From Diphasiastrum complanatum (taxonomy: Eukaryota > Streptophyta > Lycopodiopsida > Lycopodiales > Lycopodiaceae): 64,000 nt of DNA. How positions within the stretch are numbered: the first letter of the stretch is position 1; every line of letters starts with the position of its first letter. The notes under the pieces are model-generated. The model was not told the DNA's origin. It saw only the letters and a program-made list of their open reading frames with translations, and ran no database searches. Positions 1 through 64,000 of this stretch are shown here, piece by piece. A program made the position numbers and the translations under genes. The DNA lies in the NCBI GenBank assembly GCA_029204225.1, contig CM055114.1, positions 11,779,634 to 11,843,633 of the forward strand, read 5' to 3'.

Positions 1-1430
1 TGGTAAAGTGAGACTTCCTCTCCTTGTATACCTCCAAGGTAGGGTCTCCAAGCCTAGCACACATCCTAGATCACCAAGGAGCAAATTGGATTCAAAGGCG
101 ACCAAGTGTTTATTTCTTGGATATGATAGTCAAGTTAAGGGATACAGGTTGTATGACTTAGAGGGTAAGAAAGTCATCATAAGCAGGGATGTGATCTTTG
201 ATGAGGATGGATCTCATAAAGATACAGAGATATCTTATGATAGGTGATCTTTGATGAGGATGGATCTCATAAAGATACAGAGATATCTTATGATAGGAAG
301 CAAGATGGAGGAATTCCTATCTTGGTGACAAGTCATCACAAGAGCCTAAATCAGCACGTGTACCACCTACACCAATCCAAGTACCTAGAGTGGCCATTGA
401 TGAGAAAGGAAAAAGGAAGGAGAGATCAAGTACATGGGATACTTATTCACCTCCTACTTCACCAGGTAGGAAGCATCTACATCAGATACTAGAAGATTGC
501 CTAGATGGTACTATGAAACTATCAAGGATAGTGTCATTTTGAAACAGGGAGGCTTCAAAAACATCATGAAGATCAGAATCGACAGGAGGATCATCATTAG
601 GATGGGGATGTATACTTTGCATATGTGGCCACAGTGTTGGAAACCAAGGATCCATGTACTTTCAAGGAGGCTGAAAAAGAGGATATTTGGAGGAAAGCTA
701 TGGATGAGGAGTACAACTCAATCATGAAGAACAAGACTTGGAGACTTGTTCAATTACCTACAGGTAAAAAGGCCATTGGTTGCAAGTGGGTCTATAGAAC
801 TAAGTATAAATCAGATGGTTCTATAGATAAACATAAGGCAAGGTTGGTTGCAAAAGGGTATGCTCAACAGGAAGGGATTGACTATGAAGAAACTTTTGCA
901 CCAGTTGCTAAGTTAACTACTATGAAGATGGTTTTGTCACTGGCAGCTCAGTTTGGATGGGATATTCAACAAATGGATGTGAAGAGTGCATTCCTGAATG
1001 GATTTCTAGAGGAAGTCTACATGGAGTAGCAAGAGGATACATAGTAGCAGGATAGGAAGACCAGGTTTGCAAGTTGGACAAGGCATTATATGGACTTAAG
1101 CAAGCACCTAGAGCATGGTACACGAGGATTGACACATACTTTGAGGAGCTTGTCTTTCAGAGGAGTAATTCGGAGCCTACACTTTATGTTTTGATCAGGG
1201 ATGGTCATATTGTGATTGTAGTGATTTATGTGGATGATCTTGTTATCATAGGTTTGGATCATGGTGTGATTCAGAATATTAAGAAAGATCTCTCACGGAG
1301 TTCGACATTAAGTATGCTCATGAACTTTTTGAAAAGTTCAATATGTCAGAGTGCTAGCCTATTTCTACACCATATGATAGTGGATGTAAGCTTGCTAAAG
1401 CTGAGGATGATCAAGAGGCCAAGTACTCAA
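1..1430 (+). mobile_element. Ty1/copia fragment: integrase C-terminus and reverse transcriptase, degenerate
   Basis: Part of a copia pol gene without LTRs. Residues such as CLFLGYDSQVKGYRLYDL and VIISRDVIFDE (about 107-215) are the integrase C-terminal region. From 640 to 1029 the reverse transcriptase runs with [37 protein letters not shown] and [10 protein letters not shown]. It resumes after a frameshift at 1074 with ALYGLKQAPRAWY and the catalytic YVDD (near 1229-1240). Beyond about 1290 the frame jumps to the start of the RNase H linker (text like STPYDSGCKL), so the RT C-terminus is deleted. A 53-bp tandem duplication at 191-296, stops and frameshifts show that it cannot be expressed. 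Family assignment is firm; the ends are approximate. Confidence 0.9.
191..296 (+). repeat. 53-bp exact tandem duplication inside the copia pol
   Basis: Bases 191-243 and 244-296 are the same 53 bp, starting GTGATCTTTGATGAGGATGG and ending in GATAG. 53 is not a multiple of three, so the duplication itself shifts the integrase/RT frame. No mismatch was seen, so it is recent relative to the rest of the decay. Confidence 0.95.
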
Positions 1431-1448
1431 AAGGATACGCCAACTGGA

Positions 1449-1545
1449 TACTCCTCTTGAGTCCTGACTCCTGGGTCAGAAGTCCTGAGTCGGAAGTTTT
1501 GACTCCTCACTCACTGCTGAGCTGCTCAGTGCTCAGTGCTCGGGA
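1449..1545. repeat. Low-complexity stretch rich in GACTC/GAGTC and GCTCAGT words
   Basis: Directly after the copia fragment the sequence repeats short words in both orientations (GAGTCCTGACTCCTGGGTCA, AGTCCTGAGTC, then GCTCAGTGCTCAGTGCTCGG). Several can fold on themselves. No gene is seen. It may be the terminal part of another degraded element; no family is assigned. Confidence 0.5.
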
Positions 1546-1708
1546 CTGTACATGCTACCTAGTAACCTTGCTACAGTCACCAGCCAGTGTAACCTGCTTA
1601 ATGTTAGAACCTACTAGTCTTCACAAAAAGAATCTCCCCAATAGGAGAACAAACGAAAAAAAAAAACCAAAAAAAAGGCTCGAACTGTTTCCCGATTCAA
1701 ACCTGGCC

Positions 1709-1736
1709 AGCCGATTCGAATCTATTCGAATCGGCT
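1709..1736. repeat. Perfect 13-bp inverted repeat (hairpin) with 2-nt loop
   Basis: Arm 1709-1721 (AGCCGATTCGAAT) is the exact reverse complement of 1724-1736, with loop CT. A related word, CCGATTCAAACCTGG, sits 15 bp upstream and resembles a Pol III B box (GGTTCGANNCC). The hairpin lies just before a LINE 3'-tail remnant. This may be part of a SINE-like element; no A box was convincing. Confidence 0.8.
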
Positions 1737-1756
1737 GAGTTGAATTGGTTGGTAAC

Positions 1757-1783
1757 CTTGGCATGGAAAAGACATTAACAAAG

Positions 1784-1818
<35 letters not shown>
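1757..1818 (+). mobile_element. LINE 3'-tail remnant followed by (CT)n
   Basis: The word TGGCATGGAAAAGACATTAA plus C/T and AAAGC at 1758-1783 is the same as the 3' end of the LINE at 5816-5843. In both places a CT-rich simple repeat follows at once (here 1784-1818). This is either a copy truncated almost to its tail or a non-autonomous element borrowing the tail. Confidence 0.65.
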
Positions 1819-2429
1819 CATTCTAAATGGCTTATCAAGATGGCCACATTCTGCTGATTTTACTTGCCACCCTCATAGCGGCAGTCACAATGTTGTGGAT
1901 TATTTCATGCGGTCACCATCTCTTACACCGTTCATCCCAAATCTTATTGTTTCTCCTTCCACCTTGTCAAATCATTCTTTTCTCACACTATCCCTTGGCG
2001 CCATGACATGTCAATCTCAACCCACTCCCCCTACCCTACCGAGAGCACCTGGATACACTTTGACATGAGCATACACACTTTATCAAGATTCTCTCTCCTC
2101 TCTACTCTAGTATTTCTCACACAATAGACCACTTCAAACCCAAGCCACTTTTCTTACAACTACACTCCACACATCCGCTTCCACATCCTTTTTTCAGAAT
2201 TTGATCCTCAAATTCTAGATAGGAGTTAGCTAATCGTATTAGCACTCACACACCAAGAACAACTTAAGAGATTAGAACTTAGATTATAGAAGAATTGAGC
2301 AAAGCTCTATACAATAGAATGAATCTATGGTGGGGCGCCAGCCTACTTAAATACTTTCTATATGACTTGTGAAAAGCCAAAAGCCAAAAAAGGCCAAAAA
2401 GCAAAAGCTAAAGGCAAAAAGCTAATTGT
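1819..2429. other. No gene recognised; AAAAGCC-type repeat near the end
   Basis: Low-coding sequence between the LINE tail and the next copia fragment. Bases 2371-2425 are a degenerate array of AAAAGCC/AAAAGCT words. No conserved domain was recognised on either strand. Confidence 0.5.
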
Positions 2430-3441
2430 TCTTATTACTATCTTTCTTGAATGGTTACCTTGAAGAGGAGGTTTATTTAGAGCAGCCCCAGGGTTATGAG
2501 GTTGAAGGCAAAGAGCATTTTGTTTGCAAATTAAAGAAAGCACTATAGGGGTTGAAACAAGCGCCTAGAGCATGGTATACAATTATTTTTTGAAGCAGAA
2601 TTTTCATAAAAGCATGTCTGAGTCAACACTATATATTTTGAAAGATTCGGATGACATAGTCATTATTGTTCTCTATGTAGATGATCTTATTATCACAGGG
2701 TCAAATAAGTCATTAATAGAGAATAAAGAACAATATTTCACAAGAGTTTGATATGAAAGATTTGAAGAGACTTCAGTATTGTTTGGGTATTGAAGTTTGG
2801 AGGTCAAAGGAAAATCTTTTCATATCACAAGCAAAGTATGCAAGAGAGTTACTCAAGAAGTTTAACATGCTTGATTGTAAGTCCATTTCTACACCTTATG
2901 TTCCAAGTGTAAAGCTTACAAAAGAGGAAAATTCTGAAAGTGTGAACGAAACACTTTATAGGTAGCTTGTAGGTAGTCTTATCTATCTAACGACTACTCG
3001 ACCAGACACTTCATATGCAGTGAGCATGGTGAGTCAATTCATGTCTTTACCAAAAGTTTGTCATTGGAAAGCGGCAAAAAGGATTTTGTGTTATGTCAAA
3101 GGGATAGGGCTACTACATCAGCGACTTGTGAAGCAATCTGGTTACGAAGGATTCTAAAAGATATTCACATAGAACAAGTTGAATCTACAGTTCTTTGGTG
3201 TGACAATCAGAGTTGCATTCAGCTTGCGAAGAATTTGGTGTTTCATAGCAGGTCAAAGCATATTGAAGTTCAGCAGCATTTCATACGAGAAAAGTTGCAG
3301 AGTGGCGAAGTAGAGTTGATCTGCTGCGACACCAATGATTAAGTTGTAGATATCTTCACAAAAGGACTTGGTCGTGAAAAATTTGAGAAGTTCAGGACAC
3401 TCCTAGATGTTATTGATAATCAATTATCCATTAAGGGGGAG
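2430..3441 (+). pseudogene. Ty1/copia RT and RNase H, 5'-truncated and broken
   Basis: It starts inside reverse transcriptase ([19 protein letters not shown], then an in-frame TAG before GLKQAPRAWYT). It continues through a VDDLIITGSN motif, MKDLKRLQYCLGIEVW, a [17 protein letters not shown] segment and a deletion, then RNase H: TVLWCDNQSCIQLAKNLVFH, HIEVQQHFIREKL and VVDIFTKGLG. Several stops interrupt it. The 3' end runs into a purine tract (TTAAGGGGGAG, 3431-3441) that acts as the polypurine tract of the LTR that follows. Gag, protease and integrase are absent. Confidence 0.88.
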
Positions 3442-3815
3442 TGTTAGGAATTAATGGTTAATTAATTCTTTGTAGAGGCCAGCCTGCGTGCTAGACGGCC
3501 TATTTCTATTTTTAGTATAGATACTTCTACTTATAGTAAAAGTACCAATTTTGCTAGAATAGTATAGAAATCTATTTTGACTAAGATAGCATAGATTTCT
3601 ATTGTTAAGACTTCATAATTAGCATTCCAATTGCTATTGTAGAAGGATAGCGTTTGCTTTTGTTTTTGGGCAGTCTCTATAAGAGCAGATGGCCGCCCAC
3701 CTCCATTGTTATCTCAATTTCTAGTTTATGAAGCGTAGCTTCTTGCAGTCCATCTTCTTCCTCTTGTGATTGATGTTTTGCGTGAGCACTAATAAGATTA
3801 GTTTACTCCGATTTC

Positions 3816-3820
<5 letters not shown>
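3442..3820 (+). repeat. 3' LTR (end approximate) of the copia fragment
   Basis: It begins TGTTAGGAATTAATGG directly after the polypurine tract. A TATA-like CTATAAGAGC occurs at about 3675, as expected for the U3/R part of a promoter-bearing LTR. The 3' boundary is uncertain because a (CT)n tract starts at 3821, and no second copy is in the window for comparison. Confidence 0.7.

Positions 3821-3890
<70 letters not shown>
3821..3890. repeat. (TC)35 microsatellite
   Basis: A 70-bp uninterrupted TC tract lies between the copia LTR and the first bases of the LINE. It may be part of the target into which the LINE inserted. Confidence 0.97.
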
Positions 3891-3893
<3 letters not shown>

Positions 3894-3996
3894 GAGATGG
3901 CTCCACGCGGATCTACTCCTACTGTCCCTCGTACCCCAACCTCTCTTCCCCCACGAAGGACCACCCGCTCCCCTCTCGCTATTATCTCCTCCCCCC

Positions 3997-4134
3997 CCAT
4001 CGCTGAAACTCACACCTCCTCCATCGCTGAAAATACCTCCCCCATCGCTGAAACTCACACCTCCCCCATCGCTGAAAATACCTCCTTCATCGCTGAAACT
4101 CACACCTCCCCCATCGCTGGAAACAGCACCTCCC
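3997..4134 (+). repeat. In-frame 45-bp (24+21) coding minisatellite in LINE ORF1
   Basis: Alternating units CCATCGCTGAAACTCACACC.. (24 bp) and CCATCGCTGAAAATACCTCC.. (21 bp) begin at 3997, 4021, 4042, 4066, 4087 and 4111. Both lengths are multiples of three, so they keep the frame and code for alternating IAETHTSP and IAENTSP peptides. The period was counted directly on the sequence. Confidence 0.9.
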
Positions 4135-4164
4135 TCGATGGAAAAAGCACCCCGAGGGTCTACA

Positions 4165-5652
4165 ATGACAGTTGGATTGCTTGCATGAGTTTTGTACCAA
4201 ATGGGGCCTAGGGGTGAACGTTGGGAAGACCAAGGTTATGGTCTTCAACACTTCGAGAGCATTCATGCTGCGACAAGAGCTTACTTTGGGTGGACAGGTT
4301 CTAGAGGTGGTCCCTTCCTATACATACCTGGGGGTCCTTTTCTTAGGTCCTACTTTTAGCATGAGACAGGCCGCGACCACTCGACTGGGGAAAGGGCATG
4401 CTTCCCTTGTTCAGCTAGAGCATTTTTGTTTCTGGAAGTCCATCCAGGATGCTCGCAGTAAGTGTCGACTCTTTGATACCATTGTTACTCCCACAGCTTT
4501 ATATGCGGCAAAGACATGGTGTACAAGTCTCCCTTCTTCGCATTGGGCCAATCTCTCACGATTACAGACCACCATGCTAGCTCGATTGATTCGAGCGAAG
4601 CCTTCTGTTCCACATGAGATTCTTCTAGCCGAGTTTGCAGTTCCACCTATACAGATCGAGGCAGCTCTTCAGCTCATCACCTATATACAGAGGATACAGG
4701 CGTTACCAGAGATAGACAGGCGATACATACAGGTTACACTATCCTCTTCACAGTGTCTTCACGATCAGGGCTACAGGTTATCATGGTTTTCTCAGGCCTC
4801 CCACCTTCTGCTTACGTCATTTGGCATCTCCATTACAGAGCTCCCCTCAGGCACACATCACTATATCAGACGCTTCCTCTATCGCACATATCTAGAGCGG
4901 ACTTGGCGTAACCAATTAGGGGTTAAGCCAGCTTTCTACCGGACTCATTTCTTGGAGCTAGATGCATCAGGGACCCCCCGGTCATGCCACGCTACTTGGA
5001 CTCGGGACTGTCACATTGTCTCAGATTCACATTGGGGCAGCTCAGGGTGTCCTCTCATCAGCTAGCTATCGAGACTGGGAGGTTCCATGGTACTCCCAGA
5101 GAGGAGCGGATTTGCCAGTTATGTTCTCTAGGTGAGGTGGAGTTTGAGGAGCACCTTATCTTTAGGTGCCTTGTATATTATGAGATCACAGGGCGATATC
5201 ATTGCCTATTCCGAGGGATGCCTACCACTCTACGCTCTCTCATAGCTTATGAGGACCCACGGTGTGTCGCTCTGATGGTACGTGAGATGTCCATACTACG
5301 GAGAGATTTATACGAGACACCCCAGCATTTTACCTCACAGCCATTGATTACCTCATTCTTTACTAGGCGGAGATCACGTGATTTAGTGCTTGAGGATGAG
5401 GATTATGATTATGATGACGACGAGGATGATAGCCGCTCTCATGCTCATAGAGATCAGAGACAGTGTACCTCCCACCATCATGTTACTACCAGGATTACCA
5501 GACATCCTACACAGAGGCGAACCACTACTACTATTACACATGCACGTGCTCATGCTCACAGACGACGCCGGCAGGCTCCAGCGCTTTCCCATTCTGTGGC
5601 TCGCATTACATCTTTTTACAGCATCAGCACAGCAGCCGCAACACAGCCTTGA
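4165..5652 (+). pseudogene. LINE reverse transcriptase C-terminus with zinc-binding (zf-RVT-like) domain
   Basis: From 4172 the protein reads LHEFCTKWGLGVNVGKTKVM, then TYLGVLF, the thumb region after the RT catalytic core of LINEs (GLGVNVGKTKVM is typical). The catalytic YADD part is absent. About 290 codons later the frame changes near 5060, and the other frame reads RICQLCSLGEVEFEEHLIFR followed by C, a C-X2-C-X12-H-X4-C zinc-binding motif usual in plant LINE RTs. An Asp-rich and His/Arg-rich tail follows up to about 5652. The frameshift and the missing core make it non-functional. Confidence 0.85.
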
Positions 5653-5879
5653 CATCTTACCATAGATACATATGATTATCATGCGCACACTCTCACATAT
5701 ATGTCTATTTTAGTTTGCACTAGATGTTTCTCTTTATTACAGTTTGGAGACGTTTTTATACGCTCCCATGGTTACCATACACTTGACATGTACTTCATAA
5801 GTCTTATATGCCTTTTGGCATGGAAAAGACATTAATAAAGCTTGCTTTCTTTCTTTCTCTCTCTCTCTCTCTCTCTCTC

Positions 5880-6260
5880 ATTATAACTTTGAGTTTCAAC
5901 TTAGCGGAGCACACAATCACAATGCACATTGCACAATTAAACTGGCAATACGTGAAACTTCAAAGTTGAAAGTGCAAACTTCAAACATAAACACAAATTA
6001 CAAGTTCCAATGTTGAATGCTCAAGAGTCACTAGTCACGAGTCAATACTCAAGACTCAAAATTTAAATCACCACAATCATAAATGCATAAAATCAAAATT
6101 TTAAAACTTAAAATTGATATTAGATAATTGAATTTTAATGATGTCAGTCTTCAAAGTTCAGAATCCATATGTGTCCATTGTAATGTCTGATGATATGTAA
6201 ACAATAGTATGTATAATGTCATATCTCATCAGTACTGCATACTATCTACTAATCTAGACT
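5880..6260. other. AT-rich spacer, no gene recognised
   Basis: It is low in coding signal on both strands and full of short AAACTTCAAAG-like words. Nothing assignable was seen. Confidence 0.5.
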
Positions 6261-6760
6261 CTAAGCTCTCTTGGCTTTGAGCCTCCTCCGAGCAAGTGCC
6301 GTCGAGCCTACTGCAGTCTCCTCTCTCACGTCAGGGACGAAGTCCTCATCGGAGACCGAGGGAGGATGCCCCTCATCCTCATCCTTGCTCTCCTCAAATC
6401 CCTCCTCCACATACTCCTCCTCCTCCGAGGACTTTGACCCTTACGATGCCTTAGGCTCAGACTCGTCATGAGGGCTGTGTGCAAGAGAGCTTGTATCCTC
6501 TCGTGCCCTCCTCCTGCGCGCTGCTTGAGTGATAGGTCCTACACACAAGGATTGACAAACGTATTACAGTCCACAAATTACAATGATCAGTTCAAAAATT
6601 TGAAGTGACAAGCATGTAGCGTCAACCCAGTAGTAGGCACTAACTTCTAATTTCTCACTTGCCCTCTGCATAGCCTCCTCATAGAGGAACGCGTACACGT
6701 CTTCGTCTGTTTGTGATCCTGGTCGCAAGTCTAAAACCTTTTCCACATTGATCTCATCTG
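6261..6760 (-). pseudogene. C-terminal part of an unidentified acidic-tail protein (possible transposase relic)
   Basis: On the minus strand an exon-like piece near 6746-6640 reads EKVLDLRPGSQTDEDVYAFL YEEAMQRASEKLE. After an intron-like gap with acceptor TTGTGTGTAG (6550-6541), a second piece (6540-6261) reads TQAARRRRAREDTSSLAHSP and then a Glu/Asp-rich tail (SSEEEEYVEEGFEE, DEDFVPDVREE) ending ARRRLKAKRA and a stop at 6261. One in-frame TAA lies in the second exon. Basic-then-acidic C-termini are common in plant hAT-type transposases, but no catalytic motif is present, so the family is a guess. Confidence 0.35.
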
Positions 6761-8593
6761 GTTTGATCTATGCACATGCCACAATGCACTCATGGTACAA
6801 GAGATGTTCTTACTGCGAATGCTAACATCTAGAATGTTTGATCTCTGTTGGGATAGGCTCTTGGGCTCGAGGTGAGCATGGATATGCTCTACAATTGGGT
6901 ATTGACTTGCATGTCTAATCCTTAGTTGTTTGTTGTACTCAATGTTGATCCATGTAATGTTCGATCCATAGTTACCAAAGAATGCATTTGCAAGTGTTTG
7001 CAAGCTTGCAAATGCATTTGCTTGTGGCTCAATGAAAATAAAGTATATTTTTGAGCAATTTTATTGTAAAAAATGAGTAAATGCTTAAAATTGTGATTTT
7101 GATCCACATTTTGAAGTACTTGGTGACTTAAAAGTTCCTCTTCAAGTTTCTAGTCATTTTTTTTTTCTTAAATTAGAGTATTTTAAGCAAACATTGTGTC
7201 CCCTAGCAAATTTGCAACGCATTTGCGAACTCAAACATTTATTGGCAACCGTGGAACTTAGATTGCAAGGTGACATTATAGCCAAAGTTGACTTAAACCC
7301 TAAACCTCTTAAGATATAACAATTTTACTATCGAGCTAAACTTCAAAGGTTAACCCTACTAATGTCAAACCCTGAAACATATATAGCATAACATGAATAT
7401 GAGGGTTATTTATAGATAATAGTCCAAGTTGTTAACCTTGCGAAAGTCACTGGTATATAGGCCCTAGCTTCCTCAAACAATGCTCAATTAGAAAGTTTGG
7501 ATTTTAGCAATACACAATGTTCTCAACAATTGATTTAGTTGTGGGTTAGTCTACTTTTTTCCTAATGAAATTAAAATTTTCATCTTACTGTGTGCTCGAA
7601 ATCCATTTTAAGGTTCAAAATAGTATTAAAACTATCTCAATCTATATTGTGACAATGACTAGATTTTGAGTGTTTGGTTTTTTGCATTTCATAGTCGATA
7701 CTACTTTTTCTAATCCAAAAGTGTGTTGTTTATGTGTCACAATCTATAGAAATTTTTTAGCTATAGAAACTTACCAAGTATATTTTTTGATTGAAACATG
7801 AGATTTCCCACATTCCAAACAAAACAATATCTGGAATTGGATATAACTAATGCCTCTACATGTCATTCAAAATCGTACATGTATTGACTTTTTCAGCAAT
7901 GTTGGTTGGGGTATTAAGGCTTCTTAATCAGTGATGGGTAGTGTGAAACGATGGGAGTGTGCCATGATAATGGAGTCTATAAGTAACCTCACATATTTAT
8001 GTTTTGCTTATAGTTCCATAATATGTTTCATTTGGTCAAAAGGCTTGTTTATTAGCAGGTTGTTTATCTTACTCCTATAAGTTTTGTATAAATAGCATGT
8101 TCTTTTTGGTGGCATGCTGAAATGAACAGGGTTTGCGAACGCCTGAAGTTGCTGATGTTGTGAATTTACAACGTGGAGGTGTTTGTCTCGTTTCTTGTAT
8201 GCATAGAGCTTGGGTTTGCGAACACCTGATGTTGATGATGTTGTGAATTTACAACGTGGAGGTGTATGTCTCGTTTCTTATATGCATAGAGCTTGGGCAT
8301 GCCACATAACCATGAATGTTTGTGGACCCATATGTTAAGCCCTAGAATACTACCATTTCAGTTCTTTCACTTGCTATGCCTAACTACATGTAGCCAACTT
8401 TATTAGTATCTCAAATCTAACAAATGACTACAATCAAATGAACGATTTTAACAATTATCACAAATATAAGTTATAAATGAAATTTGGCTAGCTATGTTTA
8501 ATTGGTAATACATTTTATTGTCATTGTATAACTGGATTTTATGTTTTGATTTGTTTATAGAAGCTTCTTATTATAATTAAGCTTTATTCTTAG
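6761..8593. other. Non-coding DNA upstream of GET1 exon 2, no gene recognised
   Basis: AT-rich, with many stops on all frames. GET1 exon 1, which should encode the first membrane segment, was looked for here and not found. This is probably intron 1 or degraded intergenic sequence. It contains the 83-bp tandem duplication listed separately. Confidence 0.5.
8131..8297. repeat. 83-bp tandem duplication
   Basis: GTTTGCGAAC at 8131 recurs at 8214. The two units share GATGTTGTGAATTTACAACG, TGGAGGTGT, TCTCGTTTCTT and ATGCATAGAGCTTGG with a handful of substitutions. It includes a small palindrome GTGAATTTAC. The function is unknown. Confidence 0.9.
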
Positions 8594-8705
8594 GCATTTG
8601 GTTATTCTTCACAGAAAGAGAGAATGCAGCCTGAAGAAATCAATCTTGTGAAGGAGATCAATCGATTACAAAAGGAAGCAGATGCTTTGTCAACGTATGT
8701 GTTTC

Positions 8706-8801
<96 letters not shown>

Positions 8802-9080
8802 ATGCTGTTATGGAGAAAAAGTGTTTCTAAGTTTCTCATTGGTCCACATTTGCCCTAAATCGTCTCTAAAGGGTAGTTGAAAGGCTTCTGAAAAACAGTT
8901 GAAGTGAGAGAACACGTGTTTTTGGAAACTTCTAGAAAGAGAAGTTTCTAGAGAGAGATATATAAAATGCAATGGCAAGAGAGAGAAATAGAGAATCGCG
9001 AGTGACAGTGAGATAGTGTGATGTTTTCAAATTTTTAGGGTTTTCTGCCTGTGAGGAGAGAAATAGCCATAAAGTGAGGT

Positions 9081-9113
<33 letters not shown>

Positions 9114-12100
9114 AGAGAGAATATAATTTCACCAACCATAAGAACAATCAATAGGCAAATCTCTAGCTGTGAAATCACTAGAGGAGGCTCATAAAGAGAG
9201 CACCAATACAACAATTAACAGTCCATGATGTATTGAACGGTGTCTTGAGGCACATGATTGAAGAAGGCTGTGATGGTGGATGTGTTAGAAAACCAACTTG
9301 CTCATATAAGTTACCCAAGACTAGATTCCTATTGTTGTTACACAATAGTCATAAATATGAGAGAGAACACAAAGCGATGGGAAACTCCAACTATGCCCCA
9401 TTGCAAATGAGCTAGTCCGCACTACATACTTATAGACTTTGGTCTATGCCAAAAGCAAAAGCAACCTTCAACCAAGTGCCTAATTGATTTCTCTATCTAA
9501 GGTAAAAGCACCCAACATCTATCTACAACAAAACTTGTGCTCCAAATCAAGCACTAGATTCTCGAACTTTAGTCTAACTAAATTCTAACTTGACTTTACT
9601 ATATATAGGTAAAGGCCCTTAGAATTAGCACGCATGCATGGCCCAATCATCCTAGATGACAACACTAGGGATAACAATGTGAACATTAATGTTTACAACC
9701 GTTAGAAATCCATAAACCATAATATGGATGGACAATCGACGAACCCAGGACCTCCCTCATACAGGATGGGATGCTCTACCACTGAGCTATCCGCCCTGTT
9801 TGATAGTTCTCTCTAGAGTGTGGATTGATATTCCAACACCCCCCCCTCAAGCCACACTTGGTTGGGGTCCTAGCTGTCACCTGCCCCACAACTTGGGCCA
9901 CCTAACCATGGCTTTGACACCATGAACTGTTAGGTCTAACTTGGCTCTAATACCATGTTAGAAATCCATAAATCATAATATGGATGGACAGACTAGGATT
10001 CGAACCCTGGACCTCCCTCATACTAGATGGGATGCTCTACCACCGAGCTATTCGCCCTGTTTGATAGTTCTCTCTAGAGTGTGGAATCTGGATTGATATT
10101 CCAACAATAACTACAACTATGCATAGCACAAGTATGCATGTGTATCCTCCATGATGCCCATGTAATGAAGATCCTCAATTCTAATGTAGAATCCATGATC
10201 AACTCTGATCTCTATGTCTTCGTTACTCGATGTAGAACTTCCTTCGTATGATGATGTAGAATTCCTTCGAATGTCGATCCTTTTCATATGAAGTTGCTCA
10301 TATGATTTCTCAATGTCTGTAGGAAAGCAAGAGTCAAGTCACCAAGATCTAGTTATCAATCAATCTCCACAGAAAACAAGAGAGAAGAGGCTGGGCGCCC
10401 AACTCTAAGAGAGAGAGAGAGAAACAGCAACAAGAGCAATGGAGAGCAATGCTTAGCCAAACTGTAAAAATGGAATACACAATGAGCATCTAAGTACTCT
10501 ACCTGGATGTGGCCAAATGCCACCAAACCCTAAGGTTAACCACTTACTAAATGTAGGGCACCCCCAAAAGTCAAGATAGGGCCCCTTAACAAAATTAGAC
10601 CCCTAAGGACCCACGAGTCAGTACATGACCAAAATTGGGTCCAACTGAACTTAAGACAAACTTAAGATGGCCTAAATAACTAAATACCCATGGTTACACA
10701 AATCTCGACCTTTTGGGTCAAAGTAACCTATGGATTAACTTTAGCATAGTCATTTATTTCTAACACCCTCCTTAAATGACAATGCAAAAACTGAAATCTT
10801 CACTATGTAACAAAACCAACACGTGGTATCAAATTTAAAGCTTTGCATAAAGCTTCAAATCTGACTCTAGGCAACGCCTTAGTGAAGAGGTCCACAATAT
10901 TGTCCTCCGTTGGACAATATTCAAGTAAAATGTCGCCATCATGAAGTCTCTCCCGAACAAAGTGATAATGGATCTCGATGTGCTTCGTCCTCGCATGAAA
11001 AACAAGATTCCGTGCAATGGCAATAGCACTTTGACTATCACTCAAGATAAGAGTGGTTGAGGGCTCGCCAAACTTCATGTCAACAAGTAGTCTTCTCAGC
11101 CATAAACACTCTGTTGTGGCTGAAAATATCGCTCTATATTCTGCCTCACTAGAAGAAGTAGCAACAACGGGCTGCTTTTTACTTGACCAAGAAATTGCAG
11201 AATTTCCATAGAAAAAGCAATGTCCACTTGTAGAGCGTCTAGTGTCTTGATCTCCACCCCAATCCGAGTCACTAAAACTAACCAAACACGCATCATCACA
11301 AGCAGGAAAAACCAGTCCATGACTTCTTGTTCCTTGAAGATATTGAAAGATCCTCTTCAACGCTTTCCAATGTGATGTCATCGGGGCATGCATGAATTGA
11401 CTCATGAGTGAGACACTATAAGAAATGTCCGGTCTTGAATTACATAGGTAAATGAGACAGCCAATAGCTTGACAATATAAAGTAGTGTCAAATGATTCAC
11501 CATCACCTTCACTTTTAATTTCAGACCTGTCTCCATAGGTGTAGCAACCGGCTTGCAATCTTCCATCTTGAACCGCTTCAAAATCTGCCCAATGTAGCGT
11601 TCTTGAGAGATGAAAATTCCAGCCCCTTCTTGTACAAATTCAAGACCAAGATGAAAGTGCAATAGGCCTAAATCTGAGGTTTCGAAAACCATACCAAGAT
11701 CAAGTATTACGGCATCAATCTGCTGCTCATTACTTCCCGTTATAATAATATCATCAACATAAAGCAAAATAATGATGATATAATCTGAAGTATGCTTGAC
11801 ATAAAGAGTAGATTCGCTAGGACTATTAGTAAACCCTCGATCACAAAAGTAGGCATGTATCTTTTGATACCACATCCTCGGAGCTTGCTTCAGTCCATAA
11901 AGTGCCTTCTTGAGAAGACAAACTTTATCTTCTCGGCCTTCAACCAAAAAAACCAACAAGTTGTTGAAGGTACACTTCCTCATTCAGATCACGATCGAGG
12001 AATGTTGTCTTTATGTCAGGTTGCCGCAAACGCCAACCAAAATGGGCAGCCAAAGAGGTTACTACCCTCACAGTAGTCATCCGAGCAGTAGGAGAAAAAG

Positions 12101-15100
12101 TCTCCTCATAATCAATCCCCTTTTGCTGAGCATAGCCTTTGGCAACGAGCCTTGCCTTGTACCTTTCAATGGTACCATCTGCCTTATACTTGATTTTGTA
12201 TACCCATTTAGAACCAATTGCCTTCTTCCCATGAGGAAGATCAACAAGAACCCAAATCTGGTTTTTCATAAGTGAGTCATACTCATCTTGTATCGCATCC
12301 TCCCAACATTTTACTCCCTTGGCCTGCTCATAGAAACAGGTTCTTCTGCAACATCTCCATGAGATGTAAGAGCAAAATTTGAAAAATCAGCATAGTCCAC
12401 TGATTTTGTAGAGGCACGTGTCTTTCCATCATAAAATGAACTTACTTTGCTGTCCCGCAAAGTCGACAACAGCCACCGTGGGACTATTTTGGGCTGTCCA
12501 ACAGCCATGTCTCTTCTTACAATTTGCTGTCCAAGATCCTCCGACACTGCACTTGGCTGTCCAAGATCTTCCAAAACTGGTCCTTGCTGTCCACCAGTTC
12601 CTGCAGGCTGATTATGAGCAACAATGGGCGGTTCTTGATGAACATTAGGCTAAGTGTGCGATTCTTTCGCTCGGCAACACCATTTTGTTGAGACGTATAG
12701 GGAGTTGTCATTTGATGTAGAATTCCCTTTTCTCGAAGAAATGCACCGAACGTATTCTTAATGTATTCCCCTCCTCGATCGGTGCGTAGGGCCTTCAAAG
12801 AATGCCCAAACTGATTTTCCACCATTGCTAGAAAATCTTTGAAACGTTGAAAAACTTCGGATTTAGCCTTCATAGGATAGATGCATGTAAAACGGGAAAA
12901 GTCATCAATAAAAGTCACAAAATAGATGCACTTTCTAATGGATTCGGTCTTGATTGGACCACAAAAATCACTATGAACCAAATCAAATTTATCAAGAACC
13001 CTTATAGTTCCATCAATTGGAAAAGGTTTCCTTTGAAACTTTCCAAGTATGCACCCCTCGCATACATGCCCTTCCGGCTGCTCAATAGTAGGAATGTCTT
13101 GTACCATATTAAATGTCTTCAGCTTCTTCAAACTTGCAAAGTTGAGATGCCCAAACCTTGCGTGCCACAATTCAGCCAACTCCAATGATTGTGATGTAGA
13201 AGCAACAAGACATGTAGAGGGAATTCGTCGCTCATAGGTATCCATAATGAATAAGCCAGCATGCATCGTTCCCGAAACAATAATCAAGAGTGATCTTTTA
13301 GGATCCCAAGACATATCAGTAGCAGATTTTTGGGCGCCCTCCTCCAAACAAAACTTGCTAAAAACTGGTTGCATAAAAATCAGATTTGAGATTCTGATTT
13401 TTGGGTGCCAAAAATTGCTCCTCCAAGATCTCTGATGGTCGCCCTCCTTCAACCTGAAAAGAGACAAAAAAGCTGATCCAAACCCTGAAAAGATCAACAA
13501 GATGCTGAAATTTCACAACAAAAAGCAGAGAAGCTCCTCTTCTGGTAGGGCGCCAACAAACAAGCTTGTTGCAGATCCGGTAGCTCTGATACCATGTAGG
13601 AAAGCAAGAGTCAAGTCACCAAGATCTAGTTATCAATCAATCTCCACAGAAAACAAGAGAGAAGAGGCTGGGCGCCCAACTCTAAGAGAGAGAGAGAGAG
13701 AGAAAACAACAACAAGAGCAATGGAGAGCAATGCTTAGCCAAACTGTAAAAATGGAATACAATGAGCATCTAAGTACTCTACCTGGATGTGGCCAAATGC
13801 CACCAAACCCTAAGGTTAACCACTTACTAAATGTAGGGCACCCCCAAAAGTCAAGATAGGGCCCCTAAACAAAATTAGACCCCTAAGGACCCACGAGTCA
13901 GTACATGACCAAAATCGGGTCCAACTGAACTTAAGACAAACTTAAGATGGCCTAAATAACTAAATACCCATGGTTACACAAATCTCGACCTTTTGAGTCG
14001 AAGTAACCTATGGATTACCTTTAGCATAGTCATTTATTTCTAACAATGTCTTGCTTTTGTCTTCATGTCCCTTTAGTGCATATGTGTGACCACGATGAGT
14101 GCAACATACCACCCGATTCCTTGACTTCCTTTGAATCAAAGAACTTTGACTCCCCCTGAATCACATTATGTGAAGATGATTAACCGTTGCCATAACCCTA
14201 AGAACTGTGCTTGAAGATTGACTCCCTTGGTCTTTTTGAACATCTTCCAAGCTACCACAAATATGTAAGGATCTCACCAACATCCATAAAGAAAAGGTAA
14301 TCCTCTTTGATCACCATAGCACCATCAGGACAATCATAAGTAGGAATAGATCTACAAATATCAACATCAAATCTCATACATCAACACCCACGTCAGAAAC
14401 CTGTACTTCATAAGTAGTTGGCTCCACTTGTATCGATTCCATGAATTGAATCCACTTCAATTCTCCTAGTACTCTCATAAGTTACCACCTGTGATGGACT
14501 TAATGGACTTAGTTGAACCCCCCCCCCCCCCTGGATGTACACTTCATGTTTGCATTTCTGTCTTCAATTACTCTCCAACAATGATACAAATAGAATGTCA
14601 TCCATGAACCCAATCGAATATAATAGAGCATCTCCAATAGAAAGATAAAACGTGTACAATGCTTCCTCACACAAAGTAATAGATACTCCTCCTTAAATAC
14701 TTTCTCACACAAAGTACTTGACATTATCTTCTCCATGGAATCTCTTGCCTCTATCTCACACATACAATCACTTGCCCCAAACAAATTTCCAACTTAGAAA
14801 GCATCTCATCATGACATCTATTTATCCTGATACAATGTCATATGCAAACTTCCCAACTGGTGTACGACGTCTATCTTCCTGCCGATTAAGAAATTCAAAC
14901 TCCTCTATCATCAAATAATTGTCCTGAATCTTTTTCCAGCACATCCCTACACCAAAATCATCCATGATGATAAACAAAAGTAGAGATCAAAGATTCTTGA
15001 TACTTCCTCACCTTGAAGGAACTTGCTTCACTTAAGAAGACTTCATATTGATTTTCTAAGGCTGATCAATAACCTGTCGATTCATAGAAATGAACCTTGT

Positions 15101-18100
15101 TGTTAGCCCCAAAGGCAATAGATACAAGCTTTTCCACTACGCCTCATGGTAATTGAGAGCGACTTTTGATAGCACAATCTTATTCATCATGGTAGCAACT
15201 AGAGAACTCAAGCTAGCAATTAGGACACTCACACTATAGCAAAAACACACGTGTCCTCTTTTGTTGCCATCATGATTACAACTTGCTAAAGACAAAAATT
15301 TACAGAAAGTGGTCACATTTCCAATTCACAGTAAGTAAACCATATCATGGTTTTTCCACAAGTTTTGCTCACTAGTATGGAACCCATTTCAAGAAGCACT
15401 CTTTCCTTGATTCAAGCATGACAACATAGCGCCCTCATGTTTGAATAGCGCCAAAGTCAATAACCTTAACTTCCAAGGTCATATTAGAGCTTCAATTAGG
15501 CCCTAACACCAGTCTCCTAGCCAACTACAAATACCTCTACTCAAGCCTCTAAATATGGTAGGTTGATTGATTGACAGTGCCTCATGAATTAACATTAAGC
15601 TTATGTTCATTCTAATGGAGATTCCACAATTGACGTTCCATCTGAAGTTCTTAAGCCTATTTCCAACTTGACGTGTTGTTTTCCTATAACGAGGAGCATA
15701 TAAATTTCATAAAGCTTTCCATCTAAACCAACCCTTTTGTATAACATTCAAGTAAATCAAAAACAACAAAAACTTTTGAATTTAGAAAGTTGAGAGAAGA
15801 ATCCAACAACAAAGTGATATATGGAAATGTACATACATACCAAATCAAATATCTTGGAGAGGTTGAACTTTTGACCTACAAATAGGATCACAAATTGTGG
15901 CCGAAATGGTTGTGCCAGAACTTTTTCTAGCACTTCTTCAGCTCTCAAACAAATAGCAAAAATTGTAAGGTTAGGAAAAACATATTACAATACCCACAAC
16001 CTTGTCGAGATATATAGATACAAAAGGTATGTTTCCTTAAATAATTAAGTCAAGGATCTGCACACCAATTGCTAATACAAGCGAGCTCTCCCACGATCTG
16101 CACCACCTGTCAATCTTTGATAGTAAACTAAATGCCTAAAGATTGATACTCACTTGGAACCCTTTTTTTCTTCATTCAACTAGATTGTCTCTACCTGATA
16201 GTGTACAAAATTTGCTTTGTTTGCACTAACAGGAAGCTTCCATTTAGCCGCTATATCCATTTTGGAAATTTCTAGAGATAAACACAGAGCCAAGCTCCAT
16301 CTTGAAGCCTCTTGGACCCAGTTAGAAGGAACTCAATTGAACTCCTTACCCAACCAATCAGGATTTTGTAGTTACATGTATTGACTAATCTAGGTCAATT
16401 ACCTAGAAACTAGTCATTTGGCTTGTTGCTCTGAGGGTCTAACACACTCTTCCGTTTGCAATCATCTGCCTGAAATACGAGTGATCTATTTATGAGCTCC
16501 TCTATCAATGATCAAGTAACTAGTGGAATCCTAAACTCCTCTTTACAAAGTGATTATAGTATGCCATTGTCAAAACCATCATGAAATGGAAAATTTTAAA
16601 AGTGATGACGTGTGATTTATATCATTTGATCTAGCGATTCCTATTCAGTGATATTTTTTCGTTGTAGTCTATGTCAGAATTTTTCAAAAATAGAAATGCT
16701 TTATCAATGTTTTCTCATGTCCAATGTTGTGCAATATTCTCTTATCATTGGTTTATCCTTTCATAGAAGTATCTCTTTTGGTGATAGGCCCTCAACATTT
16801 GCAAAGGCCGCTAAGTTGAGGCGCGTTGTGGCAGCTAAAGAAAAGGAACTTCATGATTGTATGTAATGGAGACTTCCACTAAATGAACTTTCCCGTTTTG
16901 TTCAATAATTTCCTTCGTAGTGCATTTGGTTTTGTCATTAACCTTGGTCGGCCCAGTTTTGTAAAGGATTAGTAGAAGACAATTAGGTTTATGTTCCATT
17001 GCTAGATTTTAAGAAATGTCTTGCCTAAGCATCATATGAATCCACACAAACAACATTCTAAAATTAGTTGCCATCAATTCAAAATAGCTCCACAAGCGAT
17101 TCTAAGGCACATCCATAAATGTCCATGTTTGTACATCCTGATACATTTGGATGCAACAACCATGTGACAATATCTACATTTTGAAGCTTGACTCATAAAC
17201 CTAGTTAATCAACCCACTCGAAGGGGTAAAATATTTTATTTCATAGATAAGCAAAAAATGGGTGTCTTCATGTATGATGAATCCATGCAAAATCAATTTT
17301 TGACATGTAGTTGCCATTAGTTTGCTTTAGATTATAACCAACTTTTAAAGACGTGCTAATGTGATAGGTTTTGTGTGTTTTGATACCTTTGCATGCAACG
17401 ACTATTTAAGAATACTGTGTCATTATTTTGGTTGCCTCATGATGAATGATTGAAATGGGCATGATCTTCACAGTCTAGTCTCTTGCTAATATGTAAGATT
17501 GTATTTCCTAATCTTGGGAACAAGTTAGTTACAACAATAAGATCATATCACTCAAGTGGAAAAACCATGGAGAGACATCGCCATGAATTTAATTTCTCGT
17601 TTTCCCAAATTGAATAATGGTAATGCTCATATTTCAACTATCACTGATAGGTTCAATGAACGAGCTCATTTCATATCATGTGAGAAAACTATCGTACTAT
17701 AATTTTCTTTGGCCTTTCATCCCTAAACTTGGCTTGAAAAATATGTCCATGACCAACAAAAAAGGAATGGGTGTGCTGCTTGTCCATTCCGGAGATTCCC
17801 TATAGTAATATCATACATCATTCTACTGGCAAACCATTGTTTGAATTGGTTAATGAACATACTATTTCCATTCGAAATCAAAGTAAATTGGATTGTCTCC
17901 TTGTGCAAGGGTGTGCAAGTTGTCTGCTATTTCAAATGTTTTTGTTACACATAAGTTGATTATTGATACAAGACATCATCGAACAATCTAACATTAGCAA
18001 TCAAGAAAGCATAATGAAAGTAGCAACACCAAGCTAATATGAAGCTAGAAACACAATGCTAGAAAAGGAAGATTGGGTTCTCTAAAGTGTGAGAAGAAAG

Positions 18101-21100
18101 GACTTATGAGGAGCACAAATGCATTCATGAAAATTAACCTTATGTTAAGGTACTATCGTCCTTTTCAAGTTCTTACAGTTATGATGATGTTGTGTGCATA
18201 AGCTAAAATTGCAAACTCATTAGCATGTACATAATTTTTTTCTTGCTAGTAATCTTAATCTTGTCCAAGTACTAAAATAGTTGCTAGAAAAAATAGCGGC
18301 CGCTAAAATAGTCGTCGGAAATATCTGCTAAAGTTTTTCCCCTCCCCCCGCCAAGCACTTCTGCTAACTGTCCCCTAAAGATCCGCCAAAAAAAATGGAG
18401 ATCCACCAACTGTGGAGAAAACTAGCACTCTCACAAAGGAAGGAAAGTGCTTTGATACCAAGTTATGAACCGAATCATAGTTTTTAGCATCAGTCAAGCA
18501 TAAAGATCATATATGAGGCAACAAAGACTAATCCCTAAAAGAATAACTTAGATGGCATCACGATGATCTTGAACATAGCCCTACAAGCCATGGATAGCTG
18601 AAACCCGATTAGGACTAAGAAAGTAATCAATGTCATAAGCTACCTAATGAGCAAAATGATAGCCCTATATATACTATCTAGAGGCGCTTAGTGGACCTTC
18701 TAGAGATTAGGACAACTTAGGGTACTTGGGTCCCATAAGGACATGCCCTTAGTGGTAATGGCCCAATACCTAAGGGTATACTAGTTAGGGGCTAGTCCCA
18801 ATACATAACTTACATAGTACAAGTGGGCCCCTCATCAAGCATGGTCTAATCAACGTGGCACAATGTCGATAATCCCAAACTTGCATTTCGCCCCTTGCGA
18901 GGCCGTCACTATCGGGCGTACCTTCATGGTACATAATAGGCATGCAGGTGGACAAACAAGTATATAATAATAAAATGATAGCTCAAGTTTGCTTTTTAAT
19001 GGGTTTTAGGTCGACTCATATGACGATAACATACTCGAGTAAAACTATTGGCTCTTTCCTAAGCCTTTTACCTTTAGATCAACAAGCTTGAGGAATGGTT
19101 AAGATGAGTAGGCACCAAGCCTACAAAGTTTATGATCAAGCTCTTGCTTTATACAGATAATGTGGTTCTTTTGGCAAATGAAATAGAAAATCTTCAGCAA
19201 ATTTTAGTAGAGATCGTTCAAAATCTTCATTGATCTTTCAAAATAACATATGGAAACAAGAAAAGAAGAGGTTATTGTTTGAATTCTTCATGACACCAGT
19301 TTTGTCTATGTATATGGAATTTGGAGAGTTGATTTTTTCAAATGCAAGTTGGGCACAAAGATTGGATGAATCAGCATTAGGAGAGTCGATTCAAACGCAC
19401 ATCACTGTTGATATTTTCATTAAGTGAAGGAGCTCATTTCAAGCCCAAGGGTCAATTATCATGCTTGCAATTGGAAACAGGGGCTTACTATTGCAAATAC
19501 TTTTGACAAGAACAGCAGGTCATTTCAAGCGTTAAGTGTAAAATCCCATGCTTGAGATTGGAATCGGGTAATGAGTTGTTGTCTTTGTAAACGTAGGCAA
19601 ATCGACATGGAGCAGCACCATCTGATTGATTGCAAACAACCTCAACGCAAGCCAGCAGTTCAAAGAGCTATTATTGACACTCATGCAGTCCGTTCAGAGT
19701 TTGTTTTTCCAATTAAGAGGATCTAAACATGCCAGTGGGGTTATAACTAAAGCTATCAAGAAGCAGGAACTTCTCCTTAGGTCTGTGATTATATTGACAC
19801 ATAGATGTCATCATTGATCGTATAATTGAACTCTTCCATTTAAGTCGATCAATCACATTGAACATCATTGCTATGAAACCCCTCCCCCCCCCCCCCCCCC
19901 CTTCTCTCTCTCGCTCTATCTCTGGCTTCACGGATCATTTTTGGGAGCTCAATTTTGAACAAAAGCGTGTTTCTTTTTGTAGGAAATATCTCTTACATCC
20001 GAATGCCTAGTTTCATTGAAGTGTTGATGGCATGGTGTTTGACGCTTATTTTGAAGGCTTCGCAGTGGAGCATGTAGTTCTTGTCCTTACCCCAAATTCC
20101 GATAAAAACTGAACTGTGGGACAGATGATTCTTACAAAACTGCATATACATTTAAGTGTAGATTTGATTGATCTTTTGCTAGAGTAGGGAAAGTGGACAA
20201 TGCTTTATGGGGTTGTCTCGCTATTTGTGATGCCTCAGGTAGGGAGAAGCTGTCAGCTAAAGTACATAGCAGCTGGCTCTCTAAGACCATAATTTTAAGG
20301 CTCTTAAAGGTAAGCAACTACACTGGCTTTTCATGTAATCTGTTTGTAACAGAGGTCTGATGGGACTGGGAGCCCTTGTTCTCTCACGATGCTAGAATGA
20401 TTTGATTTGTACCTGGTCTATGATTGTACGATGAGATCAAGTAGTAGCATATCATTTGAATTTCTTCGTATGTGTCATGGACAAAGCAAGATATTTGTGG
20501 AGATCCAATGTGTTCTGAGTGAACTCTTGACTGTTGTTTTTGAGTGCGATGTTAAAAGGTCAGTGCTTTTTGGTGCAGGCCAGTTTATATGTATTTCTGT
20601 TATGGTGGTTTTGGAAAATTCCAGTGTCTCTTATACCAGCGTCATTGCTCCAGCCTTTTGGTAGGTTTAACCTTGTAGATGCTCAGTTCCTTGTAAATTA
20701 TAAAATTGTTATCTTTAGAAGAGGTTTTTTATCAAAAAATGCTTCATTGCATTTCTTGGTTCTTGTCGAGATTTTTGAATGAGTTGTACCTAACAATTTC
20801 TTAACATCACTGCAGTTTTCTGTGTTAAGCCACTGCTTCGTGCAACAATGTTCTTTAGATGAGACAATCAAATCTTTTCAATGCAATTTTTTTTTTTTTT
20901 TCATCCTGTTCTATTGATTTTTTGTTACCACATTATTTATTATCATGACTTTTTAGTGCTATGAACCTTTTGCAACGTCACTAGTGTCTGGTGTGAGAAT
21001 GGTATGGGGCGAAACAGTTGTATGAGACATGATATTTTAGCTGATCTGCCATAAAATGCATCATATTTGGCAGAATGGGTTTTTTCTATCTCAAAAGTTG

Positions 21101-21590
21101 GACAAACATCTGAAGCATTCATTGAGGTTTGTCTCGTCTCTTCTTTTCTTGTTGGTTTTTTAGATATTCTGATTGAGTGGATTTAGGAGTTTTTCACAAT
21201 TGTCTGCTGTACAAATTACCTATTCATGTCAGTAGCATGTTCATCTGTCAGTATATTGCTTTAATTTTTTTTCAGCTGTTTTTGAGTTATTCAATGCCTT
21301 TTGTAGAAGGTTATAAATACTTGTCAAGGGGAAAGCTTTTAGAACCCAACGATGTATCCTGAAAATTTTGCTCAATATCTGTGCTTTTGTAAATGTGAAG
21401 TCAGGCAAGAAGCAAACATAACAGTCTAGTTCATCTGTTTGTCCAAGTGGTGACTGCATGCTTTTGGATGCAGATATGGATCATCCCATGGTTGGTGTTA
21501 AGCACTAACGTCAGTGTATTTTTGTCCAAGTGTTTATTGAAAGAGAAGTCTATAAGTAGAAAAAGTAGATCTTTTTTGAGACTATTTTAA
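8594..21590 (+). CDS. GET1: GET1 (WRB/CHD5-like) tail-anchored protein insertion receptor, exons 2-7
   Basis: GET1 is the ER-membrane subunit that, with its GET2/CAML-type partner, receives tail-anchored proteins from the GET3 ATPase. Six exons with GT-AG borders and matching phases are visible: 8594-8694, 16788-16858, 20239-20309, 20579-20660, 21074-21126 and 21474-21590 (TAA). They encode in order KEINRLQKEADALST and PSTFAKAAKLRRVVAAKEKE (cytosolic coiled coil), then SSWLSKTIILRLLK, YVFLLWWFWKIPVSLIP and LLQPF (second membrane segment), then IWIIPWLVLSTNVS (third). This is the order and spacing remembered for plant GET1. The first exon, with membrane segment 1, is not seen. The C-terminus is longer and more basic (KEKSISRKSRSFLRLF) than the short tail I recall. 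Introns are 8.1, 3.4, 0.27, 0.41 and 0.35 kb and hold TEs. No disabling change was seen, so it may be active. Confidence 0.85.
8709..8796. repeat. Compound (TG)18(AG)26 microsatellite at the start of a GET1 intron
   Basis: TG runs from 8709 to 8744 and switches directly to AG up to 8796. It begins only 14 bp after the GET1 exon-2 donor (GTATGT at 8695), so length changes fall next to the 5' splice site. Confidence 0.97.
8797..9699. other. Intronic DNA with GA-rich stretches, no gene recognised
   Basis: It contains a (GA)14 tract at 9084-9111 and scattered GAGA words between 8935 and 9120. No coding region or family match was recognised on either strand. Confidence 0.5.
9700..10106 (-). mobile_element. 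TRIM (miniature LTR retrotransposon) with tRNA-like LTRs
   Basis: Two direct repeats, 9700-9838 (139 bp) and 9956-10106 (151 bp), flank a 117-bp internal part with no coding capacity. Read on the minus strand, each LTR starts TGTTGGAATATC and ends TTTCTAACA (one copy has CG for the terminal CA complement). The base next to the 5' LTR opens a primer site TGGTATTAGAGCC, one mismatch from initiator tRNA-Met. A polypurine tract TTGAGGGGGGG precedes the 3' LTR. Flanking 5-mers ACAAC (9695-9699) and ATAAC (10107-10111) fit an aged target-site duplication. All TRIM hallmarks are present; it lies inside a GET1 intron. Confidence 0.85.
9986..10057 (-). other. tRNA-like sequence inside the TRIM LTR
   Basis: These 72 nt have tRNA layout: acceptor GGGCGAA/TCTGTCC, a D arm TAGCTCGGTGGTAGAGC that fits a Pol III A box, an anticodon-like arm, and a T arm with GGTTCGAATCC (B box). 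The other LTR (about 9728-9803) keeps the 5' part as GGGCGGATAGCTCAGTGGTAG, which pairs better, but a deletion has removed part of its T arm. The anticodon loop lacks the normal U33, so a working tRNA is unlikely. It may act as a Pol III promoter. Confidence 0.75.
10318..10765 (-). repeat. Left (3') LTR of copia A
   Basis: 448 bp. It starts after TSD ATGTC and is followed by the polypurine tract complement CCCTCCTT at 10766. Confidence 0.93.
10803..12269 (-). pseudogene. Copia A reverse transcriptase and RNase H, frameshifted
   Basis: 12269-11940 holds KAIGSKWVYKIKYKADGTIE and [20 protein letters not shown]. 11983-11402 follows in another frame with ALYGLKQAPRMWYQK, LLYVDDIIITG (catalytic YVDD) and LGLLHFHLGLEF. 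11558-10803 is RNase H: RPDISYSVSLMSQFM, VSFSDSDWGGD, SSSEAEYRAI, LILSDSQSAIAIARNLVFHA, HIEIHYHFVRE and VDLFTKALP. Two frame changes separate otherwise well-preserved blocks, so the element is dead but not ancient. Confidence 0.9.
12517..13500 (-). pseudogene. Copia A integrase
   Basis: The pre-integrase zinc region shows LWHARFGHLNFASLKKLKTF and CEGCILGKFQRKPF (H-X-H..C-X2-C). The DDE core has FDLVHSDFCGPI (first Asp), LKALRTDRGGEY (second Asp) and QQNGVAERKNRT (Glu). The N-terminal 60 residues look like filler from the deletion joint, and the C-terminus stops at LMFIKNRPL before the remainder is lost. It would insert element cDNA into the nuclear genome if complete. The link to RT is out of frame. 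Confidence 0.88.
13595..14045 (-). repeat. Right (5') LTR of copia A
   Basis: 451 bp. The primer-binding site complement ends at 13594 and TSD ATGTC follows at 14046. It differs from its partner mainly in the GA run near 13686-13704. Confidence 0.93.
14046..16787. other. GET1 intron sequence, no gene recognised; poly(C) tract
   Basis: AT-rich with stops in all frames on both strands. A run of 14 C lies at 14518-14531. One minus-strand stretch near 14600-14560 weakly resembles an RT core (FMDDILFV), but nothing around it supports a reverse transcriptase. No structure was found beyond that. Confidence 0.5.
16859..19128. other. GET1 intron sequence; possible LTR remnant from about 18461
   Basis: No gene from 16859 to 18450. 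At 18449-18460 GCTTTGATACCA is close to the complement of an initiator tRNA-Met primer site. The sequence after it (TTATGAACCGAATC.., with CTATATATACT near 18663) could be a minus-strand 5' LTR of about 0.5 kb. No second copy or TSD was found. A palindromic NotI word (TAGCGGCCGCTA) lies near 18294. Confidence 0.35.
19129..19737 (+). pseudogene. LINE relic: RT motif and zinc-binding C-terminus
   Basis: 19129-19232 reads KFMIKLLLYTDNVVLLANEI ENLQQILVEI, matching the LLYADDVVLLA core of LINE reverse transcriptases with YADD changed to YTDN. About 340 bp later (from 19570) comes MSCCLCKRRQIDMEQHHLID followed by C, a C-X2-C..H-X4-C finger of the zf-RVT type. The space between is shortened and out of frame. 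This is a decayed, internally deleted element inside the third GET1 intron, in the sense orientation. It is a different lineage from the LINE at 3891 by sequence. Confidence 0.6.
19884..19920. repeat. Poly(C) run followed by CT-rich tract
   Basis: Mostly C from 19879 to 19901 (one T at 19883), then TTCTCTCTCTCGCTC. The complementary strand is a long G run. Confidence 0.9.
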
Positions 21591-22318
21591 TCTTGATAGG
21601 TTGATTAGCATATTTGTTTGAGAACTTATTACATAACAATGGAAGACTCTTCTCGTGGAAGCTCTACAAAATTGTTATCTATTTTTTGAATTGGGTAAGG
21701 CAGTGGTTTGCTTCATTGCAAATGACACAATGGGAAGTAGCTCTGATTGGTACTCAAAGCTCTGCATTTTCCCAAAATACATATACATTTGAACGAATTG
21801 GTAGATCAAGTGAATTGCAAATGCTAGGAAGCCAGTCGAGACAGCACCAAAAGTAAATTTCTACTCTTACATTCCTTTTTTAAGATCCCCTTTTAGACCT
21901 CAGAGCTATGAATTATGATAGCAAAATCTTTTCTACACAATTTCTTTGGAGCCTTCTCAAGTTAAAGGCTTAACCCAAATATATATGCTGTTATTAGATG
22001 TGATTTATCTTGGAAGAGATTGTCTTCCTCATTTAGAATCACTTTTCATTCATATGGTCTTCCATCCATCCATCCGTTTATGCATCCACATATTATTCTT
22101 TAAATCAATCCATGAAGCTATCAATATAACTAGGAAATGCATGAATCTATCAATCCATTTATCAAAATCTTAAGTGAATCCACTATCGATCCATTAATCT
22201 ACCAAATCTTAATTTAAAAAATCATAATCATTTATTCATCAATTCATGTATCAATTTTTGGAGAAACACATTAACAATAAATCAAACTACGAACTTCATA
22301 AATCTATCAAATCCTTAT
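21591..22318. other. Region after the GET1 stop, no further gene recognised
   Basis: Presumably 3' UTR and spacer. An 80-codon frame at 21614-21856 looks non-conserved. CATCCATCCATCC-like short repeats occur near 22066-22180. No clear polyadenylation signal was chosen. Confidence 0.45.
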
Positions 22319-22670
22319 TTGCATGTGCTAGCCAAAGGGAAACATAAATACAAGAAGCAACCCAGAAAGTTGAATGTGGAAGATGACAACCAAGGATCCA
22401 CATCAGGCAAGAAGAACAAAGACAATTGTTTCTATTGCCAAAAGCCTGGACATTGGGCAAGAGATTGTCACAAGGAGGAGGAGGATATTAAGAGGGGCAA
22501 AGTGAAGCAGTTGATTAATTTTGTCGAGGAAGAGAATGATAGTGATAACGAAGATCAAGGCACGACATTTGTGACAGCATTAGCATCGCAACATTCCATT
22601 GATCACACGCATTGGTACGTGGACTCGGGAGCAACGAGACACATGACTCGCCAGTTTTACCCTAGCTTTA
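22319..22670 (+). pseudogene. Copia gag zinc knuckle and protease fragment
   Basis: KKQPRKLNVEDDNQGSTSGK is followed by CFYCQKPGHWARDC, a C-X2-C-X4-H-X4-C nucleocapsid knuckle. An acidic stretch (EEENDSDNEDQG) and WYVDSGATRHMT, the aspartic protease active site of copia Pol, follow. The frame ends at once after the protease motif. Neither LTR nor downstream pol is next to it, so it is an isolated fragment. It differs in wording from the other gag copies here, so it is a separate family. Confidence 0.85.
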
Positions 22671-23354
22671 TCTATGTCAGATTCGTTATAGTGAGATGAG
22701 AGGCTCTTGCATTTTCTTCTCTGGTACTTTAAAGATATGAACATATGGTAGCACATCTTTATGTGGTTTTGTTAATATTTGTAATTGTTTAATATTTCTT
22801 TGTCATCCCTTTTTTTTTTAATATCCTTTTAAAACAATAGCTTTTAACTATTCTCATGACCTTCAAGTGCACAAGCTTAATTTAATAATAATTGCACAAG
22901 TTCAATAACCACGTATAATCACAATGTTAAGCTGACATTCTTATGACCGTAAAATCATTTTTTTTCTTTTTTCATGAAGAAAAGGAGGCGCCTCACAGAA
23001 TAGAATCTGTGTCTCCCTTCTTTTAATTTTTTTTTTTATACATGCACGTTCCGAGATGCGTCCGAGATTTGGAAGGTGCATGTAAGAAAAAATTACGGCA
23101 AAAAAAAGGTAAAAGAAATCTTCATGCTAGGGAAGGTCACCTCTCACAAAACATAACCTATGGGGCAAAAAATTTGTGGCAAATTTTTTTTACGTGCACC
23201 TTTTGGCACTTGGAAGGTGCACGTAAAAATATTTACCTTTTTTTACACACCTTTCGTGCGTGTTAAAAGATGAAAAAGTTAAAAATAGATTTCACACCGA
23301 GGAAGGATGCCTTGGGCGTTCCGCCCGGGGAAGGGCCTCCCTTCTTGTGTGGAA
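22671..23354. other. Non-coding stretch with hairpins
   Basis: AT-rich sequence with two related inverted repeats built on GGTGCACGTAA / GGTGCATGTA words (23041-23085 and 23189-23227) and a CG-rich patch GGGCGTTCCGCCCGG near 23316. No gene. It may be a degraded foldback or CACTA-like terminus. Confidence 0.45.
23189..23227. repeat. 14-bp perfect inverted repeat
   Basis: Arm TTTACGTGCACCTT (23189-23202) and its reverse complement AAGGTGCACGTAAA (23214-23227) are separated by 11 nt. Confidence 0.9.
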
Positions 23355-23720
23355 CGCCCCTTGACTTCATGCCACTTGGCACAAAAATAATCTAATGCTC
23401 CAAGATGTGGGACCCACAAAACCTATGGTCCAAGACTTCATGCCACATGGCACAAACTTAGCATAGAGCTTGAATATGTGGAGCCCACCAACATGTATGA
23501 TCCATGACTTCATGTCGCTTGGCACAAGGGTAGCCTATATCTTTAACATGTGGGGCCCACAATCATCTTTGGTCCATGATTCGATGCAACATAGCACTTG
23601 TAATATGTGGGGCCCACAAACAATGGCTACATGCCACTTGGCAAAAGCTTAGCCTGGTGATTGAATGTGTGGGGTGCACAAATGCATTTCGTAACATGTG
23701 GCACCCACAAGAGGGTCAAC
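23355..23720. repeat. Diverged minisatellite, about 70-80-bp unit, about five copies
   Basis: Recurring blocks CATGCCACTTGGCACAA, TAGC..T..TTGAATATGTGG, GGGCCCACAA and ATGGTCCATGACTTC occur in the same order about every 70-80 bp. Copies differ by up to a third. A poly(C) tract follows directly. Confidence 0.8.
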
Positions 23721-23723
23721 GAT

Positions 23724-23745
23724 CCCCCCCCCCCCCCCCCCCCCC
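23724..23745. repeat. Poly(C) run of 22
   Basis: An uninterrupted C22, then TCCC. It is the longest C run in the window. Confidence 0.95.
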
Positions 23746-24293
23746 TCCCAATCCATCCAAGGTATCAATCATTCTAACTTGTCATTTAAATTTGTGAAAG
23801 TCATTTCAATTTTCAAGTTTGAAATGTTTCAAATAATTGAATGCTACAAAAGCCTTGTCAATCTATTCAAAACATGTAGATGTCCAACTTAATATTTTTT
23901 ACAATTAATGCCAAGAGTTCATTTATTGGCCTTGTATTTGAGTCATACCCTCAAAACAAAACTTGTCCCACAATGAAAGACTATCACCTTCTTTGGAAAT
24001 AGCTTAGAAACCATAGCAAGTCGTACGATCCAAAACCAAAGACAAAGAAATTGTGCATAACAAATAAATTTTTTTTGCACTTTGCATTAAATAAGGGGAG
24101 GGAGCTCCACTCACCTTTTGCCCTTGCCCTCCAATTAAACTTAGATATAAGATCCAAAATTGAAAGAAATTGAAAGAGATAATGAAAATAAATATATCAC
24201 AGCTTGGCATTTGGTAAGGGCCTACCTTCCACCCTAGACCATGCCACCCCCATAGAATCTTAGAGCTCGGCCTATTTTGGATGGTAAGATCCC
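23746..24293. other. AT-rich spacer, no gene recognised
   Basis: No conserved coding frame or repeat structure was seen on either strand. Confidence 0.45.
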
Positions 24294-26170
24294 ATGGAGC
24301 TCGACCTACATCATGATGTTGCTATTGCTGTAAACAATGAGGAGAAGACTCCGATGCACTTCTTGGCTCAATTGCTTGACTTGGATCATCATTCATTGTC
24401 ACCGACCTTTAGATCAATGTTAGGCCTAGAGGCAAGTGTCTATGAGAGATTGGTCCTTGAGAGGAAGCAAAGCCACAAGCTACTTTATGCCAAACACTTT
24501 CTCCAAGCTACTATAGCTACAACTCAAGGAATCAATCATATGCATGAAGCAACAATGGAGCTAGACTCCCGTTTGAGATATGATGTTGTTGGAGCTAGGA
24601 AGCCCATTCATCACATTCCAAGCTTATCTATATTTGGGGGGGTCTTTTGTTTGGGTGAGTTGCAAGTGGCGCAATGGTCTTCCTAGCTTGGATCCAAACA
24701 TATCGTCAACCTACAATAGCATTTATTTTGAATCTCCAACCTGCCAAGCTATGGACCTTTTGTATATCAATTCCACCTACAACAAAATTGATATATGTTG
24801 CTTCTAGGTTGGGACCATTGAAAGGCACACGTGTGGACTGTCCACAACATGTACTTGTGATCTCCTAAGGTGTGTAGATGCACCAAGATCAAGACTAGAT
24901 TGAGATTCAAGATCAATCTTAGATCCTATGGCAAAAACACACTACTACATGCATTCAATCACTTCCAACTCTCACTCACACGTGTGGAAAGTATTCAAAA
25001 AATAATCTAAGTAAAAACAAGTTGCTCTCCTCGGGTAGAGAGAGAGAAAAACCATCATGAGCTCTCGGGTAGAGAGAGAAAGCTAGAAATCCAATAACAC
25101 TCAAAATCCATATGATCACCAAATCAATTAGCTTCAAAATGAGGAGTACAATGATACTAGTAGATCCACGAGCTACCACTATGCTTAACTATGATTGGAC
25201 CATACTTTGTCACCTCTTAATCCTATTGGACCATTGATCCATGCACCTCTTAATTCTATTGGACTATATTCAAGCACACCTCAAATTCCTATTGGACCTC
25301 ACATGGTTCCACCTCTAAATCCTATTGGACCTCTTAGAATTCATCAAACAAAAGCATTACACTTGTCTACACTCTAATTGGCACGAGTTTAGCCTCTTAC
25401 TCTATTTTGGCTCAATAGTGGCATTACAAGTGGAAATGCATAATTTGCCATCTATGCCAAATTTGTTCCTATCAACATCCTACACCTAGATGCTCCTATA
25501 TTTAACATAGATAATCTTTTTCAATTCTTCACAATTTTCATATGAAGTTCTCACCATACGGAGCCTCTCATACAATTCATAATTTCTTATTTGGATGTGC
25601 AAATCAAATACACCTATACGACAATCAAGCCTTTATGGGATTAGGTAATAAGAAATTTTCTCTTGCATGGCAACTCACTAACAACATTCCAAACAAGTTT
25701 TCCTTTGCTTTGGTGCCATCTTTGCCAACAAGCTAACAAGCCCCTAGTGAATGACAAGACAATGGAGATTGGCTATCCATATACATTTGTTTCTTGATGA
25801 TGTTTTTTACAAGATTTGTCTCAAGTGGATGGCTCCATGTTATATCTAGATGCTTGTGTAATATATAAGGACACAAAAAACACAAAATTCCCATCATTGA
25901 TCTTACATCTTGAAAATGTAAGTTGGGCAATCCCTAAGAAAAATTATATCCTTCATATTGCCCCTGACATTGTTTGCCTAAACTTGCTCTCAAGTGGAAA
26001 TGCCAATGACTTTAGTCAAATTGAATTTCTCTTGCAACAAAATTGTGTGTTTGTCTACAAGAATGTCAAATTACATTCATTGCCTCGACCCAAGACTATA
26101 GAACAACCTCCAACTTGTCATCCCCATAACGTTATTGCCCTATGTTTGATCACAAGCTATATTTGCTCCA
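24294..26170 (+). pseudogene. Pepsin-type (A1) plant aspartic protease pseudogene, split by an LTR
   Basis: Plant A1 proteases (nepenthesin/CND41-like) are secreted or vacuolar proteases with two Asp lobes. Here 24294-24600 looks like the prosegment (SVYERLVLERKQSHKLLYAK). After a frameshift, 24599-24750 has YLGGSFVWVSCK..LDPNISSTYNSI..SPTCQAM, matching the usual xDTGSDLVWVQCK..FDPxxSSTY..CxSPxCQAL with the catalytic DTG lost (LGG). An LTR then interrupts. 25542-25734 continues with NFLFGCANQ, FMGLGNKKFSLAWQL and NKFSFALV. 25850-26090 has the C-lobe: FPSLILHLENVSWAIPKKNY, SQIEFLLQQNCVFVYKNVK. Frame breaks and the missing active site make it inactive. Confidence 0.75.
24819..25533 (-). repeat. 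Solo LTR of the copia B family inside the protease pseudogene
   Basis: About 715 bp matching the 738-bp LTRs at 40308 and 45259 from the CACACGTGTGGAC.. region to ..TTCAATTCTTCACA, with the same GATCTCCTAAGGTGTGTAGA and CTATTGGACCTC blocks. The first bases (TGAAAGGCACACG) are altered compared with TGTTGAATTTCACACG. No clear target duplication was found. Confidence 0.85.
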
Positions 26171-27705
<1,535 letters not shown>

Positions 27706-30013
27706 TTATCTATAGAAATTACTTCCTCTCGGCCACTCACCACCATTGTCACTCATCGGGCACTTGACTGCCGCTTTGCGATCACCTTCAATGACTTGAG
27801 TTGAGATGCCCCAATCTCTTGTGCCATACCTCTTGTTTGGACAATTGCTCATTTGCCATACATTCAACTTGGCTAGCAACAACACAAGCATCAAGTTTGG
27901 AATATTTACCTTGTCTTTTCCCTTTTGTAATCACTTCACCTTCCTTCTTGATTGAACAAGCATCATCATCAAACTCCACCTTGGCTCCCTTGTCAAGCAT
28001 TTGACTAACACTAAGAATCAAGAAGATTCTTAGTGATTGATGTAATGAACAAAACATTCATGAAATTCACATTCCTATTAGTAGAGAGAGAAATATGAAC
28101 TGTGCCAGTCCCATTGATTGCACACTCACCATCATTGGTTGTGTATATCACATTCTTGTCACTTTCAAATGCCACCAATGAAGAGTAATGAAAGAGTCAT
28201 GTAAACTGTAGAGGCAAAATGCCCCAGAAATAAACTTCTATCCCATCTTCCATTCATTTTATTTTGCACAAGTGATTCAACTAAGATATGATCTCATATT
28301 TAATAAGTTTGATTTCTCAAAAGAATTGAGTGCATGTGCAGGTATTACTACCTAAAGATGAGAAATTCATGAAACTGTGATTCCTACTAACAGCATGTGA
28401 TGATGTACAGATCCTATTAGTAAAATCTGAAGATTAAAGAACTTAGAAAATTATATGATGAACCATTTCTAAATGGTAAGATTTCACAACTAACCTTTCT
28501 TTAAGATTTGTGCAAGTATGTGAAGAAATATCTAAGGAACAAGAACAAGAATTTGGAAGCTTATTTAAGCTTATGAAGGGTACCATAAGAAGGCTTTTTC
28601 ATAAATCTACAATGAAGGCTCAAGGGAGTCTATAAAGAACTGGGGACGAGCCGAGGGATTGATCAGCCCTTTTGGACCTTCTCCGCCATAATCGGGGATG
28701 GGTAACCCCTAGAATAAAAGAGCCTAGGAATTGATAATTCTTAAGGATTGAACAAGATTATCATAGTCTTATTTTAAGCCATTAAGAATGACTTGTACTA
28801 GCTCATCTTGATTGATTGTGACACCAACACAAGCAAGCTCCCTATGAAGATCTTTTACTCTCAGAACATAATTTGATGCATTCTCCTCACTTCTTTGAAA
28901 ACTTTGAAAAATCTGATTTCTAAGAGTGAGTATTCTAGAAGTGTTCTTAGCTTCATAGATGGACTTAAGTGCACCCCAAGCTTCTTTAGCAGTGGTGCAA
29001 GATCCTATTTGTCTTAGAATCTCATTAGAGACATTCATTTTAATGAAGTGTAGAGCCATTCTAGCTCTCTTTCTATACTTTGGTATTTCAAGCTATGCTT
29101 GAGGCTCCTCCTCAATACCAAGTACTATGTCCATACAACATGGAGTATAAGAACAGACTCCATCCTAACCTTCCATATTGAATAATTGGAGGTACTTAGT
29201 CTTTCACTTGGTTCTAAGAGATATCCTCCTACAGGTGCCATATTGTGAAGACTTCTTGTTATTGGACAATTATATGTTTGAGCTTGTTCCACACAAACTA
29301 GATGTTGCTACTCTCTTTCACTATAGGAATTTTCAAGGATGTGCTACCACTCCTATGTGAAAACTTGCAACTATATTTGAGATAGGTCTCAAATATTCCA
29401 CAAAACAAGATAAACAAGATCAACTTCTCAAAAAACTGAATTGAGAAGTATAGACAAGTTTTGATTCTACTTTTGGCATGTGTTAGATGCCTCAAAAGAA
29501 AATACTATTGATTCAAGGAAGGCTCAAAATATTCAATAGCTTCAAACTATGTCTTGATCTCTAGTTTCTTGTGTTTATTACTCAAAACAATGGATTGTGA
29601 ATCAAGCTAAATTGGATCAAATCAAAAAGTGATCACTCGGATTTTGGACCTCTCCCTACCCTCTTTAAGAGCTTATAACTCTTGATAGACACATCAGATT
29701 GATTTGAGATCCATTGCAATGGAAACTACTTCTTATAATCTTTCCATCAAGCTATAACATTACTATCTTTGGACCAATGATGAAGGAAATAAAGAGGTCT
29801 GAAAAACTCTAATTTTTCACACATGCGGAGTTCCAGAATTTCGTACAATGTCAATTTTGATCTAAAAATCTTGATTCTATCCTCTTTGATCCAAACACTT
29901 TTCAAGAAAAGGTAAAGAAACGTGATAAACAGCATTTTTGCTTGAATTGGGCTCACAAATTCTTGCACAAATAGTGATAATAGCATGCAAAGCTTAATTT
30001 GGCTCTGATACCA
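27706..30013 (-). mobile_element. Copia C relic (gag, protease region, pre-integrase) with an embedded LTR
   Basis: The minus strand reads, from 29176 to 28744, gag MDIVLGIEEEPQ, ARMALHFIKMNVSNEILRQI, LTLRNQIFQSF and LHRELACVGVTINQDELVQV. After a Ty3-type LTR (28207-28743) it continues with the pre-integrase region, SVSQMLDKGAKVEFDDDACS and EVWHKRLGHLN, then fragments of DDE text (DNGGEWPRG). GCTCTGATACCA (30002-30013) is the primer-site complement next to the right LTR. RT and RNase H are absent, and the left LTR was not found. Confidence 0.8.
28207..28743 (+). repeat. LTR-like repeat G, copy 1 (plus orientation)
   Basis: It matches the reverse complement of 33149-33733 along its whole length. 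Shared landmarks are TGTAGAGGCAAAA at the start, GGTATTACTACCTA-like text, AAGGAACAAGAACAAGAATT, GGGGACGAGC..GGGATTGATCA and CCTAGGAATTG.TAATTCTTA at the end. Copy 2 abuts Ty3 integrase, so this is that family's LTR. It interrupts the copia C gag/protease junction. Confidence 0.82.
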
Positions 30014-30430
<417 letters not shown>

Positions 30431-31427
30431 CTTCATCAAAAATTATGAGGGAGATTACACATATTTATGGTAATTGGAGTAGGTCGAGGTAGAACCATCT
30501 CCTTCCTATTTTCTTCCATATCTAAAAGTGAAAACTAGAAAACTAGTGACATTTGTCACTTTACATGCATGCATTTCTACCTACTTTTACCAAGTGTCAA
30601 ATTCTAAACTAGAATTGTACAAATCACCATGCATGTGTCCAATTCACTTTGTGCATGCCTTGCATGTCACTATGGAACACTTACAACCATTGCATGTGAT
30701 GTGCCACGAGTTTCTACAATCCCATAATTGGCATTTTTATGACTACATTCTATATGCATGTTGTATATGACCAACTAGACTGAAGAAACCATGTAGCTCG
30801 AGTTTCTTCTAGGCAAATTTGGCATTTACAATATGAAACATTACATACACATAGAAAAAACTTTTTCTAAAGCCTAAAGTCAAGATAGATGATTTTTCAT
30901 TTTTCAACATGTAGGACCTAAATCCTAGATTTAAGGTGAAAATTGACCAACTAGCTATCTACCAAGCATGACTCTAGGAAATAGACTAGGGTTTCATTTT
31001 AGGACAAAAAGACTGAGTAAACTTCCTTATTACATGTTGGAAATCCACCTAATTTCACAAAGGAAGTCGAATTTGCTATGTATTCCAAGCTCCCATAGTG
31101 AGAAGATAGAATATTTTTGGAGCTCATTGGCAATCTCAAGCTAGTTCACTATGTACATTGAGTTTTTGTGATCCAAATGCAACAAAATCAATTTCTACTT
31201 GTTTCTCAGCTTGAAGGCCGTAGTACAGCCTGTAGTACACACGTGTGGGCTCGGTTTTCAATGTTGATCAATGCTTTTGATTGTTAATGCTTGTTGTTTG
31301 TCAAATTGTCAATCTAGATCAATTTTTTGTGTCTAGTTTTTTGATAGATTGTTAAGCAAGCATCCAATAACTCTTGTGGATCTTTTGTAGATCCATTTAT
31401 GGTCCTAAAGTACAGTATGTTCACAAC
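30431..31427. other. AT-rich DNA, no gene recognised
   Basis: It includes a perfect CACACGTGTG (31238-31247) and the nearby duplicated word GTAGTACA (GTAGTACAGCCTGTAGTACA), suggesting an LTR edge. Nothing else is assignable. Confidence 0.45.
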
Positions 31428-31731
31428 CTTTGGCACCTCAAGAGAAATTGAGGTATGATAGGAGGGCTAAGAAAGTTCTACTTTTGTTGGCAAGAAGAAA
31501 GATAGGTCAAAGCTAAAATGTTTCTATTGTGGAGTCAAAGGACATTTTGCTAGTGATTGTTTCAAGAAGAAAACAGATCAAGGTGAAAAGCAAAGCAATC
31601 TAGCTTTGGATGAGGATGGTGTTGATGAACAAAACTCAAATGATTCCTTTGTTAAGTGTTCATGTTTGTTGGCTAAACATGGAAGTATTGATCCTTGGTG
31701 GATTGGTAGTGGAGCTAGCTCACATATGAAT
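31428..31731 (+). pseudogene. Copia gag knuckle/protease fragment
   Basis: GKKKDRSKLKCFYCGVKGHF ASDCFKKK is a CCHC knuckle. It is followed by DEDGVDEQNSNDSFV, LAKHGSIDPWWIGSGASSHM and N (protease active site DSG changed to GSG). The wording is close to the element E and 61-63-kb copies, so it is the same family. It is cut off exactly where LTR D begins at 31732. Confidence 0.85.
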
Positions 31732-33148
31732 TGTGAACTCCAAGGCAAAGTTCTTCCTAGACTTAAGTCCACAAAATGTGAGCTTGACTTGCAATGCAAA
31801 ATATTCTTTTGAAAAGGTAAAGGAATTCTTAGAAACTTTAAAAAAATCAAATACAAATGAAAAATGATGTAAGTCATTCATTCACATCAAGCATCCACAT
31901 GAGACATGATGAGGGGTCAAGATGGGGACCCTCCCCCGAAGGAAAATCTTTACTTATGCAAGATCAATTGGCAAGAGCCAATTACATAATGCATCTTTGA
32001 AGCGTTCTCAAACACTCTTTTAAAAAAGAAGGTAATTTTTAAAAGTGAACAAAATCATATGGGATTCCAAAGACAATCTTTCCTTGATCCAAATTCAAAA
32101 ATATCAAGCTAGACTTTCAGAACATGGAAACTAGAAACATAATCATTGGTTTTGCTTACATGCAAAGGTAAATGACTCGAGAATAGTGACATGCAAAGAG
32201 AAAGGAATGGAGATCTTATGCAAACAATTGTTTTAACATGAGGGATGATGACATGCAAAGTTTTAAGAGGTGGAAAATGTATGCATGCAACTAGTTTTGT
32301 GATTCTTGGTCCAAAAATGAAAGTTTCTTGATCATGCAAGCTTGGTAATGGATCTAAAATGATAGTAGCTTTATTGCATGCAAGGAAAGAGTGTTTAGTT
32401 GCTGGAAAATGAAAATTTGAAGGCTGAGTTAGAGAGAGAGTAAGAGAGTTGTTCGTGTAGGTACAAGAGAGAGAATTAGCATTTCTGGTGAGAAAGAGAG
32501 GAAAGGGTAGAGAGGGGGTTTGAGAAAGGTGAATAGGGATGAGAGAGAGTGTGAGGGAAAGGGAAGAGAGAAGAGATAAAGTGTGTGCGTTGAAGATGGT
32601 GGATCATCCAAGAGCTCCCATAAATTTTGGCATGGTCTCCTTGAGCCATACCTCCAAAATCACCTTTTCCAAGCACCTACACATACAACTAAACAAAAGA
32701 CAAGCAAAATATTCATTAATTGGAATTAGGGGATGGTGGGAGGGCGCACCACATCTTTTATAGGGAGTTTGGAGGCTTGCCAAAGGTGGTGATGTGTTAA
32801 ATTGAAGTGTGTGAGGTTTGGGGGGAGAGTTATAGTGGAGTAAGGGTAAGTAGAGTGAAAGAATGATATGTAAAGGTGAGGGAGGGTTTCATGGGAGTTA
32901 GAATTTGTCAAGTGAGAGTGGAGGAGGGCGCCCTTACTATGTGTCCATAAGCCCTTACCTATGTGTCCATAAGCTCTTAAGCCATGTGGAAAAGTAGGTA
33001 AGATATTGTTGACATGCAAGGAAGGTAGTTGGCTCAACATTTAATGTTAGCCATGATATAGTTTAATTTTCTATGTTACAACTTGGGAATTCACCCAAGT
33101 GCAAACTTTCTAGGGAAGGGGGTCTAGTATATGTCCATCTTATCTTGC
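31732..33148 (-). repeat. Left LTR D
   Basis: About 1417 bp. It aligns throughout with the right copy (shared GAGGGGTCAAGATGGGGA, GGATCATCCAAGAG, GGGAGGGCGCACC-type blocks). Where the right copy has C19, this one has ACCCTCCCCCGAAGG (31920-31935). Confidence 0.85.
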
Positions 33149-33733
33149 ATAAGAATTACCAATTCCTAGGCTCTCTTTTTTTAGGTGTTGCCCATCCCCA
33201 ATCATGGCGGAGAAGATCCAAAAGGGGTGATCAATCCCTCAGCTCGTCCCCAGTTCTTTATAGACTCCCTTGAGCCTTCATTGTAGACTTATGAAAAAGT
33301 CTTCATTATAGACTCCCTTGAGCCTTCATTGTAGACTTATGAAAAAGCCTTCTTATGGTACCCTTCATAAGCTTAAATAAGCTTTCAAATTCTTGTTCTT
33401 GTTCCTTAGGTATTTCTTCACATACCTACACAAACCTTAAAGAAAGGTTAGTTGTGAAATTTTACCATTTAGAAATGGTTCATCATATAATTTTCTAAGT
33501 TCTTAAATCTTTAAATTCTACTAATAGAATTTGTACATCATCACAAGCTGTTAATAGGAATCACAGTTTCATGAATTGCTCATCTATAGGTAGTAATACC
33601 TGCACATGCACTCAATTCTTTTGAGAAATCAAACTTATTAAATATGAGATCATATCTTAGTTAAATCATTTGTGAAAAACAAAATGAATGGAAGACGGGA
33701 TAGTCTTCATTTATGGGGCCTTTTGCCTCTACA
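33149..33733 (-). repeat. LTR G copy 2, with internal 48-bp tandem duplication
   Basis: Inverted relative to copy 1 at 28207. A 48-bp unit is repeated at 33259-33306 and 33307-33354 (TATAGACTCCCTTGAGCCTT..), present once in copy 1. The minus-strand text GGAGGGGTGTAATT just before its TGTAGAGG start (33733) is a plausible polypurine tract for the Ty3 element to its right. Confidence 0.82.
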
Positions 33734-33789
33734 AATTACACCCCTCCGACGCATAAAGCGTTGTCCTCAATGGACATTTCTCGAATAAG

Positions 33790-35170
33790 AATCTAGAATT
33801 TCTGGATACTATTTGAAGAAGTCTTCTTCCATCCATCTTGCATTTGTGGTTGGATAATTCTTAAACTTGAGGAGGTATAGTGTTGACGTTAATCCCTTTC
33901 TTCCAGCTCTGGTCTTGTGCATTAAGATTTGCTCAAGTTGAAGAATCTCTTCAGTTCCTTGAACTTCTGGTGGTTCGAAATCCGTGGTTCCTTCAGGTAT
34001 GGGACCATAGAATTTCTTTAGTAGACTCACATGGAATTTACATGGATTTTCCAACTGGGAGTTAGTTCTAGTTCGCATGTGACTTCATTGATTATTTTGT
34101 TGACTTTGAAAGGTCCATAGTATTTTTGGTCCAGCTTCATGTTGCCTTTCTTTTTCCTGAGCCTTTTCTTCTTGAATTTTAGGAGGACTAAGTCTCCTTC
34201 CTCGTACTTGATTGCCCTCTGATGCAAATTTTCACTCTTTTGTTGCTTTTGTTGTGCCTTAGCGATGGATTGTTGAACCTTTGTAAAGGTATCTTTATAA
34301 TCCTGCACAAATTCATCAGAGGCAAAAATCTTTTCTTTAGTCTTCAATATGGGAGATAAGATAGGTTTTCCATAGAATATTTCAAAAGCTGCCTTTCCCA
34401 TGGATGAGTGAACTGTGTTGCAATATGCAAACAATAAAATAGGAAGATAACGTTCCCATTGACTCTTTGGGTCACTCACATAACTTTTTAGTAGGTCTAT
34501 GACAGTTCGGTTGGTAATTTCGCTTTGATCATCAATTTGGGGATGGAAAGAGGATGAAAACTTGAGTGTAGTTCCTAAGTTGTCAAAAATGCTCTCCAAA
34601 AGTTATTGGTGAATCTTGTATCTCTATCGAATACAATACTTTTGGGTAAATTATGAAGCTTAAAGATATGTCAGATAAATAAGTGAGCAGCTTCAGGTCC
34701 CTTGAGCTTTTTCTTATATACATTTACATAATGTCTTGTGTCTCGATGCATGGTAGGCCAATAAAAGAATCTTTTGAAAGCCTCGATAGTAGAAGGTATT
34801 CCTCTATGTCCAGCATATGGTGGGTTGTGGCTTTCTTGTAGGATTTTGGTTCGGAAGGCCACGGGTATACATAATTTATCCTCTTTGAATAAATACCCAT
34901 CTTGCATGATAGTCTTTATGGCCCTGATTTTTTTCTAGCATCTCATGGATATGTTTAAAATCGGGATCATTAGTATACATATTTTTTATAAGAGTAAAGT
35001 CTTTACAATAAGCTATGGATATATGGTTGACTTTGGGTATTCTAGACAATGCATCTGAGGCTTTGATGTTCCGTTTTAACCAAGAAATCATTTCCTAAGA
35101 GGTAGTGTTTCCATAATTTAAGGGCATGGATAACTGCTAAATGTTCTTTCTCAAAAATGTCATATTGTAT
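33790..35170 (-). pseudogene. Ty3-type (chromodomain) pol remnant: RNase H end, integrase, chromodomain
   Basis: On the minus strand, 35170-34880 gives KEHLAVIHALKLWKHYL-like RNase H text and KASDALSRIP. 34907-34671 is the integrase zinc region (LCIPVAFRTKILQESHNPPY AGHRG, then KRFFYWPTMHRDTRHYV). 34599-34027 is the core and C-terminus (FSSSFHPQIDDQSEITNRTV, GKAAFEIFYGKP, EGDLVLLKFKKKRLR, YYGPFKV). 34078-33809 ends in a chromodomain-like segment (RAGRKGLTSTLYLLKFKNYP, ARWMEEDFF), which in this clade targets chromatin. Frameshifts separate the parts, and the first two catalytic Asp are missing. Confidence 0.87.
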
Positions 35171-35680
35171 TTCAACATATTGCCATAGTTTTACTTTGCA
35201 TATAGTATACAAACAAGTTTTAGGCTACTAGAAGCTTAAATCAACAACACATGATATGCACGATTAAAACAAAACTTGATGTGCATTCTAATCTAAATCA
35301 TTCTTGATACAACTTGATATTGACCACTCTATTTCATGTTTGTCTATAAAACATCTCTAGATCTACACTTAAGATTCTTTTGGTCCCAAAGGACAATCAA
35401 TATGATTAAGAAAATACTTCCCTTCTTTTACTAGTGTGGCCTTCAAAGATCGAATGTCCATGACTAACTTTGGATTGTATGTTCCTTGTACATGCGATTT
35501 TTGATTCTCTACATGTATGCTTCCAATGTCTCATCGTCGGATTCTTCATCATGCTGGGCATGAGTCTTGGTCTTCTTGATTCTCTCCATGCAATTCAAGC
35601 TTCTTGATGATGGATGGAGCTCTTTCATCTTTTTTTTTTTTTTTTTTTGTTTTCCACCAAGCATGTTCGTGACTGTGAAT
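35171..35680. other. Spacer between Ty3 remnant and solo LTR, poly(T)
   Basis: No coding signal. A 19-bp T run lies at 35631-35648. It is probably degraded Ty3 internal sequence. Confidence 0.4.
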
Positions 35681-36333
35681 TGTGAGAGATTTCAACTAGT
35701 TTAGTCTAGTTTAGTCACATTTTGGTAAATTGTAGATAAGAGGCCAAAACTCATTTTAGACTTAGAGATAAACTTTTGGAAGCTATATTAGTTTAAAATA
35801 CATTCAATAAACACTTTTGGAAAGTGTGTGAAAGTTGGTAGTTGAGTTTGAGAGAGATTCAAATTTGAACTTTGGGTACATTGAATCTAGACCCAAAAAT
35901 AGTAGGGTTTACATTTTGGAGGGAAAGCCAAGTGGCCAAATAGGGTTTGGACACTCTATAAAAGGATGTAACTCATGGAGAGACATATCTTCTCTCTTCT
36001 CTCTCTCATTTCATCATTATACATGGTTCTCTTTGGGTTCTACTACTCATTGGTGCACTATCTTGGTGTTATCTTGCAATCTTGTGTGTGAATGTTCATT
36101 TCTTGCTATTTTCGGTTCCACACGTGTGAAATACAGTAGGGTACTATAATTGTACGGAAAAAAAACATATTTTATGTTTTGGTTCATGTTTGATCAGTAT
36201 CTCTTAGAGTTTGCATCTCATTTTGTATGTAGATGCTATTTTTTCTACATTGGCAGGATTCTTGGTTTGCTCCTTATTGTAACCAAAGATCAGGGACATG
36301 GATTGGATCTTGAATGATCTAAAATCCTTCACA
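35681..36333 (+). repeat. Solo LTR of copia E family, TSD TGAAT
   Basis: 653 bp, reverse complement of the E LTRs at 48593 and 53979: TGTGAGAGATTTCAACTAG.. to ..AAATCCTTCACA. Perfect 5-bp target duplications TGAAT flank it (35676-35680 and 36334-36338). It keeps ACTCTATAAAAGG (TATA box) and CACACGTGTG (36119-36128). Confidence 0.93.
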
Positions 36334-36597
36334 TGAATATTCAATCATGTATTGAGATTTTTATGCAATTTGAAGGTCTAATTCTCGTGGATCTCCCAAG
36401 TGTAGTCGATTTTTGTTCTTGTATCAAAAAGATCTTGGAAAAAAAATGAGATTCGAGCGGAAGGAAAATCAATTCAAAAAAAAACAAAGATGCAAGGTTC
36501 TATGTGTTGGCATTTGGGTCATACATGAACATCAACACTTTCACCAAAAAATCTACAAAAATTGAAGTTTGACAAACCTTGGCTCTGATACCAAAAT

Positions 36598-38018
36598 TGT
36601 GAACTCCAAGGCAAAGTTCTTCCTAGACTTAAGTCCACAAAATGTGCGAATGTGAGCTTGACTTGCAATGCAAAATTTTGAAAAACCAAATGAATTCTTA
36701 GAAACTTTAAAAACATCACATACAAATGAAAAATGATGTAAGTCATTCATTCACATCAAGCATCCACATGAGACATGATGAGGGGTCAAGATGGGGAAAC
36801 CCCCCCCCCCCCCCCCCCGCTCGCGCGAAGGAAAATCTTTACTTATGCATGATCAATTGGCAAGATCCAATTACATATACATCTTTGAAGTGTCCTCAAA
36901 AACTTTTTTAAAAAAAAGGTAATCTTTAAAAGTGAACAAAATCATATGGGATTCTAAAGACAATCTTTCCTTGATCCAAATTCAAAAATATAAATGCTAG
37001 ACTTTCAGAACATGGAAACTAGAAATATAATAATTGGTTTTGCTTATATGCAAAGGTAAAGGACTCAAGAATAGTGATATGCAAAGAGAAAGGAATGGAG
37101 ATCTTATGCATGCAATTGTTTTATCATGAGGAATGATGTCATGAAAAGTTTTAAGAGGTGGAAAATGAATGCATGCAACTAGTTTTGTGACTCTTGGTCC
37201 AAAAATGGAAGTTTCTTGATCATGCAAGCTTGGGAATGGATCTAAAATGATAGTAGCTTTATTGCATGTAGGGAAAGAGTGTTCAGTTGCTGGAAAATGA
37301 AGGTTTGAAGGCCGAGTTAGAGAGAGAGTAAGAGAGTTGTTCGTGTAGGTACAAGAGAGAGAATTAGCTTTTTTGGTGAGAAAGATAGGAAAGGGTAGAG
37401 AGGGGGTTTGAGGAAGGTGAATAGGGATGAGAGAGTGTGTGAGAGGAAGGGAAGAGAGAAGAGATAAAGTGTGTGCGTTGAAGATGGTGGATCATCCAAG
37501 AGTTCCCATAATTTTGGCATGGTCTCCTTGAGCCATACCTCCAAAATCACCATCTCCAAGCACCTACACATACAAGTAAACAAAAGACAAGCAAAATATT
37601 TATTAATTGGAATTAGGGGATGGTGGGAGGGCACACTACATCTTTTCTAGGGAGTTTGTAGGCTTTCCAAAGGTGGTGATGTGTCAAATTGAAGTGTGTG
37701 AGGTGTGGGGGGAGACTTATAGTGGAGTAAAGGTAAGTGGAGTGAAAGAATGATGTGTAAAGGTGAGGGAGGGTTGCATGGGAGTTAGAATTTGTCAAGT
37801 GAGAGTGGAGGAGGGCATCGTTACCTATGTGTCCATAAGCTCTTAAGCCATGTGAAAAAGTAGGTAAGTTATTGTTGACATGCAAGGAACTTGGTAGTTG
37901 GCTCAACGTTTAATGTTAGCCATGATTTAGTTTAATTTTCTATGTTACAACTTGGGAATTCACCCAAGTGCAAACTTTCTAGGGAAGGGGGTCTAGTATA
38001 TGTCCATCTTATCTTGCC
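36598..38018 (-). repeat. Right LTR D, with poly(C) expansion
   Basis: About 1421 bp, preceded by the primer site complement. It carries a run of 19 C at 36800-36818 and then GCTCGCGCGAAGG. Confidence 0.85.
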
Positions 38019-39193
38019 ATAAAGGAGGAGTTGCCCAATTTGGAGACTCTTCATGGAATTCGCATCTCTTACTTGAAATACACAAAGGTTCAAGTAGCAA
38101 GATTGGCGTGATCTTGATTCAAAAGAACTTTTTGGAAGGATCCTACAAAACAATGCTCAAGAAAATTGGTTATGATTTGAACCTAGAAACTCACAAAGGT
38201 TTCATTTTGTCTTGATTACCTCAAATTTGACTTCTTTGGACTTCTAGTCACAGTTCTTACACTCCCTCACAAAGAAGAAATGAAGATTAGTGATGTACTT
38301 TCAAGAGTACTATTTTTGGCAAGTAGATTTGTGGATAACATCGGATTTGGAGCTACTTCTACTGGCTAATGTGGATACATTGCATCTAGTCAAGTTAAAC
38401 TAGATTTTTGGTGAAGTACCTAGAAGTTGCTATATTAGAGCAAGTGGCCAAGTGACATTATGGCTGTTATAAATAGCTATAATAGCGTGGAAAATTATCT
38501 TCATGTTCTCATTTTGTATGGAAAACTGTTCTCTTTTGATTATATGTCCATCTCTTTCATATTTCTCATGATATCTTGAGTTCTAATGTATAGAATGTGA
38601 ATTTTCTTGTTGTACTTGAATCCACACATGTATCTTAGTGTCATATCTACATGAATTTTGCACTTCTAGCATGGTAGATGTATGATTTCTGGTTTGTGAA
38701 TGATTTTAGATGTGCATCCAAATTTTAGCAAGATCTTGTTGATCCATCAAGCGTGTTTTGGATCTAAATTTCTCACATGGTATCAGATCAGGTTGCAGGC
38801 TAAAGTTGGTGGATCTGCCAAATATAGAGGTGAATGTGAGGGCGGTATCAATTCTATGTGGAGTTGGAGTGGTTTCTAGCTCAAATCAAACATTTTCAAG
38901 TGTAGAAAGTGGATTTTTTATTTTCTAGCATCATGTTAGGTCAAAGCACTTGGAGTAGGCAGATTTTTAAGTCCACTTATTGTAATGTGGAGACAAAAAT
39001 CTCTCATGATTGTGGATGTTGCATTCTATTAGTAGATGTATCAAGATTCTAGCATTTGCATATAGCTTTTGCTTGATTCAATATTTTGCATTTTTTAGAA
39101 AACCCTAAATTTGATAGGATCTCTTGATTTTGAAGTTGCTGGACTTTTCAAGAGTGTGTTTCAATCTTAGGAAAGTGCAAACCTTCAATATAT
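38019..39193 (+). other. Non-coding; probable 5' LTR end with primer site at 38778
   Basis: TTTCTCACA followed by TGGTATCAGATC (38778-38789) looks like a plus-strand LTR end and an initiator tRNA-Met primer site with a late mismatch. The LTR start, probably between 38300 and 38400, cannot be fixed. No pol follows, because repeat F starts at 39194. Confidence 0.4.
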
Positions 39194-39509
39194 CTATAAG
39201 GGAAAGCTCCTCAAGATCTTGCTTACAAGACAAACACAATGGAAAACACACAATGGAGAAACCACTCAACCAAGTAGAAGCAACCAATCAACTCTAGAAG
39301 CTTCAATCCCAAGCCAAGGAATATGAAACATGAAAGTAGACTGAGAGCCTGGAAATAGATCAACCACAAGATGATGTAGTAGGGCGAGTTTGGCCTCCTT
39401 ATATACAACCTAGAACCATATGTGCACATAGTCATGGAAGGTCCTAACTCCCCTATGCATAGATTCATCTAGAATAGAATCTCTATGCATGGATCCTCTA
39501 TTCATAGAA
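39194..39509 (-). repeat. LTR-like repeat F, left copy
   Basis: CTATAAGGGAA..GCTC to CTCTATTCATAGAA, shared in order with 60529-60845 (common blocks TTACAAGACAAACACAATGG, CAACCACAAGATGATGTAGT, GCGAGTTTGGCCTCCTTATA). It truncates gene P. Confidence 0.85.
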
Positions 39510-40307
39510 ATGATGGATGAGGGAAGCCCATCTGGGATTGAAATGTCGTGAATTTTTCATCAGATGGTCTGCCTCGTCCATCCTCAGCTATATTTGATAA
39601 AGTATTATTCAGACATTCTTCACTGGTCATAAGACCCTCCTCATCATCAAAATCAATACCATCAACAAGGTCATCTGTCTCAAAATCTACAAAGTCGAAG
39701 AATTCAAAAATTGTGCCGGATAATAAAATAGAACCTCGTCCTCACAATAGTCAAAAAATTTACATAAATCAGCAATAGTAAAATATACATCGTAATATAA
39801 TATACAGGCAAATTGAAAAGACATTTCGAATCCTCCATAGATTTGGATTCATCATCAAATGTATTTTGGCCAATGAAAGAATCCCGGAGAACATCAATAT
39901 TTAAATCAATGAAGTCATTTTCTTTATCAGGAGTGTCGATAAGAAAGTGACTTATATCCTTAATGGCTGACTGAACAGAGGAGGGTGCAAAAGGATCAAC
40001 AACAAGAACTTCATCATCATCTGGGATCTGAACTAACAGAAAAAGTATGAAACCACTATGATATTCAACCATTTCTTGTTGCAATATGGACACAGAACTA
40101 CTTTTGAAAAGATCAAACAATTTGGTGAACATTCTATCCAGTCTATGTCTAAAAGCTGGGAAGAAATGAACAAGATCAGTATAATGCATGTACTGGAGTT
40201 GACCTATGGAGAAAACAGGCTTGCTAAGTATATCTCTGAATCTGACATAATGTTCATAAAATACGTCAGAATTTGGTTGTGCAGTCCTGAAAACATGTAG
40301 ATATGGC

Positions 40308-41045
40308 TGTTGAATTTCACACATGTGGAATGTCAACAACATGTACTTGTGATCTCCTAAGGTGTGTAGATGCACCAAGATCAAGACTAGATTGAGATTC
40401 AAGATCTATATTTGATTCTATGGCAAAAACACACTACTACATGCATTCAATCACTTCCAACTCTCACTCACACGTGTGGGAAGTATTCAAAAAATAATCT
40501 AAGTAGAAACAAGCTGCTCTCCTCGGGTAGAGAGAGAAAAACCATCATGAGCTCTTGGGTAGAGAGAGAAAGCTAGAAACTCAATAACTCACAAAATCCA
40601 TAAAATCACCAAATCAATTAGATCCAAAATGAGGAGTACAATGATACTAGTAGATCCACGAGCTACCACTATGCTTAACTATGATTGGACCATATTTTGT
40701 CACCTCTTGATCCTATTGGATCATTGATCCATACACCTCTTAATTCTATTGGACTATATTCAAGCACACCTCAATTTCCTATTGGACCTCACAAGGTTCC
40801 ACCTCTAGATCCTATTGGACCTCTTGGAACTCATCAAACAAAAGTTTTACACTTGTCTACATTCTAATTGGCACGTGTTTAGCCTCTTACTCTATTTTGG
40901 CTCAATAGTGGCATTACAAGTGGAAATGCATAATTTGCCATCTATGCCAATTTTATTCCTATCAACATCCTACACCTAGATGCTTGATGTAAAAAAACAT
41001 AAGACCCCTATATCTAACATAGATAATCTTTTTCAATTCTTCACA
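40308..41045 (-). repeat. Left (3') LTR of copia B
   Basis: 738 bp, preceded by TSD ATGGC. It carries one perfect CACACGTGTG (40469) and one CACACATGTG variant at 40318. Confidence 0.95.
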
Positions 41046-41063
41046 CTCCTCCTAAAAAATTAT

Positions 41064-42550
41064 CTATAAAGATTTGAGCATTGATCTTGATATAACTCCA
41101 AGATTAGATCTATGCTTGATGAAAGCACTTTTGCTCAAAGGCTTGGTGAGTAGATCGGCAATACAAGAGGACGAGTTGACATGTTCCAAATAGATTTCTC
41201 CTCCAATAAGCTTTTCTCTCACAAAATGGTGTGCCACTTCTATGTGCTTGCTTATTGCATGAAATATGGGATTATTGGCAAGAGCTTGGGCCGAGATGTT
41301 ATCACATATGATCATTGGTAGATCATCCTCCTTAATGCACTTTAGCTCCATTAATAACCTCTTGATCCAAAGTACTTCTTTGGTAGTTGTAGTGAGTGCT
41401 TTGTAATCGGCCTCACATGAAGAGAGAGATATAGTATCTTGCTTTTTGAAAAGCCAAGATATTAGATTGCCTCCAAGAAAGATAGTGTATGCACTAATAG
41501 ACTTTCGATCCATCTTGTCACTTGCAAAGTCCGAATCCGAGTAGCCAATAATGGATAGATCTTCACTTTTATAGAGTAGACCATAATCACAAGATGAAAA
41601 TACATATCTTAGAATCCTCTTGGCCAACTTCCAATGATGGATCTTAGGATCTTGCATAAATTGACTCAATTTGTGCACACAAAAACTTAGATCGGGCCTA
41701 GTAATGGTAAGCCAAATCAAGGAGCCTACAAGACTCCTAAAAAGTGTGATGTCCTCAAAGGATCTTTCATCACCTTTATTAGGATCTTTTACAATTTGCT
41801 CCATTGGAGTATCTATGCTCTTAGAATTTTCCATAATTTTTTCAACATAGAGTGAGCATATCTAGATTGGCATATAAAGACATGATTTTCATAAAAATCA
41901 ATTTCTAGGCCTAGGATGTAATGCATCTCTCCTAGATCTTGCATTTTAAACTCACATCCAAGTGCTAGCTTGGTTTCATCAACTAGCTTGATATAACTTC
42001 CACAAAGAATAATGTCATCAACATAAATTAGAAGAATGACAATATTGCTATCAACAAACTTTAGATACATGGAAGGATCATAGTCACTAAAAGTAAATCC
42101 TACTGAGATAAGAAAATAATTAAGTCTTGAATACCATGATCTTGGTGCTTGCTTGAGTCCATAAAGACTTTTGAAGAGCAAGCACACTTTGGACTCATCC
42201 TTGATGAATCCTTGAGGTTGTTCCATATAGATCTCCTCCTCAAGATAACCATTTAGAAAAGCATTGGATACATCTAATTGGAACACTTTCCACTTGAAAA
42301 AACAAGCAAGAGAAATAAGAATTCTTATTGTCACCATCTTTGCAACAGGTGCAAAGGTCTCCTCATAATCAAGACCATGGATTTGAGCAAATCCTTTGGC
42401 ACATAATCTTGCTTTATGCTTGTTGATGGTGCCATCATGATTGAACTTGATCCGAAATACCCACTTGCAACCAATCACATGCTTGTTGGATGGAGGATCT
42501 ACAAGCTCCCAAGTATTGTTGGTGATCAATGCATCATACTCTTGCTTCAT
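41064..42550 (-). pseudogene. Copia B reverse transcriptase and RNase H
   Basis: 42550-41813: [69 protein letters not shown] (catalytic YVDD), LGEMHYILGLEI. 41834-41064: RNase H with TRPDLSFCVHKLSQFM, GYSDSDFASDKMDRKSIS, ISLSSCEADYKAL, MIICDNISAQALANNPIFHA, HIEVAHHFVREKL, IADLLTKPL. The two overlap in different frames, so one frameshift separates them. Otherwise it is well preserved. Confidence 0.92.
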
Positions 42551-42795
42551 GGCATCATACCACTCCTTGGTATTGAGTGCCTCTTGTACATTCTTTGGCT
42601 CTTAATGAGAGACATAAAAAACATAGTTAGTGGAATCAAGATCCACTTGTTTGCCTTTGTCAACATATGAGAGCCTCTTAGGCTCGGATCTATCTCTCAT
42701 GGATCTTCTTGGTGAGAAAATCCGAGGAGAGTCTTCTTCAAATCTCGACCCCATCATATCATGATTGTCTTCAAAATCAATAATTGATGATGCAT

Positions 42796-43710
42796 CTATA
42801 GATTTCTTGATCCTGGCCTCTTCAAAAGATGAGTGTTGATCTTCATGAAAGACAACATCTCTACTTTCAATAACTTGAGAAGTAGAGAGTATAAAGACTC
42901 TATAGGCCTTCTTGTGGATGAGTATCCAACCATGATCCCTTTGCATGCACTAGGATCTTCCTTCTTCCTTGTTTCCAAGGGAATATGGACAAAGCATAAG
43001 CATCCAAAAACTCTAAGGTGATCAACCTTAGGCTTCTTCAAAAATAAGATTTCATATGGTGACTTTCCTCCAAGAGCTATATGTGGGAGCCTATTGCAAA
43101 GATAATTTGCACAATTAATGGCTTCTCCCCAGAAATCTTTGGGCAAAGATGCCTCAATTCTCATAGATTTTGCACATTCACATAGAGATCTATTCTTTCT
43201 CTTGGCCACTCCATTTTGAGATGGAGAGTAGGCACAAGAAAACTCTCTTTCAAGCTCACAAAAATCTTGAAATTTATTGGAGATATATTCACCACCTCCA
43301 TCACTTCTAAGAGCTTTAATCTTGAATGAGAATTGCTTCTCTACATAAGCTTTGAAAATAAGGAAATAATCAAACACCATAGATTTAGAAACAAGAAGAT
43401 ATATCCAAGTGAATCTTGTGTAATCATCAATGAAAGTAACAAAACAAGTGGCTCCTCCCGTGCTTGTGGTTGATGAGAAATGCACATCCGAGTGGATTAA
43501 CTCCAAAGGATGCTTGCTTTTGATAGAAGATCTTGTAAATGGCTTTTTGTGAGATTTAGCAATAGCACAAGCCTCACAAGGCTTGATATTCTTGAAGAGT
43601 GACTTTGGCAAGCCAATAGCTTTGGCTTCTTTGATCATAGAGAGCATGGATTTGTAGTTGGGATGTCCCAACCTCCTATGCCATAATTCCTCCATAGAGA
43701 GCTTGTTCAC
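42796..43710 (-). CDS. Copia B integrase
   Basis: HHCC-type region ELWHRRLGHPNYKSMLSMIK..CEACAIAKSHKKPF. DDE core with LELIHSDVHFS, IKALRSDGGGEY and SQNGVAKRKNRSLCE (Glu of NGVAERKNRT replaced by Lys). C-terminal RVFGCLCFVHIPLETRKKED and IMVGYSS. The E-to-K change at the third catalytic position would be disabling if the alignment is right. The frame shifts after GYSSTRRP. Confidence 0.88.
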   Translation of the reverse strand: MNKLSMEELWHRRLGHPNYKSMLSMIKEAKAIGLPKSLFKNIKPCEACAIAKSHKKPFTRSSIKSKHPLELIHSDVHFSSTTSTGGATCFVTFIDDYTRFTWIYLLVSKSMVFDYFLIFKAYVEKQFSFKIKALRSDGGGEYISNKFQDFCELEREFSCAYSPSQNGVAKRKNRSLCECAKSMRIEASLPKDFWGEAINCANYLCNRLPHIALGGKSPYEILFLKKPKVDHLRVFGCLCFVHIPLETRKKEDPSACKGIMVGYSSTRRPIESLYSLLLKLLKVEMLSFMKINTHLLKRPGSRNL

Positions 43711-44432
43711 AAGAGCAACATTACAAGCATTGATATTCTTCTTCTTGAGCTTGGATGATGAAGCATTAGAGGAATCATCTTCCTCCTCATCTTTGTCTTT
43801 GGATCTGACTTTGTCCTTGTTTGAGGATTGTTGATGCTGGTTCTTGCTCTCCCTTTGTGCTTATCCTTGGCAAAGAGAGCTTTGCCATCATTATGAGTGA
43901 GAGAAAGCTTGTCCATCCTCAAGAGCTTGTACTCTTGTCTTGATTCTTCCGAAATTAGCACACTTTGGAGAGCCTCCAAACTTGGTAGCTCCTCCTTAAT
44001 GGCATAGGATTGGACAAGATTATCAAATTCACTTCTCAAGCCATTGAGAATGACTTGAACTAGCTCATTTTGATTGATGGAATCACCAATACAAGCAAGT
44101 TCTCTATGAATATCTTTTACTCTCAAAACATAACTAGATGCACTCTCATCACTCTTTTGGATACTTTGAAACATTTGATTCCTAAGAGTGAGAAGCCTAG
44201 AGGTATTCTTAGCCTCATAGATAGTCTTGAGACAATCCCAAGCTTCTTTGGTTGTTGTACAAGTACCTATTTCCCTCAATATCTCATTAGAGACATTCAT
44301 CTTAATGTAGTGGAGGGCCATCCTAGCTCTCTTTTTGTATTTTTGAACCTCTTGAAGAACTTGTGGTTCTTCTTCAAGGCCAAGAACTATGTCCATCATG
44401 TCTTGAAGAATCAAGATGGACTCCATCCTCAT
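43707..44432 (-). CDS. Copia B gag (UBN2-type), lacking the zinc knuckle
   Basis: Gag packages element RNA into particles. The frame shows MDIVLGLEEEPQVLQEVQKY, RARMALHYIKMNVSNEILRE, TKEAWDCLKTIYEAKNTSRL, LRNQMFQSIQKSDESASSYV and RELACIGDSINQNELVQVIL. It ends in a basic and then hydrophobic tail after a frame change, without the CCHC knuckle or the DSG protease that follow in related elements. Its start ATG lies after the leader and may be truncated compared with the family's usual MA..LTSSNYxxWK opening. Confidence 0.85.
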   Translation of the reverse strand: MRMESILILQDMMDIVLGLEEEPQVLQEVQKYKKRARMALHYIKMNVSNEILREIGTCTTTKEAWDCLKTIYEAKNTSRLLTLRNQMFQSIQKSDESASSYVLRVKDIHRELACIGDSINQNELVQVILNGLRSEFDNLVQSYAIKEELPSLEALQSVLISEESRQEYKLLRMDKLSLTHNDGKALFAKDKHKGRARTSINNPQTRTKSDPKTKMRRKMIPLMLHHPSSRRRISMLVMLLL

Positions 44433-45258
44433 TTTCCAAATTCAATAATTTGAAGTGGTCAATCGTTCACTTGGTTCCAACAAGGATGAACCCATTGAAG
44501 ACATTTGAAGTGAAGAGAACTCAAATGATGAACAATAAATGTTGCTACACACTCTCAATAGGATCCAATAATAGAGTACAATCTCTTCCTATGAAAGATC
44601 TTGCAACTATTTGTGAATTGATTCTCACTAGCTACACAAATCTCTCTAAAACAAGATCTATTTCACATCAAATGATGGAGTATAGGCAAAGTTAGGATCA
44701 AACACTCTTAGCACATGTGAAATACACTAAGAAACCAAATTTGACTCAAATACAATGATATTGCATGAAACAAAATGGCTAAGATCTCAAAACAGTGCCT
44801 AGATCACATATAGATGAGATTGGTAAGCATTCAACTGTGATTTTGGATCAAACAAGCAATCTCTTGACCAAACCAAATGTGTCTACCTAGGTCTAGGTGC
44901 CCTACCTAACCCTCTTCAAAAGCTTATAACTTTTGATTGGCACAACCAAATGGAATGAAACTGATTGCATCAGAAACTAGATAAAAATAGCTTCAAAACA
45001 AGCTATCAAGCAAGATAAATGGATCAAGTGTGAGAGAACTTCCAAACTAAAATTGGATGTTCCTCACACATGTCTGAGCACCTGATTCCGTACAGTACCA
45101 AGTCAGACCCAATCAATGTCCTTTTGATCTCTTTTGATCCAAGATTGAACAAGATAGCTAGGAAAATGGGCCTTGACAATTTCTAGCTCAAGATTGATGA
45201 AAAATTTTCACTTAGATGGATCAAAATGCATGGTAACCTTAGGTAGGCTCTGATACCA

Positions 45259-45996
45259 TGTTGAATTTCACACGTGTGGACTATCCACAACATGTACTTG
45301 TGATCTCCTAAGGTGTGTAGATGCACCAAGATCAAGACTAGATTGAGATTCAAGATCTATCTTTGATTCTATGGCAAAAACACACTACTACATGCATTCA
45401 ATCACTTCCAACTCTTACTCACACGTGTGGGAAGTATTCAAAAAATAATCTAAGTAAAAACAAGCTGCTCTTCTTGGGTAGAGAGAGAAAAACCATCATG
45501 AGCTTTCGAGTAGAGAGAGAAAGCTAGAAACTCAATAACTCACAAAATCCATAAAACCACCAAATCAATTAGATCCAAAATGAGGAGTACAATGATACTA
45601 GTAGATCCACGAGCTACCACTATGATTAACTATGATTGGACCATATTTTGTCACCTCTTGATCCTATTGGATCATTGATCCATACACCTCTTAATTCTAT
45701 TGAGCTATATTCAAGCACATCTCAATTTCCTATTGGACCTCACAAGGTTCCACCTCTAAATCCTATTGGACCTCTTGGAATTCATCAAACCAAAGCTTTA
45801 CATTTGTCTACATTCTAATTGGCACGTGTTTAGCCTCTTACTCTATTTTGGCTCTATAGTGGCATTACAAGTGGAAATGCATAATTTGCCATCTATGCCA
45901 ATTTTATTCCTATCAACACCTACACCTAGATGCTTGATGTAAAAAAAACATAAGCCCCCTATATCTAACATAGATAATCTTTTTCAATTCTTCACA
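45259..45996 (-). repeat. Right (5') LTR of copia B
   Basis: 738 bp, between the primer site and TSD ATGGC. Perfect CACACGTGTG at 45269 and 45420. Confidence 0.95.
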
Positions 45997-46102
45997 ATGG
46001 CCTGAATTTACTGTGGAAGTAGTCTAGGTTTTCAGTAATCCCAAATTCACTCGAAAATGAACTCAAGCCTGATTCTCGTTGAGGATGATGAGGAAGAGGC
46101 CA

Positions 46103-46924
46103 TGGCAGTAGCGTGAATATTGCACTTGTGCGCGCGGGAGAACTGAACCAAAACTAACTATCAAAATGGCGTAGAAGATGGATATGTACGATAGATAGAT
46201 ACTATCGCACTTGTGTGCGAGGAGGTATACTTGCAAGCAAACGGACAGCAATGAGCGCGCACAAAAGCGATATGTTGCGAATTTCAAAAACGCAAAAGGT
46301 AAAAAAATTATTCGGTTTCCATGCCATTTATACTAAATTTTTGCACATGTGGTCAACGGACTTATGACACGTGTCTACTTTCAATTCGACAACAGGCGCA
46401 GGCACATGTGAGATGACACTTGTACACATGTAATGACACCTGAACATGTGTCGCGTGTTCATTCGATTGCTCATAAACACGTGTCGCTCTCGCATTCGAT
46501 CGTACAAATCCCACATGTGTAATGTGAAACGGTGACATGTGTCGCTTGCTCATTTGTCCGTACAACTCCCACACCTGTAAGAGGACGTTCTTTCGCATGT
46601 GCGAACCCCGATATAAAATCACAAATTTCGATGAATTTTTTTCACTTTTTTTGTTGCTCCACATATCGCATTTGTGCGCGCCCTTCACAATCGAAATTCC
46701 TCCTACTGCCTTCCATGCGTACAAGTCCGATACGTCTGCCTATGTGTCATCCCATATCGCACTTGTGCGTCTTTCCTCAAATATAATCGTTCTCTCTGAT
46801 ATTCGGCTCGCATAGGTCCGATATACCGTACATTCTGTCCGTACATAGCGATCCTCTGCGAGTTCTTTATCATCCCTTCCTTCTCATCCTAACCTTCACG
46901 CACAAGTCCGCTATCACATAGTTC
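46103..46924. promoter_or_regulatory. Divergent promoter region with repeated CACATGTG/ACACGTGT palindromes
   Basis: This is the space between gene P (-) and the histone-Ulp1 gene (+). Palindromic or near-palindromic words recur: CACATGTG at 46344, 46403 and 46512, ACACGTGT at 46367 and 46477, ACACATGT at 46424, ACATGTGT at 46444 and 46535. GCACTTGTGC-like words occur at 46121, 46206, 46669 and 46758. The words often run on as TGTCGC. These are E-box/G-box cores of the kind bound by plant bHLH/bZIP factors. The density far exceeds the surroundings. Their role is inferred. Confidence 0.6.
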
Positions 46925-48592
46925 ATGCCCATGGATTGGAGAAAGCAGACAAGGAGAGACTTCTTCTCTCCTGGCTCATCCTCGTCTCCTGCGATTGCCA
47001 TCACACCGCCTGCTAGACCTAGAACGCGCACCCGCAGTAGGTGGCTCTCTGAGATACGCAAGTATCAGAGGTCAACAGCTCTGTTGATCCCAAGAGCTCC
47101 ATTCTACTGTGCTGTCCGAAACATAACAAGAAATGATCTCGGACAGCACATTAGATTCACACCGAGTGCTCTTCAGTGCCTTCAGGAGGTTGCTGAAGAT
47201 TATATTAGCCTTTTTTTTTAGGATTCTTTTTTACTTGCCATCCATACCAAGAGGGTTACCATAATGCCCAAGGATTTTCAGCTTTTGATGAGAATGAGGG
47301 ATAGGTACTTTAGGTTACATGTATCTCAGCCTGCTGCTCCTAGACCAACTCCTGTAGATAGGACTCATCTTCCTACAAAGCGTCCTAGGAAGCAAACAGC
47401 CCCCAAGCGTGCTCCTAAGAAAGTGAAGTCTATCCCAGAATCTATTGTAGATAATGTTGTTGTTGATAATGCTGTAAATATAGCTACCTCTATTTTGGAT
47501 ACTCCTATAATTGCTATAGATACTACACATCCACCTCCTCCTCCTCCTCCCAATTTCTATACATATGTAGATCCAGGTGATTATCTTAAATTTGAGAAAG
47601 ACATATCGGATGCTATAGATACAATTGGTACTCCTTTTTGTTTTAGACTAGAAGAACTTGATTTTAGTATTAATTTTAGAGTTCTAGATTGTCTGGATCT
47701 CAAAGACAGATGGGCTTCTATCAGTGATCCTGTGATAGAGTCCGGACTGGCACTCTTGCAATTTGACATTGCAAGAGATTCATCAAACGCGTTGCTGGTG
47801 CTGAATAACTTTCTGCTCCAGGCCTTCAAGGAGAATAATGACACATTGTCACAGTATCTGACAAGTGGATTCACACCAGCAACAAAGTATCTGGTCATTC
47901 CTTATCATACCAAGTAAGATATATTAAGTGTTTCTTCCTGTTTTATGCATTAACATTGACATTTTCAATTTAAATAGTTCTCAAAATTGCCGCTAAAGTA
48001 CTTTCAATCTTATTTTGCAGTGACCACTGGAGTTTAAACCTGATCTCTGTTAAGAGATCTGTAAATAATATTATTAAATGTTCTTGTGTCAAGATGAATT
48101 CGACGAGAAATACGCATAAGGATGTAGATATATTCATTCCATATCTAAGTAAATATATTCCTACAAAAGTTTCCCATTCCGTGGACTAGCAGATCGTCAG
48201 CTTGGTAGTAAACTCTGTCTTTCTTAATAGCATTTTAAAATCAGTATTCTAATGAAATATTTTCAATCTAATTCATTCTGTTTCATAATTGATTTCTTGT
48301 GTGCTGAATTATTTTGCAGTCACCCCAGCAAAATAATTCATTCAGCTGTGAGTGGTACACATTGTACAATGCCAAGTTGTTTTTTGAGTGGTTCATCCTT
48401 CAACAAGATGTTGATATTTCTAAGGTAATAAATTTTGTTTATTCTTATTTTGGAATCATGATTAGTTTTCTATTTTGGTGATGTTATTGGCCATTACTAA
48501 TACATGAATGTTCTATTTTGCAGTTTACACTTCCTGAGTACACATCAAGCCAGGTGTACAGATTTAGACAAGAAATTATCTAGAGTATATTG

Positions 48593-49244
48593 TGTGAAGG
48601 ATTTCAGATCATTCAAGATCCAATCCATGTCCCAAATCTTTGGTTACAATAAGGAGCAAACCAACAATCTTGCCAATGTAGAAAAATCAGCATCTACATA
48701 CAAAATGAGATGCAAACTCTAAGATATATTGATCAAACATGAACCAAAACATAAAATATGTTTGTTGTCCGTACAATTACAGTACCCTACTGTATTTCAC
48801 ACGTGTGGAACCGAAAATAGCAACAAATGATCATTCTACACATAGAATTGCAAGATAACACCAAGATAGTGCACCAATGATTAGTAGAACCCAAAGAGAA
48901 CCATGTATAATGATGAAATGAGAGAGAGAAGAGAGAAGATGACTCTCTCCATGAGTTACATCCTTTTATAGCAGGTCCAAACCCTATTTGGCCACTTGGC
49001 TTTCCCACCAAAATGCTAACCCTACCAATTTTGGGTCTAGATTCAATGTACCCAACTTATTCAAATTGAATCTACTCAAACTCGCATTCTATCTTTCCCA
49101 CACTTTCAAAAAGTGTTTATTCAGATGAAATTTAGAGTAATGAACTTTGAAAAGTCAACCTCTAAGTCTAAAACAAGTTTTGGCCTCAATATGTCAAATA
49201 TGAAAATATTGCAAAATGTGATGAAACTAGTTGAATCTTTCACA
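48593..49244 (-). repeat. Left (3') LTR of copia E
   Basis: 652 bp, with CACACGTGTG at 48798 and a minus-strand TATA-like word near 48965 (TATAAAAGG complement). Confidence 0.95.
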
Positions 49245-49830
49245 CTCTCTCTTCAACTAGTTTTAGCATAGACTTTGATAATACTCCAAGTGAAGTCCTA
49301 TGCTTCATGAAAAAGTCTTTTCCCAATGCTTTGGTGAAGATATCAGCTACACATTCCCTTGAAGACACATGTTGAAGCTCCACCTCCTTTGCAATGACTC
49401 GCTCCCTCACAAAATGATATTGTATCTCAATATGCTTGTTCCTAGCATGAAAGATAGGATTGGATGCCATTCTTTGGGCTGATTGATTGTCACAAAAGAT
49501 GATTGGGCTCTCTGAAAAATCCAGCAAGTGAAGATCCTTGATCATCCTTTTGATCCATACCATCTCCTTTGTGCAATGTGTAAGAGCTTTGTACTCGGCC
49601 TCACTAGATGACAATGAGATAGTGGCTTGTTTCTTTGACATCCATGATATAGCTCCATCACCTATGAAAATACAATAAGAACTAATGGATTTCCTATCTA
49701 TTATATCTCCAGCATAGTCCGAATCTGAAAATCCAAAAAGATTAGGTGATGATCCCTCATACAATATGCCAAAATCTCGAGTTCCAATGATGTACCTCAA
49801 AACTCGCTTTCCTAGCTTCCAATGCTCCTA
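49240..49830 (-). pseudogene. Copia E RNase H remnant
   Basis: HWKLGKRVLRYIIGTRDFGI, NLFGFSDSDYAGDIIDRKSI, ISLSSSEAEYKAL, PIIFCDNQSAQRMASNPIFH, HIEIQYHFVRERV, VADIFTKALG. It starts abruptly at about 49830, where the unknown insert ends. It runs to the polypurine tract. Confidence 0.9.
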
Positions 49831-50090
49831 GCATAGTTTTTGCCAATAGAACTTTGATCCATCATAAGAATGATCTTCTTCCTAAGAATAGATCTCCTTT
49901 AAATGATCATGTAATGCTCAAAATAGGAACAACCATAATTGATATAGAGAATAGTGTCCACTTGAGATGCTTCACTATTTCTTACATCAATTTTACATGT
50001 AAAAATGTGACTAGAACATGAAGAATCAAATAGAATGTAAATGAAATGATTCCACCATGCTTCCAACTCTGAACTCTCTGGAAAAGTACA

Positions 50091-53000
50091 TCAAACAAAC
50101 AATAAATGTGAGTGATCAACTTTTGCTTGCATGTCTCCTCCTTCTTTGTCCTTTGTTGCCTTGTATCCACCATGATACTCCATGAATGAGCCTCCATCTT
50201 CATCTTGCCACAAGAAACCATCAAACCTTGGAAATCCATGAGTAGGTGAGTACATTAATGATGCAAATCCTGCACCACATGACTCCATAAACCAAGTAGT
50301 TTGCACTAGTCCATCTTCAATATCTACTTGACACAAGAAAATGACCATGAATTCACCAAAAAATGACAATCTCCAAGTATTGGCACCAAGTAGCTCAACA
50401 CTTGAGAACTTAGCCATGGATGAGTGACATAATGAACCTCCAATAGCTTCATTTCCATCAGCAAAATCAGCCAAGAATGCTAGTACAAATCCAACATCAA
50501 AACAATGCTCACCAATGTAGCTAGTTTTACCATATCTTGACAATTTGCACACATCCACATGAAATTGCTCAAACATGAGATAGAACAAGTAAAGTAAACT
50601 TGAACAACACTTCCTTGCTGCTCCTTTGACCTTACTTGAGTCTTCAATATACTGCAAAAACAGATCCATAACACCTTTGCCAATTAACTCTCCTTTGATG
50701 CTCTTGACTAGCTCCAAATTGCCAACTTCCCTTTTGACTAGTTGAAGCGCTTTGAGATCAACCTCTTGATCTTCAACTTGACCATCAAATTCATTGAACA
50801 AAATTTGTTTTCCAGATCCATTACTTGCTTTTACAGCAAGATAACATCCATCCACTTGCATAGCCCCATGTACACAAGAAGATCCTCCAAAAGATGTTCC
50901 ACTCTTCATAAGAGACCGATACTCAAGATCCATTGGTTGGATCCACTCCTCTTCTTTCCTTGCTTGATCTACACTTGTAGGATCATCCAAAGAGGTTAGG
51001 AAAGCAACATAATTTCCAGAAACTACTTGCTTGCCCTTTTGATCATATGTGAGCCTTGAAGGTACTTGTCTTTCTCTTGATGTTCTCCTTGGCTTTTGAC
51101 TTGATGAAGGTCCATCATCACCACCATCCAAAGTAGGATCCTTCTCATCAACATCAAGAATGTTAGAACCATCTAATTTACCATCAATCATGCTTGAAGA
51201 CACCTTTGGAATGTTTCCCTCATCAAAAATGACATCTCTACCAACAATCACTTTGTCAGTAGAAGGAATGTAAACCTTGTAGGCTTTACTCACCTCACTA
51301 TATCCAACAAAAATATCTCTTCTTGAAGATGGATCCTCCTTGGTCCTATCATCAAGAGTAATGTTGACATAGCATGTGCATCCAAAGGTTCTTAGAAAGT
51401 TGACACTCGGCCTCCTCTTGAATAGCATCTCAAAAGGTGTCCTTCCATCCAAAATAGCACTCGGCCACCTATTGCACAAGAAATTGGCACACAACAAAGC
51501 TTGATCCCAAAATGGTTTGTCAAGATTAGCACTTAACCTCATAGATTTAGCACTTTCACATAAAGTTCTATTCTTCCTTTCAGCCACTCCATTTTGTTGT
51601 GGGGTCCTTGATGTTGTATACTCCCTCTTGATCCCATGCTCATCACAAAAGGCCTTGAACTTGTTAGATATGTACTCACCACCATTGTCACCTCCCAAGC
51701 ACTTGATCTTTGTGGAGAATTGGTTCTCCCTTGCATTCTTGAACTTGACAAAGACATCATACACTTCATCCTTGCTCTTTAGTAGATAGATCCAACAAAA
51801 TCTACTAAAATCATCAATGAATGTTACATACATCTTAGCTCCACTATTGCTAATTGTAGTAAATCCATGAATATCCGAAAGTACAAGCTGAAAAGGCTTT
51901 GTAGATCTAGAAATAGATCTAGTACAAGGTAGTCTATGTGACTTAGACAAAGCACAAGACTCACAAACATGCTTGTCATTACTTAAGGAACTTGGAAGAC
52001 CAATCACAACCTTCTTCCTTGCCATTACCTCCAATGACTTGAAGTTGAGGTGTCCCATCCTTTTGTGCCAAACCTCTTGAATAGAAATTTGCTCCCTTGG
52101 AACACATCCAACTTGGTTAGCAATAACACAAGCATCAAGTTTAAACAACTTCCCTTGCCTTTTACCTTTTCCCATCAAGACATCCTTCCTTTTGATCAAA
52201 CAAGCATCTCCATCAAACTCCACCTTGAGGCCCTTACTTAGCATTTGACTCACACTAAGCAAATTCTTGATAATAGATGGAATAAACAAGACATCCTCCA
52301 AATGAACATTCCTATTTGTAGAGAGAGAAATAGAAATTGTGCCAATCCCTTTGATTGCACACTCACCATAATTGGCAGTGTAGATCACCCTCTTGTCATC
52401 TCCATATGCCAACAAAGAAGTGAAGTACTTTTTGTGAAAGGTCATGTGTGAACTTGCTCCACTATCAATCCACCAAGGATCTAGATCTCCATAATTAGCA
52501 AGCATACATGAAGACATCACAAAAGCATCATCATTTGCATCTTGCACATCCAAACCATCCTCATCAAGAGTAAGATTACCTTGCTTGTCTCCTTGATCTC
52601 TCTTCTTCTTGTAGCACTCACTTGCAAAGTGTCCTTTGATGCCACAATAGAAGCACTTGAGCTTTGATCTATCCTTCTTTTTGCCACTTGAAGAAGCATC
52701 CACTTGATCTTGCCCTTTAGACCACTTGCTTTTGGTTTTGCCCTTGAATTTGCCCTTTGTGAACATAGCATCCTCTTGAAGTGTCGATGTAGATCCACCT
52801 CTTGCTTGAAGCCTATATTCCTTATTGATGAAGATCTCTTGAAGATCCATCAAACTTGGCAAAGTCTTTTGAATAGTAATACTTTGAACAATGTTAGCAT
52901 GAGCATCCAACAAGCCATTAAGAATCACTTGAATAAGCTCTCCTTCCTTAATGCTTTCATCTATGCAAGCTAACTCATCATTCAATGCTTTCATTCTCAA
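50091..53000 (-). CDS. Copia E polyprotein: gag C-terminus, protease, integrase, then a 280-residue unknown segment
   Basis: A 969-codon open frame. Order: rest of gag (LIQVILNGLLDAHANIVQSI), knuckle CFYCGIKGHFASEC, protease PWWIDSGASSHMT, pre-integrase EVWHKRMGHLNFKSLEVMAR, integrase core with LVLSDIHGF, LGGDNGGEY and PQQNGVAERKNRTLCES, and C-terminal YVNITLDDRTKEDPSSRRDI. At about DLEYRSLMKSGTSFGG (near 50900) the expected RT is absent. About 280 residues of unrelated sequence follow (CVHGAMQVDGCYLAVKAS, LKALQLVKREVGNLELVKSI, KGVMDLFLQYIEDSSKVKGA, VDIEDGLVQTTWFMESCGAG) up to the stop at 50091. I do not recognise that part. Confidence 0.9.
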   Translation of the reverse strand: MRMKALNDELACIDESIKEGELIQVILNGLLDAHANIVQSITIQKTLPSLMDLQEIFINKEYRLQARGGSTSTLQEDAMFTKGKFKGKTKSKWSKGQDQVDASSSGKKKDRSKLKCFYCGIKGHFASECYKKKRDQGDKQGNLTLDEDGLDVQDANDDAFVMSSCMLANYGDLDPWWIDSGASSHMTFHKKYFTSLLAYGDDKRVIYTANYGECAIKGIGTISISLSTNRNVHLEDVLFIPSIIKNLLSVSQMLSKGLKVEFDGDACLIKRKDVLMGKGKRQGKLFKLDACVIANQVGCVPREQISIQEVWHKRMGHLNFKSLEVMARKKVVIGLPSSLSNDKHVCESCALSKSHRLPCTRSISRSTKPFQLVLSDIHGFTTISNSGAKMYVTFIDDFSRFCWIYLLKSKDEVYDVFVKFKNARENQFSTKIKCLGGDNGGEYISNKFKAFCDEHGIKREYTTSRTPQQNGVAERKNRTLCESAKSMRLSANLDKPFWDQALLCANFLCNRWPSAILDGRTPFEMLFKRRPSVNFLRTFGCTCYVNITLDDRTKEDPSSRRDIFVGYSEVSKAYKVYIPSTDKVIVGRDVIFDEGNIPKVSSSMIDGKLDGSNILDVDEKDPTLDGGDDGPSSSQKPRRTSRERQVPSRLTYDQKGKQVVSGNYVAFLTSLDDPTSVDQARKEEEWIQPMDLEYRSLMKSGTSFGGSSCVHGAMQVDGCYLAVKASNGSGKQILFNEFDGQVEDQEVDLKALQLVKREVGNLELVKSIKGELIGKGVMDLFLQYIEDSSKVKGAARKCCSSLLYLFYLMFEQFHVDVCKLSRYGKTSYIGEHCFDVGFVLAFLADFADGNEAIGGSLCHSSMAKFSSVELLGANTWRLSFFGEFMVIFLCQVDIEDGLVQTTWFMESCGAGFASLMYSPTHGFPRFDGFLWQDEDGGSFMEYHGGYKATKDKEGGDMQAKVDHSHLLFV

Positions 53001-53018
53001 AACAAAAGTACTTGGACT

Positions 53019-53378
53019 TTATTCATTCTTTTGCAAACAAGAAAAGATTTGCCTTTTTAGAGTCAACACTCTAGAAGTAGACTTGGATTCATAAAGCTTC
53101 TTCAATGAATTCCAAGCTTCCAAAGATGATGTGCACTTACCAACTTCCTTGAGAAGTTCATTGGTAACATTCATCTTTATCATGTGTAGAGCCTTCTTGG
53201 CCCTCTTGTCATACCTCAATTGATCTTGTTGTGTTGCTGGTCTCTCCTCCAAACCTACAACAATATCCAAAACATCATTCATCTCAAGAAGTGACTCCAT
53301 CCTCACTTTCCATAATGAATAGTTACTTGAGGTAAGCCTATCATTGGCTTCCAACATGACTCCAATTGATGTTGCCAT
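53019..53378 (-). CDS. Copia E gag N-terminal part
   Basis: MATSIGVMLEANDRLTSSNY SLWKVRMES, the usual copia gag opening, then VLDIVVGLEERPATQQDQLR, ALHMIKMNVTNELLKEVGKC and LTLKRQIFSCLQKNE. One TAA stop separates it from the following frame at 53000, which continues with MKALNDELACIDESIKEGEL, so a single change divides gag. Confidence 0.9.
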   Translation of the reverse strand: MATSIGVMLEANDRLTSSNYSLWKVRMESLLEMNDVLDIVVGLEERPATQQDQLRYDKRAKKALHMIKMNVTNELLKEVGKCTSSLEAWNSLKKLYESKSTSRVLTLKRQIFSCLQKNE

Positions 53379-53978
53379 GTAGCAATGACCTGATCTTCTC
53401 TTTCAGCCTATTTCAATGCACAAAGCACTCCTTTGAACAACAACAAATGCTTTCAAAAGAAATCACCAAGATTTGAAACTATCTCACAAATTCTCTTCTA
53501 GCACTTATCCAAGCAAATCAACACATAGAATCATGGAATCTTGATCAACCTATGATCTATCATCAATCTAATGACTTTTGCCACTTCCTAAGATTGAAAC
53601 ACACTCAAATGAAGTCCAGCAACCTCACTATCTAGAGATCCAATCAAAATTAGGATTTTGACAAAATCACAAAAAATTGACTATTCCAAATCTACATGCA
53701 AATGCTGAAAATTTGGTATGCAATCTATAAGCCACCACTTAGGCTGAACCAATGATCCAAAAATCGGCCGAATCCAGCATGTGAATTCAAAAAATGGAAT
53801 TGAACAAGTATATTGACCTATTTAGTGTTTTGATCTACAAAAGATCTGATCTACAAAGGCAAAAAATCCGATTTTGGTGTAGAATCCTCTCTAGCATGCT
53901 CTAGACTTGATATCTTCACCAGATCATTGATAGGTCTGATTTTTTCCTTCATAACCTGAAACAAAAGCTCTGATACCA

Positions 53979-54630
53979 TGTGAAGGATTTCAGATCATTC
54001 AAGATCCAATCCATGTCCCAAATCTTTGGTTGCAATAAGGAGCAAACCAACAATCTTGCCAATGTAGAAAAATCAGCATCTACATACAAAATGAGATGCA
54101 AACTCTAAGAGATTTTAATCAAACATGAACCAAAACATAAAATATGTTTGTTGTCCGTACAATTACAATACCCTACTGTATTTCACACGTGTGGAACCGA
54201 GAATAACAACAAATGATCATTCTACACATAGAATTGCAAGATAACACCAAGATAGTGCACCAATGAGTAGTAGAACCCAAAGAGAACCATGTATAATGAT
54301 GAAATGAGAGAGAGAAGAGAGAAGATGACTCTCTCCATGAGTTACATCCTTCTATAGTAGGTCCAAACACTATTTGGCCACTTGGCTTTCCCACCAAAAT
54401 GCTAACCCTACCAATTTTGGGTCTAGATTCAATGTACCCAACTTATTCAAATTGAATCTACTCAAACTCGCATTCTATCTTTCTCACACTTTCAGAAAGT
54501 GTTTATTCAAATGAAATTTAGACTAATGAACTTTGAAAAGTCAACCTCTAAGTCTAAAACAAGTTTTGGCCTCAATATGCCAAATATGGAAATATTGCAA
54601 AATGTGATGAAACTAGTTGAATCTTTCACA
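53979..54630 (-). repeat. Right (5') LTR of copia E
   Basis: 652 bp, adjoining the primer site at 53978. CACACGTGTG at 54184. Confidence 0.95.
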
Positions 54631-54704
54631 TACTGGCTAGGGCAAGGCTTCAGCCTCCCATTATTGATGATGGTGCAAAGGATGATGTAGTTATACTAAA
54701 TTAA

Positions 54705-55028
54705 GATCAGAAAAATTATAGATAGCATAGAACAAAAATACATGTATAGACTTCATAGAAAAATATACATTGATATATCAAATGCTGCTCCAGTTTATGA
54801 ATTGGGGAGCACAAAATACATGTATAGATGCCCAACTTGGGCTTTCATTTATTGAATGAAAGGGTGTATACACAGATTTTTAGTAAAGTTTATTTGAAAC
54901 TATTGTTCTCCCATAATGGTGATTATTGTAGGTAGATCTTTGTAGCACGTTATCAGCTCCTGTCTTTTTCGCATCTGTGACATGGCAAATATTAGTGAAT
55001 GTGCAATTGTAAATGATGATATTTTTTA
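54705..55028. other. Short spacer between the convergent histone-Ulp1 gene and gene Q
   Basis: AT-rich, no coding. It probably holds the 3' UTRs of both genes. Confidence 0.5.
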
Positions 55029-56285
55029 TTATTTTGTTCTATTTTGAAATGGAAATAAACATAAAGTACTTATGAGTCTTCCGTTGATGATAAATCTAAA
55101 ATATGTTAGTAGATTGGTTTGTAATAGCATGAGCTCTGTTCTGATAAAAGCAAGCTTCCAATGCTCTTCCACCTCAACCATAGTCAAATATTTTTCATTG
55201 TAGATAATGCTTATCTCCATTCGGTTTGTGTGACCATTTAGTTCAAAGTCTTGATCCAGTGGTAGCCATGTACCTTCAATTTTCTTGTATCTCTGGTAGC
55301 TAAATGTGAGACTGAGCATTTGCTTTTCGATATGATAACGAAAGATCATTGAGGACTTTTTAATCCTGCATTCTATGTCATTATTTGTTTTACTATCCCA
55401 GCCTTGATCCATGAGATCTGACAAAGTCTCATCTGATAAATCCTTGCAAACAAATAAAGTTGGTGTCCTATGAACACTAGCACTCGAGAAAAAATCAACA
55501 AATGTATGCAATGAGATAAACCAACCTAGGTGAACAATTTTTGAGCCTGTGCTTATCTTCATAGCATTTTTAATATCAATGAGTAGCTTGCATCTCAAGG
55601 ATTCAGAAACAATGCTGTCAGGAGTAGGCCACTCATCACTTTGAAAGCTAGGCAATCGAATTGCTTCCAGCTTGCCAAAACCTCCATCTGTTTGTGGCGT
55701 ATATAAAGATTCATAAAAATAGATACCACAATCTGCAAGTTCCTTTGGACTTCTTCCTCTGTATTGTAGCTTTCCAACATCAGAGTGAATCACATCTAAT
55801 ATTCCTGCAAGTGATTGTGCGGGCTCTCATTCACTTATGCATGATGGATATAAATCTGAAAGAAAAAAAACAATGTTGAAGCATTTAAATCATAATCTGA
55901 AGAGCATCAATAAAGGAAATCACCTATGAATGTTGTAGAGTGCAAATGTTTTGATATACTTACAATTTCATTTTTGATGATCATGAGGATTGATATCATG
56001 TACTTTGATTTCTGAATGCATATATACATGTTGCACTAAGACTTCTGATATCGATTGACCTCCCAGGGTAGTCTTAAACTCCAAGATTTTTGCTTTCCAA
56101 TAAGATTTGTAAGTCATTTTTGCTCTTTTCTTTTGTCGAAAATTGCCCTTTGATGATGGATGCAGCAATACCCATGAGTTCTTCATATATTTTGTTGGCT
56201 TCCAGTTATCAGCTTCATCTTTCTCATTGTAAAGAATCACATAATCGATTGTAGATCTGGGTCTCCTCGCCATTGCTATTTTCAA
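55029..56285 (-). pseudogene. Gene Q: unidentified protein with a possible N-terminal BAH-like domain
   Basis: Two exon-like parts. 56285-55970: ATG then ARRPRSTIDYVILYNEKDEA, WKPTKYMKNSWVLLHPSSKG, and MTYKSYWKAKILEFKTTLGG QSISEVLVQHVYMHSEI. The pattern of a hydrophobic strand, WKAKIL, then V.VQ..Y...E faintly recalls a BAH domain. After an intron with donor GTAAGT (about 55965) and acceptor CACTTGCAG (about 55806), 55800-55029 reads VIHSDVGKLQYRGRSPKELA, DCGIYFYESLYTPQTDGGFG, DSIVSESLRCKLLIDIKNAM, IVHLGWFISLHTFVDFFSSA, VCKDLSDETLSDLMDQGWDS and FTYQRYKKIEG-like text. A TGA lies near the exon-1 end. Transcribed toward the histone-Ulp1 gene. No confident family. Confidence 0.5.
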
Positions 56286-56739
56286 AGCTTGGGCACCAAA
56301 AATCTCTCTGATATGTTACTTAATTTTAATTTTTCGTATCACATTTAATCTAATGTGAATGCCAACATAGTCACAGTTACTGTGTATACCATATTTTATA
56401 TAACTATACATACTATATTTCTATAACTGTAACTAGTATAGTTAGAAAATTTCATTATACTAACCAACATAGTAAAATAAATCTAACTTGAGATATTGAC
56501 GTCGGGCAGATTAGCATGTGTCGGGCAGGAAGAAGAAACCAATGGAATACGTCCATGCTGCCCAGACACAAATTTCAAAGTTTTCTATATTGCATTTTTA
56601 TTTTTTAGTTAATTTGAACTACATTACGTAGATTTCAAATCTGTGCATTTTGATTGGGCCTGGTGACGGTCAAAACTAAAGAAAAAAAATAAAAGTATCT
56701 TTACAAAGGGTCTTTTTGATCTTGAGAACTCCTCTAATG
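56286..56739. other. AT-rich edge of the block with GACGTCGGGCAG words
   Basis: Contains repeated ACTATA/CTATAACT words (56390-56470), then GACGTCGGGCAG and GTGTCGGGCAGG (56500-56530). No gene. The GACGTC words recur in the 63-kb segment. Confidence 0.45.
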
Positions 56740-58490
56740 AATAGTGTCTCCAAGTTTTTTAAGTGCATGGATTACTACAAATAATTCATTTTCCTACTGC
56801 GTAGTATAACGCAACTGAGGACCAGTGAATTTTTTGCTTTCAATTGTCAGTGGCCTATCCATTTGTAATAGAACCGCTCCAATTGCAATATCACTTGCGT
56901 TAATTCTCACGACGTAAGGTAAGTTTGGATTTTCAATTCATAACACGAGAGCTGAAACAATCAATGTTTTAAGTTTCTCAAAACAATGATTCAATTTCTT
57001 GTTTTAAACAACAAGATGACAAGATTGATTCCAAACAACAGGCAGACTAGGTTGATTCCTCGTTCCAAACAAAGGCGGACTAGGTTGATTCCACTTTTTC
57101 TTCTTATTAACAACCCCTTTTGTCAGATTATTAAGCGGAGCTGCTACCTTAGCATAATTCTCATTAAATCTTTTGAAGAAAATGGTAAATCCTAAAAATG
57201 ATTTAACTTTCTTTACAGTTCTTGGAATTGGCTACTAAATCACAATCTTGATTTTATCCTCATCAATCTTGATCCCATTAATTATGATCTTATGACCGAG
57301 ATAAAGCAACTCATGTCGGAGTTTAATCAAAATGATTCTCAGGTGCTCTATGTGTTCCTTAAAGGTTTTGCTTAAGGTACCCTGTCCTAAGATCTATCTT
57401 GATGAAATACTGAGCTCCACCCAAGCGATCTACAAGGTCATCCATCATGGGTAACGAATATTTATTCTTGACAATTACCTTATTTAAGCCATTGTAATCC
57501 ACACACATTCGAAAACTTCCATTTTTTCTCGCTTTTAGAAAAACATGAGCATCCCATGGTGATTTACTAGGTTGTATATGTCTCATCCTCAGATATTTTT
57601 CTATCTGATTTGAAATCTTGTCTCCTCTTTCTGAGAAAACCTATAGGGTTGTCTAGAGACAGCTTGACTTCCTGGAATTAATTCAATCATGTGGTCTACT
57701 AACCTTGATGGTAGTAAATCATGAGGTAATTAAGATGGAAAGACATCTCTAAATTCATTTATGATCTGTTCTTTCATTGCTTGTTCATAATCTGAATTTA
57801 TTGAGTTAAAAATTGCTGAGAATTTACAACCATTTAGATACATATCAAGAAGATCCACAACTATAATACCAAATATTAAAAAAAGTTCATATTTGGAATA
57901 GTCCAATGCTTTCATCTCATTAATTGTAGAACTCTTATCCAACGGACATACAAAATTACTACCAAATAATGTAAGTACCTTATCACCCTCCTTAAAGTGA
58001 GAACATGCTTCTCAAAATCAATTATCAAAAAAGACGATTTACTAAATAACCATTCATATCCCAAAATGAAATCAACACGGGCTAGGTCTAAAACATGAAA
58101 ATTAACTAATTCTCAATGTCTTTGTATGATCACTGGGAGATTCGGGACTTTTACGTTCCAAATCTCCAACTCTGCTCCTGAAGCTAGATAAATTTATATC
58201 TATGATTGTTGGCTTTAGTTTCCAAGCTGAGTTTCTCACAAGACAAAAAAATTATGAGTTGAACCACTGTCCAATAGAATACTCACTTCTTGATCTTTAA
58301 TTGTGCCAGCTAAATGGAAGCAGTACTGAAAGAACATTCACACTCACAATCTGTCATGTTAATTTTCAAAGTCTTACCATTACCTCTTGGGATCTCGATC
58401 ATATGAGCTGACATTTTTTTTCTTTTTGGTCAATACTTCATCATATGTCCATGTTTTTACAGACGAAACATAAGTTCTCTTTTTTAGTTT
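56740..58490 (-). pseudogene. Ty3-type pol remnant: gag knuckle, protease, RT, RNase H
   Basis: On the minus strand in order: LCFVCKNMD, a partial knuckle (about 58470). QEVSILLDSGSTHNFFV, protease active site (about 58295-58245). RHIQPSKSPWDAHVFLKARK, GSFRMCVDYNGLNKV, NKYSLPMMDDLVDRLGGAQY and FIKIDLRTGY, RT palm (57586-57360; the catalytic YxDD part is lost). ELLYLGHKIIINGIKIDEDK, VKKVKSFLGFTIFFKRF, RNase H INASDIAIGAVLLQMDRPLT and TTQ.ENELFVVIHALKK (57340-56740). Many stops and at least one deletion. Integrase is absent. Confidence 0.85.
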
Positions 58491-60528
58491 TTTCCAGAGA
58501 CAGATTTTTTGAATCTCTTTCTCTTTGGTTTCTTGGGTTCCGATGCTGCTTGATCCAATTCATCAAAATATTTTGCTTGGTCTGGACCACGTCTCTTCCT
58601 CTTCTTGGTTTTCAAAATAGTTGGAATTTGTGCATGCTGCTTCTTGGATGCCACACTGTGGAATCATATTCTTTCTAAATTTGAAAACACATCCTTGAGG
58701 CTCTGAAGCACATTTCGCCTACATATCTAGATTTGAGCTTGATTTGAAGTTTTTTCGACCATCTCGATTTATCTATTCTTGAAAATTACTAAAATTGGTT
58801 AATATTTGATTAACTATTAGTGAAGTACAGTTGACCAAATCTGACTAGAATTGACTCTGGTATGGTCAATTCACTAATTTTAGTACATTTCATAGATAAT
58901 TCAAGAAACTAAAAAAATTGAAAATTTTAAATTTTCAGATTTTGATTTTTTTTTTTTAAATTTACGTAATTTAAAAATTCATCAAAAACACTATCAGTAT
59001 TTAGGCAATCGAAATTGAAAAAAAAAATCACTATTCGATTCCTAATCTTACTGAATTAATGTCTATCAGGCTTGCATAACATGCGACATTAACTGCTTTT
59101 TTTTTACTTTACACAATTTTACATAAATTTCAATTTTACAAAAATTGTCAACCATATTTACAGATTTGTATCCTAACTGTCAGAGCACATGCATATAACC
59201 ACTCAAAACAAATGTGAATCTCTCATGCATGTGATTTTGAGAATCAACATGCAATCAATCCATGCAAGCATAGTACCACAATTTAGGAAACTGACTATAG
59301 CATGCAATCATAACAATTTCAAATTTTGCCAAATTTACTCACAAAATTACAAAACTGTAGATGGTCATAATTTTGGCTACAAGACATCAAATTGGGTGCT
59401 GCAAAGCTCAGAACAGAAGGAGATCTAGTGATCAAGACACTTGCCACATCAGCCTTCCACCTAGTCTTCACACGTGTGAGATCAGAGCAGCCAAAAAATT
59501 GTAGTAGAACACACTTTTTCTAGACCAATTGATCAAAAACCATGCAAACACCTCACCAAGCCCACAAGTGATGCTACCAATAGTCTTAAATGGTCTATTA
59601 GACTTCCATGAAACATTCATACAGTTCCTATGAAGCAGTATGGGCTGAGAACAAAGATTTTTTGATTTGTAGAAGTCAAAATAGCTTCAAACTTGATGGA
59701 GATGGAGCATAAGCCTCCGACCATCAATTTACAATTCTAATATAAAAAGAAATGCTAATCATGTTGTGAAAAAATCGAAAATGATCTCCTTATGGATTTA
59801 GAGAGATCCATCCCCCAAAAATCACCAAAAATGATCATTTTTGTACTTTTTTGACTTCCTACAAGCTCAATTGCTAGAATTCTTGGCTCTAACTTCAAGG
59901 ACAGCTTAAAAAGACTTTGATTCACCTCTTTACAAGCTCTACATGGTGTTTTATAGCCACCTACTATCCAATTTTATGAAAAAATAAGCAAAAATTATGA
60001 TTTTTAGCTCTTTTTTGGTTTTTTCTTCACTATAAAGTGGAAATTCATGACATGCAACTCTTTCTCTAACACATGCAAACCAATTTATAAAATTATAGCC
60101 ATCTAATTGATCTGATCTTGTTGGATTTTGGTTCTTACTATCTATTTTGTGTTAAGAAGCATGAAAAACCAAGCACTTTTGACCAAAACATAGCCTAGAA
60201 TCATAAATCATTGAAAGATTCGGCATGCATCATTAATATGAAAGTACACTTGCTGGAAAATTTAGATCTACATAAGATTTGAGCTAGACAACAAAAAAAC
60301 TCCAAAAAAATAGCACAAATTTGCTTTCTAGGACAATTCACCATAAACCTCAACAAAAAAAAAAGACATGATTCTTAGTAACATGCAAATTGAAATTGGG
60401 AAGATCCACCAACTTGCACACTTGTTCCACCACCTAGATGAGAATACTAGTTGATCTCCACCAAAATTCCAATGAAAAACACCACCTCTCCAAATTTCCC
60501 GATCTTCGTAAGCCTTGCTCTGATACCA
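58491..60528. other. Ty3 leader/gag region, heavily degraded
   Basis: No readable gag. AT-rich, with a CACACGTGTG at 59469. It ends in GCTCTGATACCA (60517-60528), the primer-site complement next to repeat F, so this probably is the 5' internal region of the minus-strand Ty3 element. Confidence 0.5.
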
Positions 60529-60845
60529 CTATAAGGGAAGGCTCATTCAAAGTCCTACTTACAAGACAAACACAATGGAAAACACAATGATAGAGAAACC
60601 ACCCAACCAAGTAAAAGCAATCAATCAACTCTAGAAGCTTCATCCCCAACCAAAGAATAGGAAGCATGAAAGTAGAATGAGAGTCTGGCAATGAATCAAC
60701 CACAAGATGATGTAGTGGAGCGAGTTTGGCCTCCTTATATAGATCCTAGAACCACCTGTGCACATAGTCATGCAAGATCCTAACTCCTCTATATATAGAT
60801 TCATCTAGATTAGAGTCTCTATGCATGGATCCTCTATTCATAGAA
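60529..60845 (-). repeat. LTR-like repeat F, right copy
   Basis: 317 bp, same family and orientation as 39194-39509. It adjoins the primer site, so it is the 5' LTR of a minus-strand element. Its ends are CTATAAGG..CATAGAA and not the usual TG..CA. Confidence 0.82.
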
Positions 60846-61238
60846 TTGTTATTGATAACTCTACACATGCATACATTGTCCCAAACCTTGTACTAACTTC
60901 ATTTAGTGTGTTCTGGGCCTCACAAGGATAATATTTACTTTTGGATCACGTTCAGTATGACATGGCATAACTAACAGCTTGTTTCACTGGAGTACCATGT
61001 ATCCAAGACTAGGAGTATACTGAATCCTATGTACTTGTCATGGACATAACAATATTGTCTATAGTTCAAGTGTGATTAATATATCATCAATTCTATGTGC
61101 TAGATTTGCTAGAAGAGAGAAAAAGAGAGGCTAGATTGTTTTCAAATCTTTGTGATTTCTTCTTGTCATCATTTGTTAATTTTCAAGAGAGTGCTAGGTG
61201 CATTGGAACAGGTTCAAAAAAGAAGATCAATCATTGCA
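60846..61238. other. Spacer/leader before a copia gag, no gene recognised
   Basis: AT-rich. The part after about 61080 is probably the untranslated leader of the following plus-strand gag. Confidence 0.4.
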
Positions 61239-62973
61239 ACATGGCAACCTCAAGTGGCTTCATGTTGGAAAGCAATGATAGGCTTACCTCAAGCAACTAC
61301 TCAACTTGGAAGGTGATGATGGAGTCTTTGCTAGAGATGAATGAGGTGTGGAGGAGAGACCTTTGGCACCTCAAGAGCAATTGAGGTATGATAGGAGGGC
61401 AAAAAAAACTCTTCATGTGATCAAGATGAATGTGATTAATGAACTTCTCAAGGAAGTTGGTAAGTGCACTACATCTAGCGAAGCTCGGGAAACCCTGAAG
61501 AAGGTTTATGAGTCCAAGTCTACATCTAAAGTTCTAATCCTAAGGAGTCAAAATTTTCAAAGTATTCAAAAGAAGTATGAAAGTGCTCATGCTTTTGTTT
61601 TGAATGTTAAAGCTTTGAATGATGAATTGACATGTATTGGTGAAAGCATTAAGGATGTGGAGCTTGTTCAAGTTGTTCTTAATGGCTTATTGGATGATCA
61701 TGCTAACTTGGTGAAAAGTTTTGCTATTCAAAAGAGGGCCTTGGCATTTTGCAAGTAAATTTTTTGCTAGTTTTGTGAGTTTCTTTCTTGCCATCATTCA
61801 ACAAAAAAATAGCACATGGTGTGCCACCTTTTTATGCTACTACTTCAATGTTTATTATTAGGAATGTGGTTTGATACATCGTTAAAAATTCCACAAAGTA
61901 AAAAAATTCAAATTAATTTTTCTTTTGCAGCCTCCAAAGATAGCACGCCGGCATGCTATCGGTCTCGTAAGAATTTTGTTTTTTTTTTTTGGCGAGACCC
62001 TTAGCACGTGCGCCTGCGTGCTATATTTGCAAAAAAAAAAATATATATTTCATATGGCATGCCATCGTGCTATCTTTAAAGACTGTGAAAAAAAAATTTA
62101 GTTGTTTCACGTTGCACGTCGACTTACTATGTTTGGAGGTTGAAATAAATATTCTGAAATAATATTTTTACTCAAAATTTGGTTCTCAAACGAGTCAAAA
62201 TAGCTTTTCTATTTTATAATTTACTCGGCTAGCACACCGGCATGCTAGCCGAATCAGCTCCAAAAAGAAATTTATTTTTTCAAAAAGTTCTTCAAAAAAC
62301 CTTCATTTTTTTTAAATAAAAAATTTGCAGGCTAGCTCGTCGGCATGCTAACTTTTATAGCTTCAAGAACGGTTTTTTATTTATTTAAGAGTAAACCTAT
62401 ATTTTATTTTGTGATGGACCTATTTAAAATTTGATGGATAGCCAAATTTTTAAGTATGCATCAAACCACAATTCTTTTTCTTAAAAAATCGTATAGTGGC
62501 ATAAAAAGAGTAGCACACCATATGCTACCATTTTGTTGAATCATGGATAGAAGAAACTTGCAGAAAAATTACTCGCAGAATGTCAAAACCTTTCAAAAGA
62601 CATTGCCAAGTATGGAGGACTTATAAGAGATCTTGGTGGCTGAAGAGTTTAGACTCCAAGCAAGAGGAAGATCATCTTCTACATCTCAAGTTGGAGAGGG
62701 GAAGCTATGTTCTCAAGGGGCAAGTTCAAGTTCAAGGACAAAGAAGAGTGGTTTAAAGGACAAAATCAAGGTGAGTCATCTTCTTTTGAGGGTAACAAGG
62801 ACAAGTCAAAGTTGAAATGTTTCTATTGTGGAGTGAAAGGGCTTTTGCTTGTGATTGCTTCAAGAAGAAAAGAGATCAAGATGAGAAGCAAGGCAATTTC
62901 ACTTTTGATGAGGATGGTATTGATGAGCAAAATTCAAGTGATTCTTTTTTTATGTCTTCTTGTTTGCTAACAC
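61239..62973 (+). pseudogene. Copia gag (E-related family) split by a MULE-like MITE
   Basis: MATSSGFMLESNDRLTSSNY STWKVMMESLLEMNEV, a small deletion, then EERPLAPQEQLRYDRRAKKT, HVIKMNVINELLKEVGKCTT and VELVQVVLNGLLDDHANLVK. The frame is interrupted at 61736-62591 by a foldback element. It resumes with LPSMEDL, an in-frame stop, VAEEFRLQARGRSSS and the knuckle KLKCFYCGVKG (a base lost, so GHFASDC is damaged), then FDEDGIDEQNSSDSF. It stops at about 62973, where a different repeat begins. Close in wording to element E but on the opposite strand. Confidence 0.88.
61736..62591. mobile_element. MULE-like non-autonomous foldback element, 9-bp TSD
   Basis: Perfect 9-bp target duplication TTCAAAAGA (61727-61735 and 62592-62600). 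The termini GGGCCTTGGCATTTTGCAAG and, inverted, AGGTTTTGACATTCTGCGAG are alike. The inverted similarity extends over at least 150 bp (ATTCAACAAAA..TAGCA.ATGGTGTGC, CTTTTTATGC.ACTA, GTGGTTTGAT.CAT). 9-bp TSDs with long TIRs are typical of Mutator-like elements. No transposase is encoded. It holds several hairpins of type TAGCAC.CCGGCATGCTA (61941, 62229, 62333). Confidence 0.88.
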
Positions 62974-63885
<912 letters not shown>

Positions 63886-64000
63886 GATTTTGATTTAGGG
63901 CTTAAGACACTAGATAAATAGATAGTGTATGATGATAGTTGAATGTTAGATTTGTACTTTGGAAACACATGAAGATCTGATCACTCCCTGTCTGTACAAC

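Follow-up and report, generated by a model that had tools for sequence, protein, structure and literature searches.

A histone H3 fold joined to a C48-type protease domain is encoded by a high-copy DNA transposon of Diphasiastrum complanatum

The window, a stretch of 64,000 nucleotides from the Diphasiastrum complanatum genome (assembly GCA_029204225.1, contig CM055114.1), harbors a decayed copy of a DNA transposon (Table 1). The transposon measures about 8.7-9.3 kb in a host genome of about 1.74 Gb, and its genes follow the order candidate transposase, gene 2, H3-C48 gene, gene 4. The window copy is left-truncated, without transposase region and left terminal repeat, and it is dead: it carries three in-frame TAGs, at 47219, 48187 and 48581 (residues 97, 384 and 445 of this copy), and two copia insertions. 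The copia in gene 2 has a self repeat of 96.5% and breaks the element on both sides; that in exon 4 has a self repeat of 97.4% and the flanks tattg/tactg. Tail and fold of the H3 part together span 46931-47302. Unbroken copies examined possess an array of CACGTG in the upstream region of gene 2 and the H3-C48 gene; in the window this array is decayed (2 CACGTG and 12 relaxed matches in 810 bp).

Table 1. Parts of the transposon copy and nested elements in the window
Feature	Position	Strand	Remarks
Truncated transposon piece, part of accessory gene 2	39509..40303	-	92% to E7 element 3806-4612
Copia LTR element nested in gene 2	40308..45998	.	LTRs 40308-41045 and 45259-45996; ORFs
5' part of accessory gene 2	46001..46153	-	
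Shared upstream region, gene 2 / H3-C48 gene	46154..46930	.	
Exon 1 of H3-C48: tail, H3 fold 47045-47302, linker, C48 start	46931..47913	+	TAG 47219-47221
Exon 2 of H3-C48: C48 His box and MNS motif	48021..48207	+	TAG 48187-48189
Exon 3 of H3-C48: C48 Gln/Cys box	48320..48424	+	
Exon 4 of H3-C48, first part	48524..48592	+	TAG 48581-48583
Copia LTR element nested in exon 4	48593..54630	-	LTRs 48593-49244 and 53979-54630
Exon 4 remainder to stop codon	54631..54704	+	
Exon 2 of accessory gene 4	55032..55826	-	ORF; 50% identical in second subfamily
Exon 1 of accessory gene 4 (MARRPRS...)	55971..56315	-	ORF; 48% identical in second subfamily
Right terminal inverted repeat	56706..56739	-	Reads CATTAGAGGAGTTCTCAAGATC... 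on minus strand

The original prediction described a single frame running from an H3 fold into a Ulp1/C48-type protease, and this part of it is upheld. In the window copy the H3 fold is recognized by PF00125 (1.6e-14 for 46928-47218 alone), and both C48 boxes are found, the His box (NDHW) in exon 2 and the Gln/Cys box (SPQQNNSFSCEWY) in exon 3, the latter exon by itself matching PF02902 at 0.015, below the family cut-off. H3 precedes C48 in one frame across GT-AG introns, and this is the single fusion order seen. The frame was also taken to be open over 1416 bp, exactly 472 codons; the window copy has the three TAGs instead, and open copies elsewhere in the same genome have 1413-1440 bp, that is, 470-479 aa plus stop. 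An alternative genetic code, conceivable when all three window stops are TAG, is rejected because 5/8 other spliced copies, chosen for an open first exon, contain no stop anywhere in the gene. E6 and E8 share the second TAG of the window copy. Copies E1-E10 were chosen for an open exon 1 from 150 listed H3 matches, and N1, N2, N5, N9 and N12 for a long open frame; the fraction of open copies characterizes these samples, not the genome.

Similarity by chance is excluded for the H3 piece, because all 150 of the 150 scored matches listed in the genome reach E<=6.6e-49, which amounts to at least 150 places. One open copy gives significant Pfam matches to both Histone (PF00125, 1e-27) and Peptidase_C48 (PF02902, 1.1e-10), and the latter scores 42.2, 39.9 and 37.5 bits in E5, E7 and E10 of the main subfamily (cut-off 20.7). 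Against PDB, the H3 part finds H3.3C best (1.3e-22), with H3 in all of the best 60 listed, and the C48 part finds a Ulp1-like protease (8.9e-4) and yeast Ulp1 (1.3e-3). A second subfamily has an H3-type histone fold as well (1.8e-21) and three introns at places matching those of the main subfamily. Pfam does not find C48 in its copy N12, whose frame is open but lacks five H3-fold residues as well as the His-box Trp. In intact homologues the two parts are not separate genes; the fusion is genuine and belongs to a transposon, not to a host centromere gene.

The His, Gln and Cys of C48 are present in the copies, except for the Cys lost in E1. Protease activity is unproven because there is no Asp at the third triad place, none standing opposite the Ulp1 Asp in either HMMER alignment; compared by eye, Asn in the MNS motif, which both subfamilies have, may occupy this place. 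Lysines abound in the linker between H3 and C48 (PRKQTAPKRAPKK), which could itself bear modification marks; phmmer aligned this linker to the H3 tail with a negative score only.

The CATTAGAGG... inverted repeats, which have CA..TG termini, match the genome 2,417 times (1177+1240), compared with 0 for the reversed control. The second subfamily keeps the same gene order at 23-69% protein identity. H3-C48 is retained in these two subfamilies and in a third fragment; two more diverged transposase fragments have no H3 in the flanks examined. Profile search of the element ORFs with Pfam yields no transposase family match, and no MULE family at E<=10 for D1 pieces or E<=1 for main pieces. The candidate transposase contains GD..C(2)C in 5/6 sequences, H(4)H in 5/6 and both in 4/6, with D and E assigned by eye. 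Its candidate second D, C(2)C and H(4)H resemble the signature D, D, C(2)C, H(3-4)H, E given for the CMCT clade (EnSpm/CACTA, Mirage, Chapaev, Transib, Plavaka, ESTA, Lanisha) in PMC12730594, and the CA..TG termini are likewise shared. The element is possibly a CACTA/EnSpm-like member of this clade. It departs from the clade in having H3-C48, in the missing Pfam transposase match and in the absence of a 2-5 bp target-site duplication from 8/9 two-ended copies (one has 3 bp); the empty site of E7 is contiguous. Spy transposons are also reported without target-site duplications, yet PMC4482050 assigns them an AAATTT target preference and one gene, whereas our element has four genes, and none of its nine flank pairs examined shows an AAATTT target. 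Oomycete Cryptons resemble it in being DNA transposons that carry C48 as an accessory domain (PMC3212892), but they use a tyrosine recombinase, which is not recognized in the element ORFs scanned.

Gene 2 has nothing above the Pfam cut-off. A TnsA-like identity of gene 4 was rejected (PF08722, 0.003, 18.5 bits, below the cut-off of 26.5); gene 4 and the transposase have chance-level matches only in PDB, and an AlphaFold model of the second exon of window gene 4 alone was discarded (pLDDT 32.6). C48 and adenain share a fold, and the H3 fold might coat excised element DNA while C48 serves as a processing protease like viral adenain-like enzymes. Some DNA viruses do encode histones (PMC9145170). 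We nonetheless regard this explanation as improbable: no capsid or packaging gene is recognized in the element ORFs scanned, and two scans of viral contigs revealed no relative of the transposase or H3-C48.

The H3-C48 gene is under purifying selection. In the main subfamily dN/dS equals 0.49 for H3, 0.21 for C48 and 0.99 for the linker (7 of 10 copies; truncated E2 and E3, E9 and the window copy left out). In subfamily 2, H3 has 0.22 (5 of 7 copies; two H3-only copies left out), and because the linker is likewise constrained there (0.35), neither the H3 nor the C48 domain is distinguished from it. When the subfamilies are compared with each other, the H3 fold has the lowest pN (0.37), pS being saturated. 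These values bear on the idea that the gene is a useless passenger, a transduplicated host H3 with a Ulp1 fragment. Plant transposons often capture gene pieces (PMC13317346), and many copies among the matches listed have stops; still, retention in two subfamilies and a third fragment, together with purifying selection that acts on both domains and spares the linker of the main subfamily, leaves this idea little credit.

The H3 part was originally read as CENH3-like, and the protein as one that could remove SUMO at centromeric or other chromatin, which would make it a host CENH3-type deSUMOylase acting at centromeres. The residues LLIP.APF and KDF speak for this, as does loop 1, which exceeds that of H3 by one residue in the main subfamily and is longer, with RW, in subfamily 2; D2 has no extension, so loop 1 is longer in 2/3 lineages aligned. 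CENH3 identity is unsupported, however, because the element H3s form one clade (92/95, a moderate support) that stands apart from the CENH3 references of the tree, namely three from plants, CENP-A from human and Cse4 from yeast; no branch of this tree reaches the strong mark of the tool. Copy E5 of the main subfamily shares 52% identity with canonical H3.1 of Arabidopsis vs 46-49% with three plant CENH3s; a host search with the Arabidopsis CENH3 fold returned canonical H3 at 59% as top matches and did not single out a host CENH3. Because the gene is part of a transposon that has inverted repeats and a high copy number, because 92 thinned places show no clustering, and with three stops in the window copy besides, a host centromeric deSUMOylase is largely refuted and scarcely credible.

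Absence of clustering refers to the main H3 piece: 107 places from 150 listed matches on 16 chromosome contigs, thinned at 0.7 Mb to 92, are spread as chance (0.322 vs 0.333, sd 0.025), a thinning that conceals close clusters. It also weighs against a targeting role, where the H3 fold would tether the transposition complex to chosen, e.g. centromeric or H3-rich, chromatin and the element would land there. Conservation of the fold would fit such a role, and TIR matches listed on contig C1 do bunch (27/83 in 95-100.7 Mb, 15 in 64.9-66.7 Mb); on balance, we consider targeting unlikely.

The element protein has the whole H3 fold, and in subfamily 2 its N-terminus reads ARTKQTAR, as in canonical and centromeric H3. 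It differs from both in its identity of about 50% or less, in the loss of K9, in the fusion to C48 and in being transposon-borne. Tails from four H3 lineages (the transposon link of the fourth is not established) keep K4 in 19/19 cases and K9 in 0/19, and no ARKS, the lysine 27 site, occurs in the tails read, unlike in an H3 tail modifiable at K4, K9 and K27. K9 loss could represent general tail decay.

Fused open frame, conserved splice sites, fixed position in the element, purifying selection and retention in diverged subfamilies are established. Our best guess is that H3-C48 acts against silencing, as do proteins of Ulp1-carrying VANDALs, to which it is unrelated. The protein, encoded by an accessory gene that a large TIR DNA transposon (possibly a CMCT-clade member) carries, would have this role with a probability that we put tentatively at a little under even. 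It would enter or contact element chromatin by means of the H3 fold, together with H4 or else a histone chaperone. Because its tail keeps K4 but has neither lysine 9 nor ARKS at lysine 27, it could not bear the main silencing marks there. The C48 domain would free silencing factors nearby of SUMO or a similar tag. As a net effect, element promoters with CACGTG arrays might be kept open for transposition.

CACGTG, an ordinary plant transcription-factor site, occurs in promoter regions of both subfamilies, with 6 copies in 784 bp vs 0 in 7.9 kb in E5 and 14 in 1041 bp vs 0 in 8.9 kb in D1. Nothing connects the H3-C48 protein to this motif.

In VANDALs, VANC proteins, some with Ulp1, unsilence the transposon via arrays of short non-coding motifs (PMC13317346, PMC5735166). 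Kaonashi and other KIU-carrying VANDALs, which are non-TIR MULEs, resemble our element as high-copy plant DNA transposons having an accessory gene with Ulp1/C48 and repeated short motifs in non-coding parts (PMC13317346, PMC6117577, PMC5735166). Unlike them, our element has TIRs and no MULE domain detected by Pfam, its C48 is joined to an H3 fold and not to VANC, and its motif is CACGTG.

Transposons with Ulp1, SET or TET genes are reported in PMC13317346 and PMC12730594. Within our literature coverage, which left many subscription papers and Repbase Reports outside, we found no DNA transposon with a conserved core histone. It is possible, if somewhat doubtful, that transposons of this plant evolved their own H3, with K4 kept and K9 lost, and a SUMO-protease-like domain against silencing, i.e. 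a selfish histone variant. Annotation of such a genome calls for caution, because H3-like frames in their hundreds, perhaps thousands, may belong to mobile elements rather than represent histone variants of the host. Should the protein prove functional, it would provide a natural test of whether a K9-unmethylatable histone shields a locus from silencing.

The gene under study, a histone H3 fold fused to a Ulp1/C48 protease-like domain (H3-C48), is highly repeated in the host genome. Against the assembly that contains the window (1.745 Gb, 5,176 contigs), its H3 piece yielded 5,258 first-look candidates, and 150 of 150 scored places matched at 85-100% identity; 92 thinned positions revealed no clustering. 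Ten copies selected for an open first exon (E1-E10) were fetched with flanks. The element common to them is bounded by inverted repeats CATTAGAGGAGTTCTC..., with the left end located in three fetched copies (E5, E7, E9) and the right end in seven plus the window. The two-ended copies E5 and E7 span 8.7 and 9.3 kb. Allowing up to 3 mismatches, the terminal-repeat pattern is found at 1,177 forward and 1,240 reverse places, against 0 for the backwards-read control. H3-C48 is very probably a conserved transposon gene. On contig C1, exact terminal repeats look dense at 64.9-66.7 Mb (15) and 95-100.7 Mb (27), of 83 C1 places among the matches listed, a density resting on 100 places listed of 2,417.

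The original prediction of an H3-then-C48 frame in the window proved correct; its first open piece, taken by itself, matches Pfam Histone at 1.6e-14. The C48 domain is carried by exons 2-4, and the introns are GT-AG. The window copy of the gene is, nevertheless, a pseudogene: it contains in-frame TAG stops and is split by a copia element. The left 3.8 kb of the transposon are missing from this copy.

Features of the window copy and of the surrounding DNA
Feature	Position	Strand	Remark
H3-C48 exon 1	46931-47913	+	short tail, H3 fold, linker
In-frame TAG stops of H3-C48	47219, 48187, 48581		
Copia element	48593-54630		splits exon 4 of H3-C48
Second copia element	40308-45998		splits neighbouring gene of window copy
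Gene 4, N-terminal part	55971-56315	-	
Right terminal repeat	ends at 56739		
tRNA-Thr (agt)	9985-10057	-	predicted
Direct repeat, 1.46 kb	31729-33152 and 36595-38022		91% identical

Spliced at the window's sites, five of eight non-window copies (E1, E4, E5, E7, E10) are stop-free at 470-479 aa; the frames of E6, E8 and E9 are broken, and E2 and E3 were left out as too truncated. The TAG of E6 and E8 lies at the same C48 codon as the window's second TAG; the mutation either recurred or belongs to a lineage that went on being copied after it had died. Both domains are recognized by Pfam in the spliced frame of E5 (Histone 1e-27, Peptidase_C48 1.1e-10), and the relatives in PDB are H3 (1.3e-22) and Ulp1-type proteases (8.9e-4). 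Of the C48 site, the main subfamily has His, Gln and Cys, the catalytic Cys being lost in E1. Alignments to Ulp1-type proteases place no Asp opposite the Ulp1 Asp; judged by eye, this residue may be replaced by the Asn of MNS, a motif that both subfamilies share.

A second subfamily came from D1, a diverged and decayed neighbour element with four genes in the order of the main subfamily and the same terminal CTCCTCTAATG. Its identity to the main subfamily is 51-69% in the candidate transposase, 29% in gene 2, 48-50% in gene 4, and, within H3-C48, 38-41% in H3, 23% in the C48 start and 48% in the Cys box. The search for this subfamily gave 4,769 first-look candidates, with 150 of 150 scored places matching. 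Seven copies were fetched. Five of them, chosen because their open frames were long, keep the first exon (H3-linker-C48) open over 352-373 aa, and two are H3-only. N12, the only one spliced, reads open through its four exons to give 512 aa, and its introns fall at places matching the main subfamily; five H3-fold residues are missing from it, as is the His-box Trp. Pfam detects histone (1.1e-15) and no C48 in N12, and the C48 assignment here is made because of the alignment to the main subfamily and the QQDNAFSCGW box. D2, a broken third lineage, retains H3 and the C48 start; in two other diverged transposase fragments H3 is absent from the sequence fetched. Contig C3 holds 32 of the 150 scored subfamily 2 matches within 2.9 Mb (18.5-21.4 Mb), and the two copies read there are open and H3-only (tail and fold, without C48) with a new C-terminus; here a truncated histone gene has been amplified locally.

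Values of dN/dS are 0.49 (H3 fold), 0.21 (C48) and 0.99 (linker) for seven main copies, and 0.22 (H3 fold), 0.35 (linker) and 0.42 (tail and C48 start) for five copies of subfamily 2. Between the subfamilies synonymous sites of H3 are saturated (0.79), and the nonsynonymous difference is smallest in the H3 fold (0.37 versus 0.48-0.53 elsewhere). Low dN/dS together with this smallest difference therefore indicates that the histone is retained by selection inside the element.

The CENH3 likeness first proposed for this histone is not supported by phylogeny, which with moderate support sets element H3s apart from plant CENH3 and also from canonical H3. All seven element H3s form one clade (support 92/95) in a 14-row tree whose inner branches all fall below the tool's strong-support mark and in which D1 and D2 are long branches. 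With the reference sequences used for tree and identities alike, E5 is 52% identical to H3.1 and 46-49% to CENH3s. The genome holds, in addition, thirteen canonical H3 loci (97-99%). The least changed subfamily 2 copies begin with the canonical MARTKQTAR, after which L replaces K9. At aligned position 9 the main subfamily has D, subfamily 2 has L and D2 has A, and D recurs in another H3 family, counted as a lineage and not as a proven gene of this transposon. All 19 tails counted carry K4 and none of the 19 carries K9 (9 main, 8 subfamily 2, 1 D2, 1 further copy), which represent four lineages, copies inside one lineage not being independent. A different H3 family at C10:47287640-47290680 (fetched sequence L061 1-1140 joined to L059; L060 is a relative) has a frame of 440 codons in which MAWTKQTARD, close to the beginning, is followed by about 280 mostly low-complexity residues and then an H3 fold (PF00125 2.3e-25); no C48 was recognised within 1.9 kb.

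For the left gene, our candidate transposase, Pfam gave nothing above cut-off. Its GD, C(2)C and H(4)H motifs follow the CMCT-clade order, with both C(2)C-type and H(4)H motifs in four of six sequences, and the element ends CA..TG are a further likeness. CMCT elements generate 2-5 bp TSDs, but here a TSD is absent in eight of nine two-ended copies, three of the nine being paired by spacing alone, and measures 3 bp in one. The paralogous empty site of E7 (flanks 87% and 82% identical) is contiguous and without duplication, and a second, weaker empty site, of another copy, agrees with it. An internally deleted 2.6 kb derivative has another element copy on its left side and none on its right; because of this mismatch a simple insertion does not account for it. 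The motif order is named as a mark of the CMCT clade in PMC12730594. With CMCT-like motifs and ends but mostly missing TSDs, the element is a possible member of that clade. The N-terminal part of gene 4 gave a sub-threshold match to TnsA-like endonuclease in one copy (0.003) and looks BAH-like by eye.

Gene 2 and H3-C48 are read divergently, and a promoter array of CACGTG lies between them. In E5 the motif occurs six times in 784 bp (shuffles mean 0.38, max 3) and is absent from the remaining 7.9 kb; counts inside versus outside the interval are 6 versus 0 in E7 and 5 versus 1 in E6. In D1, the sole subfamily 2 copy examined, all 14 occurrences lie within 1,041 bp, with none in the other 8.9 kb.

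No histone-carrying transposon was found in our literature search, and "histone" occurs 0 times in the main text, as far as accessible, of a review from 2026 on how plant transposons capture genes (PMC13317346). The nearest working parallel is the VANDAL family in Arabidopsis: its VANC proteins, a number of which carry a captured Ulp1 domain, are reported to bind arrays of short non-coding motifs and to reverse silencing (PMC5735166, PMC13317346). By this analogy we tentatively suggest, at somewhat less than even chance, that H3-C48 is an anti-silencing protein. Its H3 part would provide a histone that K9 marking cannot reach; against this reading, lysines abound in the linker that follows the fold. 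Targeting, packaging and passenger models are the rivals. In the anti-silencing model, the C48 part would act as a deSUMOylase-like domain beside the unmarkable histone, and the transposon might thus do a VANC-like job by a different route.
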